Shown here piece after piece: positions 1 through 64,000 of a stretch of DNA of 64,000 bases. Location of the stretch: contig NC_091970.1 of NCBI RefSeq assembly GCF_036711975.1, positions 12,407,501-12,471,500 of the forward strand, written 5' to 3'. Below the pieces are notes generated by a model that saw nothing but the letters and a program-made list of their open reading frames with translations, was not told where the DNA came from and made no database searches. Made by a program: the position numbers and the translations under genes. This stretch comes from Onthophagus taurus (Eukaryota; Arthropoda; Insecta; Coleoptera; Scarabaeidae). How positions within the stretch are numbered: the first letter of the stretch is position 1; the number at the start of each line of letters is the position of its first letter.

Positions 1-1732
1 CAGTAATCAAATTTCACCGTGCAGTCCAATGCTCTTAACGAACATTAATACATTCAGATCCCTTGAGGAGATAAACAGCGACCCAAAAATCGAGAATCTG
101 ATACGGTTAACGGCAGGGCAGTGGCATAAAACATGCTCAACCGTCTCTGCTTCCTCCGCACATAGTCGGCATTCAACATCGTCGGCTAAACCCAACAAGT
201 TGAGGTCTGCTTTTAATCGGCAGTGCCCAGTAAAAACACCCATTAGAACTTTTATGCTACTATGGGCAAGACCTAAAATATTTCCGGGTTTGACAGTGGC
301 GATGTTAATAAACACCTTAGCATTAGTGATGTAAAGTTTAGTTGCTTTTTAGTATTTGTAACTATCCGTTACTTTCAGAAAAAGTATTCGTTACTTTGTA
401 CTCGTTACTCGTTACAAGTAATCGTTTGCGCTTGAGGTTCCAGTACTAGTTTGCGCTCGAGGTTCGATTACTCGTTTTAGTTGGACTACATACTTATATG
501 AATTTATTTTATATTACACTTATTTTTGAAAACAAACACTGTACGTATATTATATTGTGTTTGTTACGCTATTATGCACTGTGCACTAATATCAAAAAAT
601 TGAGTGTAGGTTATGGGATTTACTTTTTCACTGCATATTATAACGAAGAATTTTTCTTAATTATTATTATTTAATTATTAATAACTTACGTTTCACTTAT
701 TATATAACAAAAATATTTGAAAGTAGTAACACATTAACAATGGAAAACAAAACTTCTTCTATAAAACAAGCAATAATAAAATAAAATAAAAATATTAAAA
801 CAACAATAAAAGATATTACAGCTTATTATTGCAATGTAAAAATAAATTTTGTTGCGCATTTCGACTTTTAAGTCGATTTCGCCTATCCAACAATACTTGG
901 CCTTTGGAAAAAGTAACTGTTAGATCCAAAGTAACTGGTATCGATGTGATACGGTAACAGTTACTTCGGATCTCGCGGAGTAACGAGTACTCGTGTAACG
1001 AATTGTTACTTTTTTTACATCACTACTTAGCATGTCTCATTCCAGGAGAACTGGTCCACAGTAGGCGAAGTCTCTCTTCAGCCCACAGTCCAATCCTATA
1101 TTTGGCCATCGCAAACGATACACCAACTGCTGGTTCCGGCCCCACAAACGCTTCAGCGCTGCCATCTCGTGCTAGTTCATTTGCCGCTACATTGCAATCA
1201 GAGAGACTCTGTTATCACAACTCAGTGTGTTTAACGTTCTCTTACAATCATTAACCAGAAACGACACCGTTTTCACGGCTTGCAGCGCCTGGAGAGCGGC
1301 TTGACTGTCTGAGAAAATTCGTACTGTCATGTTCTTCACCCCTCTTTCAAGAAGGATTTTAGCACCCATGTCAATAGCAAATACTTCCGCCTTGAATACA
1401 GTACAGTACGTACCCAGGCTGTAAGCTTGCTTAATTCGAGGTGTATGACAGTATACTCCTGCTCCTACCGCTTCAGGCGTTTTTGATCCATCTGTGTACG
1501 AGCAAATGTCTGCCTGAACCAGAGAATTTTCATTTTCGATCCAGGACTGCCGCTCAGGCAGTACAATCTGGTATCGAGCATTAATCACTGATAGTGATAC
1601 CGCCAAATCTGACGGCATTGATAGCACAGTATCAGTGCTTATAATGTCTTCCGCAGCCCATTGGTAGGACATGTTGGAACAGTTTTGAGCATATTGGTTA
1701 AATCTGTAAATGGTTGTTCTAGCCACTTTCTC
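1..1732 (-). mobile_element. LINE 3' part: RNase H and C-terminal region, split by a hAT element
   Basis: On the minus strand, 1726 down to about 1210 encodes an RNase H domain with the acidic signatures TDGS, FKAEVFAID and FSDSQAAL. After one frame change near 1200 it continues with ANELARDGS (the end of RNase H). Beyond the hAT insertion it continues with FTGHCRLKADL and a cysteine/histidine cluster of the form CRLC-x9-H-x3-CHC, the C-terminal knuckle found after RNase H in I/R1-group LINEs. The LINE at 29480-31860 carries the same tail (LTGHCKVNKHL, then CRAC and CDC). RT and endonuclease are absent; a Tc1/mariner element abuts the upstream end. One frameshift plus the insertion make it non-functional. 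The coding region may continue left of the window. Confidence 0.85.
324..1025. mobile_element. Non-autonomous hAT element, 702 bp, with 8-bp target duplication
   Basis: The ends are perfect 12-bp inverted repeats, TAGTGATGTAAA and its complement. The element is bounded on both sides by CTTAGCAT (316-323 and 1026-1033). An 8-bp duplication is the hAT signature. It interrupts the LINE coding sequence, which resumes on the other side, so it inserted after the LINE. The subterminal sequence is rich in GTTACT/GTTACG-like motifs at both ends, as in hAT subterminal binding arrays. No transposase reading frame is visible. Confidence 0.9.
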
Positions 1733-3681
1733 TATATTTCTCTACATGTATGGAATATAGTATATATCTTGGTAAGTATCAACTTTACAAAAAAACATTT
1801 TATACAAAAGTTATTTAATATTTGATTTGCCATAATAAGACACCATTCAATTGTTTTTATTTCAGAAAACAAATGAGCAACGAATAACATTTAATTTTTT
1901 TTAAATGGCAATGTACCCTTTCGTTAGGCTCATTTGATAGAGATTTTTTTTCTCTTTACGATGACGTAAAATTTTAGTACCCTTATACTAGAAAATTTTT
2001 GAAAAAAATGTAAAAACAGTTTATTAAGTTAATTTTGCCAATAACATGAATCTAGATATCCGAAATCTTATTTGTCCTAACAATTGAATGTGACAGAATC
2101 TTGTTTATTTAAATAAGTTGGTAGATCAAAAAAGAAAAATGGTTCATTTAACAGAAACTGAACGCATAGAAATTTTAATTATGGTCGGTTATGGGGATCG
2201 CAAACGAACACAATTAGAAGTATGTGAAATTTTCAATGAGCGTTATCCACATCGAGAACCAATCACTCAATCAGTAGTTAGCAAAACTTCGAAACGTTTT
2301 AGGGAAACTGGTAACGTTAAAGATCTGCCAAAGACTGGTCCGCAGAGATCTGCAACAGATGAAGATAAAAAGATCGATATTCTCATAGAAATCGAAGAAA
2401 ATCCAAACATTTCAACTCGTCAGTTATGTTTAAACCATGCTCTAAGTAAAGGTTCAATACACAAAATATTACATGCAGAAAATTTACAACGGTACAAACC
2501 GACTTTATTGCAAGAATTATCCTAAGATGACTACGGTCGACGTGTTGAATTTTGTGAATTTATGATGGAGCGAATCAACAGCAATCCAAATTTTCTCAAT
2601 AATATGGTTTTCTCTGACGAGGCTACGTTTTGTTTAAATGGTAATGTAAATAAGCAAAATTCTCGATATTGGGCCGCTAAAAATCCCTATTAGATGATTC
2701 AAAATCATACTCAAACACCACAGAAATTAAACGTATGGGTGGGAATTTCTGCAGATCACATAATTAGACCTTTCTTTATTCGAGGTACTCTAACTGGTCA
2801 CCGTTATTTACAATTATTGCAACAGCAAATTATCCCAGCTTGCCAAGAAAATCTTGATGATCTTTGGTTTCAACAAGATGGGGCACCGCCCCACTATCAT
2901 TTAGATGTACGGCGATATTTAGATACGATATTTCCGGCCCGTTGGATAGGCAGAAGAGGGTCTGTAGAGTGGCCACCCCGATCTCCGGATCTTACACCTT
3001 GCGATTTCTTCTTCTGGGGATATTTAAAATCTAAAGTTTATGTAAACCGACCTCAAAATCTGACAGAATTAGAGCAACGAATAAAAGATGAAGCTGCAGC
3101 TATTTCTCCCAGATCGCTAAGAAATTCTTTTCAAGCCTTTGAATGATGATAGATTGGGCCACTGCCTTGCATTTAATGGTGAACATTTTGAACATTTATT
3201 GTCGTGAAAACCATTTTAGCGCTAATTTCGTTTTGTCTTCAAAGTTTAATAATTTTCATTTACACTAATTTTTAGTTTATTTGTTTTATTTTGTATGTAG
3301 ATTTAATTTATGGTAATAATTCGAGGTAGTTGACGATCTCGGATATCTAGATTAATGTTATTGGTTAAATTTTCTTAATAAACAATTTTTACATTTTATG
3401 CAAAAATTTTCTGATGTAAGGGTACAAAAATGTTACGTCATCATAAAGAGAAAAGAAATCTCTATCAAATAAGCCTAATAAAAGGGTACATTGCCATTTA
3501 AAAAAATTAAATGTTATTCGTTGCTCATTTGTTTTCTGAAATAAAAACAATTGAATGGTGTCTTATTATGGCAAATCAAATACTAACCAACTTTTGTATA
3601 AAATGTTTTTTTATAAAGTTGATACTTGCCAAGATATATACAATATTCCATACATAATGGGCATCCTGTATATATTTCTCT
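1733..3681 (+). mobile_element. Tc1/mariner-superfamily element (DD41D type) with roughly 330-bp inverted repeats
   Basis: The sequence from about 1744 to 2066 is repeated in inverted orientation at about 3337-3668, giving unusually long inverted repeats around one transposase gene. The right end carries the usual ...CAGGATGCCC terminus, while the left end appears to lack about a dozen terminal bases. TATATTTCTCT occurs on both sides (1733-1743 and 3671-3681), so the exact insertion boundary is ambiguous against the expected TA duplication. It sits directly against the LINE of 1-1732. Confidence 0.85.
2139..3146 (+). pseudogene. DD41D Tc1/mariner-like transposase, one frame with two nonsense codons
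   Basis: A single frame from ATG 2139 to the stop at 3144-3146 (about 335 codons) carries the whole transposase. The N-terminal helix-turn-helix pair covers about residues 1-115. The catalytic domain has FSDEATF (first Asp), QQDGAPPH (second Asp) and RWIGRRGSVEWPPRSPDLTPCDFF with the third Asp in TPCD. There are 41 residues between the second and third Asp, hence DD41D. Only two in-frame stops interrupt it: TAA at 2523 and TAG at 2691. There is no frameshift, so it is a young copy. The long inverted repeats flank it directly. Confidence 0.9.
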
Positions 3682-3689
3682 GAATGGGG

Positions 3690-4068
3690 TAAGCTCGAAA
3701 CCGGTTCCGAATAAATTGATATTAAGCAAGTAAGAAGTTTTTTATATAGTTTAAATTAAAAAAAAAAAAAAAAAAACTTAACATAGTAGTCTGGAAACTA
3801 AGATTTAAAGAAAAATATCAACACTTACTTCAATGCCCTTCAAGGCCCCCATTCAAAGCCCTTGTATATTCAACTAAGATATAATACAAAAAATATAATT
3901 CTTCAAAGTTTTGAATACTTTAACGTCAATCCAAACAGCACCATAACAATACGCGCTGCCCTCTATGAACAGATTGCTCAATTTATTAATTAGTGCCAAC
4001 CTTAAACAATCAAAAATACCCAAATTAATCAGCATTGTCATTTTTGAGGTTAACTTTCGTTATAAAAA
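3690..4068. other. Upstream region of DOHH, no gene seen
   Basis: AT-rich spacer with an A homopolymer near 3759-3776. It must hold the promoter and 5' leader of the deoxyhypusine hydroxylase gene, but I see no clear TATA box or other element to name. Confidence 0.4.
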
Positions 4069-5020
4069 ATGTATAAAAATTTAAAAAATGAACAAATTGA
4101 AAGTATTGGTGGAGTTCTAAACGACAAAAACCGCCCATTAAAAGAACGTTTTCGCGCTCTATTTACTTTAAAATCAATAGGAGGTGAAACCGCTATAAAA
4201 TCAATCGAAAAATGTTTTTCCGACGATTCAGCCTTATTAAAACACGAATTGGCTTATTGTTTGGGCCAAATGCAAGACGAAAGGGCCTTGAGGGTGTTAA
4301 TAAACGTGTTAAAAGATAAAAAACAAGAGGCGATGGTCAGACATGAAGCAGGTAAAATTCTAACCTCAAATTTTTTTTTAATAAATTTAATGTTTTTAAG
4401 CTGAAGGGATTGGGGCAATAGGAAAAACGGATTCTTTACCAATTTTGGAGGAATACATAAACGATAAATCGATTGAAGTCGTGGAAACGTGCCAATTAGC
4501 TATAAAAAGAATAAAATATTTATCATCAGAAAAAATCCCATCAACAAAATCAGAGTTTAATTCAATCGATCCAACTCCTTCTTTTAATAATAAAAATGAA
4601 AAAATCGATGATTTAAGACGCATTTTACTTGATCCAAATGAAGATTTATTTGAGAGATACCAAGCTATGTTTTCCTTAAGAAATTTAAATTCTGATGATT
4701 CCATAAAAGTATTATGTGAAGGATTAAATTGTGATGGAGCGCTGTTTAAGCACGAAATTGCGTTTGTTTTGGGGCAACTCAGACATCCAAAATCAATTGA
4801 AGCTTTAACAAAGAGTTTAAGGGATGAATCAGAAAATGAAATGGTTAGACATGAATGTGCAGAAGCTTTGGGATCAATAGCTGATGAGGAGTGTTTTGCA
4901 GTATTAAAAGATTATCTAAATGATTCCAAAAGGGTTGTGAAAGAAAGTTGTATAATTGCTTTGGATATGTGTGAATATGAAAATAGTCCTGAATTTCAAT
5001 ATGCTAATTTTTTAGATTAA
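4069..5020 (+). CDS. DOHH: Deoxyhypusine hydroxylase (two exons)
   Basis: DOHH is the diiron HEAT-repeat enzyme that hydroxylates deoxyhypusine on eIF5A, the second step of hypusine synthesis, in the cytosol. Exon 1 is 4069-4351 and exon 2 is 4401-5020, separated by a 49-bp GT-AG intron (GTAAAA...TTTAAG). The splice joins VRHEA to AEGIGAIG and gives exactly 300 residues, the usual insect length. The four iron-binding His-Glu pairs are all present: residues 59-60 ([10 protein letters not shown]), 92-93 (RHEAAEGIG), 212-213 ([10 protein letters not shown]) and 245-246 ([10 protein letters not shown]). They form two symmetric halves joined by a linker at about 133-163. Nothing appears broken. 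An AATAAA follows the stop at about 5023. Both flanks are transposon-derived. Confidence 0.97.
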
Positions 5021-5835
5021 ATTAATAAAGAAATAAGTTGTTAAATAAATAAAAAATAATTTTTTTTTTAAAATAGTCAATTTTAATTTTAACTACTTAC
5101 TTAATTACTTATTTTAATAAATTAATCACAATCACAACCTTCTTTTTGGATCGGAAAATTAAAAAAATTAATTATATAAAAGGAAAACAAAAATATATTT
5201 CTTCTTTTTACTTCTTTAACGATGCTAAAATCCATGTATATAACAATTTCTGCTTCGCATTTGAGACTTGGTATTTTAACGAATTCAAACCGTCCGTTTT
5301 AAATTTGGTTTTTCCCATTTTTAATGTATTATACCTAGAAAAAAGAAATTGCATTAATATTTTGTTGGGTTATATTATTTTAAAAGATTTTTCATTATCT
5401 TTAAGGGGTAATTAATAAAAAATTTGCTTGTTATAAAGTAATTAAGTTATTAAAGACAGGTTGAGAAATTCAATGATGAAAGCTAAATATGAGAGAAATT
5501 AAATCATTAAATAAGGAGTTATAAAGAAAGCCTTTAACAATTCGTTTATTAACTCAAACGTTTAATATAAAACGTTATATTCACCTTTGTATTAAATGTA
5601 CAAAATACAGGGTGATTTATTAGCTCACCATCAAACTTTGACATGATAGCTAATCCAATTACCAAAAAAATTTTTAAAGAACATAATATGTCCTATTTCA
5701 ATTATTTACGAAATTATAACACTTTAAAGTTTTAATTTTCATATCATAATTAGGGTAGGAGCACCGTTTATGGCCACTGTACCATTTATGGCCATTTCAA
5801 AGAAAGCCGTTTCGCATTAAAATTCTAATAGACAT
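5021..5835. other. DOHH 3' flank; no gene, ends of Tc1/mariner- and pogo-like elements
   Basis: AT-rich DNA. An 89-codon open frame at 5146-5415 has low-complexity composition and no recognisable domain; I do not call it a gene. ACAGGGTGATTTATTAG near 5608 resembles a Tc1/mariner terminus. At 5757-5810, two copies of a TTTATGGCCA motif resemble a pogo/Tigger end and could be the left end of the Tigger remnant at 8783-9262, now separated from it by the minisatellite element. Confidence 0.4.
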
Positions 5836-8402
5836 TAGGCGCTACCGTGGGGTGCAAGGGGTGCACTACACCCGGGCGCCGCCTTTTTAATTTTTCTCCA
5901 ACAATATCTTATCTTTCTTTTGCAGTATTTAGGCCTGTCAGCAGGAGCTAGTCTTCAGAAAGCAGTATTTAGTCTCCACAAAGCAATTTTAGTCTTTAGA
6001 AGGCAGTATTTAGTGTTCCAGACGCTGCATTTAAACCTGTCGGAAGTATCTAGTCTTCAGAAAGCAATATTTAATCTTCTAGAAGTAGTATCTAGTCTTC
6101 TGCCAAAGTTATGTATGTTTTCTCCAAAATATTTTATCTTTCTTTTGCAGTATTTAGACCTGTCAGCAGTAGCTAGTCTTCAGAAAGCAGTATTTCCTTA
6201 AGCAGTAGTCCTTATCAAGCAGTATTTAGTGTTCCAGACGCTGTATTTAGACCTGTCGGCAGTATCTAGTCTTCAGAAAGCAGTATTTAGTCTTTTAGAA
6301 GCAGTATCTAGTCTTCTGCCAAAGTTGTATATGTTTTCTCCAAAATATTTTATCTTTCTTTTGCAATATTTAGACCTGTTACCAGTATCTAGTCTTCAGA
6401 AAGCAGTATTTAGTCTCCACAAAGCAATTTTAGTCTTTAAAAGGCAGTATTTAGTGTTCCAGACGCTGTATTTCGACCTGTCGGCAGTATCTAGTCTTCA
6501 GAAAACAGTATTTAGTGTTCCAGACGCTGTATTTCGACCTGTCGGCAGTATCTAGTCTTCAGAAAGCAGTATTTAGTGTTCCAGACGCTGTATTTAGACC
6601 TGTCGGCAGTATCTAGCCTTCAGAAAGCAGTATTTAGTCTTCTGCCAACGTTATGTATGTTTTCTCCAACAATATCATCTTTCTTTTGCAGTGTAATCTT
6701 GATGGGGATGAACACTACCGCCACCAACGTTATGCGGACGGGAAAAGATAGAAGTACGGTAGCGTGTACTTGCAGAAAAAGAGAAAAAAATTATAGAAGA
6801 TTTTTAAGATACTGCCACCAGGCAAGTTACGTACTTGGCCGAACGGTTTAAGAAGTTAATGAGTAAAAGGAGGGAGGATCGTAGCCCTTGTGTTGAAATT
6901 GAAATAATACGAACAAGAATTTATATAAAAAAAATATTAATATATTAAATTAAGGAAATTAAAATATATAAAAAAAAATAGAAAAATAAATTAACCAACA
7001 AAAATTAAGTTAAAATATTAAAGAAGAAAAACGAAAACTAATTGAACAACTTTTAGATAACGGAACGTTAACTATGGATACAAATACTAGCGATGATTAT
7101 GAGTTACAAGAACAATAGTAATTAATTATGCTTACTTATTCTACGCCACGACGACGCTCTTCCACCAGGATTCGAACGCTTCAGGAACTGGCTTCAAGGC
7201 ACAATTTTGATCTGAGGATTCGATTTCTCTAGCAAATTACCCAGCACAAACCACCAGCGTATTTAGAAGCCTTTCCGAATTTAGTATTGAGAATTTAAAT
7301 TAAAAATAAAATGAAATGGAGCGAACTCAAGGGGAAGACTGTAGCTTCTATCTACCTTGGTACTTGGTACTCGACTCCCCGAGTCGAACTCGGTGGCGCA
7401 TCAACGCCTCACCCGATAACGCTGACTTAAGCAAAATAATTATACAAAACGCAATTTAATATACAGGGCGGTTTGTTACAGCAGTATTTAGACCTGTCAG
7501 CAGTAGCTAGTCTTCAGAAAGCAGTATTTCGTCTCCACAAAGCAATTTTAGTCCTTATCAAGCAGTATTTAGTGTTCCAGACGCTGCATTTAAACCTGTC
7601 GGAAGTATCTAGTCTTCAGAAAGCAATATTTAATCTTCTAGAAGCAGTATCTAGTCTTCTGCCAAAGTTATGTATATTTTCTCCAAAATATTTTATCTTT
7701 CTTTTGCAATATTTAGACCTGTCAGCAGTAGCTAGTCTTCAGAAAGCAGTATTTCGTCTCCAAAAAGCAATTTTAGTCCTTAGAAAGCAGTATTTAGTGT
7801 TCCTGACGCTGTATTTAGACCTGTCGGCAGTATCTAGTCTTCAGAAAGCAGTATTTAGTCTTCTAGAAGCAGTATCTAGTCTTCTGCCACAGTTATGTAT
7901 GTTTTCTCCAAAATATTTTATCTTTCTTTTGATATATTTAGGAGTGTTTTAGCAGTATCTAGTCTTCAGAAAGCAGTATTTAGTCTCCACAAAGCAATTT
8001 TAGTCCTTAGAAGGCAGTATTTAGTGTTCCAGACGCTGCATTTAGACCTGTCGGAAGTATCTAGTCTTCTAGAAGCAGTATCTAGTCTTCTGCCAACGTT
8101 ATGTATATTTTCTCCAACAATATCTTATTTTTCTTTTGCAGTACTTAGACCTGTCAGCAGTATATAGTCTTCACAAAGCAGTATTTAGTCTCCACAAAGT
8201 AATTTTAGTCTTCAGAAAGCAGTATTTAGTTTTTTAGAAGCAGTATCTAGTCTTCTGCCAATGTTATGTATGTTTTGTTCTTGATACTGACAGCAACTTC
8301 TTTCTGGGTGTCTATCATCATCTTTTTGGGAGCCTCTTATTATCTATACGGATCTTGTACCACCCGGCACCTCATTTCTGCAGCTGTTACTTTGCTTACA
8401 AA
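5836..8402 (+). repeat. Minisatellite-bearing element, copy 1 (contains a solo LTR)
   Basis: This is an array of 20-22-bp units of the form cagtatttagtcttcagaaag, in several recurring variants (…ctccacaaag, …gttccagacg, …acctgtcggc). The variants are grouped into larger blocks, each followed by an about 48-bp spacer containing TTATGTATGTTTTCTCCAA and a CTTTCTTTTGCAG tract. Non-repeat termini flank the array. The left one is AGGCGCTACC...GTGCAAGGGGTGCAC...GGGCGCC (5836-5878). The right one is GGATCTTGTACCACCCGG...CTGCAGCTGTTACTTTGCTT (to about 8398). The same two termini bound the inverted copy at 38719-42044. Open frames in the array exist only because 21 is a multiple of three. Confidence 0.85.
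6692..7480. mobile_element. Solo LTR, probably Ty3/gypsy, 789 bp (fossil)
   Basis: A non-repetitive block splits the minisatellite array. It begins TGTAATC and ends GTTACA (TG...CA ends with short inverted repeats). It is bounded by GCAG at 6688-6691 and 7481-7484, a 4-bp target duplication typical of LTR retrotransposons. No internal coding region is present, so it is a solo LTR left by recombination. It is younger than the array it interrupts. Confidence 0.75.
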
Positions 8403-8782
8403 ATAACAAAATACAATGGGGGAATACCGTGGTCACATGTCGGTCGGTTTATGCCCACATGTTTATAACTTGGTCTACTACGCGGGATACCAGAATTTTA
8501 TGATCACTTTTTTTCTTTATCTCGTTGTGCTTCAACTTGAACACAGGATTTTGTTATTCAGTATTTATTTTGTGTTAAACGTGATCAGTTTGTGAGACGT
8601 AAATAATCTCGATAAAGTTCTAAAAGTGGATGTTTAATTATTATTTGTTTAGTTTATTATTTGTAGTGATGATAATACTTTGCCACTAAAAAAGGTAATA
8701 TTGTGTTAGATTGTCGCTTTAGAAAAATTCTATAAGCAATATTATTTTGGATTCCTTTTATAGTACCCTATTGTTTAATAAA

Positions 8783-9262
8783 ATGGCTAAACAACTTCCG
8801 AAGAGACAAGCAATTTCCTTAGAAACTAAAATAAAAATCTTAGACTGTCTAAAGAAAGGCGAAGGTCCCACATCTGTTGACAAAGCTTTTGGTTTAAACG
8901 AAGCGACTATAAGAACAATTAGAATTCCATTCGACAATCCGTAATTTCTGGATCGAAAGTAAGCTCCAAAACATCATCTTATAGTCGAAATCCTATCTTA
9001 GAGAAAACGGAAAAACACATGGTGTTTTGGATAGAAGATTTACAGTCAAAAAGAATACCTATTGATGGGAAACATATAAAAGAAAAAGCACTTAGAATAT
9101 ATAACCAACTTCAGGAATTGGAACCATCAACAAGTCTTCAGGTAACGAAGAAACAGGCATTTAATGCAAGGGTGGGATGACAGGTTTTATAAAAAGACAC
9201 GCATTTCACAATGTAAAAATAAACGGAGAAGAATTAGCATCAGCAGACGAAAATGCTGCAAA
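8783..9262 (+). pseudogene. Tigger/pogo transposase, N-terminal half
   Basis: ATG 8783 begins MAKQLPKRQAISLETKIKILD, followed by a CENP-B/psq-type helix-turn-helix (FGLNEATIRTIR). After a frameshift near 8925 come the second DNA-binding segment (NPILEKTEKHMVFWIEDLQSK, then KALRIYNQL) and, after another frame change, GWFYKFIKRHAFHNVKINGE with ASADENAA. This is the order of DNA-binding domains in Tigger-type pogo transposases. The DDE domain is missing: a LINE replaces it from about 9263. At least two frameshifts, so non-functional. Confidence 0.85.
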
Positions 9263-9309
9263 AACCTGCTGCAAAAAATATTTTTTTGTTTTGAGAAATA
9301 AGACCTCGC

Positions 9310-10035
9310 TGCGAAAGCACAACGCCAAAAGAGCCCGGCACCAAACGAGCGGCAACTGAAAGGTTTAGCGTTCCTAGCGGAGGCAATCTTCCGCAGGGGC
9401 AAAAGCCTATAGCTGTCAGCTTCAAGCAAGTGTTGGACGATAAAAAGATAGGAATTGCAGATTCCCTATTTCCAGAGGTGAACTTCACAACAGCCCAAAT
9501 GCAGGCTATTCAAGAGGTTATCATCTCGAGAATAGTGGACCATAACGAGGGACACGAAAGCGAAGTCAAGCCTAAGTTTTTCGGCACCACATTTAAGGCA
9601 GGCTGACTGGTAGTCAACTGCAAAAACCAGGAGGTAGCGGACTGGATAAAGTCCAATCTAATGGCTATCGATGAAAAGGAGCTACCCAGAGCGACTAGCA
9701 TGAACGCCTATTTCTCCAGCAGTGCGGATGAAAAATCAGACCGCATTTTAAAGATTGTTAAAGGTCACAACGAAGGCCTGCACACAAACGAATGGAGGGT
9801 GCTCAAAAGGACGACCGAAGGCAGCAGTGCCTTTCTTACGTTGTCCGTCGATCATTCCTCTATGGAGAGCCTTAAAAAAGCGAACTATAAGATTAGCTAC
9901 AAGTTCGGGCAAATCACCCTGAGGCAAAAAAGCGGCAAGCCTACGCCACAGAAGATAGAACCTGAACCGAACGGTACAGGTAAGGTAAGCTCCGAAAGGA
10001 AGGGTAAGGGCAAAATTGCACCCACCAAACAGTAA
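9310..10035 (+). pseudogene. LINE ORF1, DUF4780-like nucleic-acid-binding protein
   Basis: The frame runs through KQVLDDKKIGIADSLFPEVNF, then EVKPKFFGTTFKAG, one stop at 9604-9606, then VVNCKNQEVADWIKSNL and a long stretch to 10032. The segment with NEWRVLKRTTEGSSAFLTLSVD and YKFGQITLRQKSGKP resembles the DUF4780 region of beetle LINE ORF1 proteins, thought to bind RNA. The C-terminus is basic (GKGKIAPTKQ). The start is uncertain because the 5' end is degraded. The family assignment is from memory of the motif pattern. Confidence 0.65.
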
Positions 10036-13000
10036 TGCCGGGAGTAGGCTTCATCCAAGCCAACATCCAGCACTGTAAAAGCGCCTCCGACTTGCTGGCG
10101 CCAACATACATGTTGCGCTGATCCAAAAGCCATATGTATATGGAGGAATAGTCAGAAGACTAACAACAAAATTAGGTAAATTGATCTATAACAGAGGAGA
10201 GTGCCCTGGGAAAGCAGCGATACTCGCTAAATCCTCCCTAAACTGCCTACCTTTAACCCAGTTTATCTCTAGGGACCTGGTTGCAATGTCAGCGGTAGCG
10301 GACTATAGCCTCGGCATACTTCCCCGGTAAATCGGACGATCGACCGTCACAGGAGGCGAAAGACCTCATAGAATACTGCAATAAGAGGGAGAAACAACTC
10401 CTCCTACGCTGCAATGCGAACGCACACCATCTCGCATGGAACGGCTCAGACACAAACAAAAGGGGTGAGTACCTTTACCAATACTAACTAAATACAAATT
10501 TAGATATCCTCAACAGAGGTAACGAACCGACTTTTTTTACCAAGAGTCGACAAGAGGTGCTAAACATAACCCTAGCCACGCCTCGTCTCAGTTTGCAAAT
10601 CGCCAACTGGCATGTTTCACGTGCAATCACTTTAGCGGATCACAAGCATATTCGCTTTGTCATTGTAGCAGACATGACAAAGCAAACAGAATTCAGAATC
10701 CCCTCACTCACTGATTGGTGCTCCTTTTGTAGACACATCAGCGAAGAGGTCGACGAAATCAAAACAAATATTGAAAGCAGAGAGGATGTCGAAATAGCCT
10801 CTTTTCAACTAAACAATCTCATACATAGTGCATATGAATCAAGCTGTCCAATAAAACACAAAAGAGCACAATTCAATGTGTCTTGGTGGAATAAGGACCT
10901 TGAAAAACAGCGAGTTATGGTTAGAAGACTATATAATAAAGTCAGGCATTCTAAACTCGAGCAAACATGGGGCCTCTATAGGAAAGCCCTAACGGAATAT
11001 AACTTGGCTATCCGTAAAGTCAAAAGAAAAACCAGGCGTTGCTTCTGTGAAGGCATAGACAATACGCCTACAGTTGCTCGTCTGCATTTGATCTTGGCAA
11101 AAGATCACAACACTGATCTAAGCCACTTATGCAAACAAGACGGTAAATACACTGAGGATGCTAAGGAATCGTTGGAGCTCATACTGAGTACACACTTCCT
11201 TTCCACAAAAGTCTGCCCCCACGCAGATGCCGACTCTGAAGTAATGAACATAACCCATCCATCAGGTAGGGTTCGCAGCATAGCTGGGAACATTTTTACA
11301 CCCAACAGAGTAAGGTAGGCTATTTCTAATTTCAAGCCTCTAAAATTGCCTGGAGGAGATGGAATTCTGCCTATTTTTCTGCAAAAAGGCTTATAAGACG
11401 TGCTCCCAGTAATAATATCCCTATATACATATAGCTAGCTACAGCCTTAGCTATATACCCACACTATGGAGGAAAGTAAAGATGGTCTTCATAGCTAAAG
11501 ATGGTAGGCGTTCAAACGCCGACCCCAAGGCATACAAATCAATTAGCCTAACTTCATTTCTTTTCAAAGGGATGGAAAAAGTAATTGATCAATACCTTAG
11601 GAACGGAGTGCTTGTCAATAATCCACTCCACTCTAGCCAACATGCTTACCAGAAAGCAAAATCAACAATTATTGCACTCCATGCTTTGACTAGCACTTTA
11701 GAGGAGGATATTGCAACCAAAGAGATAGCCCTATATGCTTTCATAGACATAGAGGGTGCTTTTGATAACACTTCCTATGAATCCATAGAGAAGGCTCTAA
11801 ACGTAAAACATATATACATCCGTCGACAATCAAATGGCCGGTCTCGGAGGCGAGTCGTTAACTATGAAGGCGCTAAGAGGATGTCCCCAAGGGGGAGTGC
11901 TATCACCTTTACTATGGTGCCTACACTCTCGAAGCTAGTTTTGAAATAAAACACTACAAGCAAGAGCGAAGTAAACTTTTTATTTTATTGAAATGACTTG
12001 CAACATGGATTCCCACCATTATATAATAAGAAATACTTCCACTACAATCCATGGCTTTAAGAAACTGTACATGAAACTGGAAATTATAAGAAATCACATT
12101 TATCAATGTTTGCATTAAAGAAGACCTAGTCCCTAATTTTGCAAAGATTAAGTGTCAAACACTTCACGATTCAACAAGGAAACAAGAGCCTTAATTACAC
12201 CTATGAAATGCTTGCTAGAACTCAGAGACAACTTAAGACGAGTTTACATTACTTGGAGATGGAGGAGTTCATCGTTTATTTTCGAGAAATATCCGGGGCA
12301 GCGAGGAGAAACGTACATGAAGAAAAAACGTAAAAAGTTGGATGGACTTAAAAGAAAGGCGAGAGTCTGTAAGGCATTTGATGAAGCACCCTCCATTGAA
12401 AGCAGAACTATTCAAAACACAAGTTAAATACCTAGGGCTAATACTAGACAGTAAACCAAACTGGAACTCAGACTTAGACAAGGTAAGGAAAGAAGCCATC
12501 ATAGCAAACCAGATCTGCCGCAGGCTCATAGGAAGGAACTGGGGCCTCAAACCAGGAATGGCTCATTGGGCCTACGTAGCAATAATCAGATCCATGGTCG
12601 CCTACGCTTCATTGGTTTGGTGGCCAAAAACAAAACATAAGATAGCAATAGATGGCACAAATCCAGAGGTTAGCATGTCTTAATAACGGGTGCAATGAGA
12701 TCTTGTTTTCACACCACTCCATTCATATATACAAAAGGAGGCAGCTTCAAGTGCCTTATCACTGAAAACAGTTTCTTCACACAAGTTGATGTAAGGTAAC
12801 CACAGAGGACACCTCGAAATACTCAAGGACCCATGTCTAAATCACCTGATTGAAATGAAAACGGACCTTATACCGACAGAATACAATTTCAACCAGCCGT
12901 ATAAGGTCATATTTAGAAGCAGGGATGATGAGCCTTAGCCTGGCACACCGATGCTTCAAAGACTGTTAGATCCAGGGTAGGTAAGGGCATCAGTCGACCA

Positions 13001-13563
13001 AATAGCCACATTAAACTGCCCCTCAGCTCGGGCATAACAATTTTCCAAGCAGAAGTGCTTGCTATAAATTTCTGCACCGCTTTGAACCTACAAAAGGGAC
13101 AGAAAGGTGCATCCATAAACATTTTCGCAGACAGTCGGGCCGCCTTAAAGGCAATTCAGGCCTACACGTGTGACTCCGCACTGATCAGAGAGTGTACCAG
13201 CAACCTGAGAGAACTCGCTAGGGGCAATGATGATACCCTAGGGTGGGTTCTAGGTCACAGCAACATTGAGGGCAATGAGAAGGCGGGCAAGCTGGCCAGA
13301 GAGGCAGCAACCACGCCCTTCATTGGACCCTAACCTGGTTGTAGACTACAAAAAAGCCACCTAAAACAAATAATCCACAGTTTGGAGGTCTCAAAGGTAG
13401 CCTTACGCTGGAAAGAACTTCCAGGTTGCAGACAAGCGAAGAGTATGATAACTTACTCGCAGAACAAAACCGAAGAGGTTTATGCCTCAGCGAAGGACGC
13501 TCTCAGGTTACAATCAGGTCAATTGCGTCGCCAGAGGCCGTCTAAAACACAAAATTTTCGGTA
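10034..13563 (+). pseudogene. LINE ORF2: endonuclease, reverse transcriptase, RNase H (broken)
   Basis: The beginning MPGVGFIQANIQHCKSASDLL...LIQKPYVYGG is the apurinic-type endonuclease start, followed by a short endonuclease remnant to about 10330. At 10557-11318 the pre-RT region (WWNKDLEKQR) is intact. RT blocks follow at 11482-11930: YKSISLTSFLFKGMEKVID, FIDIEGAFDNT, RGCPQGGVLSPLLW-like. After an interruption, VKYLGLILDSKPNW to VAYASLVWWPK lies at 12420-12640. RNase H is at about 12935-13330 (TDAS, FQAEVLAI, FADSRAALKAI, GHSNIEGNEKAGKLAREA). There are several frameshifts and stops, and the YADD region is lost in the interrupted stretch. Non-functional. Confidence 0.8.
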
Positions 13564-13690
13564 AAACTATCTTGATACCTACCGACATAAAGGTTTAAGA
13601 CCTCGGGGCGATACTAAGGTTCATCAAGGACCTAAATTTCCTTAAACCTTTGGAAGGTGTAATAAAAACTATAGCGTTTCATTTAAAATA

Positions 13691-13856
13691 ATGAAGTTAT
13701 GGTCTACTGCCAGTAGACTTTCAGTGGCGGCCATCTTGAAAATATTTTAGATCGAAAGTTTCGAATGAACAACCCATGCTACCAAAATTTCAAACCTCTA
13801 CGAATTGTGGAACCGGAAAAAGTTTTAACGAACCAGTTACGTGAGACACCCTGCAT
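13691..13856. mobile_element. Short element fragment with a GTGAGACACCCTG terminus
   Basis: This stretch between two LINEs ends in ACGTGAGACACCCTG at 13840-13854. A similar end, ATGAGACACCCTG, occurs at 32575-32588 next to GCGAACCAGTT, matching CGAACCAGTT here. The two are probably remnants of one short Tc1/mariner-like family. No coding capacity. Confidence 0.45.
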
Positions 13857-15840
13857 AAATATTTTATTTATTTTTTATTTGAACAAGAGAACAACAACGG
13901 GACAAACCCAATAAAGTTGTTCCACAACATACATTTATGAAGTACAACTCAAAAAAAATTCTAATTTCTAAAACAATTACAATCATAGCGATACGGCAGG
14001 TGAAGATATAATGGCGGTTCTGATGTTGCGCTTAACACTAGCTGGATTATACACGAATAAATCGCAACTAATGCGATCAGCGGTACGCTCCATTCTGAAA
14101 ATAGGGGAATTCCGATAAGCATTTGTTCGCGGCGTAGGTGCGTAAAACAAAAAGTCATATCGCAGTTGCCGCGGGGGAACATGAAAGTCGATCCTAGCCA
14201 GTAAAGACGGTGAATCAGAAAGACCACTGACAAAAGCCTGAACAGAAAATGTACGTCATTATATGCTCGTCGTTGACGGAGAGTCAGAAATCCGAACATC
14301 TCACAGCTTGCGAGATAATCCACATATTCACGTCTGGTTTTGTAGCAAAGATATTTGATTAAACATTTTTGAACTTTTTCTAACCGTTCAATGTAAATCG
14401 CATATTGTGGATTCCAGACAATGCTTCCAAAGTTTAAGACACTGCCAATATAAGCAGTATATATGCTTATAATTCTGTAACATTTTATTACCACTCCGTC
14501 AACATGTCTGTCAAATATCAGCTTCTGGTCGAGTGTTACACCAAGATCGACGGTGTGCGTCACTCGACGCAGGCCTTCCGTACCAATACAATAGTTATAT
14601 TTGATGTAATCGCGTTTTTTAGTAAATGAAATTGTATGGCATTTGGCAATATTTAGAATAAGGTGATTTCTAACAGTCATCTGTGGTCCGAACCGGCAAG
14701 AAATTTTTTAAATCATCAGCATACATTAATCAGCGTGAATTGGTTATACAAGAGAATATATCATTAACATATATTAAAAATAGTAATGGTCCCAGGTGAC
14801 TGCTCTCAGGCACGACAGAAGTCACTATAGATGGATGCGAAGAGTGCGTACTACTTGGGTGCGTTCAGACACGTAGGAACCAAACCAACGCAGCAAGCCA
14901 CCCGTCACGCCAAAACATCGTAGCTTATTTAACAGTATAGTGTGGTCCACCTTATCAAATGCCTTGCTAAAATCAGTGTACGCCGCATCCACCTGTACGT
15001 TGTTATCAAGTGCTGAGAACAGAAAATCTGTGTATTCCAATAAATTGGTTTCAACTGATCGTCCGGGACAAAATCCATGTTGACTCATATGTATATTCTG
15101 TTTGACTTGAAAAAATACGCTGGTGTACACTAATTTCTCAAAAACCTTGCAAATAATAGGCAATAATGATATCGGTCGGCAATTAGTAACTAAATTCCTA
15201 GCACCATTTTTGAAAATTGGGACTACGTTGGCCTGCTTCCACGCATCTGGAAAAATCCCCTGTTGCAAAGATTTATTATAAATTAACTGTAGGGGTATTG
15301 TCATAGCCTCAGAGCAGTTCCTAATCAAGATTGGTGGTAGATTATCCGCTCCCGGCCCTTTATTCAACGCTATCCCATATAATGCTGTGTGTACTTCAGC
15401 AATAGTAAAGGACCCAATAGACACATTATATCACCCTATCACGCCCCCTCGTCAAGCACGATGGCAGACGGTGGTGTGAAAACTGTGAAAAATGCTCAGC
15501 AAATAGCGAACAAATGCTTTCCCCATCAGAAGCTACAGTACCATCATACTCGACGCTAGCAGGGATACTCGTGCCGCCTCTCCTGCGTCTCAGATACGAC
15601 CAAAATTGTTTCGGGTCTGTGACAATATTATCCTGAACGCGTTCCATGTATGTTATGTGATCGCGATCGATTAGAAACTTTGAGCGACCACGCAAAAGCG
15701 AAAAAGTAACGTAATCCAACTGATTCCCATAGAGCTTCCACCGTTTATGTATCCTACGTTTTTCATTTAACATTCGAATCGTATCTCTTGTAAACCAGGG
15801 CGGGTAACCTTTCACATACCGGGACTTTTGTGGAACATGC
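13857..15840 (-). mobile_element. Jockey/CR1-like LINE, 3' two-thirds, minus strand
   Basis: Three minus-strand frames carry consecutive parts of one reverse transcriptase. At 15815-15426 is the pre-RT region (KGYPPWFTRDTIRML, KQFWSYLRRRRGG). At 15424-14825 are the fingers and palm (LNKGPGADNLPPILIRNC, VVPIFKNGARNLVTNCRPIS, FSKAFDKVDHTILLNKL). At 14680-13961 are the thumb and tail (DLGVTLDQKLIFDRHVD, LNFGSIVWNPQY). No RNase H follows, unlike the other LINEs here, which points to the Jockey/CR1 side. The YxDD palm segment is lost around 14700-14820. The 3' end near 13857 is an A/TAAA-rich tail. The endonuclease is missing, so it is 5'-truncated. Confidence 0.85.
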
Positions 15841-15879
15841 TTTTTTATTGTAAATGTTTATAAAGAAAGTGTTTACCTA

Positions 15880-16735
15880 GTAAACACTCAATTTCCAACA
15901 TCGTACTTCAATAATTTTATTCTCAATCTTTGTAGTCGGGGTGAGTTTATTTTTGCGACTTCTTTTGTCATTACATTCATATTAGGTCTATGATCTGTTA
16001 TAACCTTAACAGGGCGTCCATATTGTATGAAATTTTTGTGCAGCAAATCATATAGCTAACATTTCTTTTTCAATAACAGCTTCATTCAATCTCCTTGAGG
16101 CATATGCCACTGGCTTTCCTTCCTGCATAAGGCAGCAACCTAGACTACTTTGTGACGCATCTGTTTGTATTGTTACTTCTTTTCTTTAGTCAAAATTCAT
16201 TAATGTTATATTTTTATTTATTTTTATTATAATATTATATTTTTATTTATTTTTATTATAATATTATATTTTTATTATTTTATTTACCAACCACTGAAAG
16301 TCTACATCCTTCTTCAGAAGATCATATAATGGACTATTAATTTCCCCTAACTTTGGAATGAATTTCCTTACATAGTTTATAATATGGTTCCTTAATATCA
16401 TTAATTGTTCTGATTTTTTGGTCATCAATTTTATACCATCCTTATTAGAAATGTGTCCCAAATACCTTACACTCTCTATCTATATTGGAATTTTTCTTTG
16501 TTAAATTTGACTCCCTTTTCTCTTGCCCTTCTTATTACCTTTTGTAGTGTTAGATCATGTTCCTCAAGAGAATCTGCAGCAATTAGTAAATCGTCAAAAT
16601 ACACGATGGTGTTGTCTATATCTCCAAATATTTTATTATTTATTTTTTGAAAATATTCTGGTACCAAATTTAATCCAAACGGTAATCTAAGAACACGATA
16701 ACATCCAAACGCGATGACTTAAATGATAGAGTTGG
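15880..16735 (-). mobile_element. Ty3/gypsy retrotransposon fragment, RT and RNase H (fossil)
   Basis: On the minus strand the reverse-transcriptase palm motif YFDDLLIA is followed by the connecting region (FIPKLGEINSPLYDLL) and a gypsy-type RNase H (TDASQSSLGCCLMQEGKP, YASRRLNEAVIEKEM). Gag, protease, integrase and LTRs are absent. It is an old, broken internal fragment with several disruptions, lying between the Jockey-like LINE and the glycosyltransferase gene. Confidence 0.85.
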
Positions 16736-16740
16736 ATCGC

Positions 16741-17217
16741 TGATTTCTGAAATGTTGCAACAAAAAAAAGTGGTTGAGGAATGTAACACAGCACTTCTCT
16801 GTTCCATCCATCAAAAGAGCTCAACACTGCAATGGTAGAATTATTGAGGAACATCCCATTAATGTAACTCCAAAGTGCTGGCTAAAATACTATCAAGGAG
16901 GTTGGAAAGACGGCGGAGAGATAATATTGCAGTGCCTAAATATCGAACGACCAGAGAAACTGATGTTGGACCGCAGCAAATTGCAAAGGCCCACCCTGGG
17001 TTGTAATGATACTGAGAGAGAGAAAGTGTTGTACAAGGTACAAGACAAATACAGCAAATGTTGCTCATAGATCTGTTGAACAATCAGATAAGGCATCTGA
17101 AATTATTGATGTGCACATGGATTTCTATTATTTTAATCACATTCAACATTTTTAAATTAACTAAGAAGTTACAATAAAATACCTAAATATAGAATTAAGT
17201 TCAACACTAAGACTTAC
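16741..17217. other. 3' flank of the glycosyltransferase exon; no recognised gene
   Basis: On the minus strand this is the start of the intron after the donor at 17217. A 98-codon open frame on the plus strand (16774-17070) resembles nothing I know, and overlapping minus-strand frames look equally arbitrary. I found no sequence matching the missing C-terminal exon of the glycosyltransferase. Confidence 0.4.
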
Positions 17218-18185
17218 CTATTTGGATTTGCCCTATCTTTTTTATGCGTCAACATTGTATACCTCGCCACCGTCACCGGATATCTACTGATCGTGAGTTT
17301 ATGGTAGGCTATCCTATTCGACATATCATCATCTTCGCCACCCCAACCCCAAAATGAATTTGAAAATCCGTTCAAAATCTCGAAGTGTTCCCGCGTAATC
17401 GCCGATACTCCACCAAAAATCCTCGAATACGGCAATTTGTAATTCATTGTGTTCACCGCGACGGACATATGCCTGGGTTGTATTGGACACGTGTACAAAT
17501 TTCGATCATCTTCCGGCAACAAATCGACATCGTGAAAAATGAAATAGTCGTAATTTCGTCGTTTCAACGCCTCTTTAAACCCGATATTCATCAACATAGC
17601 CCGATTAAACGGTCCGTCATCGTCTTGTTCGATAATGAAAATGGTGTAATCGAGTTTTTGGCGTTTCAAAAATGGATGCATATGGTTGAGGAAGATTAAT
17701 AGGTGTTCTGCGCGACATCGGAATGGGATTATTAACGCTAGTGATTTATTTTGTATGCAATCTTTTGGAGCGTAATGACCTCCGGTTGTTAACCAATAAA
17801 AATTGCGTTCTAATTCGGAGATTTTTGGCACTTTATCGATTACAATTGGAACTTTCCCGGAATTTTGTAAGTTTTCTTCATTGCAATACGGTTTTTTTAA
17901 ATTAGAATTGTTAGTAAATTTCGTTCTGGTCTCAAAAAATTCAGTAAAATTATTTAAATTGTTCGTTTCGATTAAAAAATCGTTTTTACTACTATCGTTA
18001 ACGTTGTTCTCATTGCTATTGTTGTCGAGGGAGTTTTCGTGTTGCTGCTGTTGTAAAATTAAACCGGAATAATCGTAGACGTTCGTTTGAATTGTGCCGT
18101 AAATGAATTCGAATGCGATTAAAACTAAGACGAGTATTATTACAGCTTTCGTTAATGATGAGCAAGAAAATGAGGTTCCGGACAT
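17218..18185 (-). CDS. Beta-1,4-N-acetylgalactosaminyltransferase (bre-4-like), all but the last exon(s)
   Basis: This is a type II Golgi glycosyltransferase of the beta-4-galactosyltransferase family. A 12-residue cytosolic tail and a membrane anchor (about 13-30) are followed by a low-complexity Asn/Gln-rich stem (about 40-100), then the catalytic domain. The catalytic domain has IIPFRCRAEHL (153-163), the metal-binding DVD at 219-221, FGGVSA (257-262) and WGWGGEDDD (279-287). Residue 256, just before FGGVSA, is Ile. In this family Tyr there favours galactose and Ile favours GalNAc transfer (known from bovine and fly enzymes), so GalNAc specificity is inferred. The exon ends at AG|GTAAGT inside the HKKDRANPNR motif, so about 50 C-terminal residues lie in another exon not found here. 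A splice acceptor at 18231-18232 (TTTTTTGCAG) implies an upstream 5' UTR exon. Confidence 0.93.
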
Positions 18186-18230
18186 TGTGAAAACTTTGTG
18201 GGTGTCACAACGAACATTTCCACGTTAAAG

Positions 18231-18579
18231 CTGCAAAAAAAAGAAAAACATTATTAGTAGGTTTTTGTATGTCAATTGTAACCACCTATTTCCATAAAAA
18301 CATCCATAAAGCCATATGGCGTTAACTTCCAGAAATTCGCCCTAATGAATAAAAATTGAAGTAATTACTCTTGCTGCTAGCAATTGCTTAAAAGTGCAGA
18401 AATAGCTAAAATGCAATTGTTTACAAATGCTTAAAATGTTATGAATAAACTAAGGAATTGCTTTTTCTAGTATGGCAATTGCTTACATATTTGTAAGGTA
18501 GGTCGACCCCTGCAGCATTTGCTTGTACAGTCAACTTTGAATCTCTACGGCATACACATTCATTTAAGCCTTTTTAATT
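18231..18579. other. 5' UTR intron of the glycosyltransferase, with an AATTGCTT-rich patch
   Basis: This lies upstream of the acceptor, so it is probably intronic. From 18370 to 18500 the hexamer-like words AATTGCTT/GCAATTGCTTA recur in both orientations, suggesting a small degraded palindromic MITE. No gene seen. Confidence 0.4.
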
Positions 18580-19081
18580 ATGATTGAATATATGAATGTG
18601 CGTAAACGAAAAATATACAGTGTACGTAAAAATTACAGAGACGATGGCTTCAGAACGTTATATCTGTTTGATCGCGAAAATGTTGAGTGGTTAGCAAATT
18701 ACTTTTTGACTGATAGTAGTGAAAGGCGAGGTGCTGCATTATCACCTATACAGCAGATGAAAATCTTTTTGCGACAGTTATCGGATCCGAGGTTTCAAAA
18801 TTCTGTAGCTGAAGAACTCGGTATTCATTAGAGTACTGTCTGTAAGACATTTACTTCTGTAAAGCATGCAGTTTTGGAAAAAGCTAATATTTTCATTAGA
18901 TTTCCTAGAAGGACTGAAGATTTTGTAGAAGCTAAACTGTTATGGTCAAAAAGATACCGTTTTCCAACTGCCATCGGTGCGATAGACTGCACACATGTTA
19001 GAATTCCAAAGTTTCATGAGTTCGGAGATGTAAGTGACACAGAGTTGTTCTACATTGTTCCAAAGCGGAAAATAGAAAAAA
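18580..19081 (+). pseudogene. PIF/Harbinger transposase, N-terminal part
   Basis: MIEYMNVRKRKIYSVRKNY is followed by LSPIQQMKIFLRQLSDPRFQNSVAEELGIH, a stop at 18829-18831 (TAG where Gln is expected before STVCKT), and then RYRFPTAIGAIDCTHVRIPK. The last segment holds the first catalytic Asp of the HARBI1/DDE_4 family. The rest of the catalytic domain is absent after about 19020. Two Harbinger-type MITEs lie nearby (22279-22459, 27936-28750), though no link between them is shown. One stop plus truncation makes it non-functional. Confidence 0.85.
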
Positions 19082-19374
19082 TAAAAACTTGGTGAGAAAT
19101 ACTAAAAAACGGGTTTTTCGACTAGCCCCCATTTTTGGAAATATCAGATTATCTTTGTTGTTCTGGGTTGTTCTAGTTGTGCCAGTTATTGTTCTAGAAA
19201 ATCGAAATTATGGGATACAGTATTACGAAGTTATAAACAAAAATAGGTTTGGCTGCCAAAATGTCTAGTTGATTGCTGTGACCATAGTTTTTCTATTTTC
19301 AATTACATATTACAAATATATACTTATTATATCTTATATAGCTGGTTAGCCTCTATTACCAAAATCATAATTGT

Positions 19375-20391
19375 GCACGATTGTGTACAACGTTTGCTTT
19401 TCTGACGAATGCACTTTTTCACTTAATGGTGAAGTTAACCGGCATAACTGTAGAATTTGGAGCGATACAAATCCTCATGTATTTCGAGAAGCTCACACTC
19501 AACATCCGGAAAAGCTAAACGTTTGGGTAGAAATTTTGGGAGACCACATAATTAGACCTCTGTTTATTCCTGGTAAAATGGCGAAATTTATCTTGAAATG
19601 CTGGAAAATGTGATTGATCCGTTAATAACAGAAAAATTAGAAAACGATCCTCTACTACTTGAACAACAATTGCATTTCCAACAAGACGGAGCTCCTCCTC
19701 ACTACGCCGCACCAGTTCGCCAACACCTCAATTTGCAATACCCCGGTCGTTGGATTGGAAGAAGAGGTCCTATAGAGTGGCCTGCCCGTTCTTCTGACCT
19801 GAACCCTCTGGACTTCTTCTTGTGGGGACATCCACAGTCCAAGATTTTTGACTGATTCAGACTCAGCCTGAAAATTTGGATGAACTACGCCAACGAATTG
19901 TAAATGAGTGTCGTCACATAACTCCAATTATGCTGAACCATGTTAGAGACGGTTTTCAGTCAAGATTGTATTATTGTATGCAAGTCAATGGAGGACAATT
20001 TGAACATTTGATTTAAAAACGCAGATTTGATTTTTTGATTGTGATAAATAAAACAATTCAATTTTTTTATTTATAACCAAAATATTCAAGGTTGCTCATT
20101 TGAGCTAAAAAATTGATTTTTGGCGAAAACGGTTCATCAAATTTACGTTTTTCATACACCGTTGTAAAGAACCTTCCAAGACCTTTCAAATGAAGTATCA
20201 CTCAACCCCTCTCCCCTATTCACTTTTGAGGGGTTGAAGCACCCCCTCTTAGGGGGTTGCTCGTTCAAGCCTCAAACGACGTCAAAAGATGTCCCCCAAA
20301 CAAAATCATTCGACGGGTTTCGGGAAACTTTTCTAATCACTATGGGATAAGAAATATACGGGGTGGCTCGTCTGAGATGGAACAGCCTGTA
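19375..20391 (+). mobile_element. DD41D Tc1/mariner element, 5'-truncated, second lineage
   Basis: A catalytic domain begins directly at FSDECTFSLNGEVNRH, so the helix-turn-helix half is missing. It continues with KLNVWVEILGDHIIRPLF. After a frame change come LHFQQDGAPPHYAAPVRQHL and RWIGRRGPIEWPARSSDLNPLDFF (41 residues between the two Asp), then a stop at 19853-19855. The 3' part ends in GGGGTGGCTCGTCTGAGATGG followed by AACAGCCTGTATA at about 20391, a typical terminus. A G/C-rich hairpin with GGGGTTGAAGCACCCCC sits near 20232. It differs from the copy at 2139, so this is a separate family. Confidence 0.85.
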
Positions 20392-20401
20392 TATTTATAT
20401 A

Positions 20402-21280
20402 CAATGCTCAAAAAAAATAGAGGAACACTTTTCAAAATCTGTAACTTTTTAAATGACAGTTCTAGACAAATCAAATTTGGTTTACTTCAACGTTGATTAG
20501 AAGAGTCATGAAGCATCTTAGTGAAGTGCAAGTTACTCATGTTGTCGTCCTTATTCAGCATGGACACTGTTCGACATGTTAGCAGGGATCTTCGAGTTTC
20601 CCCTTCTGTTATTCAGCGTTTATGGAATCGGTTTTGGGAGACTGACCAACATGTTAGAACAAGATCGAAATCGAAAAACTACTCAAAATCAAGACCGATT
20701 TCTTGTCCTTTCCTGTCTACGTACGCGTACTGCCACAGCACGAGACCTCCTAAACCACCTAAGACGAGCACATGGAATATAAATTTCTGATCAAACTGTT
20801 AGAAACAGATTAAAATAAGCTAATTTGAAACCTAGAAGACCTTACGCAGCATCACAAAACAGCTCGAATGAGGTTTGCTCTGCATCACAGAGATTGGCTA
20901 CTTCGTCACCGGACGCCTGTGCTGTTTACAGACGAGTCCAGATTTCGTTTAACTCGTTGCAACGGTCGAGTACGTGTATATAGACGTCCTGGTGAACGCT
21001 ACGCAGCCGCTACTATACAGGAAGTGGATAGATTTGGTCGGGGATCTGTTATGGTTTGGGCTGGAATCAGTATAGACAACAGTACTGATCTTGTTTTTGT
21101 TCCTGGTAGACTAAATGCCATGAATTTCATCGAAAACATCTTGGAGGACCATGTGGTGCCTGCTTCATATGGGGTCGGTCAAAATTTGATTCTAATGCAG
21201 GACAATGCAAATCCACATTCCGCCGGCATCACCAGAAACTTTTTGCAAGAACGTGGAATTCAGGTCATGGAATGGCCGCA
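20402..21280 (+). pseudogene. Tc1 element: left end and most of a Tc1 transposase
   Basis: A TA-flanked Tc1-type terminus (CAATGCTCAAAAAAAATAG) at 20402 is followed by transposase pieces in changing frames. These are VRHVSRDLRVSPSVIQRLWNRF (helix-turn-helix), DRFLVLSCLRTRTATARDL, then 20868-21280 with VLFTDESRFRL (first Asp), GSVMVWAGIS and LILMQDNANPHSAGITRNFL (second Asp), ending at VMEWP. The SPDLNPIE motif and the 3' end are lost where another element begins. At least three frame changes, so non-functional. Confidence 0.85.
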
Positions 21281-22800
21281 CAGTGGTCAATTTCACGAAT
21301 TTAGGAGGACAAAATTCATACCTCAAAAACCCTGCAAGCTGTTTAGCAAACGGTTTATGGAAAAATTCCTGGAACGGGTCTAAAGATTTAAATTTTTTGC
21401 CATTTTTTAGTGTAGATTCCAAATTTTTTCCGCCATTTTTAAATGAGTTATGACGCCATCGATATTTTTTTCAAATAGAAATCCCCCATTTTTATTACGT
21501 AATATGAAAGAGAATTTTTTTCTGAATCTAGTACAGTCAATATTAATAGTGGTTACATAAGAAAATTTTCGAGTAAAATTACTTTAAAGTTTAATTACTT
21601 CAAATTTGTATAAATGATAAAAATAGCACTAGCCATGAATAACTATGGTAACCAAATATTTTAAACAATTTCTTGAGTGTCAAAAAGTAATGTAGTAAAA
21701 CTTCTTGAAGTGTGGTGACGCGCAATTTTGTTAGAATGACTGCCGTTGGAAGTGAGTTAGGTCAACATTATCGGGATAGAAGGAATGACATTGTTTTGAA
21801 AAAATGTAAACATCTCTTTCCAGTTAAGGTTTCCTCAAATCTTTTGCGAATATTGGGTGTGCGATTTTCTTGGGTAATTTGGATTTTGGGTAACATAAAA
21901 CCGACAACTTTGTCTATTTATTTGTCCACTCAATGTAAATGTCCCTTCGTCGGAAAAAATTATGTTTTTGACAAAATCGTCGTCATCGTTGCAGAATTGT
22001 TGTTGCAAAAACTACGATGCATTGCTTGTGAATGAGGTTTACTAATGTCCAAATTAGACCCAATACTCCTTACATTAACATGGGGGTTTTCTTGCCCATC
22101 CAAAACCACGTTTTGTTGAAGTTCCCCTGAATCATTTGGTAGGCCAGACTTCGAGAGATGCCCATACTTTTCAAATTTAGTCACAGCTAGGCTCACCATA
22201 CCTTTGCTAAGGAGTTGGCTATCAGAATATGTTGTATTAAAGAGGTCGACTACTTACTAAATCAGTTTTTGACCCTTAGGCTAGGCACACACGATCGATT
22301 TTCTGTCGGGCAATAGTTTAGTCGATGGACAGATATATATTAAGATTAAATGTAAAAATCGAGTTGATATGCAGTTGTGTTGTGTGTGCACAACTTAATA
22401 CATTTATGCCCATGGACTAAACTATCGGCAGACTAAAAATCGACTGTGTGTGCCTAGACTTAGGAAATTGTATAAAATAATTGGTCACCATAGTTATTCA
22501 TGGTTGCTGCTATTTTTATCATGACAACAAATTTGAAATAGTTAAATTTTAAAGTAATTTTTCTCGAACATTTTCTTATGCAACCAATATTAATATTGAC
22601 TGTACTCGATTCAGAAAAAGATCCTCTTTCATACTCCGTAATAGAAATGGGGAATTGCCATTTGAAAATAATATCGATGACGTCATAACTCGTTTAAAAA
22701 TGGCGGAAAAAATTTAAAATTTACACCAAGAAATAGCAAAAAATGTAAATCTTCAGACCCGTTTCAGGGATTTTCCATAAATCGTTTCTAATTATTTTGT
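21281..22800 (-). mobile_element. IS630-type DNA transposon with long inverted repeats, internally deleted
   Basis: About 330 bp at 21340-21690 is repeated in inverted form at 22465-22795 (for example GGTTTATGGAAAAATTCCTGG against its complement near 22780). Between the arms, the minus strand at 22200-21760 encodes TKFEKYGHLSKSGLPNDS, NPHVNVRSIGSNLDISK and, in another frame, FSDEGTFTLSGQINRQSC. These are the helix-turn-helix and first catalytic block of an IS630/mariner transposase. The catalytic C-terminal half is gone. A fragment of the same arm lies at about 62815-62915. A Harbinger MITE sits inside. Confidence 0.8.
22279..22459. mobile_element. PIF/Harbinger-type MITE, 181 bp
   Basis: The inverted ends GGCTAGGCACACACGATCG and its near-complement GACTGTGTGTGCCTAGAC are flanked by TTA on both sides (22276-22278 and 22460-22462), the Harbinger target pattern. 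The same termini bound the larger element at 27936-28750. It is non-coding and inserted in the right arm of the surrounding IS630 element. Confidence 0.8.
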
Positions 22801-24029
22801 CGCGTATATTCGTTACTTTACGGACATACTGTATATGTGTAAACTGGCATTTTACATAATAATAAGATAAATGGATGAAAATTGTTTATAATCTTGAAAA
22901 TATGCAGATATTAACTATCTGTCAAATTGCGTAACCAGAAGTGGTCAAGTTTGTTCATTTAGTAAGTTGGTTCATATACAAACCTGCTTTGTGATTGAAT
23001 GCAAGAATAACGTTCTAGTCGATTAAATTGGAGTATTTCACGAATTTTTATGGATTTATGTCCATCTATGTTTTCATTAGAATTAAATTCGACTTAATCG
23101 ACCGTTTATTACGATAAATGAAACAGACTTTTCACTAAAGTCTATTTAGTAAGCCTATTTTTTGAGAAAAATTGTAAAAACTAGCAAAAATGTAAATTAG
23201 CGGGCGGAAACTTAATATCGCGCATAAATTCTATTGACATTTTAAATTTAAAGTTTGTAACACCCTGAATATTTTATTTCATTTCGTAAGGGTTTAAAAA
23301 TGGGGATATGAATCCACTTTACTTGAGATATGAAGACTTAGTATTCTGCTTTTCTTTCAAAACGTGAAAATATTGAGATTTAATCCTGAATTTACGCCAC
23401 TATGTTACCTTATTTTCGTCACATTCTTTATTTGACAGTCAATATTTTGAAAAGTCAGTGCAAGTAAGTAAAGTCTTGTATACCATCCTATAGCTAATGC
23501 TTCAGATTACAAAGTAAAAAAAAATTGGAATTATTCATTATGAACCGTGCAATAAAAATCAAATAGAAATGCTAATATGGGATGTTAATTTTTTAAATTT
23601 AAGAACTAAAGCCTAGTAAACTAAATAGACGTACTAACTGCATTATAAATACAGTTAAAGGTATAGACTATCACTATATAAACTCAGGATATGTATTTTC
23701 AACACACCTTAAATTCAACAGTACAATATAATGAACAATACAACAATTAACAAAATCAAACACTCCAAAAATTCTTAATTAAACAACCGGATAGTGGCAA
23801 TGAAACCATTCTAACCAAAAAAAAATTCGTATATTATGTACAGCTGTTCAGATTTAATGCGAATCGGCCGCTGTTAGCTCCGACATGACACTGGTACTGG
23901 AAGAAGACGGAGACATCTTTCACGATTTTTTATATGTTCCTCTAATAAATGATTTTAGAGTATTTCTATAAAGAAAACGTCAGATAAAATTCATTCATTA
24001 CCGGGTAGCTGTAAAAACCCCTAATTACG
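22801..24029. other. 1.2-kb AT-rich stretch, no gene
   Basis: No coding frame or recognised element is seen. GTTTGTAACACCCTGAAT near 23254 may be an isolated Tc1/mariner terminus. Confidence 0.4.
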
Positions 24030-24660
24030 GAGCAATTGGCTACAACACGGTTACGATTTGCCCGTGAATATCTTGAGTATAATTGGGAACCAGTCATCTT
24101 TACAGACGAAAACATCTTCTGTTCGTCGGACGACCATAAGAAATTATGGCGAAGGGATGAAACCCGGTATGATGCTAATCATGTTCAACCCAATACAAGA
24201 AGTGGACGCATTTCCTTGGGTTATTGGGGATGGATGAGCATTCATGCACCGGGAGAACTGACCGAAATTAAAGGAAGATTTAATTCGATTTAATACATTC
24301 GAGTGCTGGAGGATGTTTTGATACCACCAGTAAGAACCTGTATCCAGAAGGGATCATCACGATAGTCCAAGACAATTCGCCCGTGCATTCTTCAAGAATT
24401 GTTCATGATTGGTTTGACGATCATAATGAGGTTAGGCGAATACCCTAGATAGCGTGGTCACATGATCTAAACCCATTCGAAAATCTATGGGCTTTGGTGG
24501 AACAACAGTTCAATAAAAATGCCAACTTTCCTTTTCGCAAATTGTGTGGGAATTGTTTCGCGGCAAGGATGTATGCGAAAGATTAGTAAATTCGATGTCC
24601 ACCAGATTGCAATGTTGCATAGAGAATAATGGGTATTATACAAAATACTGATATTTGATG
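24030..24660 (+). pseudogene. Tc1-like transposase fragment (catalytic region)
   Basis: TTRLRFAREYLEYNWEPVIFTDEN carries the first Asp. It is followed by SGRISLGYWGWMSIHAPGELTEI. In other frames come VQDNSPVHSSRIVHDWFDDH (second Asp) and WSHDLNPFENLWALVEQQF (third acidic block), then the C-terminal helix region to about 24630. Frame changes and stops break it. It lacks the helix-turn-helix half and any visible ends. It is a lineage different from the Tc1 at 20402. Confidence 0.8.
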
Positions 24661-24736
24661 AAATTCTCCCCAATTCGATTATTATAATATTTATTATATT
24701 TTATATGTATAATAATATATTATATTTTTTGTTATA

Positions 24737-26590
24737 CAGGGTGTTTCGGTGACTCGGGGAACAAATGTAACCACATATACTAGAGTGAAAATGATGACGA
24801 TTCATGTAAAAAATATTAGTAAAAGTCACTATTTATGGTAATGTGCTGAAATTTGGTACAGTATAAACTAATATCACGTAAAACCATTTTGTAATTTATA
24901 AGTTGGATCGGTCCGCGGGAACAAAGCTATACAGGCTGTTCCTAAAATTTGTTTGCTCAGAACTTTTTTATTCGATCGTAACCCTACATTTATTTTTACA
25001 GTTTCTAATAGAAAATTTATTTTAGAAACTTTTATTACTCTTACAATTAGATAATATTGATGAAAATCACCGTTTTCGTGTAAAAAAATCTAAGTCGGCC
25101 ATGACAAGTGCAAATCGAACTGAGCCGTCAAAATATTATGTATGTAACATTTCCAAGTGTAGATTAGGTAGGTAAATCCCTTTTTAATTTGTTTTAGTTG
25201 ATTTAATAAAAGATAATACAAAACAATAAATTTAATTTTAACGACAACGCTAACAGGAAAAATAAAACAAATACATAAAATAACAAGACAAGTAATAAAA
25301 AATACTATAGGAAATGTTCAAAAAGACCACATGTCCCTTCTGGTATTTAACGGAACGTCACTAAGAACTCGTCCAATCCTTCCAAATGTTGATGGTATGT
25401 AGGGCCATCAAGCCTTGACGGCAAGAAAACGGGACCAACAATGACATCCCCCACAATCCCAGCCCAAACATTGAGAGAAAATCTCCGTTGAGATTTCCAA
25501 GTTTTGAAAAATTTTGGATTTTCTTCAGCCCAACTATGTAAATTCCTTAAATTAAATATTCCATCTTTGGAAAAAGTAGATTCATCGGTGAAAAGTATTT
25601 TTTCTAAAAACTGATTATCAATTTGTATTTTCTGTTGGATTTTGGCAATATTCCAATCTAATTGGATAATCGGTAAGCTGTACTTCCTGAACCTTACAGC
25701 AGTGAAATGGGTAAAGCTGCTGCTCTCGAAGAATACGCCACACAGTCGTTTTTGACGTCCCAAATCGCCTAGCCATGTCCGAAGTACTAGTGGTAGTATT
25801 TTCTTCTGCATGTTCTAAAATTAACTCTTCCAATTGAGGAGTTCGAACAGATCTAGGATTGCCGTTGTTCAGAAACATATGTTTTAGTGATCCATTTTCT
25901 CTTAATCGGGCTTCAATTCGAGAAAACGTTTTTCTGTTGGTGGTTCTACGATTCGGGAATTTTTGCCGATAACGGTTAGCGGCTGCTACGGAATTTCCAA
26001 GACATTCACCCAATGTTAAAAGCATATCGGTTTGTTCTCTAAACGTGTAATTTTCCATTTCGAACACTACAAGGTTTTTAGTATTTGTTTAAACGACTAA
26101 GCGTGTTTACAACTGTCAATGAATTCGTCATGGCAGACTTAGACTTTTTTTTTAGTGTTATTGAAATGGGAGCCTACCATTTTTGCATTTAACAAAAACG
26201 GTGATTTTTATCAATATTATCTAAGAGTGATAAAAGCTTCTAAAATAAATTTTCTATTAGAAACTGCAAAAATAAATGTAGGGTTACGATCGAACAAAAA
26301 AATTCTGAGCAAACAAATTTTAGGGACTCCCTGTATAGCATGGTTGCCGCAGCCCGATCAAAATTGGTTCAATGATTTTGCTTGATATTTGTTTACCCTG
26401 TACCAAATTTCAACGCTCTACCATAAATGGTATTGAAAATATTTAGAAAAATGTGTTAAAATTTTTGAACTTTGATGGCCCATATCTTGGCCATTTGAAG
26501 ACTTTTATAATAAATTTTTATCACCAATCGTCATCATTTTTGCTCTAGTATATGAGGTTAATTTTATTCCCCGAGTCACCGGAACACCTG
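24737..26590 (-). mobile_element. IS630/mariner-type element with TA target site, 1.85 kb
   Basis: The ends CAGGGTGTTTCGGTGACTCG and its near-complement CGAGTCACCGGAACACCTG are each flanked by TA (24735-24736, 26591-26592). The inverted arms extend inward, with further complementarity at 24970-25090 against 26180-26330. It contains the minus-strand transposase at 25347-26058. Confidence 0.85.
25347..26058 (-). pseudogene. IS630/mariner-type transposase, C-terminally truncated and frameshifted
   Basis: The N-terminal frame (26058 down to 25618) reads ENYTFREQTDMLLTLGEC, then NRKTFSRIEARLRENGS and MARRFGTSKTTVWRIL, a double helix-turn-helix. An overlapping second frame (from about 25700 down) continues with ILFTDESTFSKDGIFNLRN (first Asp), WAEENPKFFKT, LNVWAGIVGDVIVGPVFLP and YHQHLEGLDE. 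The later catalytic blocks are missing. The frameshift lies in the overlap at about 25620-25700. The architecture matches the DD41D lineages nearby, but the spacing cannot be measured because the third Asp is absent. Confidence 0.85.
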
Positions 26591-27935
26591 TATAGTGTTT
26601 GAATTCTTATAGAGTTTCGAGTGAAAAAAGAGGACATTTTCGTTTAATTCGATAAGTATAAAACTTTCAATTTTTGAATTATTCTAAACATATAGGAGTG
26701 TTATATTTTATTATATTGATTTTTGATTGTTTGATTTTATTGCATTTAAATTTTTTTGCGATATATTTCAATACAGGGTCATCCACGACGATCGTTCATT
26801 AGAACTTTACAGGGTTCTGGTCAAAACAAAAATTTTAAAATTTGGATTTAAGTATTATTAATTGCGTTCTCTTCGACTAAAATATTTTCAGATTTCTAGC
26901 ACTTCTAGTACTTTATTTTTTTAATGGAACACCCTATATATTTTTACATATTTGGATTTGTCTGTTTTCAAGGTTTATGAATAACTTTACTTTTTGCAAT
27001 TTGATTCGGCCGTTCTCGAGTTATTAGAATTTTTCTAGAAAAATCGGCTCCAGCAGACATTTGTTAAAAAAATCAGAGAACACTCGATTTTTGGGATATC
27101 AATTTAGCATTCAGAACATGTGTAAGCAACATGAAGGAGTATGTTTTGGTACCGAGTACGGCTGTCTAAAACGTTTGGTCACTTTACTACGGCACGTTAA
27201 CTTTTCGAAATTTGGAAATACCATAACTTCATTTTTTTAAATGGCACCCCCCATATTTTATTACTTGGTCGTCTTCGGTGTCTCATTTTACATCTTTTAT
27301 ACCCCACATGTCCTATACCTAACATTTATGGTTTGAGAGATAATTAGGGTTTTTTGAAAAATGCACACATCATATCGATATTTAACCTAGTGTGCCGTGA
27401 ATACCTAGTGTGACATAGTGTATAACCATATGAAGTGGCCTTTTGAAAATTTGCAGACTTCTGATGTTTGATGCCAGCTTTTTAGTAAAATATTTTCAGG
27501 TTCCGGGTACTTGCGGTTACACCGGAAGAGGTGACAATTTTCATATTTCAAATGGAACACCTTTTAGGCCACTTGTATGTTGCAGCCGACACGTACGCGC
27601 ATTATTGGGTTGCACTCTCCATAAATTATTATCAAATTCAAATAATCCTCATTACTAAATTCCAAATTGACATTTCTTGAGAACAGATCACTACAAAAAG
27701 TAACCTAGTCATCATACTAACAGAAATAAACCATACATCACTTCGAACCAGTTTCTGAAGAAGGTTGCAACATGGAATCCGAAAGGTCAAACCTTTTATT
27801 AAAAGACGCACGGCAAAACCCGAAAGTTTCTAGTGTTAGTTCTAGTTTTAGTTCAAATTGTAGTTTAAATCACACCGGCCGTGAAAGCCGTCGTACTTAT
27901 ATAAACCATAGCTTTAGCAAATGTCAAACTGTTTA

Positions 27936-28750
27936 AGGTAGGCACACACGGTCGATTTTTAGTCGGCCGATAGTTTAGTCGATGGACATGAATGTATTAA
28001 GTTTAATGTAGGTGCGCACACAACACAACTGCAGATCAACTCGATTTTTTAATCAAAAGGAGTCGATGTGCGCTTATGATTAAAAAGTTGTGCAACTATC
28101 GTACAACTGCAATAATGCTACAGCTTCATATTGAAGCGCACACACAGTTGATAATTTAGTTGAAGTCTTTAGGAACTTAGATTGCGCGCGCAACCTCACG
28201 GTCAAGTTTACTGAGAGTTGAAGTGTCTTCTCTAGTATAACATAAATCAAGTTTCCCTCAATTATTTTATGATAAGTGAATTTATATCAAAAATTAAGTT
28301 AAATTATTTTCCGTTTTGGTACCGCAGTTAATTATATACTACACTAAATACAGTGTGTTAATTAATTATCGTACCCGACGTCATCATTGCAAGTATGCAA
28401 CCAATATACGTGCAATACGCATCATACGCAAATCGTGTATAGCAATACCAATATTGTGATAATGGTTGCATACTTTCAATGATGACGTCGGGTACGATAA
28501 TTAATTACCACACTGTATATTAAAGTAATTCAATTACATTATTTTAAAAACTTGAATTATTTCCAGGTATTATTCAATATTCAATACAATATAAATACAA
28601 GTTGTTTCGAAATCGATATGTGTGTGCATACAACACGATTTATGAACAACTAAACAGTTTAGTCGGTTATAAATTGATAATGCATCGCGATTTCAAACCA
28701 GTCCAACTAAACTGTTTCGTCGATGAATAATCGACCGTGTGTGCCTATCC
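27936..28750. mobile_element. PIF/Harbinger-type MITE, 815 bp, in the loop of the foldback element
   Basis: It has the same termini as the 22279 MITE: GGTAGGCACACACGGTCGAT on the left and its near-complement ending GTGTGTGCCTATCC on the right, with TTA on both sides. Internally, GATAGTTTAGTCGATGGACA also matches the small copy. It is longer than the small copy, partly through an inserted TA-type MITE. Non-coding. Confidence 0.8.
28351..28515. mobile_element. 165-bp palindromic MITE with TA target site
   Basis: CAGTGTGTTAATTAATTATC at the left end matches the complement of the right end with one mismatch, and the inverted repeat extends about 50 bp through CGTACCCGACGTCATCATTG. TA flanks both sides (28349-28350, 28516-28517). 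This is the third nesting level: foldback element, Harbinger MITE, this MITE. Confidence 0.85.
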
Positions 28751-29479
28751 TTACTCTTTCCTTACTGATCCTCTGATAATACATAACCACAACAACATTC
28801 CCAACACACAATTTTTTTTCTGGCGGTCAAACTAGATGATTTATAAATTATAAAAAGTAACGTTGTAGTTGACATTTTTGATTGAAAAATATTATAAAAC
28901 TCAGGGTGTTCCATTTGAAATATGAAAATTGTCACCTCTGCCGGTGTAACCACAAGTACCCGGAACCTGAAAATACTTTAGTTAAAAAGCTGGCATCAAA
29001 CATCACAAGTCTGTAAATTTTCAAACTTCCACTTCATACGGTTATTCACTAAGTCGCACTAGGTATTCATGACACACTAAGTTAAATATCGATATGATGT
29101 GTGTGCATTTTTCAAAAAACCCTAATTATCTCCCAAACTATAAATGTTAGATATAGGACACATGGGATATAAAAGATGTAGAATGAGACACCGAAGACGA
29201 CTATGTAATAAAATATGGGGTGTGCCATTTAAAGAAATGAAGTTATGGTACTTCCAAGTTTCGAAAAGATAACGTGCCATAGTAAAGTGACCAAACGTTC
29301 TAGACAGGCATACTCGGCACCAAAACATACTCCATCATGTTGCTTCAGCATGTTCTGAATCCTAAATTGATATCTCAAAAATTGAGTGTTCTCTGATTTT
29401 TTTAACAATGTCTGCTGGAGCAGATTTTTCTAGAAAAATTCGAATAACTCGAGAACGGCCGAATGAAATTGCACAAAGT

Positions 29480-31860
29480 TGAGGTGCGGACTGCCTTCAA
29501 CAAAGCTAAGGACTCCAGGATCGACTCTGACTGGCACCTCTATAAGAGGAAGCTGTCAGATTAAAAAAAAACATTCGTCGAAAAAAGCGAGAAGCATGGA
29601 AGAACTTCTGTGAGGAAATTACTTCCTCTACAGAGGTCTCCCGCCTAAAAAAGGTGCTTCCTTCGAGCCCTGTTCAACGTATTGGTATACTAAAGAAGGA
29701 AGACGGTTCTTATACCGACAACCTTCAAGACAGTTTACAGCTTTTAATGACTGTTCATTTCTCAGGTTCGGACAACTTTAACGATGTCCAACAAGAGATA
29801 ATTCATGTACCAACTGCGGATGAATGGCTCTTGGCCAAAGTCATCTGCGACGAGGAGAAAATACGGTGGGCTGTGAATACATTCTCGCCGTTCAAAACTC
29901 CAGGACCGGACGGGATTACACCGGCCCTCTTACAATGGGGACTGGATGACCTGCACCGCACCTGAAGAGTATTTTCCAGGGATGTCTGGCATTTCGCTAT
30001 GTACCGGGAAGTTGGCGTGAAGTCACGGTCAACTTTATACCTAAACCGGGTAAGCAAGATTACTTCCTTCCGAAGTCCTATAGACCAATTAGCCTCTCCT
30101 CCTTTCTATTGAAAACGTTGGAGAGGCTTTGCGACCGTTACATTAGAGACTCTTGTCTGCGCAGCAGGCCACTAGACTCTAATCAACATGCTTACACCCA
30201 GGAAAAGTCCACGCTGACGGCTCTTCACTCAGTGATCAGTTTCGTCGGTGGTGCGCTGGACCACAAGGAGTCCGCCCTCGGGGTTTTTATTGACGTGGAA
30301 GGAGCTTTTGATAAAACTACCTTCTCCGGAATTAACGACGCCTTGCTAGAGCATAACGTTCCTCTGGCCCTGTGCGGCTGGATTGAGAGCACTCTAAGAC
30401 ATAGGGTCGTCAAATTAAGAGCTGGCCAGGCCACTCTTCAAGGGGCTGTTACTAGAGGCTGTCCGCAAGGGGGAGTACTTTCTCCACTTTTGTGGAATCT
30501 CACCCTCGATAGCCTCATGAAACGCCTAAATCTAGCCGGTTTTAAAACCGTTGGCTACGCAGATGACCTGACAATCCTCATAAGAGGCAAGTACGCTAAT
30601 GTACTCCTCGACAGGATGCAGGAAGCACTCAATCTAATTGAGAACTGGTGTAATAAACAATGCCTTTCCGTCAATCCCAAAAAGACAGAGATGGTTCTTT
30701 TTACACGCAAGCGCAACATTGGCAATCCTAGACTGCCAACGCTCGCTAAAATTCCACTTAAACTGTCTACAGAAGTCAAGTACTTGGGCTTAATAATAGA
30801 CAGTAAGCTAACGTGGAAATCCCACCTAGACAATAGAGTTAATAAAGCTTGTGTCGCCTTCGGCCAGTGCCGGAGGGCTGTCGGGAGGACTTGGGGTCTG
30901 TCTCCCAAGATAGCCCTGTGGATCTACACCGCCGTTGTTCGACCAATGCTAACTTACGGTGCGGTGGTATGGTGGACTAGAACTTCTAAGTCTACCGCCA
31001 CCACTGCGCTTAATAGAATACAGAGACTCGCGTGTCTGTATGTTACAGGTGCGCTGCGATCAACCTACATATCCAGGAAGTGGTGTTGGTAACCATGAAA
31101 CGACTACAATCAGTAGAAACTATGAAGGATGAGGACGCTGGCAGCAGTTCAACACTCTGGAGGGAAGCAGTGTTAGACACACCCCTACTCGAGTGTAGGA
31201 CTGATCACAGACCAGCAAAATATGTTTTCTCAAGGAAGTACCTCACCCACATCAGTCCCACAGTTGTAGATGTACATAGAACTTTAAAGATCTACACTGA
31301 TGGTTCAAAAGGACGAAATGGTGCAGGCGCGGGGGTATTCTCTCACGATCCCCTGATTCGCCTCTCAGAACCTTTAGGTTACCTTACCCACAAAAAATTT
31401 TTAAACGGGTGGGACCGTACCCCGGGCTGTCATCTCGCTAAGGAATTGTTAAAATATCCTTCAGCCGCAACAGCCCAGTTTTTCGTAGGGCTCGGTATAA
31501 GTGCCCTTCGCACTGCCACAGGTCTCCTCACGGGACACTGTAAAGTAAATAAGCACCTTCAAAACATGAAGCTTGCTGACTCTCCTCTCTGTCGAGCCTG
31601 TGAACAGGATGACGAGACGGTTAAACACATCTTGTGTGATTGCCCGACCTCAGAATGAGGACCTTCGGGGAGGAATGGCCAACCACAGATGACATCAGGA
31701 ATGCACCTCTAGGAACTGTCCTAGCCTTTGGTAAATCCTTAGGCTGGTTGATTGGTTGATGTGACCAGAGCGTGTAATGGGAGGATGCACAAGGGGCCCA
31801 ATGGGGCCTAAGTGTGGCGTGCGGTTTTGCATGCACTCCCAAATCCATACATACACATAC
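29480..31860 (+). mobile_element. 5'-truncated I/R1-group LINE with 12-bp target duplication
   Basis: The insert is bounded by ATTGCACAAAGT at 29468-29479 and 31861-31872, and the foldback arm is continuous across the site once the insert is removed. Its 5' end starts inside ORF2 upstream of the RT (VRTAFNKAKDSRIDSDWHLYK), the usual 5' truncation. The 3' end is a short CATACATACACATAC tail instead of poly(A), as in many I/R1-group LINEs. Confidence 0.9.
29654..31658 (+). pseudogene. LINE ORF2: nearly complete reverse transcriptase, RNase H with core deleted
   Basis: 29654-29965 holds the pre-RT region and FKTPGPDGITPALLQWG. After one frame change, 30000-31092 gives a long uninterrupted RT: FIDVEGAFDKTTFSG, RGCPQGGVLSPLLW, VGYADDLTILI (the catalytic YADD), VKYLGLIIDSKLTW and LTYGAVVWWTRTS. 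The next frame (to 31656) has KIYTDGSKGRNGAGAGV, the start of RNase H, then jumps from EPLGYLTH to WDRTPGCHLAKELLK. The RNase H core (later acidic residues) is therefore deleted. The CRAC...H...CDC tail follows. Two frameshifts and a deletion, so non-functional, but this is the best-preserved RT in the window. Confidence 0.9.
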
Positions 31861-32109
31861 ATTGCACAAAGTAGAGTCATTCATAAACCTTGAAAACAGA
31901 CAAATCCAAATATGTAAAAATATACAGGTGTTCCATTTAAAAAAATAAAGTAGGTGGCGACTTCCAGTATAACCGGAAGTGTTAGATATCTGAAAATATT
32001 TTAGTCGAAGAGAACGCAATTGATAATACTTAAAAAAAATTTTCAAATTTTTATTTTGACCAGAACCCTGTAAAGTTCTAATGGACGATCGTCGTGGATG
32101 ACCCTGTAT

Positions 32110-33637
32110 ATGCATAGTTTATATATACCTTATTATCAATATATCATTTTCATTTCTTTTGAGGTTCGACTTATCCTTCCACTGTATTATCAAAGTAATA
32201 CAGTAATTATTAGTAATTATTTTCATTTACTACAGGAATTATGTAAAGTAAATGAATTGCTTATACCTATTTATTTTCTTAATTATTCTTTGTGATTCAG
32301 TCATCTTGGCCATAAATCACACCACCCCGCTTGCCTGTTCCGAACTTTTACAAGACTACAGAGCAGGTAAAACCGCATTGAATGCCTCGTGAACGTAGGT
32401 CGTTTCTAGTACAATTTTATGCCTCTACGAGCGGCTCTTTTCGTATTATATCTGAACAGAACTGTACCAGTCATGCAGTGAGCCAGATACTGTATTATTA
32501 TACAAAAAAAAATGACCAATTTTTGTATTTTGCCCTCCTAAATTTGAGAAATTGACCACTGTGCGAACCAGTTCTATGAGACACCCTGTATTAACTAAAG
32601 ATTTATGTAATAAAAAAAACGATTTTTTGAACCACCTAATGTGGTTGCTTCCCATAAGACGGCTAAACCCGAATGTTTCTTGTAGATCTAGTGCTGGTTG
32701 TAGTTTTAATTCTATAAAAATATACAATAATATGACGCTAAATAACAAAAATAATTTGGGACACCTGTGCATACAAATACATTTATCGCGATAATAAAGG
32801 CTTATATTTGATCTGTCTTTGATCCCCTATAATAACTTGGCTTAATTTAAAGTACCAATTTGTATTTATGAAAATAACTGAGTACTACTTCCACACTTAG
32901 ATTTAGAGAGGTACTCTTAAACTGTAATCATTTATTTGAATAAAAATAAGCAATATTACTTACATAAGAAATTACACATGATTTATTTACCACACAACTA
33001 TTAGGTGTTTTGATAAAGTAATCATCAAAACACCTCAATATAATCGCTTATCTCATCATTGAAGGGGATATTTAATAATTATACCTAATCTTTATTATAA
33101 CTCACCTCTAATAAAACGTTTCTTCACAAAAACTAAACCCAAATTGATAATATATATATAAAATTGTTTAAAAAAGGGGAGTTTAATATCCAATTACAAA
33201 ATGCTATCTTGGGAATTAGTATTTGCACTAAACAAACCATTACAAATTCTATAAATAACGCCGAAATGCACTACTATAACTCTGTAGGTACCTCTATGTA
33301 CATTTTTGTATCTAATCTAGATAATAACCGTAAAAAAACCTCTTCATAAAGTGAATTTTATCAATATGAAGTTCATCCTTTTTACGTGGTGTTATACAAA
33401 AACTGGAAACACTTAATAAACCTTGTTAACATCGTCTTACGATTTATTTAAGTGATAATTCAATTAAAATTTTAAAAAAATTTAATTTTTTGTTGTGGTT
33501 ATGTTTTCTTACCTTTTTTATTTCGAGGTTATTTTCTTAAATTTTTTGAGATTCTTCTTTGTCCGGGTTAATTTATCGGTCGTCGCCGATGATTTTCTCG
33601 TTCATTTCCATCACATATCTCGGTGATATCTCAAAAA
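32110..33637. other. 1.5-kb stretch without a gene; one mariner-like terminus
   Basis: AT-rich DNA downstream of the Fcf2 gene. 32490-32588 is a short element remnant ending GAACCAGTTCTATGAGACACCCTGTA. Its CAGTGGTCAATTTC segment (complement, about 32560) also occurs at 21285-21298. The slightly G+C-richer block 32300-32470 matches nothing I recognise. No convincing coding frame. Confidence 0.4.
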
Positions 33638-34027
33638 ACACCATAAAAAGATCATTTTCGTTAATCAACATAGAAAATCGAGAACTGTCAAAACAGATGA
33701 TTTTTTTAGCGACATCTATCGGATGAAAGATAAATTACATACGTTAATTAAAAAAAAAATTTTTATTTTGAAATTAATGTTTAAAATTTTTTTCGAATGT
33801 TTATAACTAAATTTATGTTTTTCTTCGATAATCTTTAACACCATAAAAAGATCATTTTCGTTAATCAACATAGAAAATCGAGAACTGTCAAAACAGATTT
33901 TTTTAGCGACATCTATCGGATGAAAGACAAATTATATACGTGAATTAAAAAAAAAATTTAATTTAAAATTTTTTTCGATTCTTTTTCGAATGTTTATAAC
34001 TAAATTTATGTTTTTCTTCGATAATCT
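33638..34027. repeat. 200-bp tandem duplication covering the 3' end of the Fcf2-type gene
   Basis: Two direct copies lie 200 bp apart: about 33638-33835 and 33838-34027. Both contain CCATAAAAAGATCATTTTCG, CGAGAACTGTCAAAACAGAT and ACATCTATCGGATGAAAGA and end with CGAATGTTTATAACTAAATT and TTTTTCTTCGATAATCT. The copy nearer the gene includes its last 21 or so codons and stop; the outer copy is therefore a non-functional duplicate of that exon end. Confidence 0.85.
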
Positions 34028-34756
34028 CCTTGTATTTCTTTTTATTATATTTAGTAAATTCGGCATCATCAAGGAGTTCATCAACCAAGGTATGTTTTCT
34101 CTCTTTTTTAGTTAATCGGTCGCTATAAAAGTCTAATTTGTTGTCCATAACTTTACCAACCTAAAAAAAATATTATTTAAACAACTATTTCAATTTGCTA
34201 CTTTTTTTTTACCTGAAAAAATTTCGGCAAAACACTTAAATCATTCTTTTTATAAAATTGTTTAGGATTTAACACCGAACGCATTTTTAAAACCTCCAAA
34301 TCAGCTTTAACCTCCTCAGTAAGTTCTTGAGCAGGTAAATTAAACCATTTTGAACCTTTACTTTTATCATTTTCAGCTTTTTTCAACTTCATTTTTTCTC
34401 GTTTAGTTAATACATAAGCACCAATTGGTCCTGAATCCAAATTCTTTAAACATGACGTTTTTAAAACTTCCCTTATTTTATTCTGTTTAATATCCTTGGA
34501 ATTTTGTTCATTAGATTTCAAATTTTGCTTATTGTTAGTTTTGATAAAATCGTTATAATTGTTGAGTAATCGTTCGATTTCGTCTGAAGAACAAGCTTAA
34601 AAGGAATTATGATAAATTAAATTAAAAAAAAATGAGGTTATGTTTTAACCTCAAAATTATAAACTTCAATTAACGGCAAGAATTTTACTTACTGACTGAT
34701 TCTCGGTTTTTTTCGATGTTTTCATCGCCTTTTTCGTTTAATATATAAAAATCCAT
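33963..34756 (-). CDS. DNTTIP2: Fcf2 / DNTTIP2-type pre-rRNA processing protein (three exons)
   Basis: Exons on the minus strand are 34756-34693, 34595-34213 and 34160-33963, with introns of 97 and 52 bp (GTAAGT...TTTTAAG and GTAAAA...TTTTTTAG). The predicted 214-residue product starts MDFYILNEKGDEN. The C-terminal Fcf2 domain reads KGSKWFNLPAQELTEEVKAD, LEVLKMRSVLNPKQFYKK, LPKFFQVGKVMDNKLDFYS and RLTKKERKHTLVDELLDDAE, followed by a Lys-rich tail. Fcf2 proteins are nucleolar factors for early 18S rRNA processing (yeast Fcf2, human TDIF2). The start is uncertain: the frame is open upstream of this ATG until interrupted by the P-like element at 34810, so the true N-terminus may have been longer. 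The 3' end is part of a tandem duplication. Confidence 0.85.
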
Positions 34757-34809
34757 TTTATTTTCATGCGAAAATGAAGTTTCTTCTCGTTTTAACCCAA
34801 CTTTACAAT

Positions 34810-37591
34810 CACAGAGTATACAGAGGCCGGACTCCGGCTAATAAAAGTGGCACTCCTATCTATCCTTGTTTAACTAATCTAAATTTCGTATGGTATTTTC
34901 TCTCTCACATAAATTGAATCGATGTAGATGGCGGTAGTGTAGTGGATCGATAAATACGAGCGGGAATTTGAATGCTCGTTTGAATATAAATCTCATTACT
35001 CTTTAAAATTTTTTTTAATAACAAGTTCCAAAATATCAAAAATTTTCATCTCAAAACTTGAACAAGTTTTAAGATGAAAACAGTGACTTTTTGAACTTGA
35101 TATTAAAAAAAAAACTAATAAAATGTTATTAAATAAAAATACAAACTTCAGAAGAACAAATCTATGTATATTTATAGACAAATATTTACATTTAATCGTT
35201 TTCATGCTCATGGGGGCGTTTTTGTACAATGGTAAAGCATTTGCTTCAAGGCTAGAGGAAAACCCATGAAAAACTCTAGCATACCATAAGTCAAATAAAT
35301 TTCTAGACAAATTTAGGAATACAAATTGCAATTGCAAACAACAGATTTAAGACAGCCAGAATAAAAAAATTCTACAAAGCGACTAAAATTAAAAGTATTA
35401 CAGCAAAAACGAGCAGTAGACAGAATTAATGATAAAATGTTATTTATATAACTGTATGGAATATATAACTGTAATATTTCTTTTTATTTGTTTCTGTTCG
35501 TATCAATTAGAACAATATTTCAGCGAACAGAATAAATTATGTATAACATAGCGACCAAGACGAGAATTAAAACAAAGCGAAAAGGAACAATATTTCAGCA
35601 AGTAGAATAAAGTAACAAAGCGACCAAGACAACAATTAAAACAAAGCAATTTTATTAAATATGATAAGTTATAAAAGACAACTGATAAAAAATAACAAAC
35701 TATTTATTTAAGTAAACAGCAATGTCTGAAAGCTGAAGCGTCCTGACCTGCATTCTGAAGGATATTTTCTTATCTGTACAAACAATTACAGTGGAAAAGT
35801 TGCTTGCATTTTGTTTAAATATGTTGTGTTTAAAATTTGACAACACATTTACTTAACTCAGCTTGTATTATGTTAGATTCATGTAACATGTATTAGTCTT
35901 AGTCATAATTTTAAGTTCTTAGTTCGTCATTTATCTTATTGTTATTATTATTATTATTAATCACGATTACATTACTTTAACTATGATCACAACTAAGACT
36001 TAAACATGTTGCCTCAATTCGTGATTAAATAATTGGAAAGTAAATACTATTACCTTTAAAAACCTGAGTAAAAGATTCTGGTGTGCTTAACATATCTCTC
36101 AGTAATGTAGTTTTATTTTCATAATTCTTTTTAAGTCTCCGGATCTGTTTTTCTTTGTTCTTTAAAATTCGTCGCAGTGATTTTTTTTTGATTGTTGCAC
36201 TAAACTGGCTCTTCTTAAATACTGACTCTGTTGTTGGATTTGTAGCGGAGGAAGGTATGGCAGCGTCTTTTGTTATATTTAATTCCTATAAATAAATAAA
36301 GTGTTATTTTATACACAAATCCGGCGGTTTTGTTGATAATTTTATAGTGTTCATGATTTTATTTACTTATATGTATATATATTTTTTGGTTAGTTGCACT
36401 TTGGTTGCATCATCAATAAACATATATTATTATTATTATTATTAAATACATTACAAAGTAAAAAAACCTTGTTGAGTAAAAAGTGCACATAAATTAATTA
36501 ATATTTGTTTCTGACAGCTCTCAACATAATATGGTATCCTATCAATGTTATTGATAAAGTGAAAATAAAAGTAAAACTTACTATGACAGAATCCGTTAAA
36601 TTATTTTGCTCCAGTTCAGGCTGTCTTAGCGGTTCACTCGTTACAATGTGTGCTTCCTGAATAAAGAAAATGTAATTAGAACTGTAAATTTCATTCTAAA
36701 AGTAAATAGAAGCAATTAGAAGTAAGAAATTGGAATTTACATTCATGATCACTCTTAAAGGCTTTGCATCTCTTTTTAAGGTCAAGGGGGTCCTATTCAA
36801 CATAAAGCTTTCCATTGTAAAGTGATTGTTGCAAATTCTCATACGTCTAGAGTACGTGTTTTCTGCTGGTACACCAAGACACTCATTCCATAATCACTGT
36901 CTAAAGTATCAAAGTAAATTTTCATTTAGTACAAAAAATCTATCTAACTTAAATTTATAAATTTACTTATTGATATTTAATGGAAAAGAAAATAATTTAA
37001 CCACTTCCTCTACCGAACGTCCGCAAATGTAGCAATTGCTATCCATTATAACTAAATTCTACTATAAAACTCTACTAGGCCTTAAAAACTAACTAATTCT
37101 AAGATAACGAACTATGGCAATAAACTAATGAAAACTAAGTTATACAAACAAATAAACTACTAAACAAATCTATGTAATAATCAAACGCTAAACAGGCAAA
37201 ACTGCACAATAATTAAACAAGACACAGATAAAAGATTGATGAAGTAAATAAAAATGTTGAAATGGCTGAATAAGCAAGTCACGCAAGTTCTGATAGAACT
37301 GGAGAACCTGGAGAACTGGACGCATCTGGGATTTACAGATTTACGGACTTGAAATACATGGCGCCATCTATTGCCTTCTTTAAAGTCTACGAGTTTACCA
37401 CTTAAAAATTTTGAAATAAATGGTGCCATCTATTGGTTTCTTTAAATACTACTGTAACGCGACCATTGCGCCATCTACATCGATTCAGTTTATGTGAGAG
37501 AGAAAGTATCATACGAAGTTTTCATTAGTTGAACAAGGATAGATAGGAGTGCCAATTTATTAGCCGGAGTCCGGCCTCTGTATACTCTGTG
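34810..37591 (-). mobile_element. P-like DNA element, 2.78 kb, about 125-bp inverted repeats, 8-bp target duplication
   Basis: The ends CACAGAGTATACAGAGGCCG and the exact complement at 37572-37591 begin inverted repeats that stay about 90% similar for about 125 bp. TTTACAAT flanks both sides (34802-34809, 37592-37599). The 8-bp duplication and an encoded THAP domain fit the P superfamily; hAT also makes 8 bp, but its members carry BED rather than THAP domains. It sits about 50 bp upstream of the Fcf2 gene's ATG, with its own gene on the same strand. No transposase catalytic domain was seen, and 34996-36060 has no recognisable coding sequence. Confidence 0.8.
36064..37046 (-). CDS. THAP-domain protein with basic coiled-coil segment, encoded by the P-like element (four exons seen)
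   Basis: Exons 37046-36967, 36900-36741, 36656-36582 and 36285-36064 join in one frame with GT-AG introns. Residues 1 to about 85 form a C2CH THAP zinc finger: MDSNCYICG (Cys pair), FSFP, LWNECLG, MRICNNHF (Cys-x2-His), then LKRDAKP. A Ser/Thr-rich linker follows, then a basic helix (KKKSLRRILKNKEKQIRRLKKNYENK) with heptad-like spacing, as in P-element and THAP proteins. One in-frame TGA lies at codon 29, just before LWNECLG, so this copy may be inactive. The frame runs into a donor at 36063 and I found no later exon. No RNase H-like transposase domain. THAP identity is firm; function is inferred. Confidence 0.65.
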
Positions 37592-37599
37592 TTTACAAT

Positions 37600-38718
37600 C
37601 TTGACAGTTAATGTTGGTAATGTAGATTTCTGATTTCTGTTTAAGGTTTTTATATACAGAGTACTCAAAAATTAACTAATTACACACTCATGAAAAAAAA
37701 AATATATGTTATGTGTCACCACATCTAAGAATACTATAGGAAAACCATGAATCATCCTAAAATTCCCAGAAATTTCCATAAAAAGCCCTTATTCAGCAGA
37801 AATCTACAGAAAATAGTATAAAAGGCCAGGAAAATCTTAAAAAAGAATTCATTTCATTTCACTAAACGACGTTACAATGTTAGTTTGAACTTTGTAATTA
37901 AATCTAAAATAAAAATAACTTAATTTTTGAAAAGAGTTTTTAAAAATAAAACTTCTAACTTCAAAAACAAAAGTATCGCGCAAAGTCAGTAGGATACAGG
38001 GTGGTTAACACATTGGAAGTTTTCAAGTGTGGTGTTTTTGTCCTCACCGAAGTTTGTTACAGACGAGGTCGATGCAACAGCAGAAACTGATTTTTGGGAA
38101 CGGAAAGTATAGGCTTGAAACTACATAAAAAACCAAATTTCAACCTGGGATCTTGTGGGACTTTTTTTGTAGCTTAAATTAAAGATTAACATCTGTTCAT
38201 GAACAGTGTTGAGAAAAAGATAAATAAATCCAGCATTCAAGAAGCTCTTACAGTGTTACATAATAAGGGTAAAAAAATTAAAAAATGCATTTTAATTAAA
38301 AACAAAATATATAATCAAAGAAATATAAATAAACTTGAAAAAGACTGGAATAATCATAATCCATACTTCAGCAAAAATTTAAGAATTATATTGGTGGAAA
38401 ACTAAACTTAAGGGAATAGTCGGGAATACTCTGGTCAGAAGGTTAATTTGCAAGAAAAAGTCTGAAATTGCAATAGTTATAAACTAGACTTCAGCAAAAA
38501 AGGAATTATATTGTTCAAAGTCCACATCAAGTCTGAAATTACTGTTCAGAGAAAATATAAGATTGATTATAAACCAAACATGATTTTTCATGGCAATACT
38601 TATGTGTTCAATAAAAGAATGCGAAGAATATGAACAAGAAACCAATGGACTTGTCTTGTTATTGCACAGGACAGGAAATCAGCAATACGGAAACTTTGCC
38701 AATGCAGGATAAGCACAA
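37600..38718. other. 1.1-kb region without a recognised gene
   Basis: It is the upstream side of the Fcf2-type gene and probably holds its promoter and leader. GGATACAGGGTGGTTAACAC near 37990 looks like a mariner-type terminus. A 68-codon Lys/Asn-rich frame at 38199-38405 has no recognisable domain. Confidence 0.4.
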
Positions 38719-41700
38719 AAGCAAAGTAACAGCTGCAGAAATGAGGTACCGGGTGGTACAAGATCCGTATAAATAATAAGAGGCCCGCAAAAAGATGAAC
38801 AAAATCAAAACATAGATCAAGAACAAAACATAGATAACGTTGGCAGAAGACTAGATACTGCTTCTAAAAAACTAAATACTGCTTTCTGAAGACTAGATAC
38901 TGGTTTCTAAAGACTAAAATTGCTTTGTGAAGACTAAATACTGCTTTCTAAAGACTAGATACTGCTGACAGGTCTAAGTACTGCAAAAGAAAAATGATAT
39001 TGTTGGAGAAAACATACATAACGTTGGCAGAAGACTAGATACTGCTTCTAAAAGACTAAATATTGCTTTCTGAAGACTAGATACTGCCGACAGGTTTAAA
39101 TGCAGCGTCTGGAACACTAAATACTGCCTTCTAAAGATTAAAATTGCTTTGTGGAGACTAAATACTGCTTTCTGAAGACTAGATACTGCTAACAGGTCTA
39201 AATATTGCAAAAGAAAGATAAAATATTTTGGAGAAAACATACATAACTTTGGCAGAAGACTAGATACTGCTTCTAGAAGACTAAATACTGCTTTCTGAAG
39301 ACTAGATACTGGTTTCTAAAGACTAAAATTGCTTTGTGAAGACTAAATACTGCTTTCTAAAGACTAGATACTGCTGACAGGTCTAAGTACTGCAAAAGAA
39401 AAATGATATTGTTGGAGAAAACATACATAACGTTGGCAGAAGACTAGATACTGCTTCTAGAAGACTAAATATTGCTTTCTGAAGACTAGATACTGCCGAC
39501 AGGTTTAAATGCAGCGTCTGGAACACTAAATACTGCCTTCTAAAGATTAAAATTGCTTTGTGGAGACTAAATACTGCTTTCTGAAGACTAGATACTGCTA
39601 ACAGGTCTAAATATTGCAAAAGAAAGATAAAATATTTTGGAGAAAACATACATAACTTTGGCAGAAGACTAGATACTGCTTCTAGAAGACTAAATACTGC
39701 TTTCTGAAGACTAGATACTGGTTTCTAAAGACTAAAATTGCTTTGTGAAGACTAAATACTGCTTTCTAAAGACTAGATACTGCTGACAGGTCTAAGTACT
39801 GCAAAAGAAAAATGATATTGTTGGAGAAAACATACATAACGTTGGCAGAAGACTAGATACTGCTTCTAGAAGACTAAATATTGCTTTCTGAAGACTAGAT
39901 ACTGCCGACAGGTTTAAATGCAGCGTCTGGAACACTAAATACTGCCTTCTAAAGATTAAAATTGCTTTGTGGAGACTAAATACTGCTTTCTGAAGACTAG
40001 ATACTGCTAACAGGTCTAAATATTGCAAAAGAAAGATAAAATATTTTGGAGAAAACATACATAACTTTGGCAGAAGACTAGATACTGCTTCTAGAAGACT
40101 AAATACTGCTTTTTGAAGACTAGATACTGCCGACAGGTCTAATTACAGCGCCTGGATTACTAAATACTGCTTTCTAAAGACTAAAATTGCTTTGTAGAGA
40201 CTAAATACTGCTTTCCGAAGACTAGATACTGCTAACAGGTCTAAATATTGCAAAAGAAAGATAAAATATTTTGGAAAAAACATACATAACTTTGACAGAA
40301 GACTAGATACTGCTTCTAGAAGACTAAATATTGCTTTCTGAAGACTAGATACTTCCGACAGGTCGAAATACAGCGTCTGGAACACTAAATACTGCTCTCT
40401 GAAAACTAGATACTGCCGACAGGTCGAAATACAGCGTCTGGAACACTAAATACTGCCTTCTAAAGACTAAAATTGCTTTGTGGAGACTAAATACTGCTTT
40501 TTGAAGACCAGATACTGGTAACAGGTCTAAATATTGCAAAAGAAAGATCAAATATTTTGGAGAAAACATACATAACTTTGGCAGAAGAATAGGTACTGCT
40601 TCTAGAAGACTATATACTGCTTTCTGAAGACTAGATACTGCCGACAGGTCGAAATACAGCGTCTGGAACACTAAATGCTGCTTTCTAAAGACTAAAATTG
40701 CTTTGTAGAGACTAAATACTGCTTTCTGAAGACTAGATACTGCCGACAGGTCTAAATACAGCGTCTGGAACACTAAATACTGCTTTCTAAAGACTAAAAT
40801 TGCTTTGTGGAGACTAAATACTGCTTTCTGAAGACCAGATACTGGTAACAGGTCTAAATATTGCAAAAGAAAGATCAAATATTTTGGAGAAAACATACAT
40901 AACTTTAGGTACTGCTTCTAGAAGACTAAATACTGCTTTCTGAAGACTAGATACTGCCAACAGGTCTAAATACAGCGTCTGGAACATCAAATACTGCTTT
41001 CTGAAGACTAGATACTGCCGACAGGTCTAAATACAGCGTTTGGAACACTAAATACTGCTTTCTGAAGACTAAAATTGCTTTGTGGAGACTAAATACTGCT
41101 TTCTGAAGACTAGATACTGCTAACAGGTCTAAATATTGCAAAAGAAGATAAAATATTTTGGAGAAAACATACATAACTTTGGCAGAAGACTAGATACTGC
41201 TTCTAGAAGACTAAATACTGCTTTCTGAAGACTAGATACTTCTGACAGGTCTAAATGCAGCGTCTGGAACACTAAATACTGCCTTCTAAAGACTAAAATT
41301 GCTTTGTGGAGTCTAAATACTGCTTTCTGAAGACTAGATACGGCTAACAGGTCTAAATATTGCAAAAGAAAGATAAAATATTTTGGAGAAAACATACATA
41401 ACTTTGGCAGAAGATTAGATACTGCTTCTAGAAGACTAAATACTGATTTCTGAAGACTAGATACTGCCGACAGGTCTAAATACAGCGTCTGGAACTCTAA
41501 ATACTGCTTTCTGAAGACTAGATACTGCCGACAGGTCGAAATACAGCGCCTGGAACACTAAATACTGCTTTCTAAAGACTAAAATTGCTTTGTGGAGACT
41601 AAATACTGCTTTCTGAAGACTAGATACTTCCGACAGGTTTAAATGCAGCGTCTGCAACACTAAATACTGCCTTCTAAAGACTAAAATTGCTTTGTGGAGA

Positions 41701-42044
41701 CTAAATACTGCTTTCTGAAGACTAGATACTGCTAACAGGTCTAAATATTGCAAAGGAAAGATAAAATATTTTGGAGAAAACATACATAACTTTGGCAGAA
41801 GACTAGATACTGCTTCTAGAAGACTATATACTGCCGAGAGGTCTAAATACAGCGTCTGGAACAGTAAATACTGCTTTCTAAGGACTAAAATTGCTCTGTG
41901 GAGACGAAATACTGCTTTCTGAAGACTAGCTACTCCTGACAGGTCTAAATATTGCAAAAGAAAGATAAGATATTGTTGGAGAAAACATTAAAAAGGCGCC
42001 CGGTTGCAGTGCACCCCTTGCACCTCCCTGTAGCGCCGCCTCTG
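38719..42044 (-). repeat. Minisatellite-bearing element, copy 2 (inverted relative to copy 1)
   Basis: It has the same 21-bp units, spacers and two termini as 5836-8402, on the opposite strand. The right end is the complement of CAGAGGCGGCGCTAC...GTGCAAGGGGTGCAC...GGGCGCC (to 42044). The left end is AAGCAAAGTAACAGCTGCAG...GGTGGTACAAGATCC (from 38719). The CAGAGGCGGCGCTA start resembles a hAT-type terminus, but the other end is not its inverted repeat. Between 38900 and 40130 a 409-bp higher-order unit is repeated three times almost without change; the rest is more diverged. Confidence 0.85.
38901..40130 (-). repeat. 409-bp higher-order unit, three near-identical tandem copies
   Basis: The same 88-codon translated block recurs unchanged at 38974, 39383 and 39792, exactly 409 bp apart. 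The nucleotide blocks with GTTGGAGAAAACATACATAA and TTGCAAAAGAAAGATAAAAT recur at the same spacing. Each unit holds about 17 minisatellite repeats and two spacers. Very low divergence means recent amplification, unlike the flanking array. Confidence 0.9.
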
Positions 42045-42079
42045 CGGCTGATGTCGGATTTTAAAATTAATCACTTTTC

Positions 42080-42640
42080 AACGTTTAGCGTTATGAAAGC
42101 GTCGATGGCTGAACGTGTAATTCGAACTGTTAAACAGAGGATTTACAAGTTCTTTAGTTTATATGGGAACCATAAATGGGCGCACCAATTAAAGGACATA
42201 ACATCTCGATGTAACAGTACAAAACATACAACTACGAAAATGAAACCATCTGTAATAAATTCGAAATCTGTAAAGAATAAACTTCTCAACACAGTGTACA
42301 GGATGTCCAAATTTCGATGGGTTTGCAGGGTATCTCAGTTATTATGAAATGAAAAAAAATGAAAAAAAAGCTATTGTTTTGTGAAACTTACAATGGCGCA
42401 AACCAAATTTTCATAGTCCTTCTCGTTTTGATATACTACAGTAGCTCAGGTTCGCGAAACCCCCAGAGGAAAGTTTAGAGTTGGAGATACCGTTCGTATC
42501 AGTAAATATAAACATGTGTTTGATAAAGGATATTTGCCCAACTGGGCCACCGAATTGTTTAAAATCGTTAAAGTGAAAATCACAAATCCAATTTCACATT
42601 TATTGGAGGACAGTTGACGTTCATAAGATCCTTCATCCGT
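42080..42640 (+). mobile_element. Polinton/Maverick integrase relic (fossil), copy 1
   Basis: The translation shows MAERVIRTVKQRIYKFFSLYG and TKHTTTKMKPS, followed after an interruption by VGDTVRISKYKHVFDKGYLP and NWATELFKIVKV. This is the end of the retroviral-type integrase core and the C-terminal SH3/chromodomain-like part characteristic of Polinton integrases. No capsid, polymerase or terminal repeats are nearby. It is an old, broken fragment; a second relic of the same region is at 58575-58850. Confidence 0.85.
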
Positions 42641-42680
42641 CGCAGACCCGATGGCTTTCTGTATCAATAGTGGTAAAGAG

Positions 42681-43657
42681 AATTTTAGAACAGTGGTCAG
42701 CGTTACAATTATATTTTAATTCGAAATGGTTAGATGAATGTCTTCTCACTGTGGAGCAAATCCATAAAGGCTTGAATGACCCTTTCACAAAATTATTTTA
42801 TGTTTTTACATAGTGTGCTTCCAAAAATTGTGACTATCAACCAATACTTTCAGTCTTGCTGTTATATTATATGGAAAGACGGTATATTGTCAAAACAAAT
42901 TTATCGCAGCTCGATCCTGAGAATAAAACTTATTTTTTACCAAAAAATTTTATATATTTGGGAATACAATTTTTTAATGAAATTAAAAAGCCAGAAATTT
43001 CCAATAATCATTTATTATTAAGTGCTTTCTATGAAAGATGTCAGAACTTTTATAGCGTTCTCTGTATGGAAATTAAAAAAAAGATTTGATTTTGAAGATT
43101 ATTTACTGTCAAATATTCATATATTTACTCCCAAAAATGCAGTTTCACATCAAGTAAGACAAATATTTCCTTCCTTAGTAAATTTATTAAATTGTACAAC
43201 TCGTTGTTTTGATTCTAAAGATTCTCAGTTAATTGATGATGAATGGAGACTATTGGCAAGTTATCATTTTGAGGTGAATGAAATAAATTGTGAAGAAGAG
43301 ATTGATATGTTTTGGGGAAAATTACTTGTTTATCAAGATAAGGGAGGAGCTCTAATTTTCAAAAATATTTCACAGTATGTTTTAAATTTGTTATCCCTCC
43401 CACATTCTAACGCTACATGTGAACGAATTTTTAGTATAGTTAACTTAAGTAAAACTAAAACACGTAACAAATTAATAATTCGAACAATTAATGGTTGCTT
43501 ATTAACCAGTGAAAGAATAAAAAAAGATGGAACTTGCGTTCAGTTTTGTCCTGATCAGAAGATGTTTGATCGTTTCACCAAGAGCACTATGTATGAGAAA
43601 GAAAGTTTTGAAACAGAAAGTAATGAAAATGACTTTATTATAGAAAATGCAGATTAA
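42681..43657 (+). pseudogene. hAT transposase, C-terminal half
   Basis: QWSALQLYFNSKWLDECLLT begins at about 42693. The middle (VLPKIVTINQYFQ, then TYFLPKNFIYLGIQFF) lies in shifting frames. A long final frame at 43022-43657 contains the hAT dimerisation signature LLSLPHSNATCERIFSIVNL, then SKTKTRNKLIIRTINGCLL. It is of the ZBED/ZMYM-like hAT group. At least two frameshifts occur (one in the A-run near 43080), and the N-terminal DNA-binding half is missing, replaced by the Polinton relic. Confidence 0.85.
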
Positions 43658-43883
43658 ATATAGAATCAGTGATGGGCGCTGGGTAAATACCCGGCGGGTA
43701 GGTATTTATAAAATGGGCATTTATCTGGGTATTTACCCCGGCTTAGAATAAATACCCAAACAGTACATATAAAAGTGATACAAGTAAAAATATAACAGAT
43801 TCGAACAAAAATGTAGAGGAACATGATGAAATCAGCGTTGAAGACGAGGAATTGTCAACGCTCGAAGACGTATTATCAGGTAA

Positions 43884-44353
43884 CTACTGCTCATTCTTGC
43901 GACGATGATCCGCCCAGTTCCACTTGAGCTTTGCCACAATGTTGACAGCATCATTTACGCCAGTTCTTCGTGGGTCTTCATTTCGTATGTGGTCGACGTC
44001 TCCATCTTTCTTTGTGTTACTTTGAGCCTCCTGGTAATGGCCACCGTTAATGTTAAAGTTGCGGAACCGTATGTCATAATCAAAGGAAGTACGCATTGAT
44101 TGAAAACCTTTCTTTTCAAATATACAGGAATATCGCTCATGAAGATGTCTCTAATTTTCCTGTAGGCTGCCCATGCGAGTATCATCCTTCTCTTTAGTTC
44201 GCTTGTTTGATTATTATCTCTCGATACATGAACCTCATGGCCAAGATGCGAACAAACAGAGATGAGTACTTTAAGAACAATAGTGGAAAAGACAAGAAGA
44301 GATAGAGTAAGGAACAAAATTGTAAAAGAATTTTGTGGACTCGGAGATGTCAT
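43884..44353 (-). pseudogene. LINE (RTE-like) fragment: RT thumb to C-terminus
   Basis: The minus strand reads LGHEVHVSRDNNQTSELKRR, then AWAAYRKIRDIFMSDIPVYL and KRKVFNQCVLPLIMTYGSAT, and in a second frame NIVAKLKWNWADH. This pattern (KRKVFNQCVLP followed later by LKW-WAGH) ends the RT protein of RTE/endonuclease-RT-type LINEs. One frameshift near 43960. The matching RT palm piece is 900 bp away at 45300-45573, with opposite-strand pieces between. Confidence 0.75.
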
Positions 44354-45230
44354 GAGATTTGCTAGGAGAAAAATAAAAAAATTTAATGAGTACTTCCAAA
44401 GAATGGAAGAAACCTGGCTGATTAAGACAGCAAGAGACCAAAGATTAGCTAGAAAGAGATCCCGGGAGACCAGGAAGTTCGATTTCCAGCTCTAATGAAA
44501 CACCATGAAAGATGCGTAAAAAACAGGTTACAACCTGAAGAAAAGAAGAAGAATAATAAGACCTTAAACGAACTACTTAATTTTCAATTGGATATCAACA
44601 ATCTCATGGATCTTGGAATCTTGGATTTGATGGAAGTGCAATATGACTAGAAAAGAATCAAACAACAAGAATTAATGAAGCACAAAAACTGAATTTAGTC
44701 ATTAATATTAGACTGATACTCAATTCAGGACATTCAAAATTGTTTTTCAAGCATTAAAGAAATCGTTAAATACTTTCGAAGAGTATTACGTAAAGGAGAA
44801 TGGTCGGTAGTGAAAATATAAACATTTCCGAAATATATGTACACTTAAAGCTAATAACACCAGGAATGTGTATAAATTTGTTAGACAGTTAAGATAAAGG
44901 CACAAATCGCACGTAGCTCTATGCTGAGATGGAACAGGAAAAATAATATATGATAGTGAAATGAATTACATTTGGAAAAATTATTTCCAAAACCTGTTAA
45001 GCATAGAAACTGATTTGGAAATAGACAGCAGTCCGTCACACCAAAGAAAGGATAGTGTCATGGAACCTATATCAATCAGTGAGGTTCAAAACGCAATCCC
45101 TGCGTCAAAACATGGAAAGGCATCAGAGATTAATAACATACCATCGAAAGTATTCAAGATAGAAGTATTCATTATCACCAATATTGATGTTAGAGCTTGG
45201 AACAAGATTTGTCCTAAATTTTGTTGATAT
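44262..45230 (+). pseudogene. LINE-related fragments on the opposite strand
   Basis: 44262-44495 encodes a basic segment (FCGLGDVMRFARRKIKKFNE, RMEETWLIKTARDQR) resembling LINE C-terminal tails. 44961-45230 encodes ISISEVQNAIPASKHGKASE followed by INNIPSKVFK, the pre-RT 'GKAxGxDxIP' block in degraded form. 44500-44960 holds no clear frame. Their plus orientation against minus neighbours shows rearrangement or independent insertions. Confidence 0.5.
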
Positions 45231-45234
45231 TTAG

Positions 45235-45573
45235 CCCGACTCAGTTGCATACTTCAGCATCAGTTTCATCTCTCCAAGGCTATCCGAAATAAGGACTATA
45301 TCGTCCGCGTAGCGCAAATTACTTAGGTATTGTCATCAATTTTTATACCTTTTTAAGTCCAATCCAGTTGTTTAAATGCACTCTCCAGGACTGTGATGAA
45401 CAATTTGGGTTCAACATTATATTGCCTTGTCTTAACCCACGCCCAATGAGTATTCGGTCAGTACTTTCATGCAATTTTACCGTCATTGTAGCATTTTTGT
45501 AAATGTAATAAATAAGTTTGGTGTATCGATAATGGACTCTGCATTCTTGAAGTACTTGCAAAACTGCCATCAA
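45235..45573 (-). pseudogene. LINE (RTE-like) fragment: RT palm region
   Basis: The minus strand reads YTKLIYYIYKNATMTVKLHE, then RILIGRGLRQGNIM (the 'GRGxRQGD' block), and in another frame LRGRYSPYFG... near the place expected for the FADD region. It is a degraded palm domain of the same type as 43884-44353, from which it is separated. Confidence 0.7.
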
Positions 45574-46015
45574 CTCAATTTAAATCAAATTTTATAAATA
45601 CCTCTAAATACCCATCTTGGGTAAATACCTCCGGGTATATATCCAGGGAATTTTCCCTTGAAAATAAATACCCGGGTATTTAACAAACTGTATAGAATAA
45701 ATAGACTTCGGACCTTTAGTTATTGTAAGTAAAATAGATTTATATATTATTTCTAAATAAATAAATATTTAAATGTGTTACGTACAATTATTTACAAGCT
45801 GTTTCAAAAATTTACTCAGCAAGTGTATTGAAATGTACGGTAAATTTTTTTGAAATACGGTAATTTTATCTGTAAAATACGGTACTTTCTGACGCAGAGG
45901 TTGGCAACGCTGGGCCGGGGTGTGGCACACCATAGATAACTTATATAGATGTGACAATTACGTAAAATTTTTGTACACGGCACCAGCGCTCCGAACGGCT
46001 CGGCCCAGTACTAAT

Positions 46016-46975
46016 AGGTTTGTTCGAGCAGCGGCAAAACCAATCTGCAAATTGGGAGACGCATGCGCAGTATGGTAACGGTGTTCGAGCAGTAAATAAA
46101 TCCCGAATTCTGACTTTTTCGACTACCAGTCGTGTGTTCGATCAGAATTTAGGATTAGTTGGGTACTGGTTGGGTATAGTTTTTACAATTTGCTGACTTT
46201 CGAAAAATTGTTGACGGATTGTGTACTGTCATGCGCAGTGGATACTTTGCGAGTTTGTTGGTAATAAACGTAGCACGTCGAGAGGGCGACACAATCGATT
46301 TATATTTGTAAACACAATATCCGCTTTATTAATCTGTAATTGTTGTTAACACGTTCTTAAGTACCTAGTATAAATCAGAGTATAAATAATCATCTCCGAT
46401 ATTTCGTCCTCAAGTGAAGATGTGCCTTTAGTAAATTTTGAATCAAGTGATGATGACCTAGAAGGTGAATTACTTGATTCGCCAGTGCGAATAAGGCCAA
46501 AAATGAAGAGTACTTCGACATAACAGTACAACAGTATAGCGACTCAGAATTTATGGAACATTTTCGTTTGAGTAGAGTAGTTGCTGAAGATCTAGCAAAT
46601 CGATTTAAAGCCAGCCAGTATTATAATTATCAAGCCGGAGGAAATGGAAAATTAACAGAAAACAACATATATTAATATTTCTGTGGTTTGCTGGTCATCA
46701 GACGGCTTCTTTCCGAGATGTAGCTGATAGATTTAATATTAGTATAAGTTCCCTACAAACTGTAATCCAGCGAACAGTGTATTTTATAAGCAACCTATCA
46801 GACGAAGTAATACAATGGCCATATACAATGTTTAATACAATGTTTTCATATTTTTACTGTTCGAGCTGTGACAAATATCGTACTAGTTCGCAATTAATCG
46901 TTACGTGCGCATGCGCATTCATGAATGCACTAATTTGTCACAAACTAATACCTAATTCTCTGCTCGAACAAACCT
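46016..46975 (+). mobile_element. PIF/Harbinger element remnant, about 960 bp
   Basis: Inverted ends AGGTTTGTTCGAGCAG and its complement CTGCTCGAACAAACCT are flanked by AAT on both sides. Inside, plus-strand pieces in different frames (46390-46830) read DDLEGELLDSPVRIRPKMK, HFRLSRVVAEDLANRF, YYNYQAGGNGKLTE, WFAGHQTASFRDVADRFNIS and VIQRTVYFISNLSDEVIQWP. This is the N-terminal domain of a Harbinger transposase. The DDE domain is gone. Internal CATGCGCA motifs recur near both ends. Confidence 0.8.
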
Positions 46976-46979
46976 AATA

Positions 46980-47463
46980 TTAAATAGTGGCTAACGTGAT
47001 AAATCTAAAATTTAATATTTTTGTGTGTAATTAAATAAAAAATTAAAATCATTTGTGAATTTTAATAATCTTTTTATTAAAATTATTATCATACACATAA
47101 AGTCTTATTTTAATATAAAAGAATAATAACTATAAACAATGTGTAATGATTAATGATACACTGTTAAAAATTTTACGAAGTAATTTAACTCTTCGGTATA
47201 AGGTGAAATATTACCGCGAAAAAGTGATAAATTTACCTAAATTCTAATAGGTTGCAACACGTTTGAGAGTCAAAATAACTTTGTTAAAAGATGTTAAAAA
47301 TACGGTGTTAATCTGTTTATTCCTCACAGTGTAACTTTACACTTTATAATACCTTATACCCCTTTCCATTTTGTAGCATTAAATGTAATGCCAATATTGT
47401 GTCTAAACTTGAAATTGACTGCTTAAAAAGTTGTCTCTTTGGTAATAATTTTCTTTTATTTCT
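46980..47463. other. AT-rich stretch, no gene
   Basis: No coding frame or element recognised. It lies downstream (minus strand) of the possible last exon of the THAP gene and may be its 3' flank. Confidence 0.35.
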
Positions 47464-47676
47464 TTAGGATGTTATACTCTGGCGCTGGAATTTCCTCTTA
47501 TACATCACTGCTTTCCTGTATAAATGTTGGGCTTTTGGTGATAAGTCGTCTTGTTTGTGGACACCAACTTCCTCCAATAAACTCTTCCTTTGTTTAGCTG
47601 TCAAAAAATATCCAATAATGATCCCGATTAACGCTGTTTCCCCATTAAGCGGGGTTACCCTGTAATATGAAATCAA
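47464..47676 (-). CDS. Possible 3' exon following the THAP exon
   Basis: An open frame follows a good acceptor (TTCATATTACAG) and reads VTPLNGETALIGIIIGYFLT, AKQRKSLLEEVGVHKQDDLS and PKAQHLYRKAVMYKRKFQRQ. A preceding segment at about 47880-47925 reads in phase into it (YGTLGCFNIHQCNLIGDFR) through a donor CAG|GTAAG at about 47847. The reading phase does not connect directly to the THAP exon at 48031, so a missing exon or a decayed gene is possible. I recognise no domain. Confidence 0.35.
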   Translation of the reverse strand: MISYYRVTPLNGETALIGIIIGYFLTAKQRKSLLEEVGVHKQDDLSPKAQHLYRKAVMYKRKFQRQSITS

Positions 47677-48030
47677 ACTTTAAAAAAATTATACTACATT
47701 CTTTTGTAATAAAAGGCAAATTAAACGTTTTTTGAATGATGTTTCGTTTATTAATAAATAACTCTTATTAAGAGTTATATGCCATTATAGATAATTTAAC
47801 CAGAGCTTTTCAAAATAAACGATTTATAAAACACATAATTTCTTACCTGAAGTCTCCAATGAGATTGCACTGGTGGATGTTGAAGCAACCTAAAGTCCCA
47901 TATCTGCATGTGGAGTAGTGGGCGTGTTATTCGAAACACTTGAAGTACTGACTTCTAAGTACTGATATCCTATATGTGAAAAAAAAAATGCCTCAATCAT
48001 AACAACATTTTGATAATTTTATACATATAC

Positions 48031-48279
48031 TGGCAACTTTAATGATGGTACTACTCCTTTCAACAATTTGTTGTTACGTCCAACATCCTCTCGTCGAAAA
48101 GGCTTATCACAAACTCGAAAATTATTATAAACCCTCAAGTGTTCACACTGAAGCAGGTTTTCTCGCACACAACATAAAACCCATCTTTGATATATTTCTG
48201 GATACATTTGTGGGTTTGGAAATCGGTAGAAACTTTCATACCTTTGTACGCATCCACTAATGGCGCAACTTTTTGACAT
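48031..48279 (-). CDS. THAP zinc-finger exon
   Basis: MSKSCAISGCVQRYESFYRF begins a C2CH THAP domain: Cys pair C5...C10, the RFPNP turn, RWVLCCVRENL, the RVCDKPF block (where Cys-x2-His is usual, here with Pro in place of His), and GVVPSLKLP as the closing proline motif. THAP domains bind DNA, in host factors and in P-type transposases. The exon has an acceptor (TTTTCTTGTAG) just before CAGAAAATG, a donor at 48030 (GTATATG), and an upstream 5' UTR exon ending CGTG|GTAAGT near 48493, so it looks like a real spliced gene. The His-to-Pro change would weaken zinc binding. Confidence 0.65.
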
Positions 48280-48560
48280 TTTCTGCTACAAGAAAATAAG
48301 ATGCATATATATTTATTTTACAAATACCTAATCCAGTTCCATAATCAATGTTTAAATTTCAGAGGTTTTTTATGAGCATTAGTTTCCATATTATTTTAAG
48401 GGCAACTTATATTTAAAAATTTATTGTGAAACTGGAGATCATAATATAATAATATGAAATAAATAAAAAAAAGTATATCAAATGTACTTACCACGAATAA
48501 AATTTCGTAAATTTCTTTAAAATTTACTATCAAACACAAAGCCGCATCAAAACACTAACC

Positions 48561-48889
48561 AACTTGACAAACAACTTAGAAAACAGTAGAAAAACAAATT
48601 GACGAAACGACTACTTAAATCCTAAAATATTTATTAATTTAAACTGCCAAGATAAAGTAGATATCTACATAATATAACGCAATATAACGCCATCTATCCC
48701 GTCGGCCCGATACTAATAATGACGTCACTTTGTACGAACACGACGTTAATAAGTGCCAGGGGTATGTGGCACACTCACTCATAGAAGACGCTTAATGGCG
48801 CACACCTCTGTTAATAATTTATATTCAATCTTAATAAAGATATAAATCAGAAGGCGTGGTGTTTATTATTAATAACACACACGACAGTG
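48561..48889. other. Putative promoter side of the THAP gene; no gene
   Basis: It contains CGTCGGCCCGATACTAATA (about 48698), similar to CTCGGCCCAGTACTAATA at 45998, and CCAGGGGTATGTGGCACAC (48758), similar to CCGGGGTGTGGCACAC at 45916. These two direct matches bracket the Harbinger/THAP block and may mark the edges of one larger element or of a duplication. Confidence 0.4.
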
Positions 48890-49384
48890 AGCTCTAAATT
48901 GTTAAAGTTTAGTTTAAATTTTGGGTTTTAAATGAAAAGGCTATTATCTCCCCATTTAAAAGTAAGTCTCACTACAAGGGTTTAATTTCATTGATTTAAT
49001 TGATTTCTATCTTTAATTTTAGCGCCCGAGATGCATTCGCCCCTCGACATGGCCTTTTCTTAAAGATATCTACAGGCTAGATTAAGATGTGTGTATTCAT
49101 TTTAAATGTTTATATTTATATTAATTTTTAATTTTAATTTATTCCAATTAAATTGGTCGCCTGAATGTAATTTGTTTTATTAAAATTAAATTAAATTTCC
49201 ATCCCCTACATGTATTAAGATTTACCTATTATTATTTCAAACATATAACTTTAAAGTTCATATTTAATTCACTTTTTTGATATAAGAAGATATTGAAGTT
49301 TGGGTTATTTAGAAATATCAAACAATTGCTTGAATTTATATGCAACCAAGCATATTTTTATTTCAAAATAGTATTTCTTATTTT

Positions 49385-49699
49385 CTATTCTTCAGCTAAA
49401 AATCTATGAAGTACTTCGGAACTTGATCCTTTTAAATTTAATTTAAAATTAGGACGTTTCAAGCAAAACGCACACCACATAATTTTACTTTCCACTAAAT
49501 CTACGAATTTATTCTTATTGATACTATTATGTTCTAATCTAACGACCTTTTCAATTGGTTTAAATTCGTCTTTATTTTCTAAAACATCCATTTCTATTAT
49601 AAGAATCCAATCGTACATCTCGAAACACTTCGCACATTTAATTGTTAAAGTTGAAATCAACTTTGACAACAACTCGCATGACACATCAATTCTTAACAT
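49385..49699 (-). pseudogene. 5'-truncated inverted copy of the CxxC protein gene
   Basis: From CFEMYDWILIIEMDVLENKD to the C-terminal EVLHRFLAEE, about 80 codons match the right-arm gene with only a Val/Ile difference visible (EKVVRLEH against EKIVRLEH). The preceding residues (MLRIDVSCELLSKLISTLTI) differ entirely: exon 1 and the start of exon 2 are replaced. The frame is still open with its own ATG, so a 104-residue product cannot be excluded. The 3' flank also matches the right arm. Confidence 0.7.
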
Positions 49700-49963
49700 A
49701 ATTTTTAATCCTCTTCAATCATAATTCAACAAAATTCTCTGCGTGGTTCAATAATACAAATATAAAAAGAAATACCAAATGACTCATTTTATAGGACACG
49801 TTTGTAACAAAATGACGTAATCTCCTGAAGATGCTGTAAATGTATAGCGAAACCGGTTGAGAGAAAAATTAAATAAAAATCCATTTAAGTGCAAAAACGA
49901 ATTTTATTTATCATTTTTTATTACGTTAGAAAATAAGTAACACTTGCTTTATCTAAATCACAT

Positions 49964-50075
49964 TATGACATTCAGAAAAACAGTTCTTTTTTTCATTACA
50001 ACATAAATAAACATTGCACGCAGTACATTTTGAGTGGGGTCTAGCTTTGGCAGAACAATTTTCACAACTTCGTTT
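49964..50075 (-). pseudogene. piggyBac transposase C-terminal Cys-rich tail, left arm
   Basis: The minus strand reads KRSCENCSAKARPHSKCTAC then NVYLCCNEKKNCFSECH and a stop. This is the cysteine-rich zinc-binding domain that ends piggyBac transposases and binds the transposon ends. Only this tail is left; the DDD catalytic domain is absent, replaced inward by satellite repeats. Confidence 0.85.
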
Positions 50076-50157
50076 TATTAAGTAATTTTGGCAGTAAATT
50101 TGAATATTTACTTATCAGACCTGTATTTACAGAACGACGAAAATCTGATAGAATATT

Positions 50158-52950
50158 GAGAAATATAACCTAAATGTATCAAAAAAGATGCTAATTTAAA
50201 AATTCGTGGAAGCCGTATTTATTGAAATTAAGGAATGAGACTTATTCTAGATTAAAGCTCAAAGTTTTCTCTTTACAATGAGGTATAATAATTGTTGGGT
50301 TGAATTGGAAAAATATTGAGAAAAAAAATGTTGAAATAAAACTTACATTTTCGTATAACCTAAAAGTGTCAAAAGAGATACTAATTTAAAATTTCCTGGA
50401 AGCCGTATTTATTGAAATTAAGGAATAAGACTTATTTTAAATTAAAGCTCAAAGCTTTCTCTTTACAATGATGTATAATAATTGTTGGGTTCGATTGGAA
50501 AAATATTGAAAAAAGAAATGTTGAAACAAAACTTACATTTTCGTATAACCTAAAAGTATCAAAAAAGATGCTAATTTAAAAATTCCTGGAAGCCGTATTT
50601 ATTGAAATTAAGAAATGAGACTTATTCTAAATTAAAGCTCAAAGCTTTCTCTTTACAATGATGTATAATAATTGTTGGGTTGGATTGGAAAAATATTTAG
50701 AAAAAAAATGTTGAAATAAAACTTACTTTTTCGTATAACCTAAAAGTGTCAAAAGAGATGTTAATTTAAAAATTCCTGGAAGCCGTATTTATTGAAATTA
50801 AAGAATTAGACTATTCTAAATTAAAGCTCAAAGCTTTCTCTTTAAAATGATGTATAATAATTGTTGGGTTGGATTGGAAAAATATTGAGAAAAAAAATGT
50901 TGAAATAAAACTTACATTTTCGTATAACCTAAAAGTGTCAAAAAAGATGCTAATTTAAAAATTCCTGGAAGCCGTATTTATTGAAATTAAGCAATGAGAC
51001 TTATTCTAAATTAAAGCTCAAAGCTTTCTTTTTACAATGATAAATAATAATCGTTGGGTTGGATTGGAAAAATATTGAGAAAAAAAATGTTGAAATAAAA
51101 GTTACATTTTCGTATAACCTAAAAGTGTCAAAAAAGATACTAATTTAAAATATCCTGGAAGCCGTATTTATTGAAATTAAGGAATGAGACTTATTCTAAA
51201 TTAAAGCTCAAAGCTTTCTCTTTAAAATGATGTATAATAACTGTTGGGTTGGATTGGAAAAATATTGAGAAATAAAAAAAAATGTTGAAATAAAACTTAC
51301 ATTTTCGTATAACCTAAAAGTGTCAAAAAAGATGCTAATTTAAAAATTCCTGGAAGCCGTATTTATTGAAATTAAGGAATAAGACTTATTTTAAATTAAA
51401 GCTCAAAGCTTTCTCTTTACAATGATGTATAATAATTGTTGGGTTCGATTGGAAAAATATTGAAAAAAGAAATGTTGAAACAAAACTTACATTTTCGTAT
51501 AACCTAAAAGTATCAAAAAAGATGCTAATTTAAAAATTCCTGGAAGCCGTATTTATTGAAATTAAGAAATGAGACTTATTCTAAATTAAAGCTCAAAGCT
51601 TTCTCTTTACAATGATGTATAATAATTGTTGGGTTGGATTGGAAAAATATTTAGAAAAAAAATGTTGAAATAAAACTTATTTTTCCGTATAACCTAAAAG
51701 TGTCAAAAGAGATGTTAATTTAAAAATTCCTGGAAGCCGTATTTATTGAAATTAAAGAATTAGACTATTCTAAATTAAAGCTCAAAGCTTTCTCTTTAAA
51801 ATGATGTATAATAATTGTTGGGTTGGATTGGAAAAATATTGAGAAAAAAAATGTTGAAATAAAACTTACATTTTCGTATAACCTAAAAGTGTCAAAAAAG
51901 ATGCTAATTTAAAAATTCCTGGAAGCCGTATTTATTGAAATTAAGGAATGAGACTTATTCTAAATTAAAGCTCAAAGCTTTCTTTTTACAATGATAAATA
52001 ATAATCGTTGGGTTGGATTGGAAAAATATTGAGAAAAAAAATGTTGAAATAAAAGTTACATTTTCGTATAACCTAAAAGTGTCAAAAAAGATACTAATTT
52101 AAAATATCCTGGAAGCCGTATTTATTGAAATTAAGGAATGAGACTTATTCTAAATTAAAGCTCAAAGCTTTCTCTTTAAAATGATGTATAATAACTGTTG
52201 GGTTGGATTGGAAAAATATTGAGAAATAAAAAAAAATGTTGAAATAAAACTTACATTTTCGTATAACCTAAAAGTGTCAAAAAAGATGCTAATTTAAAAA
52301 TTCCTGGAAGCCGTATTTATTGAAATTAAGCAATGAGACTTATTCTAAATTAAAGCTCAAAGCTTTCTTTTTACAATGATAAATAATAATCGTTGGGTTG
52401 GATTGGAAAAATATTGGGAAAAAAAATGTTGAAATAAAAGTTACATTTTCGTATAACCTAAAAGTGTCAAAAAAGATACTAATTTAAAATATCCTGGAAG
52501 CCGTATTTATTGAAATTAAGGAATGAGACTTATTCTAAATTAAAGCTCAAAGCTTTCTCTTTAAAATGATGTATAATAACTGTTGGGTTGGATTGGAAAA
52601 ATATTGAGAAATAAAAAAAAATGTTGAAATAAAACTTACATTTTCGTATAACCTAAAAGTGTCAAAAAAGATGCTAATTTAAAAATTCCTGGAAGCGGTA
52701 TTTATTGAAATTAAGCAATGAGACTTATTCTAAATTAAAGCTCAAAGCTTTCTTTTTACAATGATAAATAATAATCGTTGGGTTGGATTGGAAAAATATT
52801 GAGAAAAGAAATGTTGAAATAAAAGTTACATTTTCGTATAACCTAAAAGTGTCAAAAAAGATACTAATTTAAAATATCCTGGAAGCCGTAAATTAAGGAA
52901 TGAGACTTATTTAAAATTAAAGCTCAATGCTTTCTTTTTAAAATGATCTG
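50158..52950. repeat. About 190-bp satellite, roughly 14-15 tandem monomers with higher-order structure
   Basis: Each monomer contains TTTTCGTATAACCTAAAAGT, CCTGGAAGCCGTATTTATTG, AAATTAAAGCTCAAAGCTTT and TTGTTGGGTTGGATTGGAAA. Monomer spacing is 187-197 bp. Variant monomers recur: the TTGGGTTCGATTGG type at about 50485 and 51439 (954 bp, five monomers). The TTTACAATGATAAATAATAA type occurs at about 51030, 51984, 52368 and 52754, that is 954 bp and then about 385 bp (two monomers) apart. So a five-monomer unit was duplicated, then a dimer was amplified. Confidence 0.9.
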
Positions 52951-53060
52951 TAATAATTACACCTAATAGTCATTTATCAAAGAGATACCGTTTTGAACAA
53001 CAACATTCAACAAAACCACTTTTCACTAAACCTCACATCTGGACGAATAAGTTTAAATAT

Positions 53061-53907
53061 TAGGGCTCGGAATCGTATTCGAATAATTCGAATAGTCGAA
53101 TAGTCGAATATTCGTAATTCGAATAATTTTCATAATTTATAAGCCGAAAAGTAGAATATTTGAATAGTCGACTATTCTATTAATAGTCGAATATTTGAAT
53201 ATTCGACTATTCTAATAACACTCAATAGTTGATACAGAAAATGAAATGAATCATAACCCTAAAAAAAAAAGTGCCTTTGATATTTTGTTTCCAAATGAAA
53301 ATTCAGCAGCAGCTGATTTAAATGTAGTTGATATGTATTATTCAGACTGCCCTATACAAAAGAATATGTGTCCTTTGCAGTGGTGGAAAAACAATGAAAA
53401 TAACTATCCGAAATTGTCAAAGTATGCAAAATGTTATCTCTCTATTTCTGCGACATCAGTTTCATCGGAGCGTAGCTTCTCAAAAGCTGGTAATGTAGTG
53501 AACGCGAAACGCGCTTGTCTAAAATCAGACAATGTAAAAAAAATTTGTTTCTTAAGTGCAAATTTGTAGTCATTACGTTATTATATTATTAATACATTTT
53601 TCTTTTTCTCTTTATTGTTGTATTACTTTTTAACTTAACGAGGAAAAACATATTCTTACTTGTTTATTTGTTTCTCCTGAAATTCTGAAAATTTTTTAGT
53701 ATACGTTTTGTTAATCAAATAATCCGAATATTTGAAAAATTCGACGATTCGACTAGTCGATGACTATTCGACTAGTCGACGACTAGCCGACAACTACTTC
53801 ACTAGTCGAATATTAATAAATATTCGAATTATTCGACTATTCCAATTATTCGAATTGAAAATTACACGACTATTCGAATACTTAAATTTGTAAAATTCCG
53901 AGCCCTA
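53061..53907 (+). mobile_element. Internally deleted hAT element, 847 bp, 8-bp target duplication
   Basis: Inverted ends TAGGGCTCGGAAT and ATTCCGAGCCCTA are flanked by TTAAATAT at 53053-53060 and 53908-53915. Subterminal regions on both sides are dense in the words ATTCGAATA, TAGTCGAATA and GACTATTCGA, which are mutually complementary. It carries the 3' end of a hAT transposase (53246-53569). Confidence 0.92.
53246..53569 (+). pseudogene. hAT transposase C-terminal dimerisation domain
   Basis: The frame contains CPLQWWKNNENNYPKLSKYA, KCYLSISATSVSSERSFSKAG and NVVNAKRACLKSDNVKKICF, the classic hAT C-terminal signature (BED zinc-finger/Hermes-like group). The rest of the transposase was deleted when the element shrank. 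The remaining 107 codons are open, including an in-frame ATG at 53246. Confidence 0.85.
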
Positions 53908-54259
53908 TTAAATATACCTAAAAACCCTACAGTGCGGATTGTGTCATTTTTTAACCGGCGAGACGATAGCAACAAACCGCCCAGCAACAAACTTTTCCCT
54001 TTATATTTCCACCTACTTCTAGGGTCCATATCTTCGTTATATAGAAAGATAGCGAAAAACTAAACACATATCATCAACGGACGAAATGTCCGCTGATATG
54101 TTGATAATAAGAGCAAGAAAAAATAAGTAACGTCGCGCTGTCACGAATTTTTGCCGCGGCTAAACCACGCTTGGGTCAATAACTGTCTTATATGGCGAGG
54201 AGGAAACTCTAGAACTATATTCATCCTATGGGAAATTTTCTGCTCTTTTCATTGGTATA

Positions 54260-55855
54260 CAGGGTGATTCATAAGTAATGGGCCAAATTGTAAATGTACG
54301 TTCAGGAGGCCAAAATAATAATATTTTCATTAACAATAATGGGTCTTAGTCTGCTCCTTACTGAGATACAGGATGTTAAAGCGAAAAAAATAAAATAGAT
54401 TTTTGTTAATAGATCAGCTACTTTTCTACATAATGACTCATAGTTGACTTATAGTTTTTGTAAGGGTAAACAATAATGTGTGAGAGGATTTGAGTTAACT
54501 CGTAGATGTCGCCACATGCGCCATATGAATTATGAAACGTCAATGAGCTTTTACGTTTAATGAATAGTTTAAAACATTTTATTGTTAAGTAAACTGATTC
54601 ATTCTTGTCCTAACATAAATCAAAATGCCGAGACATAATTACTTTTCAAACGAAGAAATGAGAGACATGTTATGCGTTTACGCACAAGAACGTTTTTCTG
54701 GGCAAGCAGCATCCAGAAAATATCGTGAAATGTACCCTTACAGAAGGCAGCCAAACCGGAAGATATTTCAAAATATTTATAATCGATTGGGTGAAACAGG
54801 TTCATTTCGTCCAAAATATCATACAGGACGTCCTAAGATTATCACTCCGCAGCAAGAAGATGAAATTTTGGTAAGAATTGCGCAAAATTCTGAAATAAGC
54901 ACTCGTCGATTGTCTGCAGCAACTGGAATAAGCCAACCATCCGTGACTAGAACGGTGACTACACAAGGAAAATTTATATCCCTATCATTTTATACCTGTG
55001 CAAAATTTACTTCCAACAGATTATCGAATCAGAGTTCAATTTTGTCAGTGGCTAAAAGGAAAATTGAATAATAATCCAACATTCCTAAATAACATTCTTT
55101 TCACGGATGAAGCAACCTTTACCAGACGCGGAGTTTTTAATTGGCGAAATAGCTCATAATTAAGCTTAAATTTAATTTAACTTCGCACAACATTAACATG
55201 TAGGTTTTGATAACAGTTGTCGTAAGTGGTCTTAGTTCAAGTCTGTTCTAATGTTGTATTTCGTTTTATTAACTGGCGTACAATAAATTGTTTTATTACG
55301 TAATTTTTTTATGGTTTCAGTTTAATATTGTTATCAATTATCAATTACGGTTAGGTAAATGTCAACATTCCATGCCATGCTTGTGTCTTAACAGATTAAT
55401 GCTACGTCGACCACCGTGAAATGTAGTGTAGTGAATTAGTAAAATTCAAATATCTCGAAAATCGTTAATATTTTCAAGATCAAAGAAGTATAGCTTTTTT
55501 CTACAGAAATGATGGGGCTATCCAAATTAAACAAGTATGTTGTAAAATAATGAGCGATAAAAAATTTGTAGCTGATTTCATCTAATTCATATGGCGCATG
55601 TGGCGACATCTACGAGTTAAGTCAAATCCTCTCACACATTATTGTTTACCCTTACAAAAACTATAAGTCAACTATGAGTCATTATGTAGAAAAGTAGCTG
55701 ATCTATTAACAAAAATCTATTTTATTTTTTTCGCTTTAACATCCTGTATCTCAGTAAGGAGCAGACTAAGACCCATTATTGTTAATGAAAATATTATTAT
55801 TTTGGCCTCCTGAACGTACATTTACAATTTGGCCCATTACTTATGAATCACCCTG
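54260..55855 (+). mobile_element. DD41D-like Tc1/mariner element with about 290-bp inverted repeats
   Basis: CAGGGTGATTCATAAGTAAT at 54260 and its complement ending 55855, each with TA outside, start inverted repeats that stay over 95% alike for about 290 bp (GTAGATGTCGCCACATGCG and complement are the inner parts). The repeats are long relative to the 1.6-kb element. It is inserted in the foldback MITE at 53945-56248. It contains a shortened transposase gene. Confidence 0.9.
54625..55158 (+). pseudogene. Transposase of the 54260 element, N-terminal half only
   Basis: MPRHNYFSNEEMRDMLCVYA begins the double helix-turn-helix (residues 1 to about 120, including RLSAATGISQPSVTRT). After a frameshift near 54985, RVQFCQWLKGKLNNNPTFLN and NILFTDEATFTRRGVFNWRN carry the first catalytic Asp before a stop at about 55157. 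The remaining two-thirds of the catalytic domain are deleted. The element is therefore non-autonomous but keeps a DNA-binding domain. Confidence 0.88.
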
Positions 55856-56377
55856 TATAACACATCTCAATCACACGTTTGCACAATCGTTTTTCAGCCC
55901 AGCAACAAACTTTTCCCTTGTATTTCCGGCTACTTATCGGGGCAATATTTTGGTTATCTAGAAAGATAGCGAAAAACTAAACACACGGTTGGAAAGCTTG
56001 GTCTTTTCTATATCTTAAAAAACCATGTTTTCGTCCGCCGATATATTAATAATAAGAACAGAAAAAAATAGGAAACGACACAGGTTCGGTTCGGTTCGGT
56101 TTAAGATAGAGAAAAGACCAAGCTTTCCAACCGTGTACTTAGTTTTTCGCTATCTTTCTAGATAACGAAGAATGGGTCCTAGAAGTAGGTGGAAATATAA
56201 AGGAAAAAGTTTGTTGGTGAGCGGTTTGTTGCTACCGTCTCGCCGGTGAAAATGTTAGTTTTTGCTCAATATGTTTTTTCTCAATATTCTATCAGATTTT
56301 CGTCGTTCTGTAAATACAGGTCTGATAAATAAATTTTCAAATTTACTGCGTAACGAAAATCTTGTAGCGCAAGTTCA

Positions 56378-56506
56378 AAAGAAAGACGAAGTTGTGAAAA
56401 TTGTTCTGCCAAAGCTAGACCCCACTCAAAATGTACTGCGTGCAATGTTTATTTATGTTGTAATGAAAGAAAGAACTGTTTTTCTGAATGTCATAATGTG
56501 ATTTAG
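56378..56506 (+). pseudogene. piggyBac transposase C-terminal Cys-rich tail, right arm
   Basis: The frame reads KERRSCENCSAKARPHSKCT then ACNVYLCCNERKNCFSECH and a TAG stop, nearly identical to the left-arm copy at 49964-50075 (Arg for Lys once). Seven or more cysteines plus the closing His are placed as in piggyBac C-terminal domains. Catalytic domain absent. Confidence 0.85.
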
Positions 56507-57047
56507 ATAAAGCAAGTGTTACTTATTTTCTAACGTAATAAAAAATGTATTATTTTTATATTAGCAATAATAGCTTTGATTATATATATATATAGATTGT
56601 ATATATAATCAAAGATAATAGTATACTGAAAATATATTTTAATACTTGACTGAAATTACTTGACGAGATTGCATATTTTGCTAAAATTGATTCCAAAGGC
56701 CTCTACTGAGTGTATTTTGATAACGTTTTAATTCTGTCACAAAGTTTCAAAATTTTTGATTTATTGGGACACAAAGGGTTAAACGGAAATCAAATGTTAA
56801 ACCTTCAACACTTAACGAATTACATCGAAAGCTGTATTGAAGTAAATTCCAAAAATTTACTTGAAAACAAAATAATTTAAATCGTATAAAATTTAACGTA
56901 ATTCTCATTAAAATAAAAATCTTCCAGCCGTTAAATGAGGTTAATGCGGTTAGATATAGATTACGAATTTCAACTTTACATTTAAATACAATAGTTTTAA
57001 ATTAAACAGCTTAGTATTCAACTTGTTTTTCGTTAACATATAATACA

Positions 57048-57709
57048 ATGACTCAATTCAACGCACTTTCATTAAAAGATTTAACCCGAACTAAAATTAA
57101 TCTAAGCATATCTCAACGTGTACATGTGTTAGTACTAGTTCGATATTTACCGTGGAAGTTAGTATTAGAGTTGTGGAACACGTGGTTTGAGGATAATTGG
57201 AATCAACTGGGAACACATGAAAACTGTTACGATAATGTGGACGTAATAGACTTATTTAATTTTAAAATGAATCATATGATTCAATGCGCCCTATTTAGGA
57301 ATATAGAAATTTTCAGGTAAATTAGAAATTAAAATATAGTCTATAAAGTTAAATGAAATTTTAATAATACTTTAGGGATGAACTTTTCAACCAAATAAAT
57401 GAGAATGGATTAGTATGCGCGTGGATGACATACATTGAAACTAATCACGGACGTGTATGTGCGAATTGTTTTGAGATGTACGATTGGATTCTTATAATAG
57501 AAATGGATGTTTTAGAAAATAAAGATGAATTTAAACCAATTGAAAAGATCGTTAGATTAGAACATAATAGTATCAATAAGAATAAATTCGTAGATTTAGT
57601 GGAAAGTAAAATTATGTGGTGTGCGTTTTGCTTGAAACGTCCTAATTTTAAATTAAATTTAAAAGGATCAAGTTCCGAAGTGCTTCATAGATTTTTAGCT
57701 GAAGAATAG
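57048..57709 (+). CDS. Unrecognised 200-residue protein with two CxxC pairs (two exons)
   Basis: Exons 57048-57316 and 57376-57709 are joined over a 59-bp GT-AG intron (CAG|GTAAAT...TTTAG), giving MTQFNALSLKDLTRTKINLS... and ending EVLHRFLAEE. Visible features: a hydrophobic helix-rich N-terminal half (VHVLVLVRYLPWKLVLELWN, about 25-44), and Cys118-x2-Cys121 (VCANC) and Cys172-x2-Cys175 (WCAFC) about 50 residues apart, a likely single zinc site. An acidic/basic middle (EMDVLENKDEFKPIEK) lies between. No signal peptide or membrane segment is clear. I do not recognise the family. The intron and clean frame argue that it is or was functional. It sits 500 bp downstream of a piggyBac tail in an inverted-repeat arm, with a truncated inverted copy at 49385. 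It could be a host gene, transposon cargo or a captured foreign gene. Confidence 0.6.
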
Positions 57710-58232
57710 AAAATAAGAAATACTATTTTGAAATAAAAATATGCTTGGTTGCATATAAATTCAAGCAATTGTTTGATATTTCTAAATAACCCAAACTTCA
57801 ATATCTTCTTATATCAAAAAAGTGAATTAAATATGAACTTTAAAGTTATATGTTTGAAATAATAATAGGTAAATCTTAATATACGTAGGGGATGGAAATT
57901 TAACAAATAAAACCAATTACATTCAGGCGACCAATTTAATCAGAATAAATTAAAATTCAAAATTAATATAAATATTAAACATACGTCTCCATATCTTAAA
58001 AAAAAAGCCCGTATCGAGGGGCGTGTAGCCCCTCGGGCACTTGTATTTTGGGACATAAATATCGATCTTAGCGTCCGCTAAAATTAAAGATAGAAATCAA
58101 TTAAATCAATGAAATTAAACCCTTGTAGTGAGACTTACTTTTAAATGGGGAGATAATAGCCTTCTCATTTAAAACCCAAATTTTAAACCCAAAATTTAAA
58201 CTAAACTTTAACAATTTAGAGCTCACCTCTGT

Positions 58233-58574
58233 AACTATTCATGTCTGAATCTTAACTGAAAATGCTGTAAAACGATATTTCACAAGGTTTTATGCAGGAA
58301 ACCCTTATCAAATGTGGTTTCTTAAGGAAAAAAACTTGGTTTTACAGTTTTAGAAATTTTAAAATTATTAATGTACGATTTTTATTAAAACGATATTGCA
58401 TAACGTTTTATGCAGGAAACCCTTATCAAATGTGGTTTCTTAAGGAAAAAAACTTGAGTGAAATTCCATAACACAAAGGTTTGAAAATTAAATTTTATTT
58501 AAAAAAATTCACATCGATATAAAGAAATTTTATGATATATCTTTATTTGATGTCCAAGAATTATGCGATGAATA
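58233..58574. repeat. Direct repeat of about 70 bp
   Basis: TTTTATGCAGGAAACCCTTA followed by TCAAATGTGGTTTCTTAAGG and AAAAAAACTTG occurs at about 58287-58342 and again at about 58406-58457, 119 bp apart. The preceding AAACGATAT words also match. It lies between the palindrome's outer edge and the Polinton relic. No gene in this stretch. Confidence 0.8.
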
Positions 58575-58850
58575 CTACTTCCTTTTCAACGAGGTAAACG
58601 TTGGGTGAGCGGTCCTTCGAAGTTCGAATTCGTAAAAAGCGCCTTTAATCGGCTGTCCACGAATGTCCTCCAATAAATATGAAATATCCCAGTTGGGCAA
58701 ATATCCTTTACTAAACACATGTTTATATTTACTGATACGGACGGTATCTCCGTACACTGTGTTGGGAAGTTTATTCTCCACAAATTTCGAATTTATTTCA
58801 GATGGTTTCATTTTCGTAGTTGTATGTTTTGTACCACTCAAACCAACATA
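58575..58850 (-). mobile_element. Polinton/Maverick integrase relic (fossil), copy 2
   Basis: The minus strand shows TKHTTTKMKPSEINSKFVEN, GDTVRISKYKHVFSKGYLPN and LLEDIRGQPIKGAFYEFELR, the C-terminal part of a Polinton integrase. It is clearly related to the relic at 42080-42640, on the opposite strand, and extends further at its C-terminus. No other Polinton genes or terminal repeats are seen. Old and broken. Confidence 0.85.
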
Positions 58851-58854
58851 CAAC

Positions 58855-61090
58855 CGAATATGACCGACATGATCAAAGCCTTTGATAGCTTCACCGCGAC
58901 ATGTCAGAGTATATTTAGCACATTTGCGCAAAAACAGGCAGCAATTGACTCCCAAATTGCTTCAATCAACAGCAACCTAAATAACAACAGTAATAAATTC
59001 CCAAATCACCATTGCTATGCATACTGCATTTATCGTCGTAGCAGATCTCCATCTTCATCTTACCGAACATCTACAAGAAGCCCATCACGCGGATCTAATA
59101 AGATAGATAAGTGCAGATTATCACACTAAAATATGGCGATTGTGCCCGCAACTGCCAAGGTAAATGGTGCAAATTTTATTATTTAGTTATTTTGAGAATA
59201 AACCCAATTCAAAGAATTCCAAATTAAAAATCAATGAGTTAAATTCAAGACTATTTATTTATGACATTATAAATAACTTAAATTTTTTTATTGATTCGGG
59301 AGCAGAAATATCAGTTTTACCAGTTAACCTATTTCCGTTCAATAAACAAAACTCCACATTCGTTTTATCAGCAGCGAATGGATCAGTTATCAAAACATGT
59401 GGTAAGAAGTTACTAACAGTTAGCGCTGATTTCTTGGGCAAGTACAATACCTTAATAGATATTAAACATCAGCGAGTTATCGATTGTGAAACAAATCTTT
59501 TGGCAATAGGCACGTACTTCTTCTGCTCAACCACGCCTTTTCTCTATTGAAACAAAATTTACTCAAGTACTAAAAAATTTTCCAAATTTAACTTCTTCCC
59601 CCGATTTCTCCTTTCCTGTAAATCATCAAACAACACATAAGATAATAACTAACTCTCATTTGCATTTCAACCGGCCTCGAAGACTAGATTTCCGAAAACT
59701 TTTTATAGCTAAAGAAGCTGTCTATCATCTTCATCAGTAGCATCTCCTTTGCACATGGTCCCTAAAAAGGACTCCGGAGATTGGCGCCCTTGCGGAGACT
59801 ATAGGCATCAATGAAGTTCTTATTGGCCTAACTTTCCTTTTTGTCTATTTAGATGATGTTTTAACAGCTAGTAAATCCAAAGATGAACACTTAGAACATC
59901 TATGAATTCTTTTTGAAAGATTATAGAACAGTTATAATATAAATATACAACCAAATAAATGTATATTTGGCGTTTTCTCATTAGACTTTTTAAGTTATAC
60001 AGTATCAGACAAAAGGAATTCGACCTTCTCAGTCAAGAATAGACATCATATCCAAGTTTTCTCTACCAAAAACAGTAAAAGAATTGCAGCGTTTCTTAGG
60101 AATGTTAAATTTTTATCATCGTTTCATACCCAACCTATCAGATATCTTATTCCCACTACATAAACTTGCAAATAAATTATAACTTGAAAAAATCAAAAAC
60201 ATTATACTCTGGACAACAGAACTCTCTGGTCAATGTTCCACTTCTCTCACATTCTTCTCCAACAGGATCGTTTTCTCTATATACTGCTGCTTCAGAAACA
60301 GGAATAGGAGCTGTTCTTTCCCAAACTAACAATAGAACTACTTCACCAGTTCTTTTCCAAAAAAATGTCTAACAGCCAAATGAAGTATTCCATCTTTGAC
60401 AGAGAACTCTTAGCTATGTATTTCGCGGTTAAACATTTCTTACAAGGAAACCAATTCAAAATTTTCACAGATCACAAACCCTTAATCACCGCGCTCTTTT
60501 CGAAAACAGAAAAAACTCCTAGTCAAACAAGATACATTAACTAAATAGTTGAGCTAACCTCTAAAATCTCTTACATTAAAGGAAAATGTAACACAGTGTC
60601 GGATACTTTATCAAGAATCACTATCGATTCTTTAACATCTATTTATCCCTCTGAACAAACAATTCAAGGAACGTTTTCAAGTTTAAAACCAGTACCCATT
60701 ACCTTCCATTCAAAAATTAAACCTTTCATTCATAAAGATCTATTTGTTTCAGACTTTGTTTTATTAAAATTAAATCATGTTAAGCCTTCCCTTGCACCAA
60801 TGTTTGAAGGCCCTTTTAAAGTTATTAAACGCTGTCAAAAAAACTTTGTTATTTTAAAAGATAACACAGAATTATCAGTTAGTATTGATCGATTATCGCC
60901 AGCCTTTATAGCTAACGATAAACTTGAAATTGCTTCCAATTAAAACGGAATTCCAAATAAATCTGTAAGAATGCGTTTTCAAAATTAAAATATTTATAAC
61001 TACGTAATTTACATTTTATTGTTGACCTTATTTCTTCTTGGAAGGGGGAGTATTTGTAGCGTCATGTCCGCAAAGTCCATTCCCTAAATC
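58855..61090 (+). mobile_element. Ty3/gypsy retrotransposon, internal region and start of the 3' LTR (fossil)
   Basis: In order: a gag remnant (MTDMIKAFDSFTATCQSIFS onward, with a YGDCARNC knuckle near 59130), an aspartic protease with the DSGAEISVLP active site (about 59290), reverse transcriptase pieces including MVPKKDSGDWRPCGDYR and YLDDVL (59750-59860), and the RT/RNase H region (GAVLSQ, DHKPLITALF; 60110-60600). A C-terminal integrase tail follows (FVLLKLNHVKPSLAPMFEGP). The integrase core is missing. A GGAAGGGGGAG purine tract at 61038 precedes TGTAGCG, the start of the 3' LTR, which is cut off by the pogo element. Old, with many disruptions. Confidence 0.88.
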
Positions 61091-61155
61091 GAACAAGATG
61101 CCACAATATATCTTTCCTATTTTCAAATAAAAATATATCTTGGCAACGAAAGTTT

Positions 61156-62654
61156 ATGTCCAGAGGCAGAAAGAGGACGACCAACAAGGGAATGTTTTCC
61201 GAAGACTCGATGCGCCAGGCAGTTTTGACTGGTGGGATAAATGGGTATAAAATTTCACTCAGAGAAGCTGCTTTAGAATATAACGTCAAGTATCAGACGC
61301 TCTTTAGCTATGTAAAAAAAAGCACGAAAGAACCCAGATTTACCTATTCGTATGACTCTAAACTATAAATGTTGTTAACTTGCTCCAAAATGTGTTATGG
61401 AAAATGAACAAAAAATTTTCGAGTACTAGCCTACGAAATAGCGAAAATTAATAAAATAAAAATTCCAGGCTCTTCGGAAGATAACAAGAGAGCAGGTTAA
61501 TTAATTGGCTGCAGGGATTTTTAAAACGTCAACCTCAAGTGAGCATTCGTCAACCAGAAGGTTACAGTATCTCGAGGGCAACATCATTCAATAAGCATAA
61601 TGTATTTAGATTTTTCGACAACTTAGAAAAGGCTTACAGATGTTCCGACAAATTTGCTGATGGAAGACGTATATTTAATCTTAACGAAACAGGAACAACC
61701 ACGGTACAAAAACCAAAGAAAATATTGGCTGAAAAAGGTCAAAAACAAGTTAGTGAGTATACGCAAGCGGAAACAGTTTGCCTCCAGCTATGATATTCCC
61801 CCGAAAACATTTTAAAATGGATATGATTGCCGGCGCTCCGCCCAGGTACATTACGTCTTGCCTGTATAAGTGGGTGGATGAGTTATGAAACATTTTATAA
61901 GTCACAACAGTTCCTCCAAAGATAACCCCAATATCCTTATTTATGACAACCACGAAAGTTATTTTATTAAGTTATTTTAACTAAAATAACTTATTTACTA
62001 TTTTATTAAGTTGACAATTAAGACTTTGAACTTAGCCAAAGAAAATGGGGTCACTATAATCACCTTACCGCCTCATTGCAGTAATAAACTACAACCCCTT
62101 GATGTCTCTATGTTTTATTCCTTCAAGTCACATTATAATACAGCCATCGACTCTTGGTTGATACACCATCCTGGAACTCCAATGAGTATTTATAAAGTTG
62201 CAAGCTCTGTAGGCGTAGCTCATCAAAGAGTTATGACGCCGGCGAATATCATATCGGGATTCAAAAAAACCGGAATTTACCCATTCGAACGCATATTATG
62301 CGGAAAAAGAAACCAATAATAAAAAATTGTAACTTTAAGTTTTCGGTTGAAGATTCTGATAAAGTTGTGGTTTGGCCTCCGGCTTTAGATCCATCTACAT
62401 TTGAGGAATTGGATCGAGATCCTATACTTGGTGACTTCGTCCTAGTAACATTCAAAACTAAAACAAAAGTATTTTATATCGGGCAAGTTGTTAATGAAAA
62501 AGGTATTGAAAACGATGTAGAAATAAATTTGTTGAGAAAAAGTTTGAAAGATGAGCGGCACTTCCTACCAAAACCCAGTTGTTTGAGAAAAATAAAAAGT
62601 CTCCAGCCATCTTTCAAATTTGAAGTAGATTTTACGTTAGTGAACTTGCGTTAA
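61156..62654 (+). pseudogene. pogo (jerky/Tigger-like) transposase, broken
   Basis: MSRGRKRTTNKGMFSEDSMR and SLREAALEYNVKYQTLFSYV form the psq-type helix-turn-helix. In later frames come ITWLQ-like and FLKRQPQVSIRQPEGYSISR (second DNA-binding part), RIFNLNETGTTTVQKPK (first catalytic block), LIYDNHES (second Asp, about 61940) and VTIITLPPHCSNKLQPLDVS with the third Asp, then PANIISGFKKTGIYPFER. The C-terminal region is open to 62654. The first block has Asn where the catalytic Asp (NLDETG) is expected. There are several stops/frameshifts and a short AT-rich insertion near 61965-62010. Non-functional. Confidence 0.9.
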
Positions 62655-62789
62655 AAATTGATATTGTTTGATGTTGTTGTATATTCAACAAAATTCCGTT
62701 TTTGATTTGTGATAATGTGTTCTTAAATAAAAATTAAATACTATTTTTTGTATCACTGTGGCCCACCATCTCCTACTGCTATTTTATCA

Positions 62790-62920
62790 TATCGAGCAAA
62801 TATGAAATATGTAGTTAAACTTTAAAGTAATTTTCCTCGAAAATTTTCTTATGTAACCAATATTCATCTTTTATTATTGACTGTATACTAGATTTAGAAA
62901 AAAATCCTCTTTAAACAGCG
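62790..62920. mobile_element. Arm fragment of the IS630 family found at 21281-22800
   Basis: TTAAACTTTAAAGTAATTTT followed by CTCGAAAATTTTCTTATGTA and ATTGACTGTATACTAGATTTAG matches the inverted arms near 21540-21600 and 22540-22620. No other part of the element is here. Confidence 0.75.
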
Positions 62921-63605
62921 AAATTCATCAAATTTTCATATTTTCGTATTTCCTCGATATTGACGCATCTGAGAGTAAAAATGAAAGAGAGCAATATTAT
63001 TAAGAATAAAATTTGCTACAACTTTTGTTGGTAAAGTTTTATTGTAACATGCCCCGATTCTCAAATGTTATTAACAACTTGTAATACAAGGAAATTCATA
63101 AAATTTTCATATTTTAGCATTTTTCTCGATATCTATACATCTTGGGACAAAAGTGGAAGGGAACAATATTGTTAACAATAAGATATGCTACAACTTTTGT
63201 TGGAAAAGTTTTTTTGTGAAATGTTCTAAATCCCAACTGTTACTATTAGCAACTTATAAAACAACGAAATTCATAAAATTTTCATATTTTTCTCAATATT
63301 AATACATCTGACAGCAAAAGTGGAAAAGAGCAATATCAGTAAGAATAAAATTTGCTACAATATTTGTTGGTAAAGTTTTATTGTAACATGCCCCGATTCG
63401 CAAATGTTATCATTAACTTGTAATACAAGGAAATTCATAAAATTTTCATATTTTCGTATTTTTCTCGAAATCTATACATCTTGGGGCAAAAGTGAAACAG
63501 AACAATGTTGTTAATAATAAGATGTGCTACAACTTTTGTTGGAAAAGTTTTTTTATGAAATGCTCTAAATCCCGATTGTTTCAATTCGAATAGTTTTTCT
63601 ATTAC
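62921..63605. repeat. About 178-bp satellite in two A-B dimers (about 354-bp period)
   Basis: AAATTCATAAAATTTTCATA recurs at about 62921, 63092, 63268 and 63431. Monomers 1 and 3 share TTGTAACATGCCCCGATTC and TAAGAATAAAATTTGCTACA. Monomers 2 and 4 share CATCTTGGG, ATGCTACAAC/GTGCTACAAC and GAAATG(T/C)TCTAAATCCC. Alternating types show that a dimer was duplicated. Unrelated to the 190-bp satellite. Confidence 0.85.
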
Positions 63606-64000
63606 ATTCCGTTTCATTTTATATTGTTCTGTTTTATCTTTTTTCTTATTAATATATATTTTTATGCTAAATTTAACGGGAATTTTATGAATTTCTTTTA
63701 AAATATACCAAACCCAAATTTACTGCTGTCCACTTTCAAGATGGTGCTGTTTCTAACTTAATAACAAAATAAACAACTTTATTTCAAAAACTTTTTATTT
63801 AGCATCTATTCAGATTCGATGACCTAAATCTAGATTAAATTTGCTACGAAATGGTATTTAAATCATTTTGATATCTCAATTATTTCTTTAAATACGGTCT
63901 TTTTTTAAGTTCGGAATAATTAAGTTCGCACATAGCTTTGCAATAATAGTAATGATAGTTATTTCAAAATTATGTTCACTCAATATTCTTCCATGTTGGG
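63606..64000. other. Right edge, no gene
   Basis: AT-rich sequence without a recognised coding frame, repeat or element terminus. Confidence 0.4.

Follow-up and report, generated by a model that had tools for sequence, protein, structure and literature searches.

The DNA analysed here, a 64,000-nucleotide stretch of the Onthophagus taurus genome (the window), contains a large imperfect palindrome, in each arm of which a gene with CxxC pairs stands close to a piggyBac-type cysteine-rich tail, with satellite DNA in the loop. The question raised by this arrangement is whether gene and tail form a composite mobile unit, as an earlier note on the same DNA had suggested, or came together at this one place only.

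The inverted repeat is real: BLASTN and inverted-block alignment both find it, with arm matches far above chance, and the self-alignment that the earlier note had called for recovered its outer and inner arm matches and gave arms longer than first noted. By BLASTN, 48887-49637 pairs with 57457-58226 in the outer arms (E = 0, 88% including gaps) and 49912-50163 with 56277-56547 in the inner arms (E = 2e-104). Inverted alignment resolved blocks of 447 nt at 98% (49191-49637/57457-57903), 165 nt at 99% (49912-50076/56383-56547), 113 nt at 98% (48912-49024/58076-58188), 73 nt at 97% (50091-50163/56277-56349), 73 nt at 93% (49109-49181/57906-57978), and 47 nt at 98% (48887-48933/58180-58226). Farther out, 58752-58834 matches 42299-42217 and 58688-58751 matches 42546-42483, again inverted and at 94 to 95% (BLASTN), the left-arm continuation being split off by about 6.3 kb of other sequence. 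Repeat edges lie inside this interruption at 48766, where 23 of 36 rows of genome matches end, and at 48886, where one match on C1 ends; at 42610-42612, integrase copies stop in most rows and one other repeat starts. A single alignment of the outer arms, part of which aligned poorly, holds 36 substitutions in 718 compared bases and 5 gap events, and because the arms have diverged in this way, an assembly artefact made from a foldback read appears unlikely. An LTR retrotransposon in the left arm was also considered and was rejected, as no LTR pair was seen in the BLASTN self-comparison.

Each arm contains the same module, in which a two-exon gene faces an integrase remnant, and the integrase remnants stand at mirrored places on opposite strands (Table 1). 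The left gene copy is truncated; it lacks exon 1, as previously noted, and also the initial 81 nt of exon 2. The left joining segment occupies the place of about 0.9 kb missing from the arm.

Table 1. Features of the palindromic locus, in positions of the window
Feature	Position	Strand	Evidence or remark
Integrase remnant, Polinton/Maverick-type, outermost left arm	42045-42608	+	L088 integrase as tblastn query, 63% aa, E = 9e-69; parts of 58664-58834 match its DNA in inverted orientation
Other sequence splitting the left arm	42613-48886		hAT-dimerisation ORF 43022-43654, THAP ORF 48019-48285 (Pfam)
3' flank of left gene copy	48887-49384	-	inverted match to 57710-58226
Left gene copy, reduced to the 3' part of exon 2	49385-49637	-	97.6% aa identity to right copy, 83 aa
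Joining segment	49638-49911		from 49654 on belongs to a foldback/MITE-like dispersed family (best copy 100%)
Left piggyBac-type Cys-rich tail	49912-50163	-	contains a rearranged stretch
190-bp satellite array, 14.7 copies	50164-52958	+	TRF; dispersed copies
Left element, from satellite towards lost 5' TIR, first part	52959-53060	+	order as in L063 and L064, partly L052 and L065
hAT fragment element	53061-53907	+	Dimer_Tnp_hAT, E = 7.8e-22
Left element, second part of 5' region, truncated before TIR	53908-53947	+	dispersed copies
Foldback element on central junction, ends approximate	53948-56252		no matching target duplication
Mariner-like element within foldback, with TA at both ends and 280-bp inverted arms	54258-55856	+	DUF4817, E = 7.8e-7
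Satellite remnant at normal satellite/tail boundary	56253-56276	+	most dispersed copies match from 56253
Right piggyBac-type tail with Cys-rich codons and without a complete transposase frame	56277-56547	+	dispersed copies
3' end of right element, TIR GGGACACAAAGGG at 56766-56778	56548-56778	+	sequence
TTAA target site	56779-56782	+	empty site kept in L003
Gene exon 1 (right copy)	57048-57316	+	Polinton-associated gene
Gene intron, 59 bp, GT..AG	57317-57375	+	position identical in 6 other copies read
Gene exon 2 (right copy), two CxxC pairs	57376-57709	+	sequence
3' flank of right gene copy	57710-58226	+	arm match
Integrase remnant, Polinton/Maverick-type, right arm	58533-58838	-	tblastn, 57% aa, E = 2e-38

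What had been described as a piggyBac tail and a 190-bp satellite are parts of one dispersed, non-autonomous element with 13-bp terminal inverted repeats (TIRs) and TTAA sites, arranged in the order TIR, 5' region, satellite array, tail, 3' region, TIR. The tail query gave 261 first-look candidates, the main matches among the 40 scored being 90 to 100% identical, and in all 19 tail loci fetched outside the window the satellite lies beside the tail. Five complete copies (L047, L052, L055, L058, and L064) measure 1,261 to 2,472 bp between TTAA sites, which flank both ends of every one; the TIR CCCTTTGTGTCCC stands at both ends of L047, L052, L055, and L064, and L058 has two changes at one end. 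The longest stop-free frames in these five are of 64 to 109 aa, only the tail codons of a transposase were seen, and none of the five holds a DDE transposase frame, so the element is non-autonomous. The string of TTAA plus TIR, TTAACCCTTTGTGTCCC, occurs at 516 places, 246 on one strand and 270 on the other, and the same string read backward at 0. Among the places listed, 28 convergent TIR pairs enclose elements of 1,088 to 2,816 bp, and their lengths lean to a period of about 190 to 200 bp, with p values of 0.004 to 0.01 that are indicative only, nine periods having been tried. In arrays with a visible far end, this end falls near unit position 31 to 36 in the window, L052, L055, L063, L064, and L065, at position 28 in L058, and elsewhere in the unit in L053, L057, and L067.

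Members of the piggyBac superfamily have a TTAA target, a 13-bp TIR beginning CCC, and a Cys-rich tail. The present element resembles non-autonomous piggyBac derivatives in the TTAA and the TIR and presumably in the tail, and differs from them in that a satellite array of variable length, with a 190-bp unit, fills its interior. The Cys-rich pattern was read by eye, Pfam giving only a B-box match below its cut-off, and we presume the tail to be of piggyBac type from this pattern together with the TTAA and the TIR. A piggyBac-related element is present in both arms, in agreement with the earlier note. The roughly 20 bp at the right inner edge, in which that note saw a relic of the satellite, do resemble it, but they form the usual satellite/tail boundary. 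The idea that the satellite once filled the whole loop finds no support on the left, where the array stops at 52958 and gives way to a 5' region shared with dispersed copies.

A genome search with the gene gave at least 164 matches; most of these are single exons, and those in the window are counted among them. The right copy, of 200 aa, still has an open spliced frame; it lies outside any complete element seen at the locus. Four cysteines in two CxxC pairs characterize the product, one pair being broken in L017. The copies in the arms are 95 to 98% identical in protein, the other matches listed reaching at most 70%, and they differ at 5 of 253 bases in the shared part of exon 2. Outside the window, 33 gene loci were compared (31 distinct places; L007/L012 and L008/L028 overlap); an exon is recognisable in the DNA of 31 of them, and in 25 there is a conserved 3' flank that includes the end of an integrase. 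Inverted neighbouring copies of the gene also exist elsewhere in the genome. Eight spliced copies, L018 among them and L024 left aside, gave 28 pairs with dN/dS of 0.21 to 0.50 in the 21 with dS above 0.3 and of 0.41 to 0.93 in 6 closer ones, the last pair being saturated. No Pfam family scored above cut-off, the PDB search confirmed no relative (best E, 0.59), and of 21 and 18 pattern matches in viral_contigs 0 were confirmed. It looks like a small spliced gene that accompanies Polinton-type integrases and appears to be under selection. PMC4061559 describes NS3-like proteins with four conserved cysteines as common to insect viruses and connects bidnaviruses with Polintons; the gene product and the NS3-like proteins of densoviruses and baculoviruses treated there each have four Cys, but no sequence match for the gene was confirmed in viral_contigs, and kinship is a lead only. 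A genome search with parvovirus NS1 gave 5 matches, and the 901 bases around the start of one contained no NS3-like frame by eye.

At 33 of 38 integrase places outside the window there is a gene copy within 5 kb, convergent with the integrase in 32 and in these pairs mostly 1 to 2 kb away; the 38 derive from 40 scored of 81 candidates, after exclusion of the window and of a row that belongs to another repeat. The five places with no gene are C8:15130527, C10:15051644, C2:29079233, C3:7944821, and C11:4886802. The integrase of L088, an open frame of 326 aa that tblastn matched in both arms, has an rve core above the Pfam cut-off (E = 2.5e-14) and a chromodomain match below it (E = 2e-4). Hits to B-family DNA polymerase (PolB, PF03175; 91 of 343 candidates scored) were compared with 89 gene positions from the matches listed: 14 of 51 lie within 20 kb of a gene copy and 37 do not, and 2,000 shifted-position controls gave a mean of 3.4 and a maximum of 9. 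We take the combination of rve, chromodomain, and PolB to mark a Polinton, hence the name given to the source of the module. Because of the rve/chromodomain integrase and the PolB neighbourhood, Polinton/Maverick would be the best name for that source, and we infer the same for the fragment in the window. Like Polintons/Mavericks, a relative of the arms has an rve integrase with a chromodomain-like C-terminus, and some B-family polymerase hits lie near gene copies; the partner gene in the window is one to which Pfam assigns no family above its cut-off. In the window arms, only integrase remnants and the one gene were recognised, and no polymerase, capsid genes, or terminal repeats were noticed.

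Where element and module meet, the right arm past the TTAA continues as in L003, in which unrelated sequence precedes the TTAA (L003 ...gcTTAAacggaaatc versus window ...cacaaagggTTAAacggaaatc). Because L003 keeps an empty site, this comparison shows that a piggyBac-type element was inserted into the module at TTAA. Only one TIR was found for the element in the window, with TTAA at that end; neither the TTAA nor the 5' part of the gene survives in the left arm, so a common insertion site cannot be demonstrated there. A composite mobile unit, with piggyBac-type ends and the gene as cargo, would account for gene and tail adjoining in both arms, but in flanks of 1.5 kb none of the 33 gene loci examined (31 distinct places) has the tail, and none of the 19 tail loci has the gene. 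The earlier note had itself named such an absence as telling against its proposal. Moreover, the right 3' TIR and TTAA stand between tail and gene, which places the gene outside the element, and the empty site in L003 likewise speaks against such a unit. The recurrent partner of the gene is the integrase and that of the tail is the satellite; the gene as cargo was rejected, and we regard the composite unit as extremely improbable. The palindrome gives the impression of one-off transposon wreckage rather than of a new cargo-carrying mobile unit.

The hAT, foldback, and mariner-like elements are later insertions in the loop, just as the earlier note had read them. The hAT fragment is flanked by the target duplication TTAAATAT (53053-53060 and 53908-53915), inside the 5' region of the left element. 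The foldback cuts the left element near 53947, leaving it with its tail, its satellite, and the greater part of its 5' region, and on its other side abuts the satellite remnant of the right copy. A clean foldback insertion with TTAA duplication was rejected: its copies end in ACCGGCGAGACG, and its flanks in the window, CATTTTTTA and GAAAATGTT, do not match. Because the flanks mismatch, unlike those of a clean insertion, the foldback probably lies on a rearrangement junction; the original central junction is hidden beneath it, with no matching target duplication.

We think it likely that the locus is a dead inverted duplication, produced by a piggyBac insertion, an inverted duplication, and subsequent break-up by transposons, and most likely it is functionally inert at present. 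A Polinton/Maverick-type element would have left an integrase-plus-gene module, and a non-autonomous piggyBac-like element would have entered it at a TTAA that lies 265 bp before the start codon of the gene. The integrase-gene-piggyBac stretch would then have been copied in inverted orientation, giving two copies head to head with the piggyBac material central, after which the hAT, the foldback with its mariner-like element, a MITE-like piece, and about 6.3 kb of other sequence would have broken the arms and hidden the centre. In this order of events a single inverted duplication would have given rise to both arms, and the piggyBac insertion would be earlier than the duplication. An alignment of 21 rows, trimmed of the left rearranged stretch and the ends to 245 of 338 columns, shows 3 differences in 232 sites between the two tails and makes each the nearest row to the other, by one or two sites (L040 is at 4 differences from the right tail and 5 from the left); this comparison covers 19 of 261 candidates, picked by score to the right tail. 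With all columns, the right tail is 93.6 to 97.3% identical to the 19 others versus 91.9% to the left tail, and the kinship of the two tails is weak. The integrase blocks differ by 5 to 6% and exon 2 by 2%, which is unexpected under a single duplication and counts slightly against it.

Two separate Polinton insertions in inverted orientation, each or one of which received its own satellite-carrying piggyBac element, would also give such a locus. The satellite-carrying piggyBac copies are common, with their 516 TTAA-plus-TIR places, inverted neighbouring gene copies are known elsewhere in the genome, the integrase blocks are more divergent than exon 2, and the tails are not clearly sisters. Against this, none of the 33 gene loci examined has a tail within 1.5 kb, so that it would be a remarkable chance for two sister copies both to have been hit on the same side, and the gene copies of the arms resemble one another much more than they do any other match listed; we hold this origin to be unlikely. 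Alternatively, the Polinton could have given rise to the palindrome on its own: a protein-primed linear genome would have formed a snapback or an inverted dimer, which was integrated later. Mirror-image PolB pairs with the same mirrored order at C11:11126875-11136510 and C8:14207605-14217744 favour it, as does C4:2334223-2340986, which mirrors at least 359 bases at 100%, but it is the PolB side that makes up the palindromes on C11 and C8, the axis in the window lies in piggyBac material and not at a Polinton end, and no PolB or Polinton TIR was noticed in the arms. For the window we consider such a dimer very unlikely. A broader proposal, to which we give little credence, is that the genome repeatedly makes palindromic Polinton derivatives (the three PolB pairs), the one in the window by replication-type inverted dimerisation and not by an ordinary duplication, and that the gene is an unnamed Polinton accessory gene, possibly distantly NS3-like, under purifying selection.

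Returning to the inverted duplication that we prefer, the palindrome itself is ordinary wreckage, and the interest lies in the two families that it exposes. Transposons carrying satellite sequence have been described before. Tetris/TIR-220 of Drosophila virilis (PMC4079207) is a non-autonomous DNA transposon whose internal tandem repeats of about 220 bp also form longer satellite-like arrays; Tetris is foldback-like with repeats in its TIRs, whereas the element in the window is piggyBac-type with a single internal array. The TCAST elements of Tribolium are DNA transposon-like and carry satellite sequence (PMC3411249), with satellite segments in TIRs of about 269 bp and, in some, an ACT target duplication, whereas the window element has TTAA, a short TIR, and a tandem array. 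Titles and abstract openings listed from one open-access library gave no satellite-carrying piggyBac element and no account of the gene; as far as we looked, both the satellite-carrying piggyBac family and the unnamed Polinton-associated gene family are new. A piggyBac-type element that moves its own satellite array to new sites, its copies tending to vary in length by steps of roughly one repeat unit, is a direct route by which satellites can seed a genome, and the gene adds a testable candidate to the virus-like transposons known as Polintons.

On C7, at 27.45-27.86 Mb, at least six pairs of the Polinton-type integrase and the two-exon arm gene were found, and since the spacing of their match starts is near-constant (1157-1158 bp), they are probably the product of recent local amplification. 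At 4.39-4.57 Mb on C11, several gene copies recur every ~80-88 kb and two convergent gene pairs lie ~13.65 kb apart among the matches listed; this pattern suggests that a block rich in Polintons was segmentally duplicated. The mirrored order of the PolB (B-family polymerase) pairs is identical between C11 and C8, which would fit the copying or movement of a palindromic derivative of a Polinton.

Features in the window, in the Onthophagus taurus genome (G000) and in fetched locus L079
Feature	Location	Strand	Remark
Parvovirus NS1-like stretch	G000:C6:31646081		genome search
Parvovirus NS1-like stretch	G000:C3:7978329		genome search
Parvovirus NS1-like stretch	G000:C11:3235804		genome search
Parvovirus NS1-like stretch	G000:C11:3621428		genome search
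Parvovirus NS1-like stretch	G000:C11:4340828		genome search
Mirror-image Polinton-type PolB gene pair	G000:C11:11126875-11136510		group of fetched loci L077/L078
Mirror-image Polinton-type PolB gene pair	G000:C8:14207605-14217744		L077/L078 group
Mirror-image Polinton-type PolB gene pair	G000:C4:2334223-2340986		L077/L078 group
21-bp/~225-bp minisatellite block	window 5892-8397		inverted relative to 38825-41988
21-bp/~225-bp minisatellite block	window 38825-41988		inverted relative to 5892-8397
piggyBac-type transposase end, different from the palindrome's	L079:4416-5000	minus	DDE_Tnp_1_7, E=4.5e-11
Another integrase-like frame	L079:4001-4288		identified by eye

The window's minisatellite blocks share 88-91% identity over some stretches, and the right block adjoins the left-arm integrase remnant. 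In L079, the piggyBac-type end lies near the integrase-like frame. The five NS1-like stretches, two of which sit within open frames (632 and 638 aa), are endogenous densovirus-like remnants.
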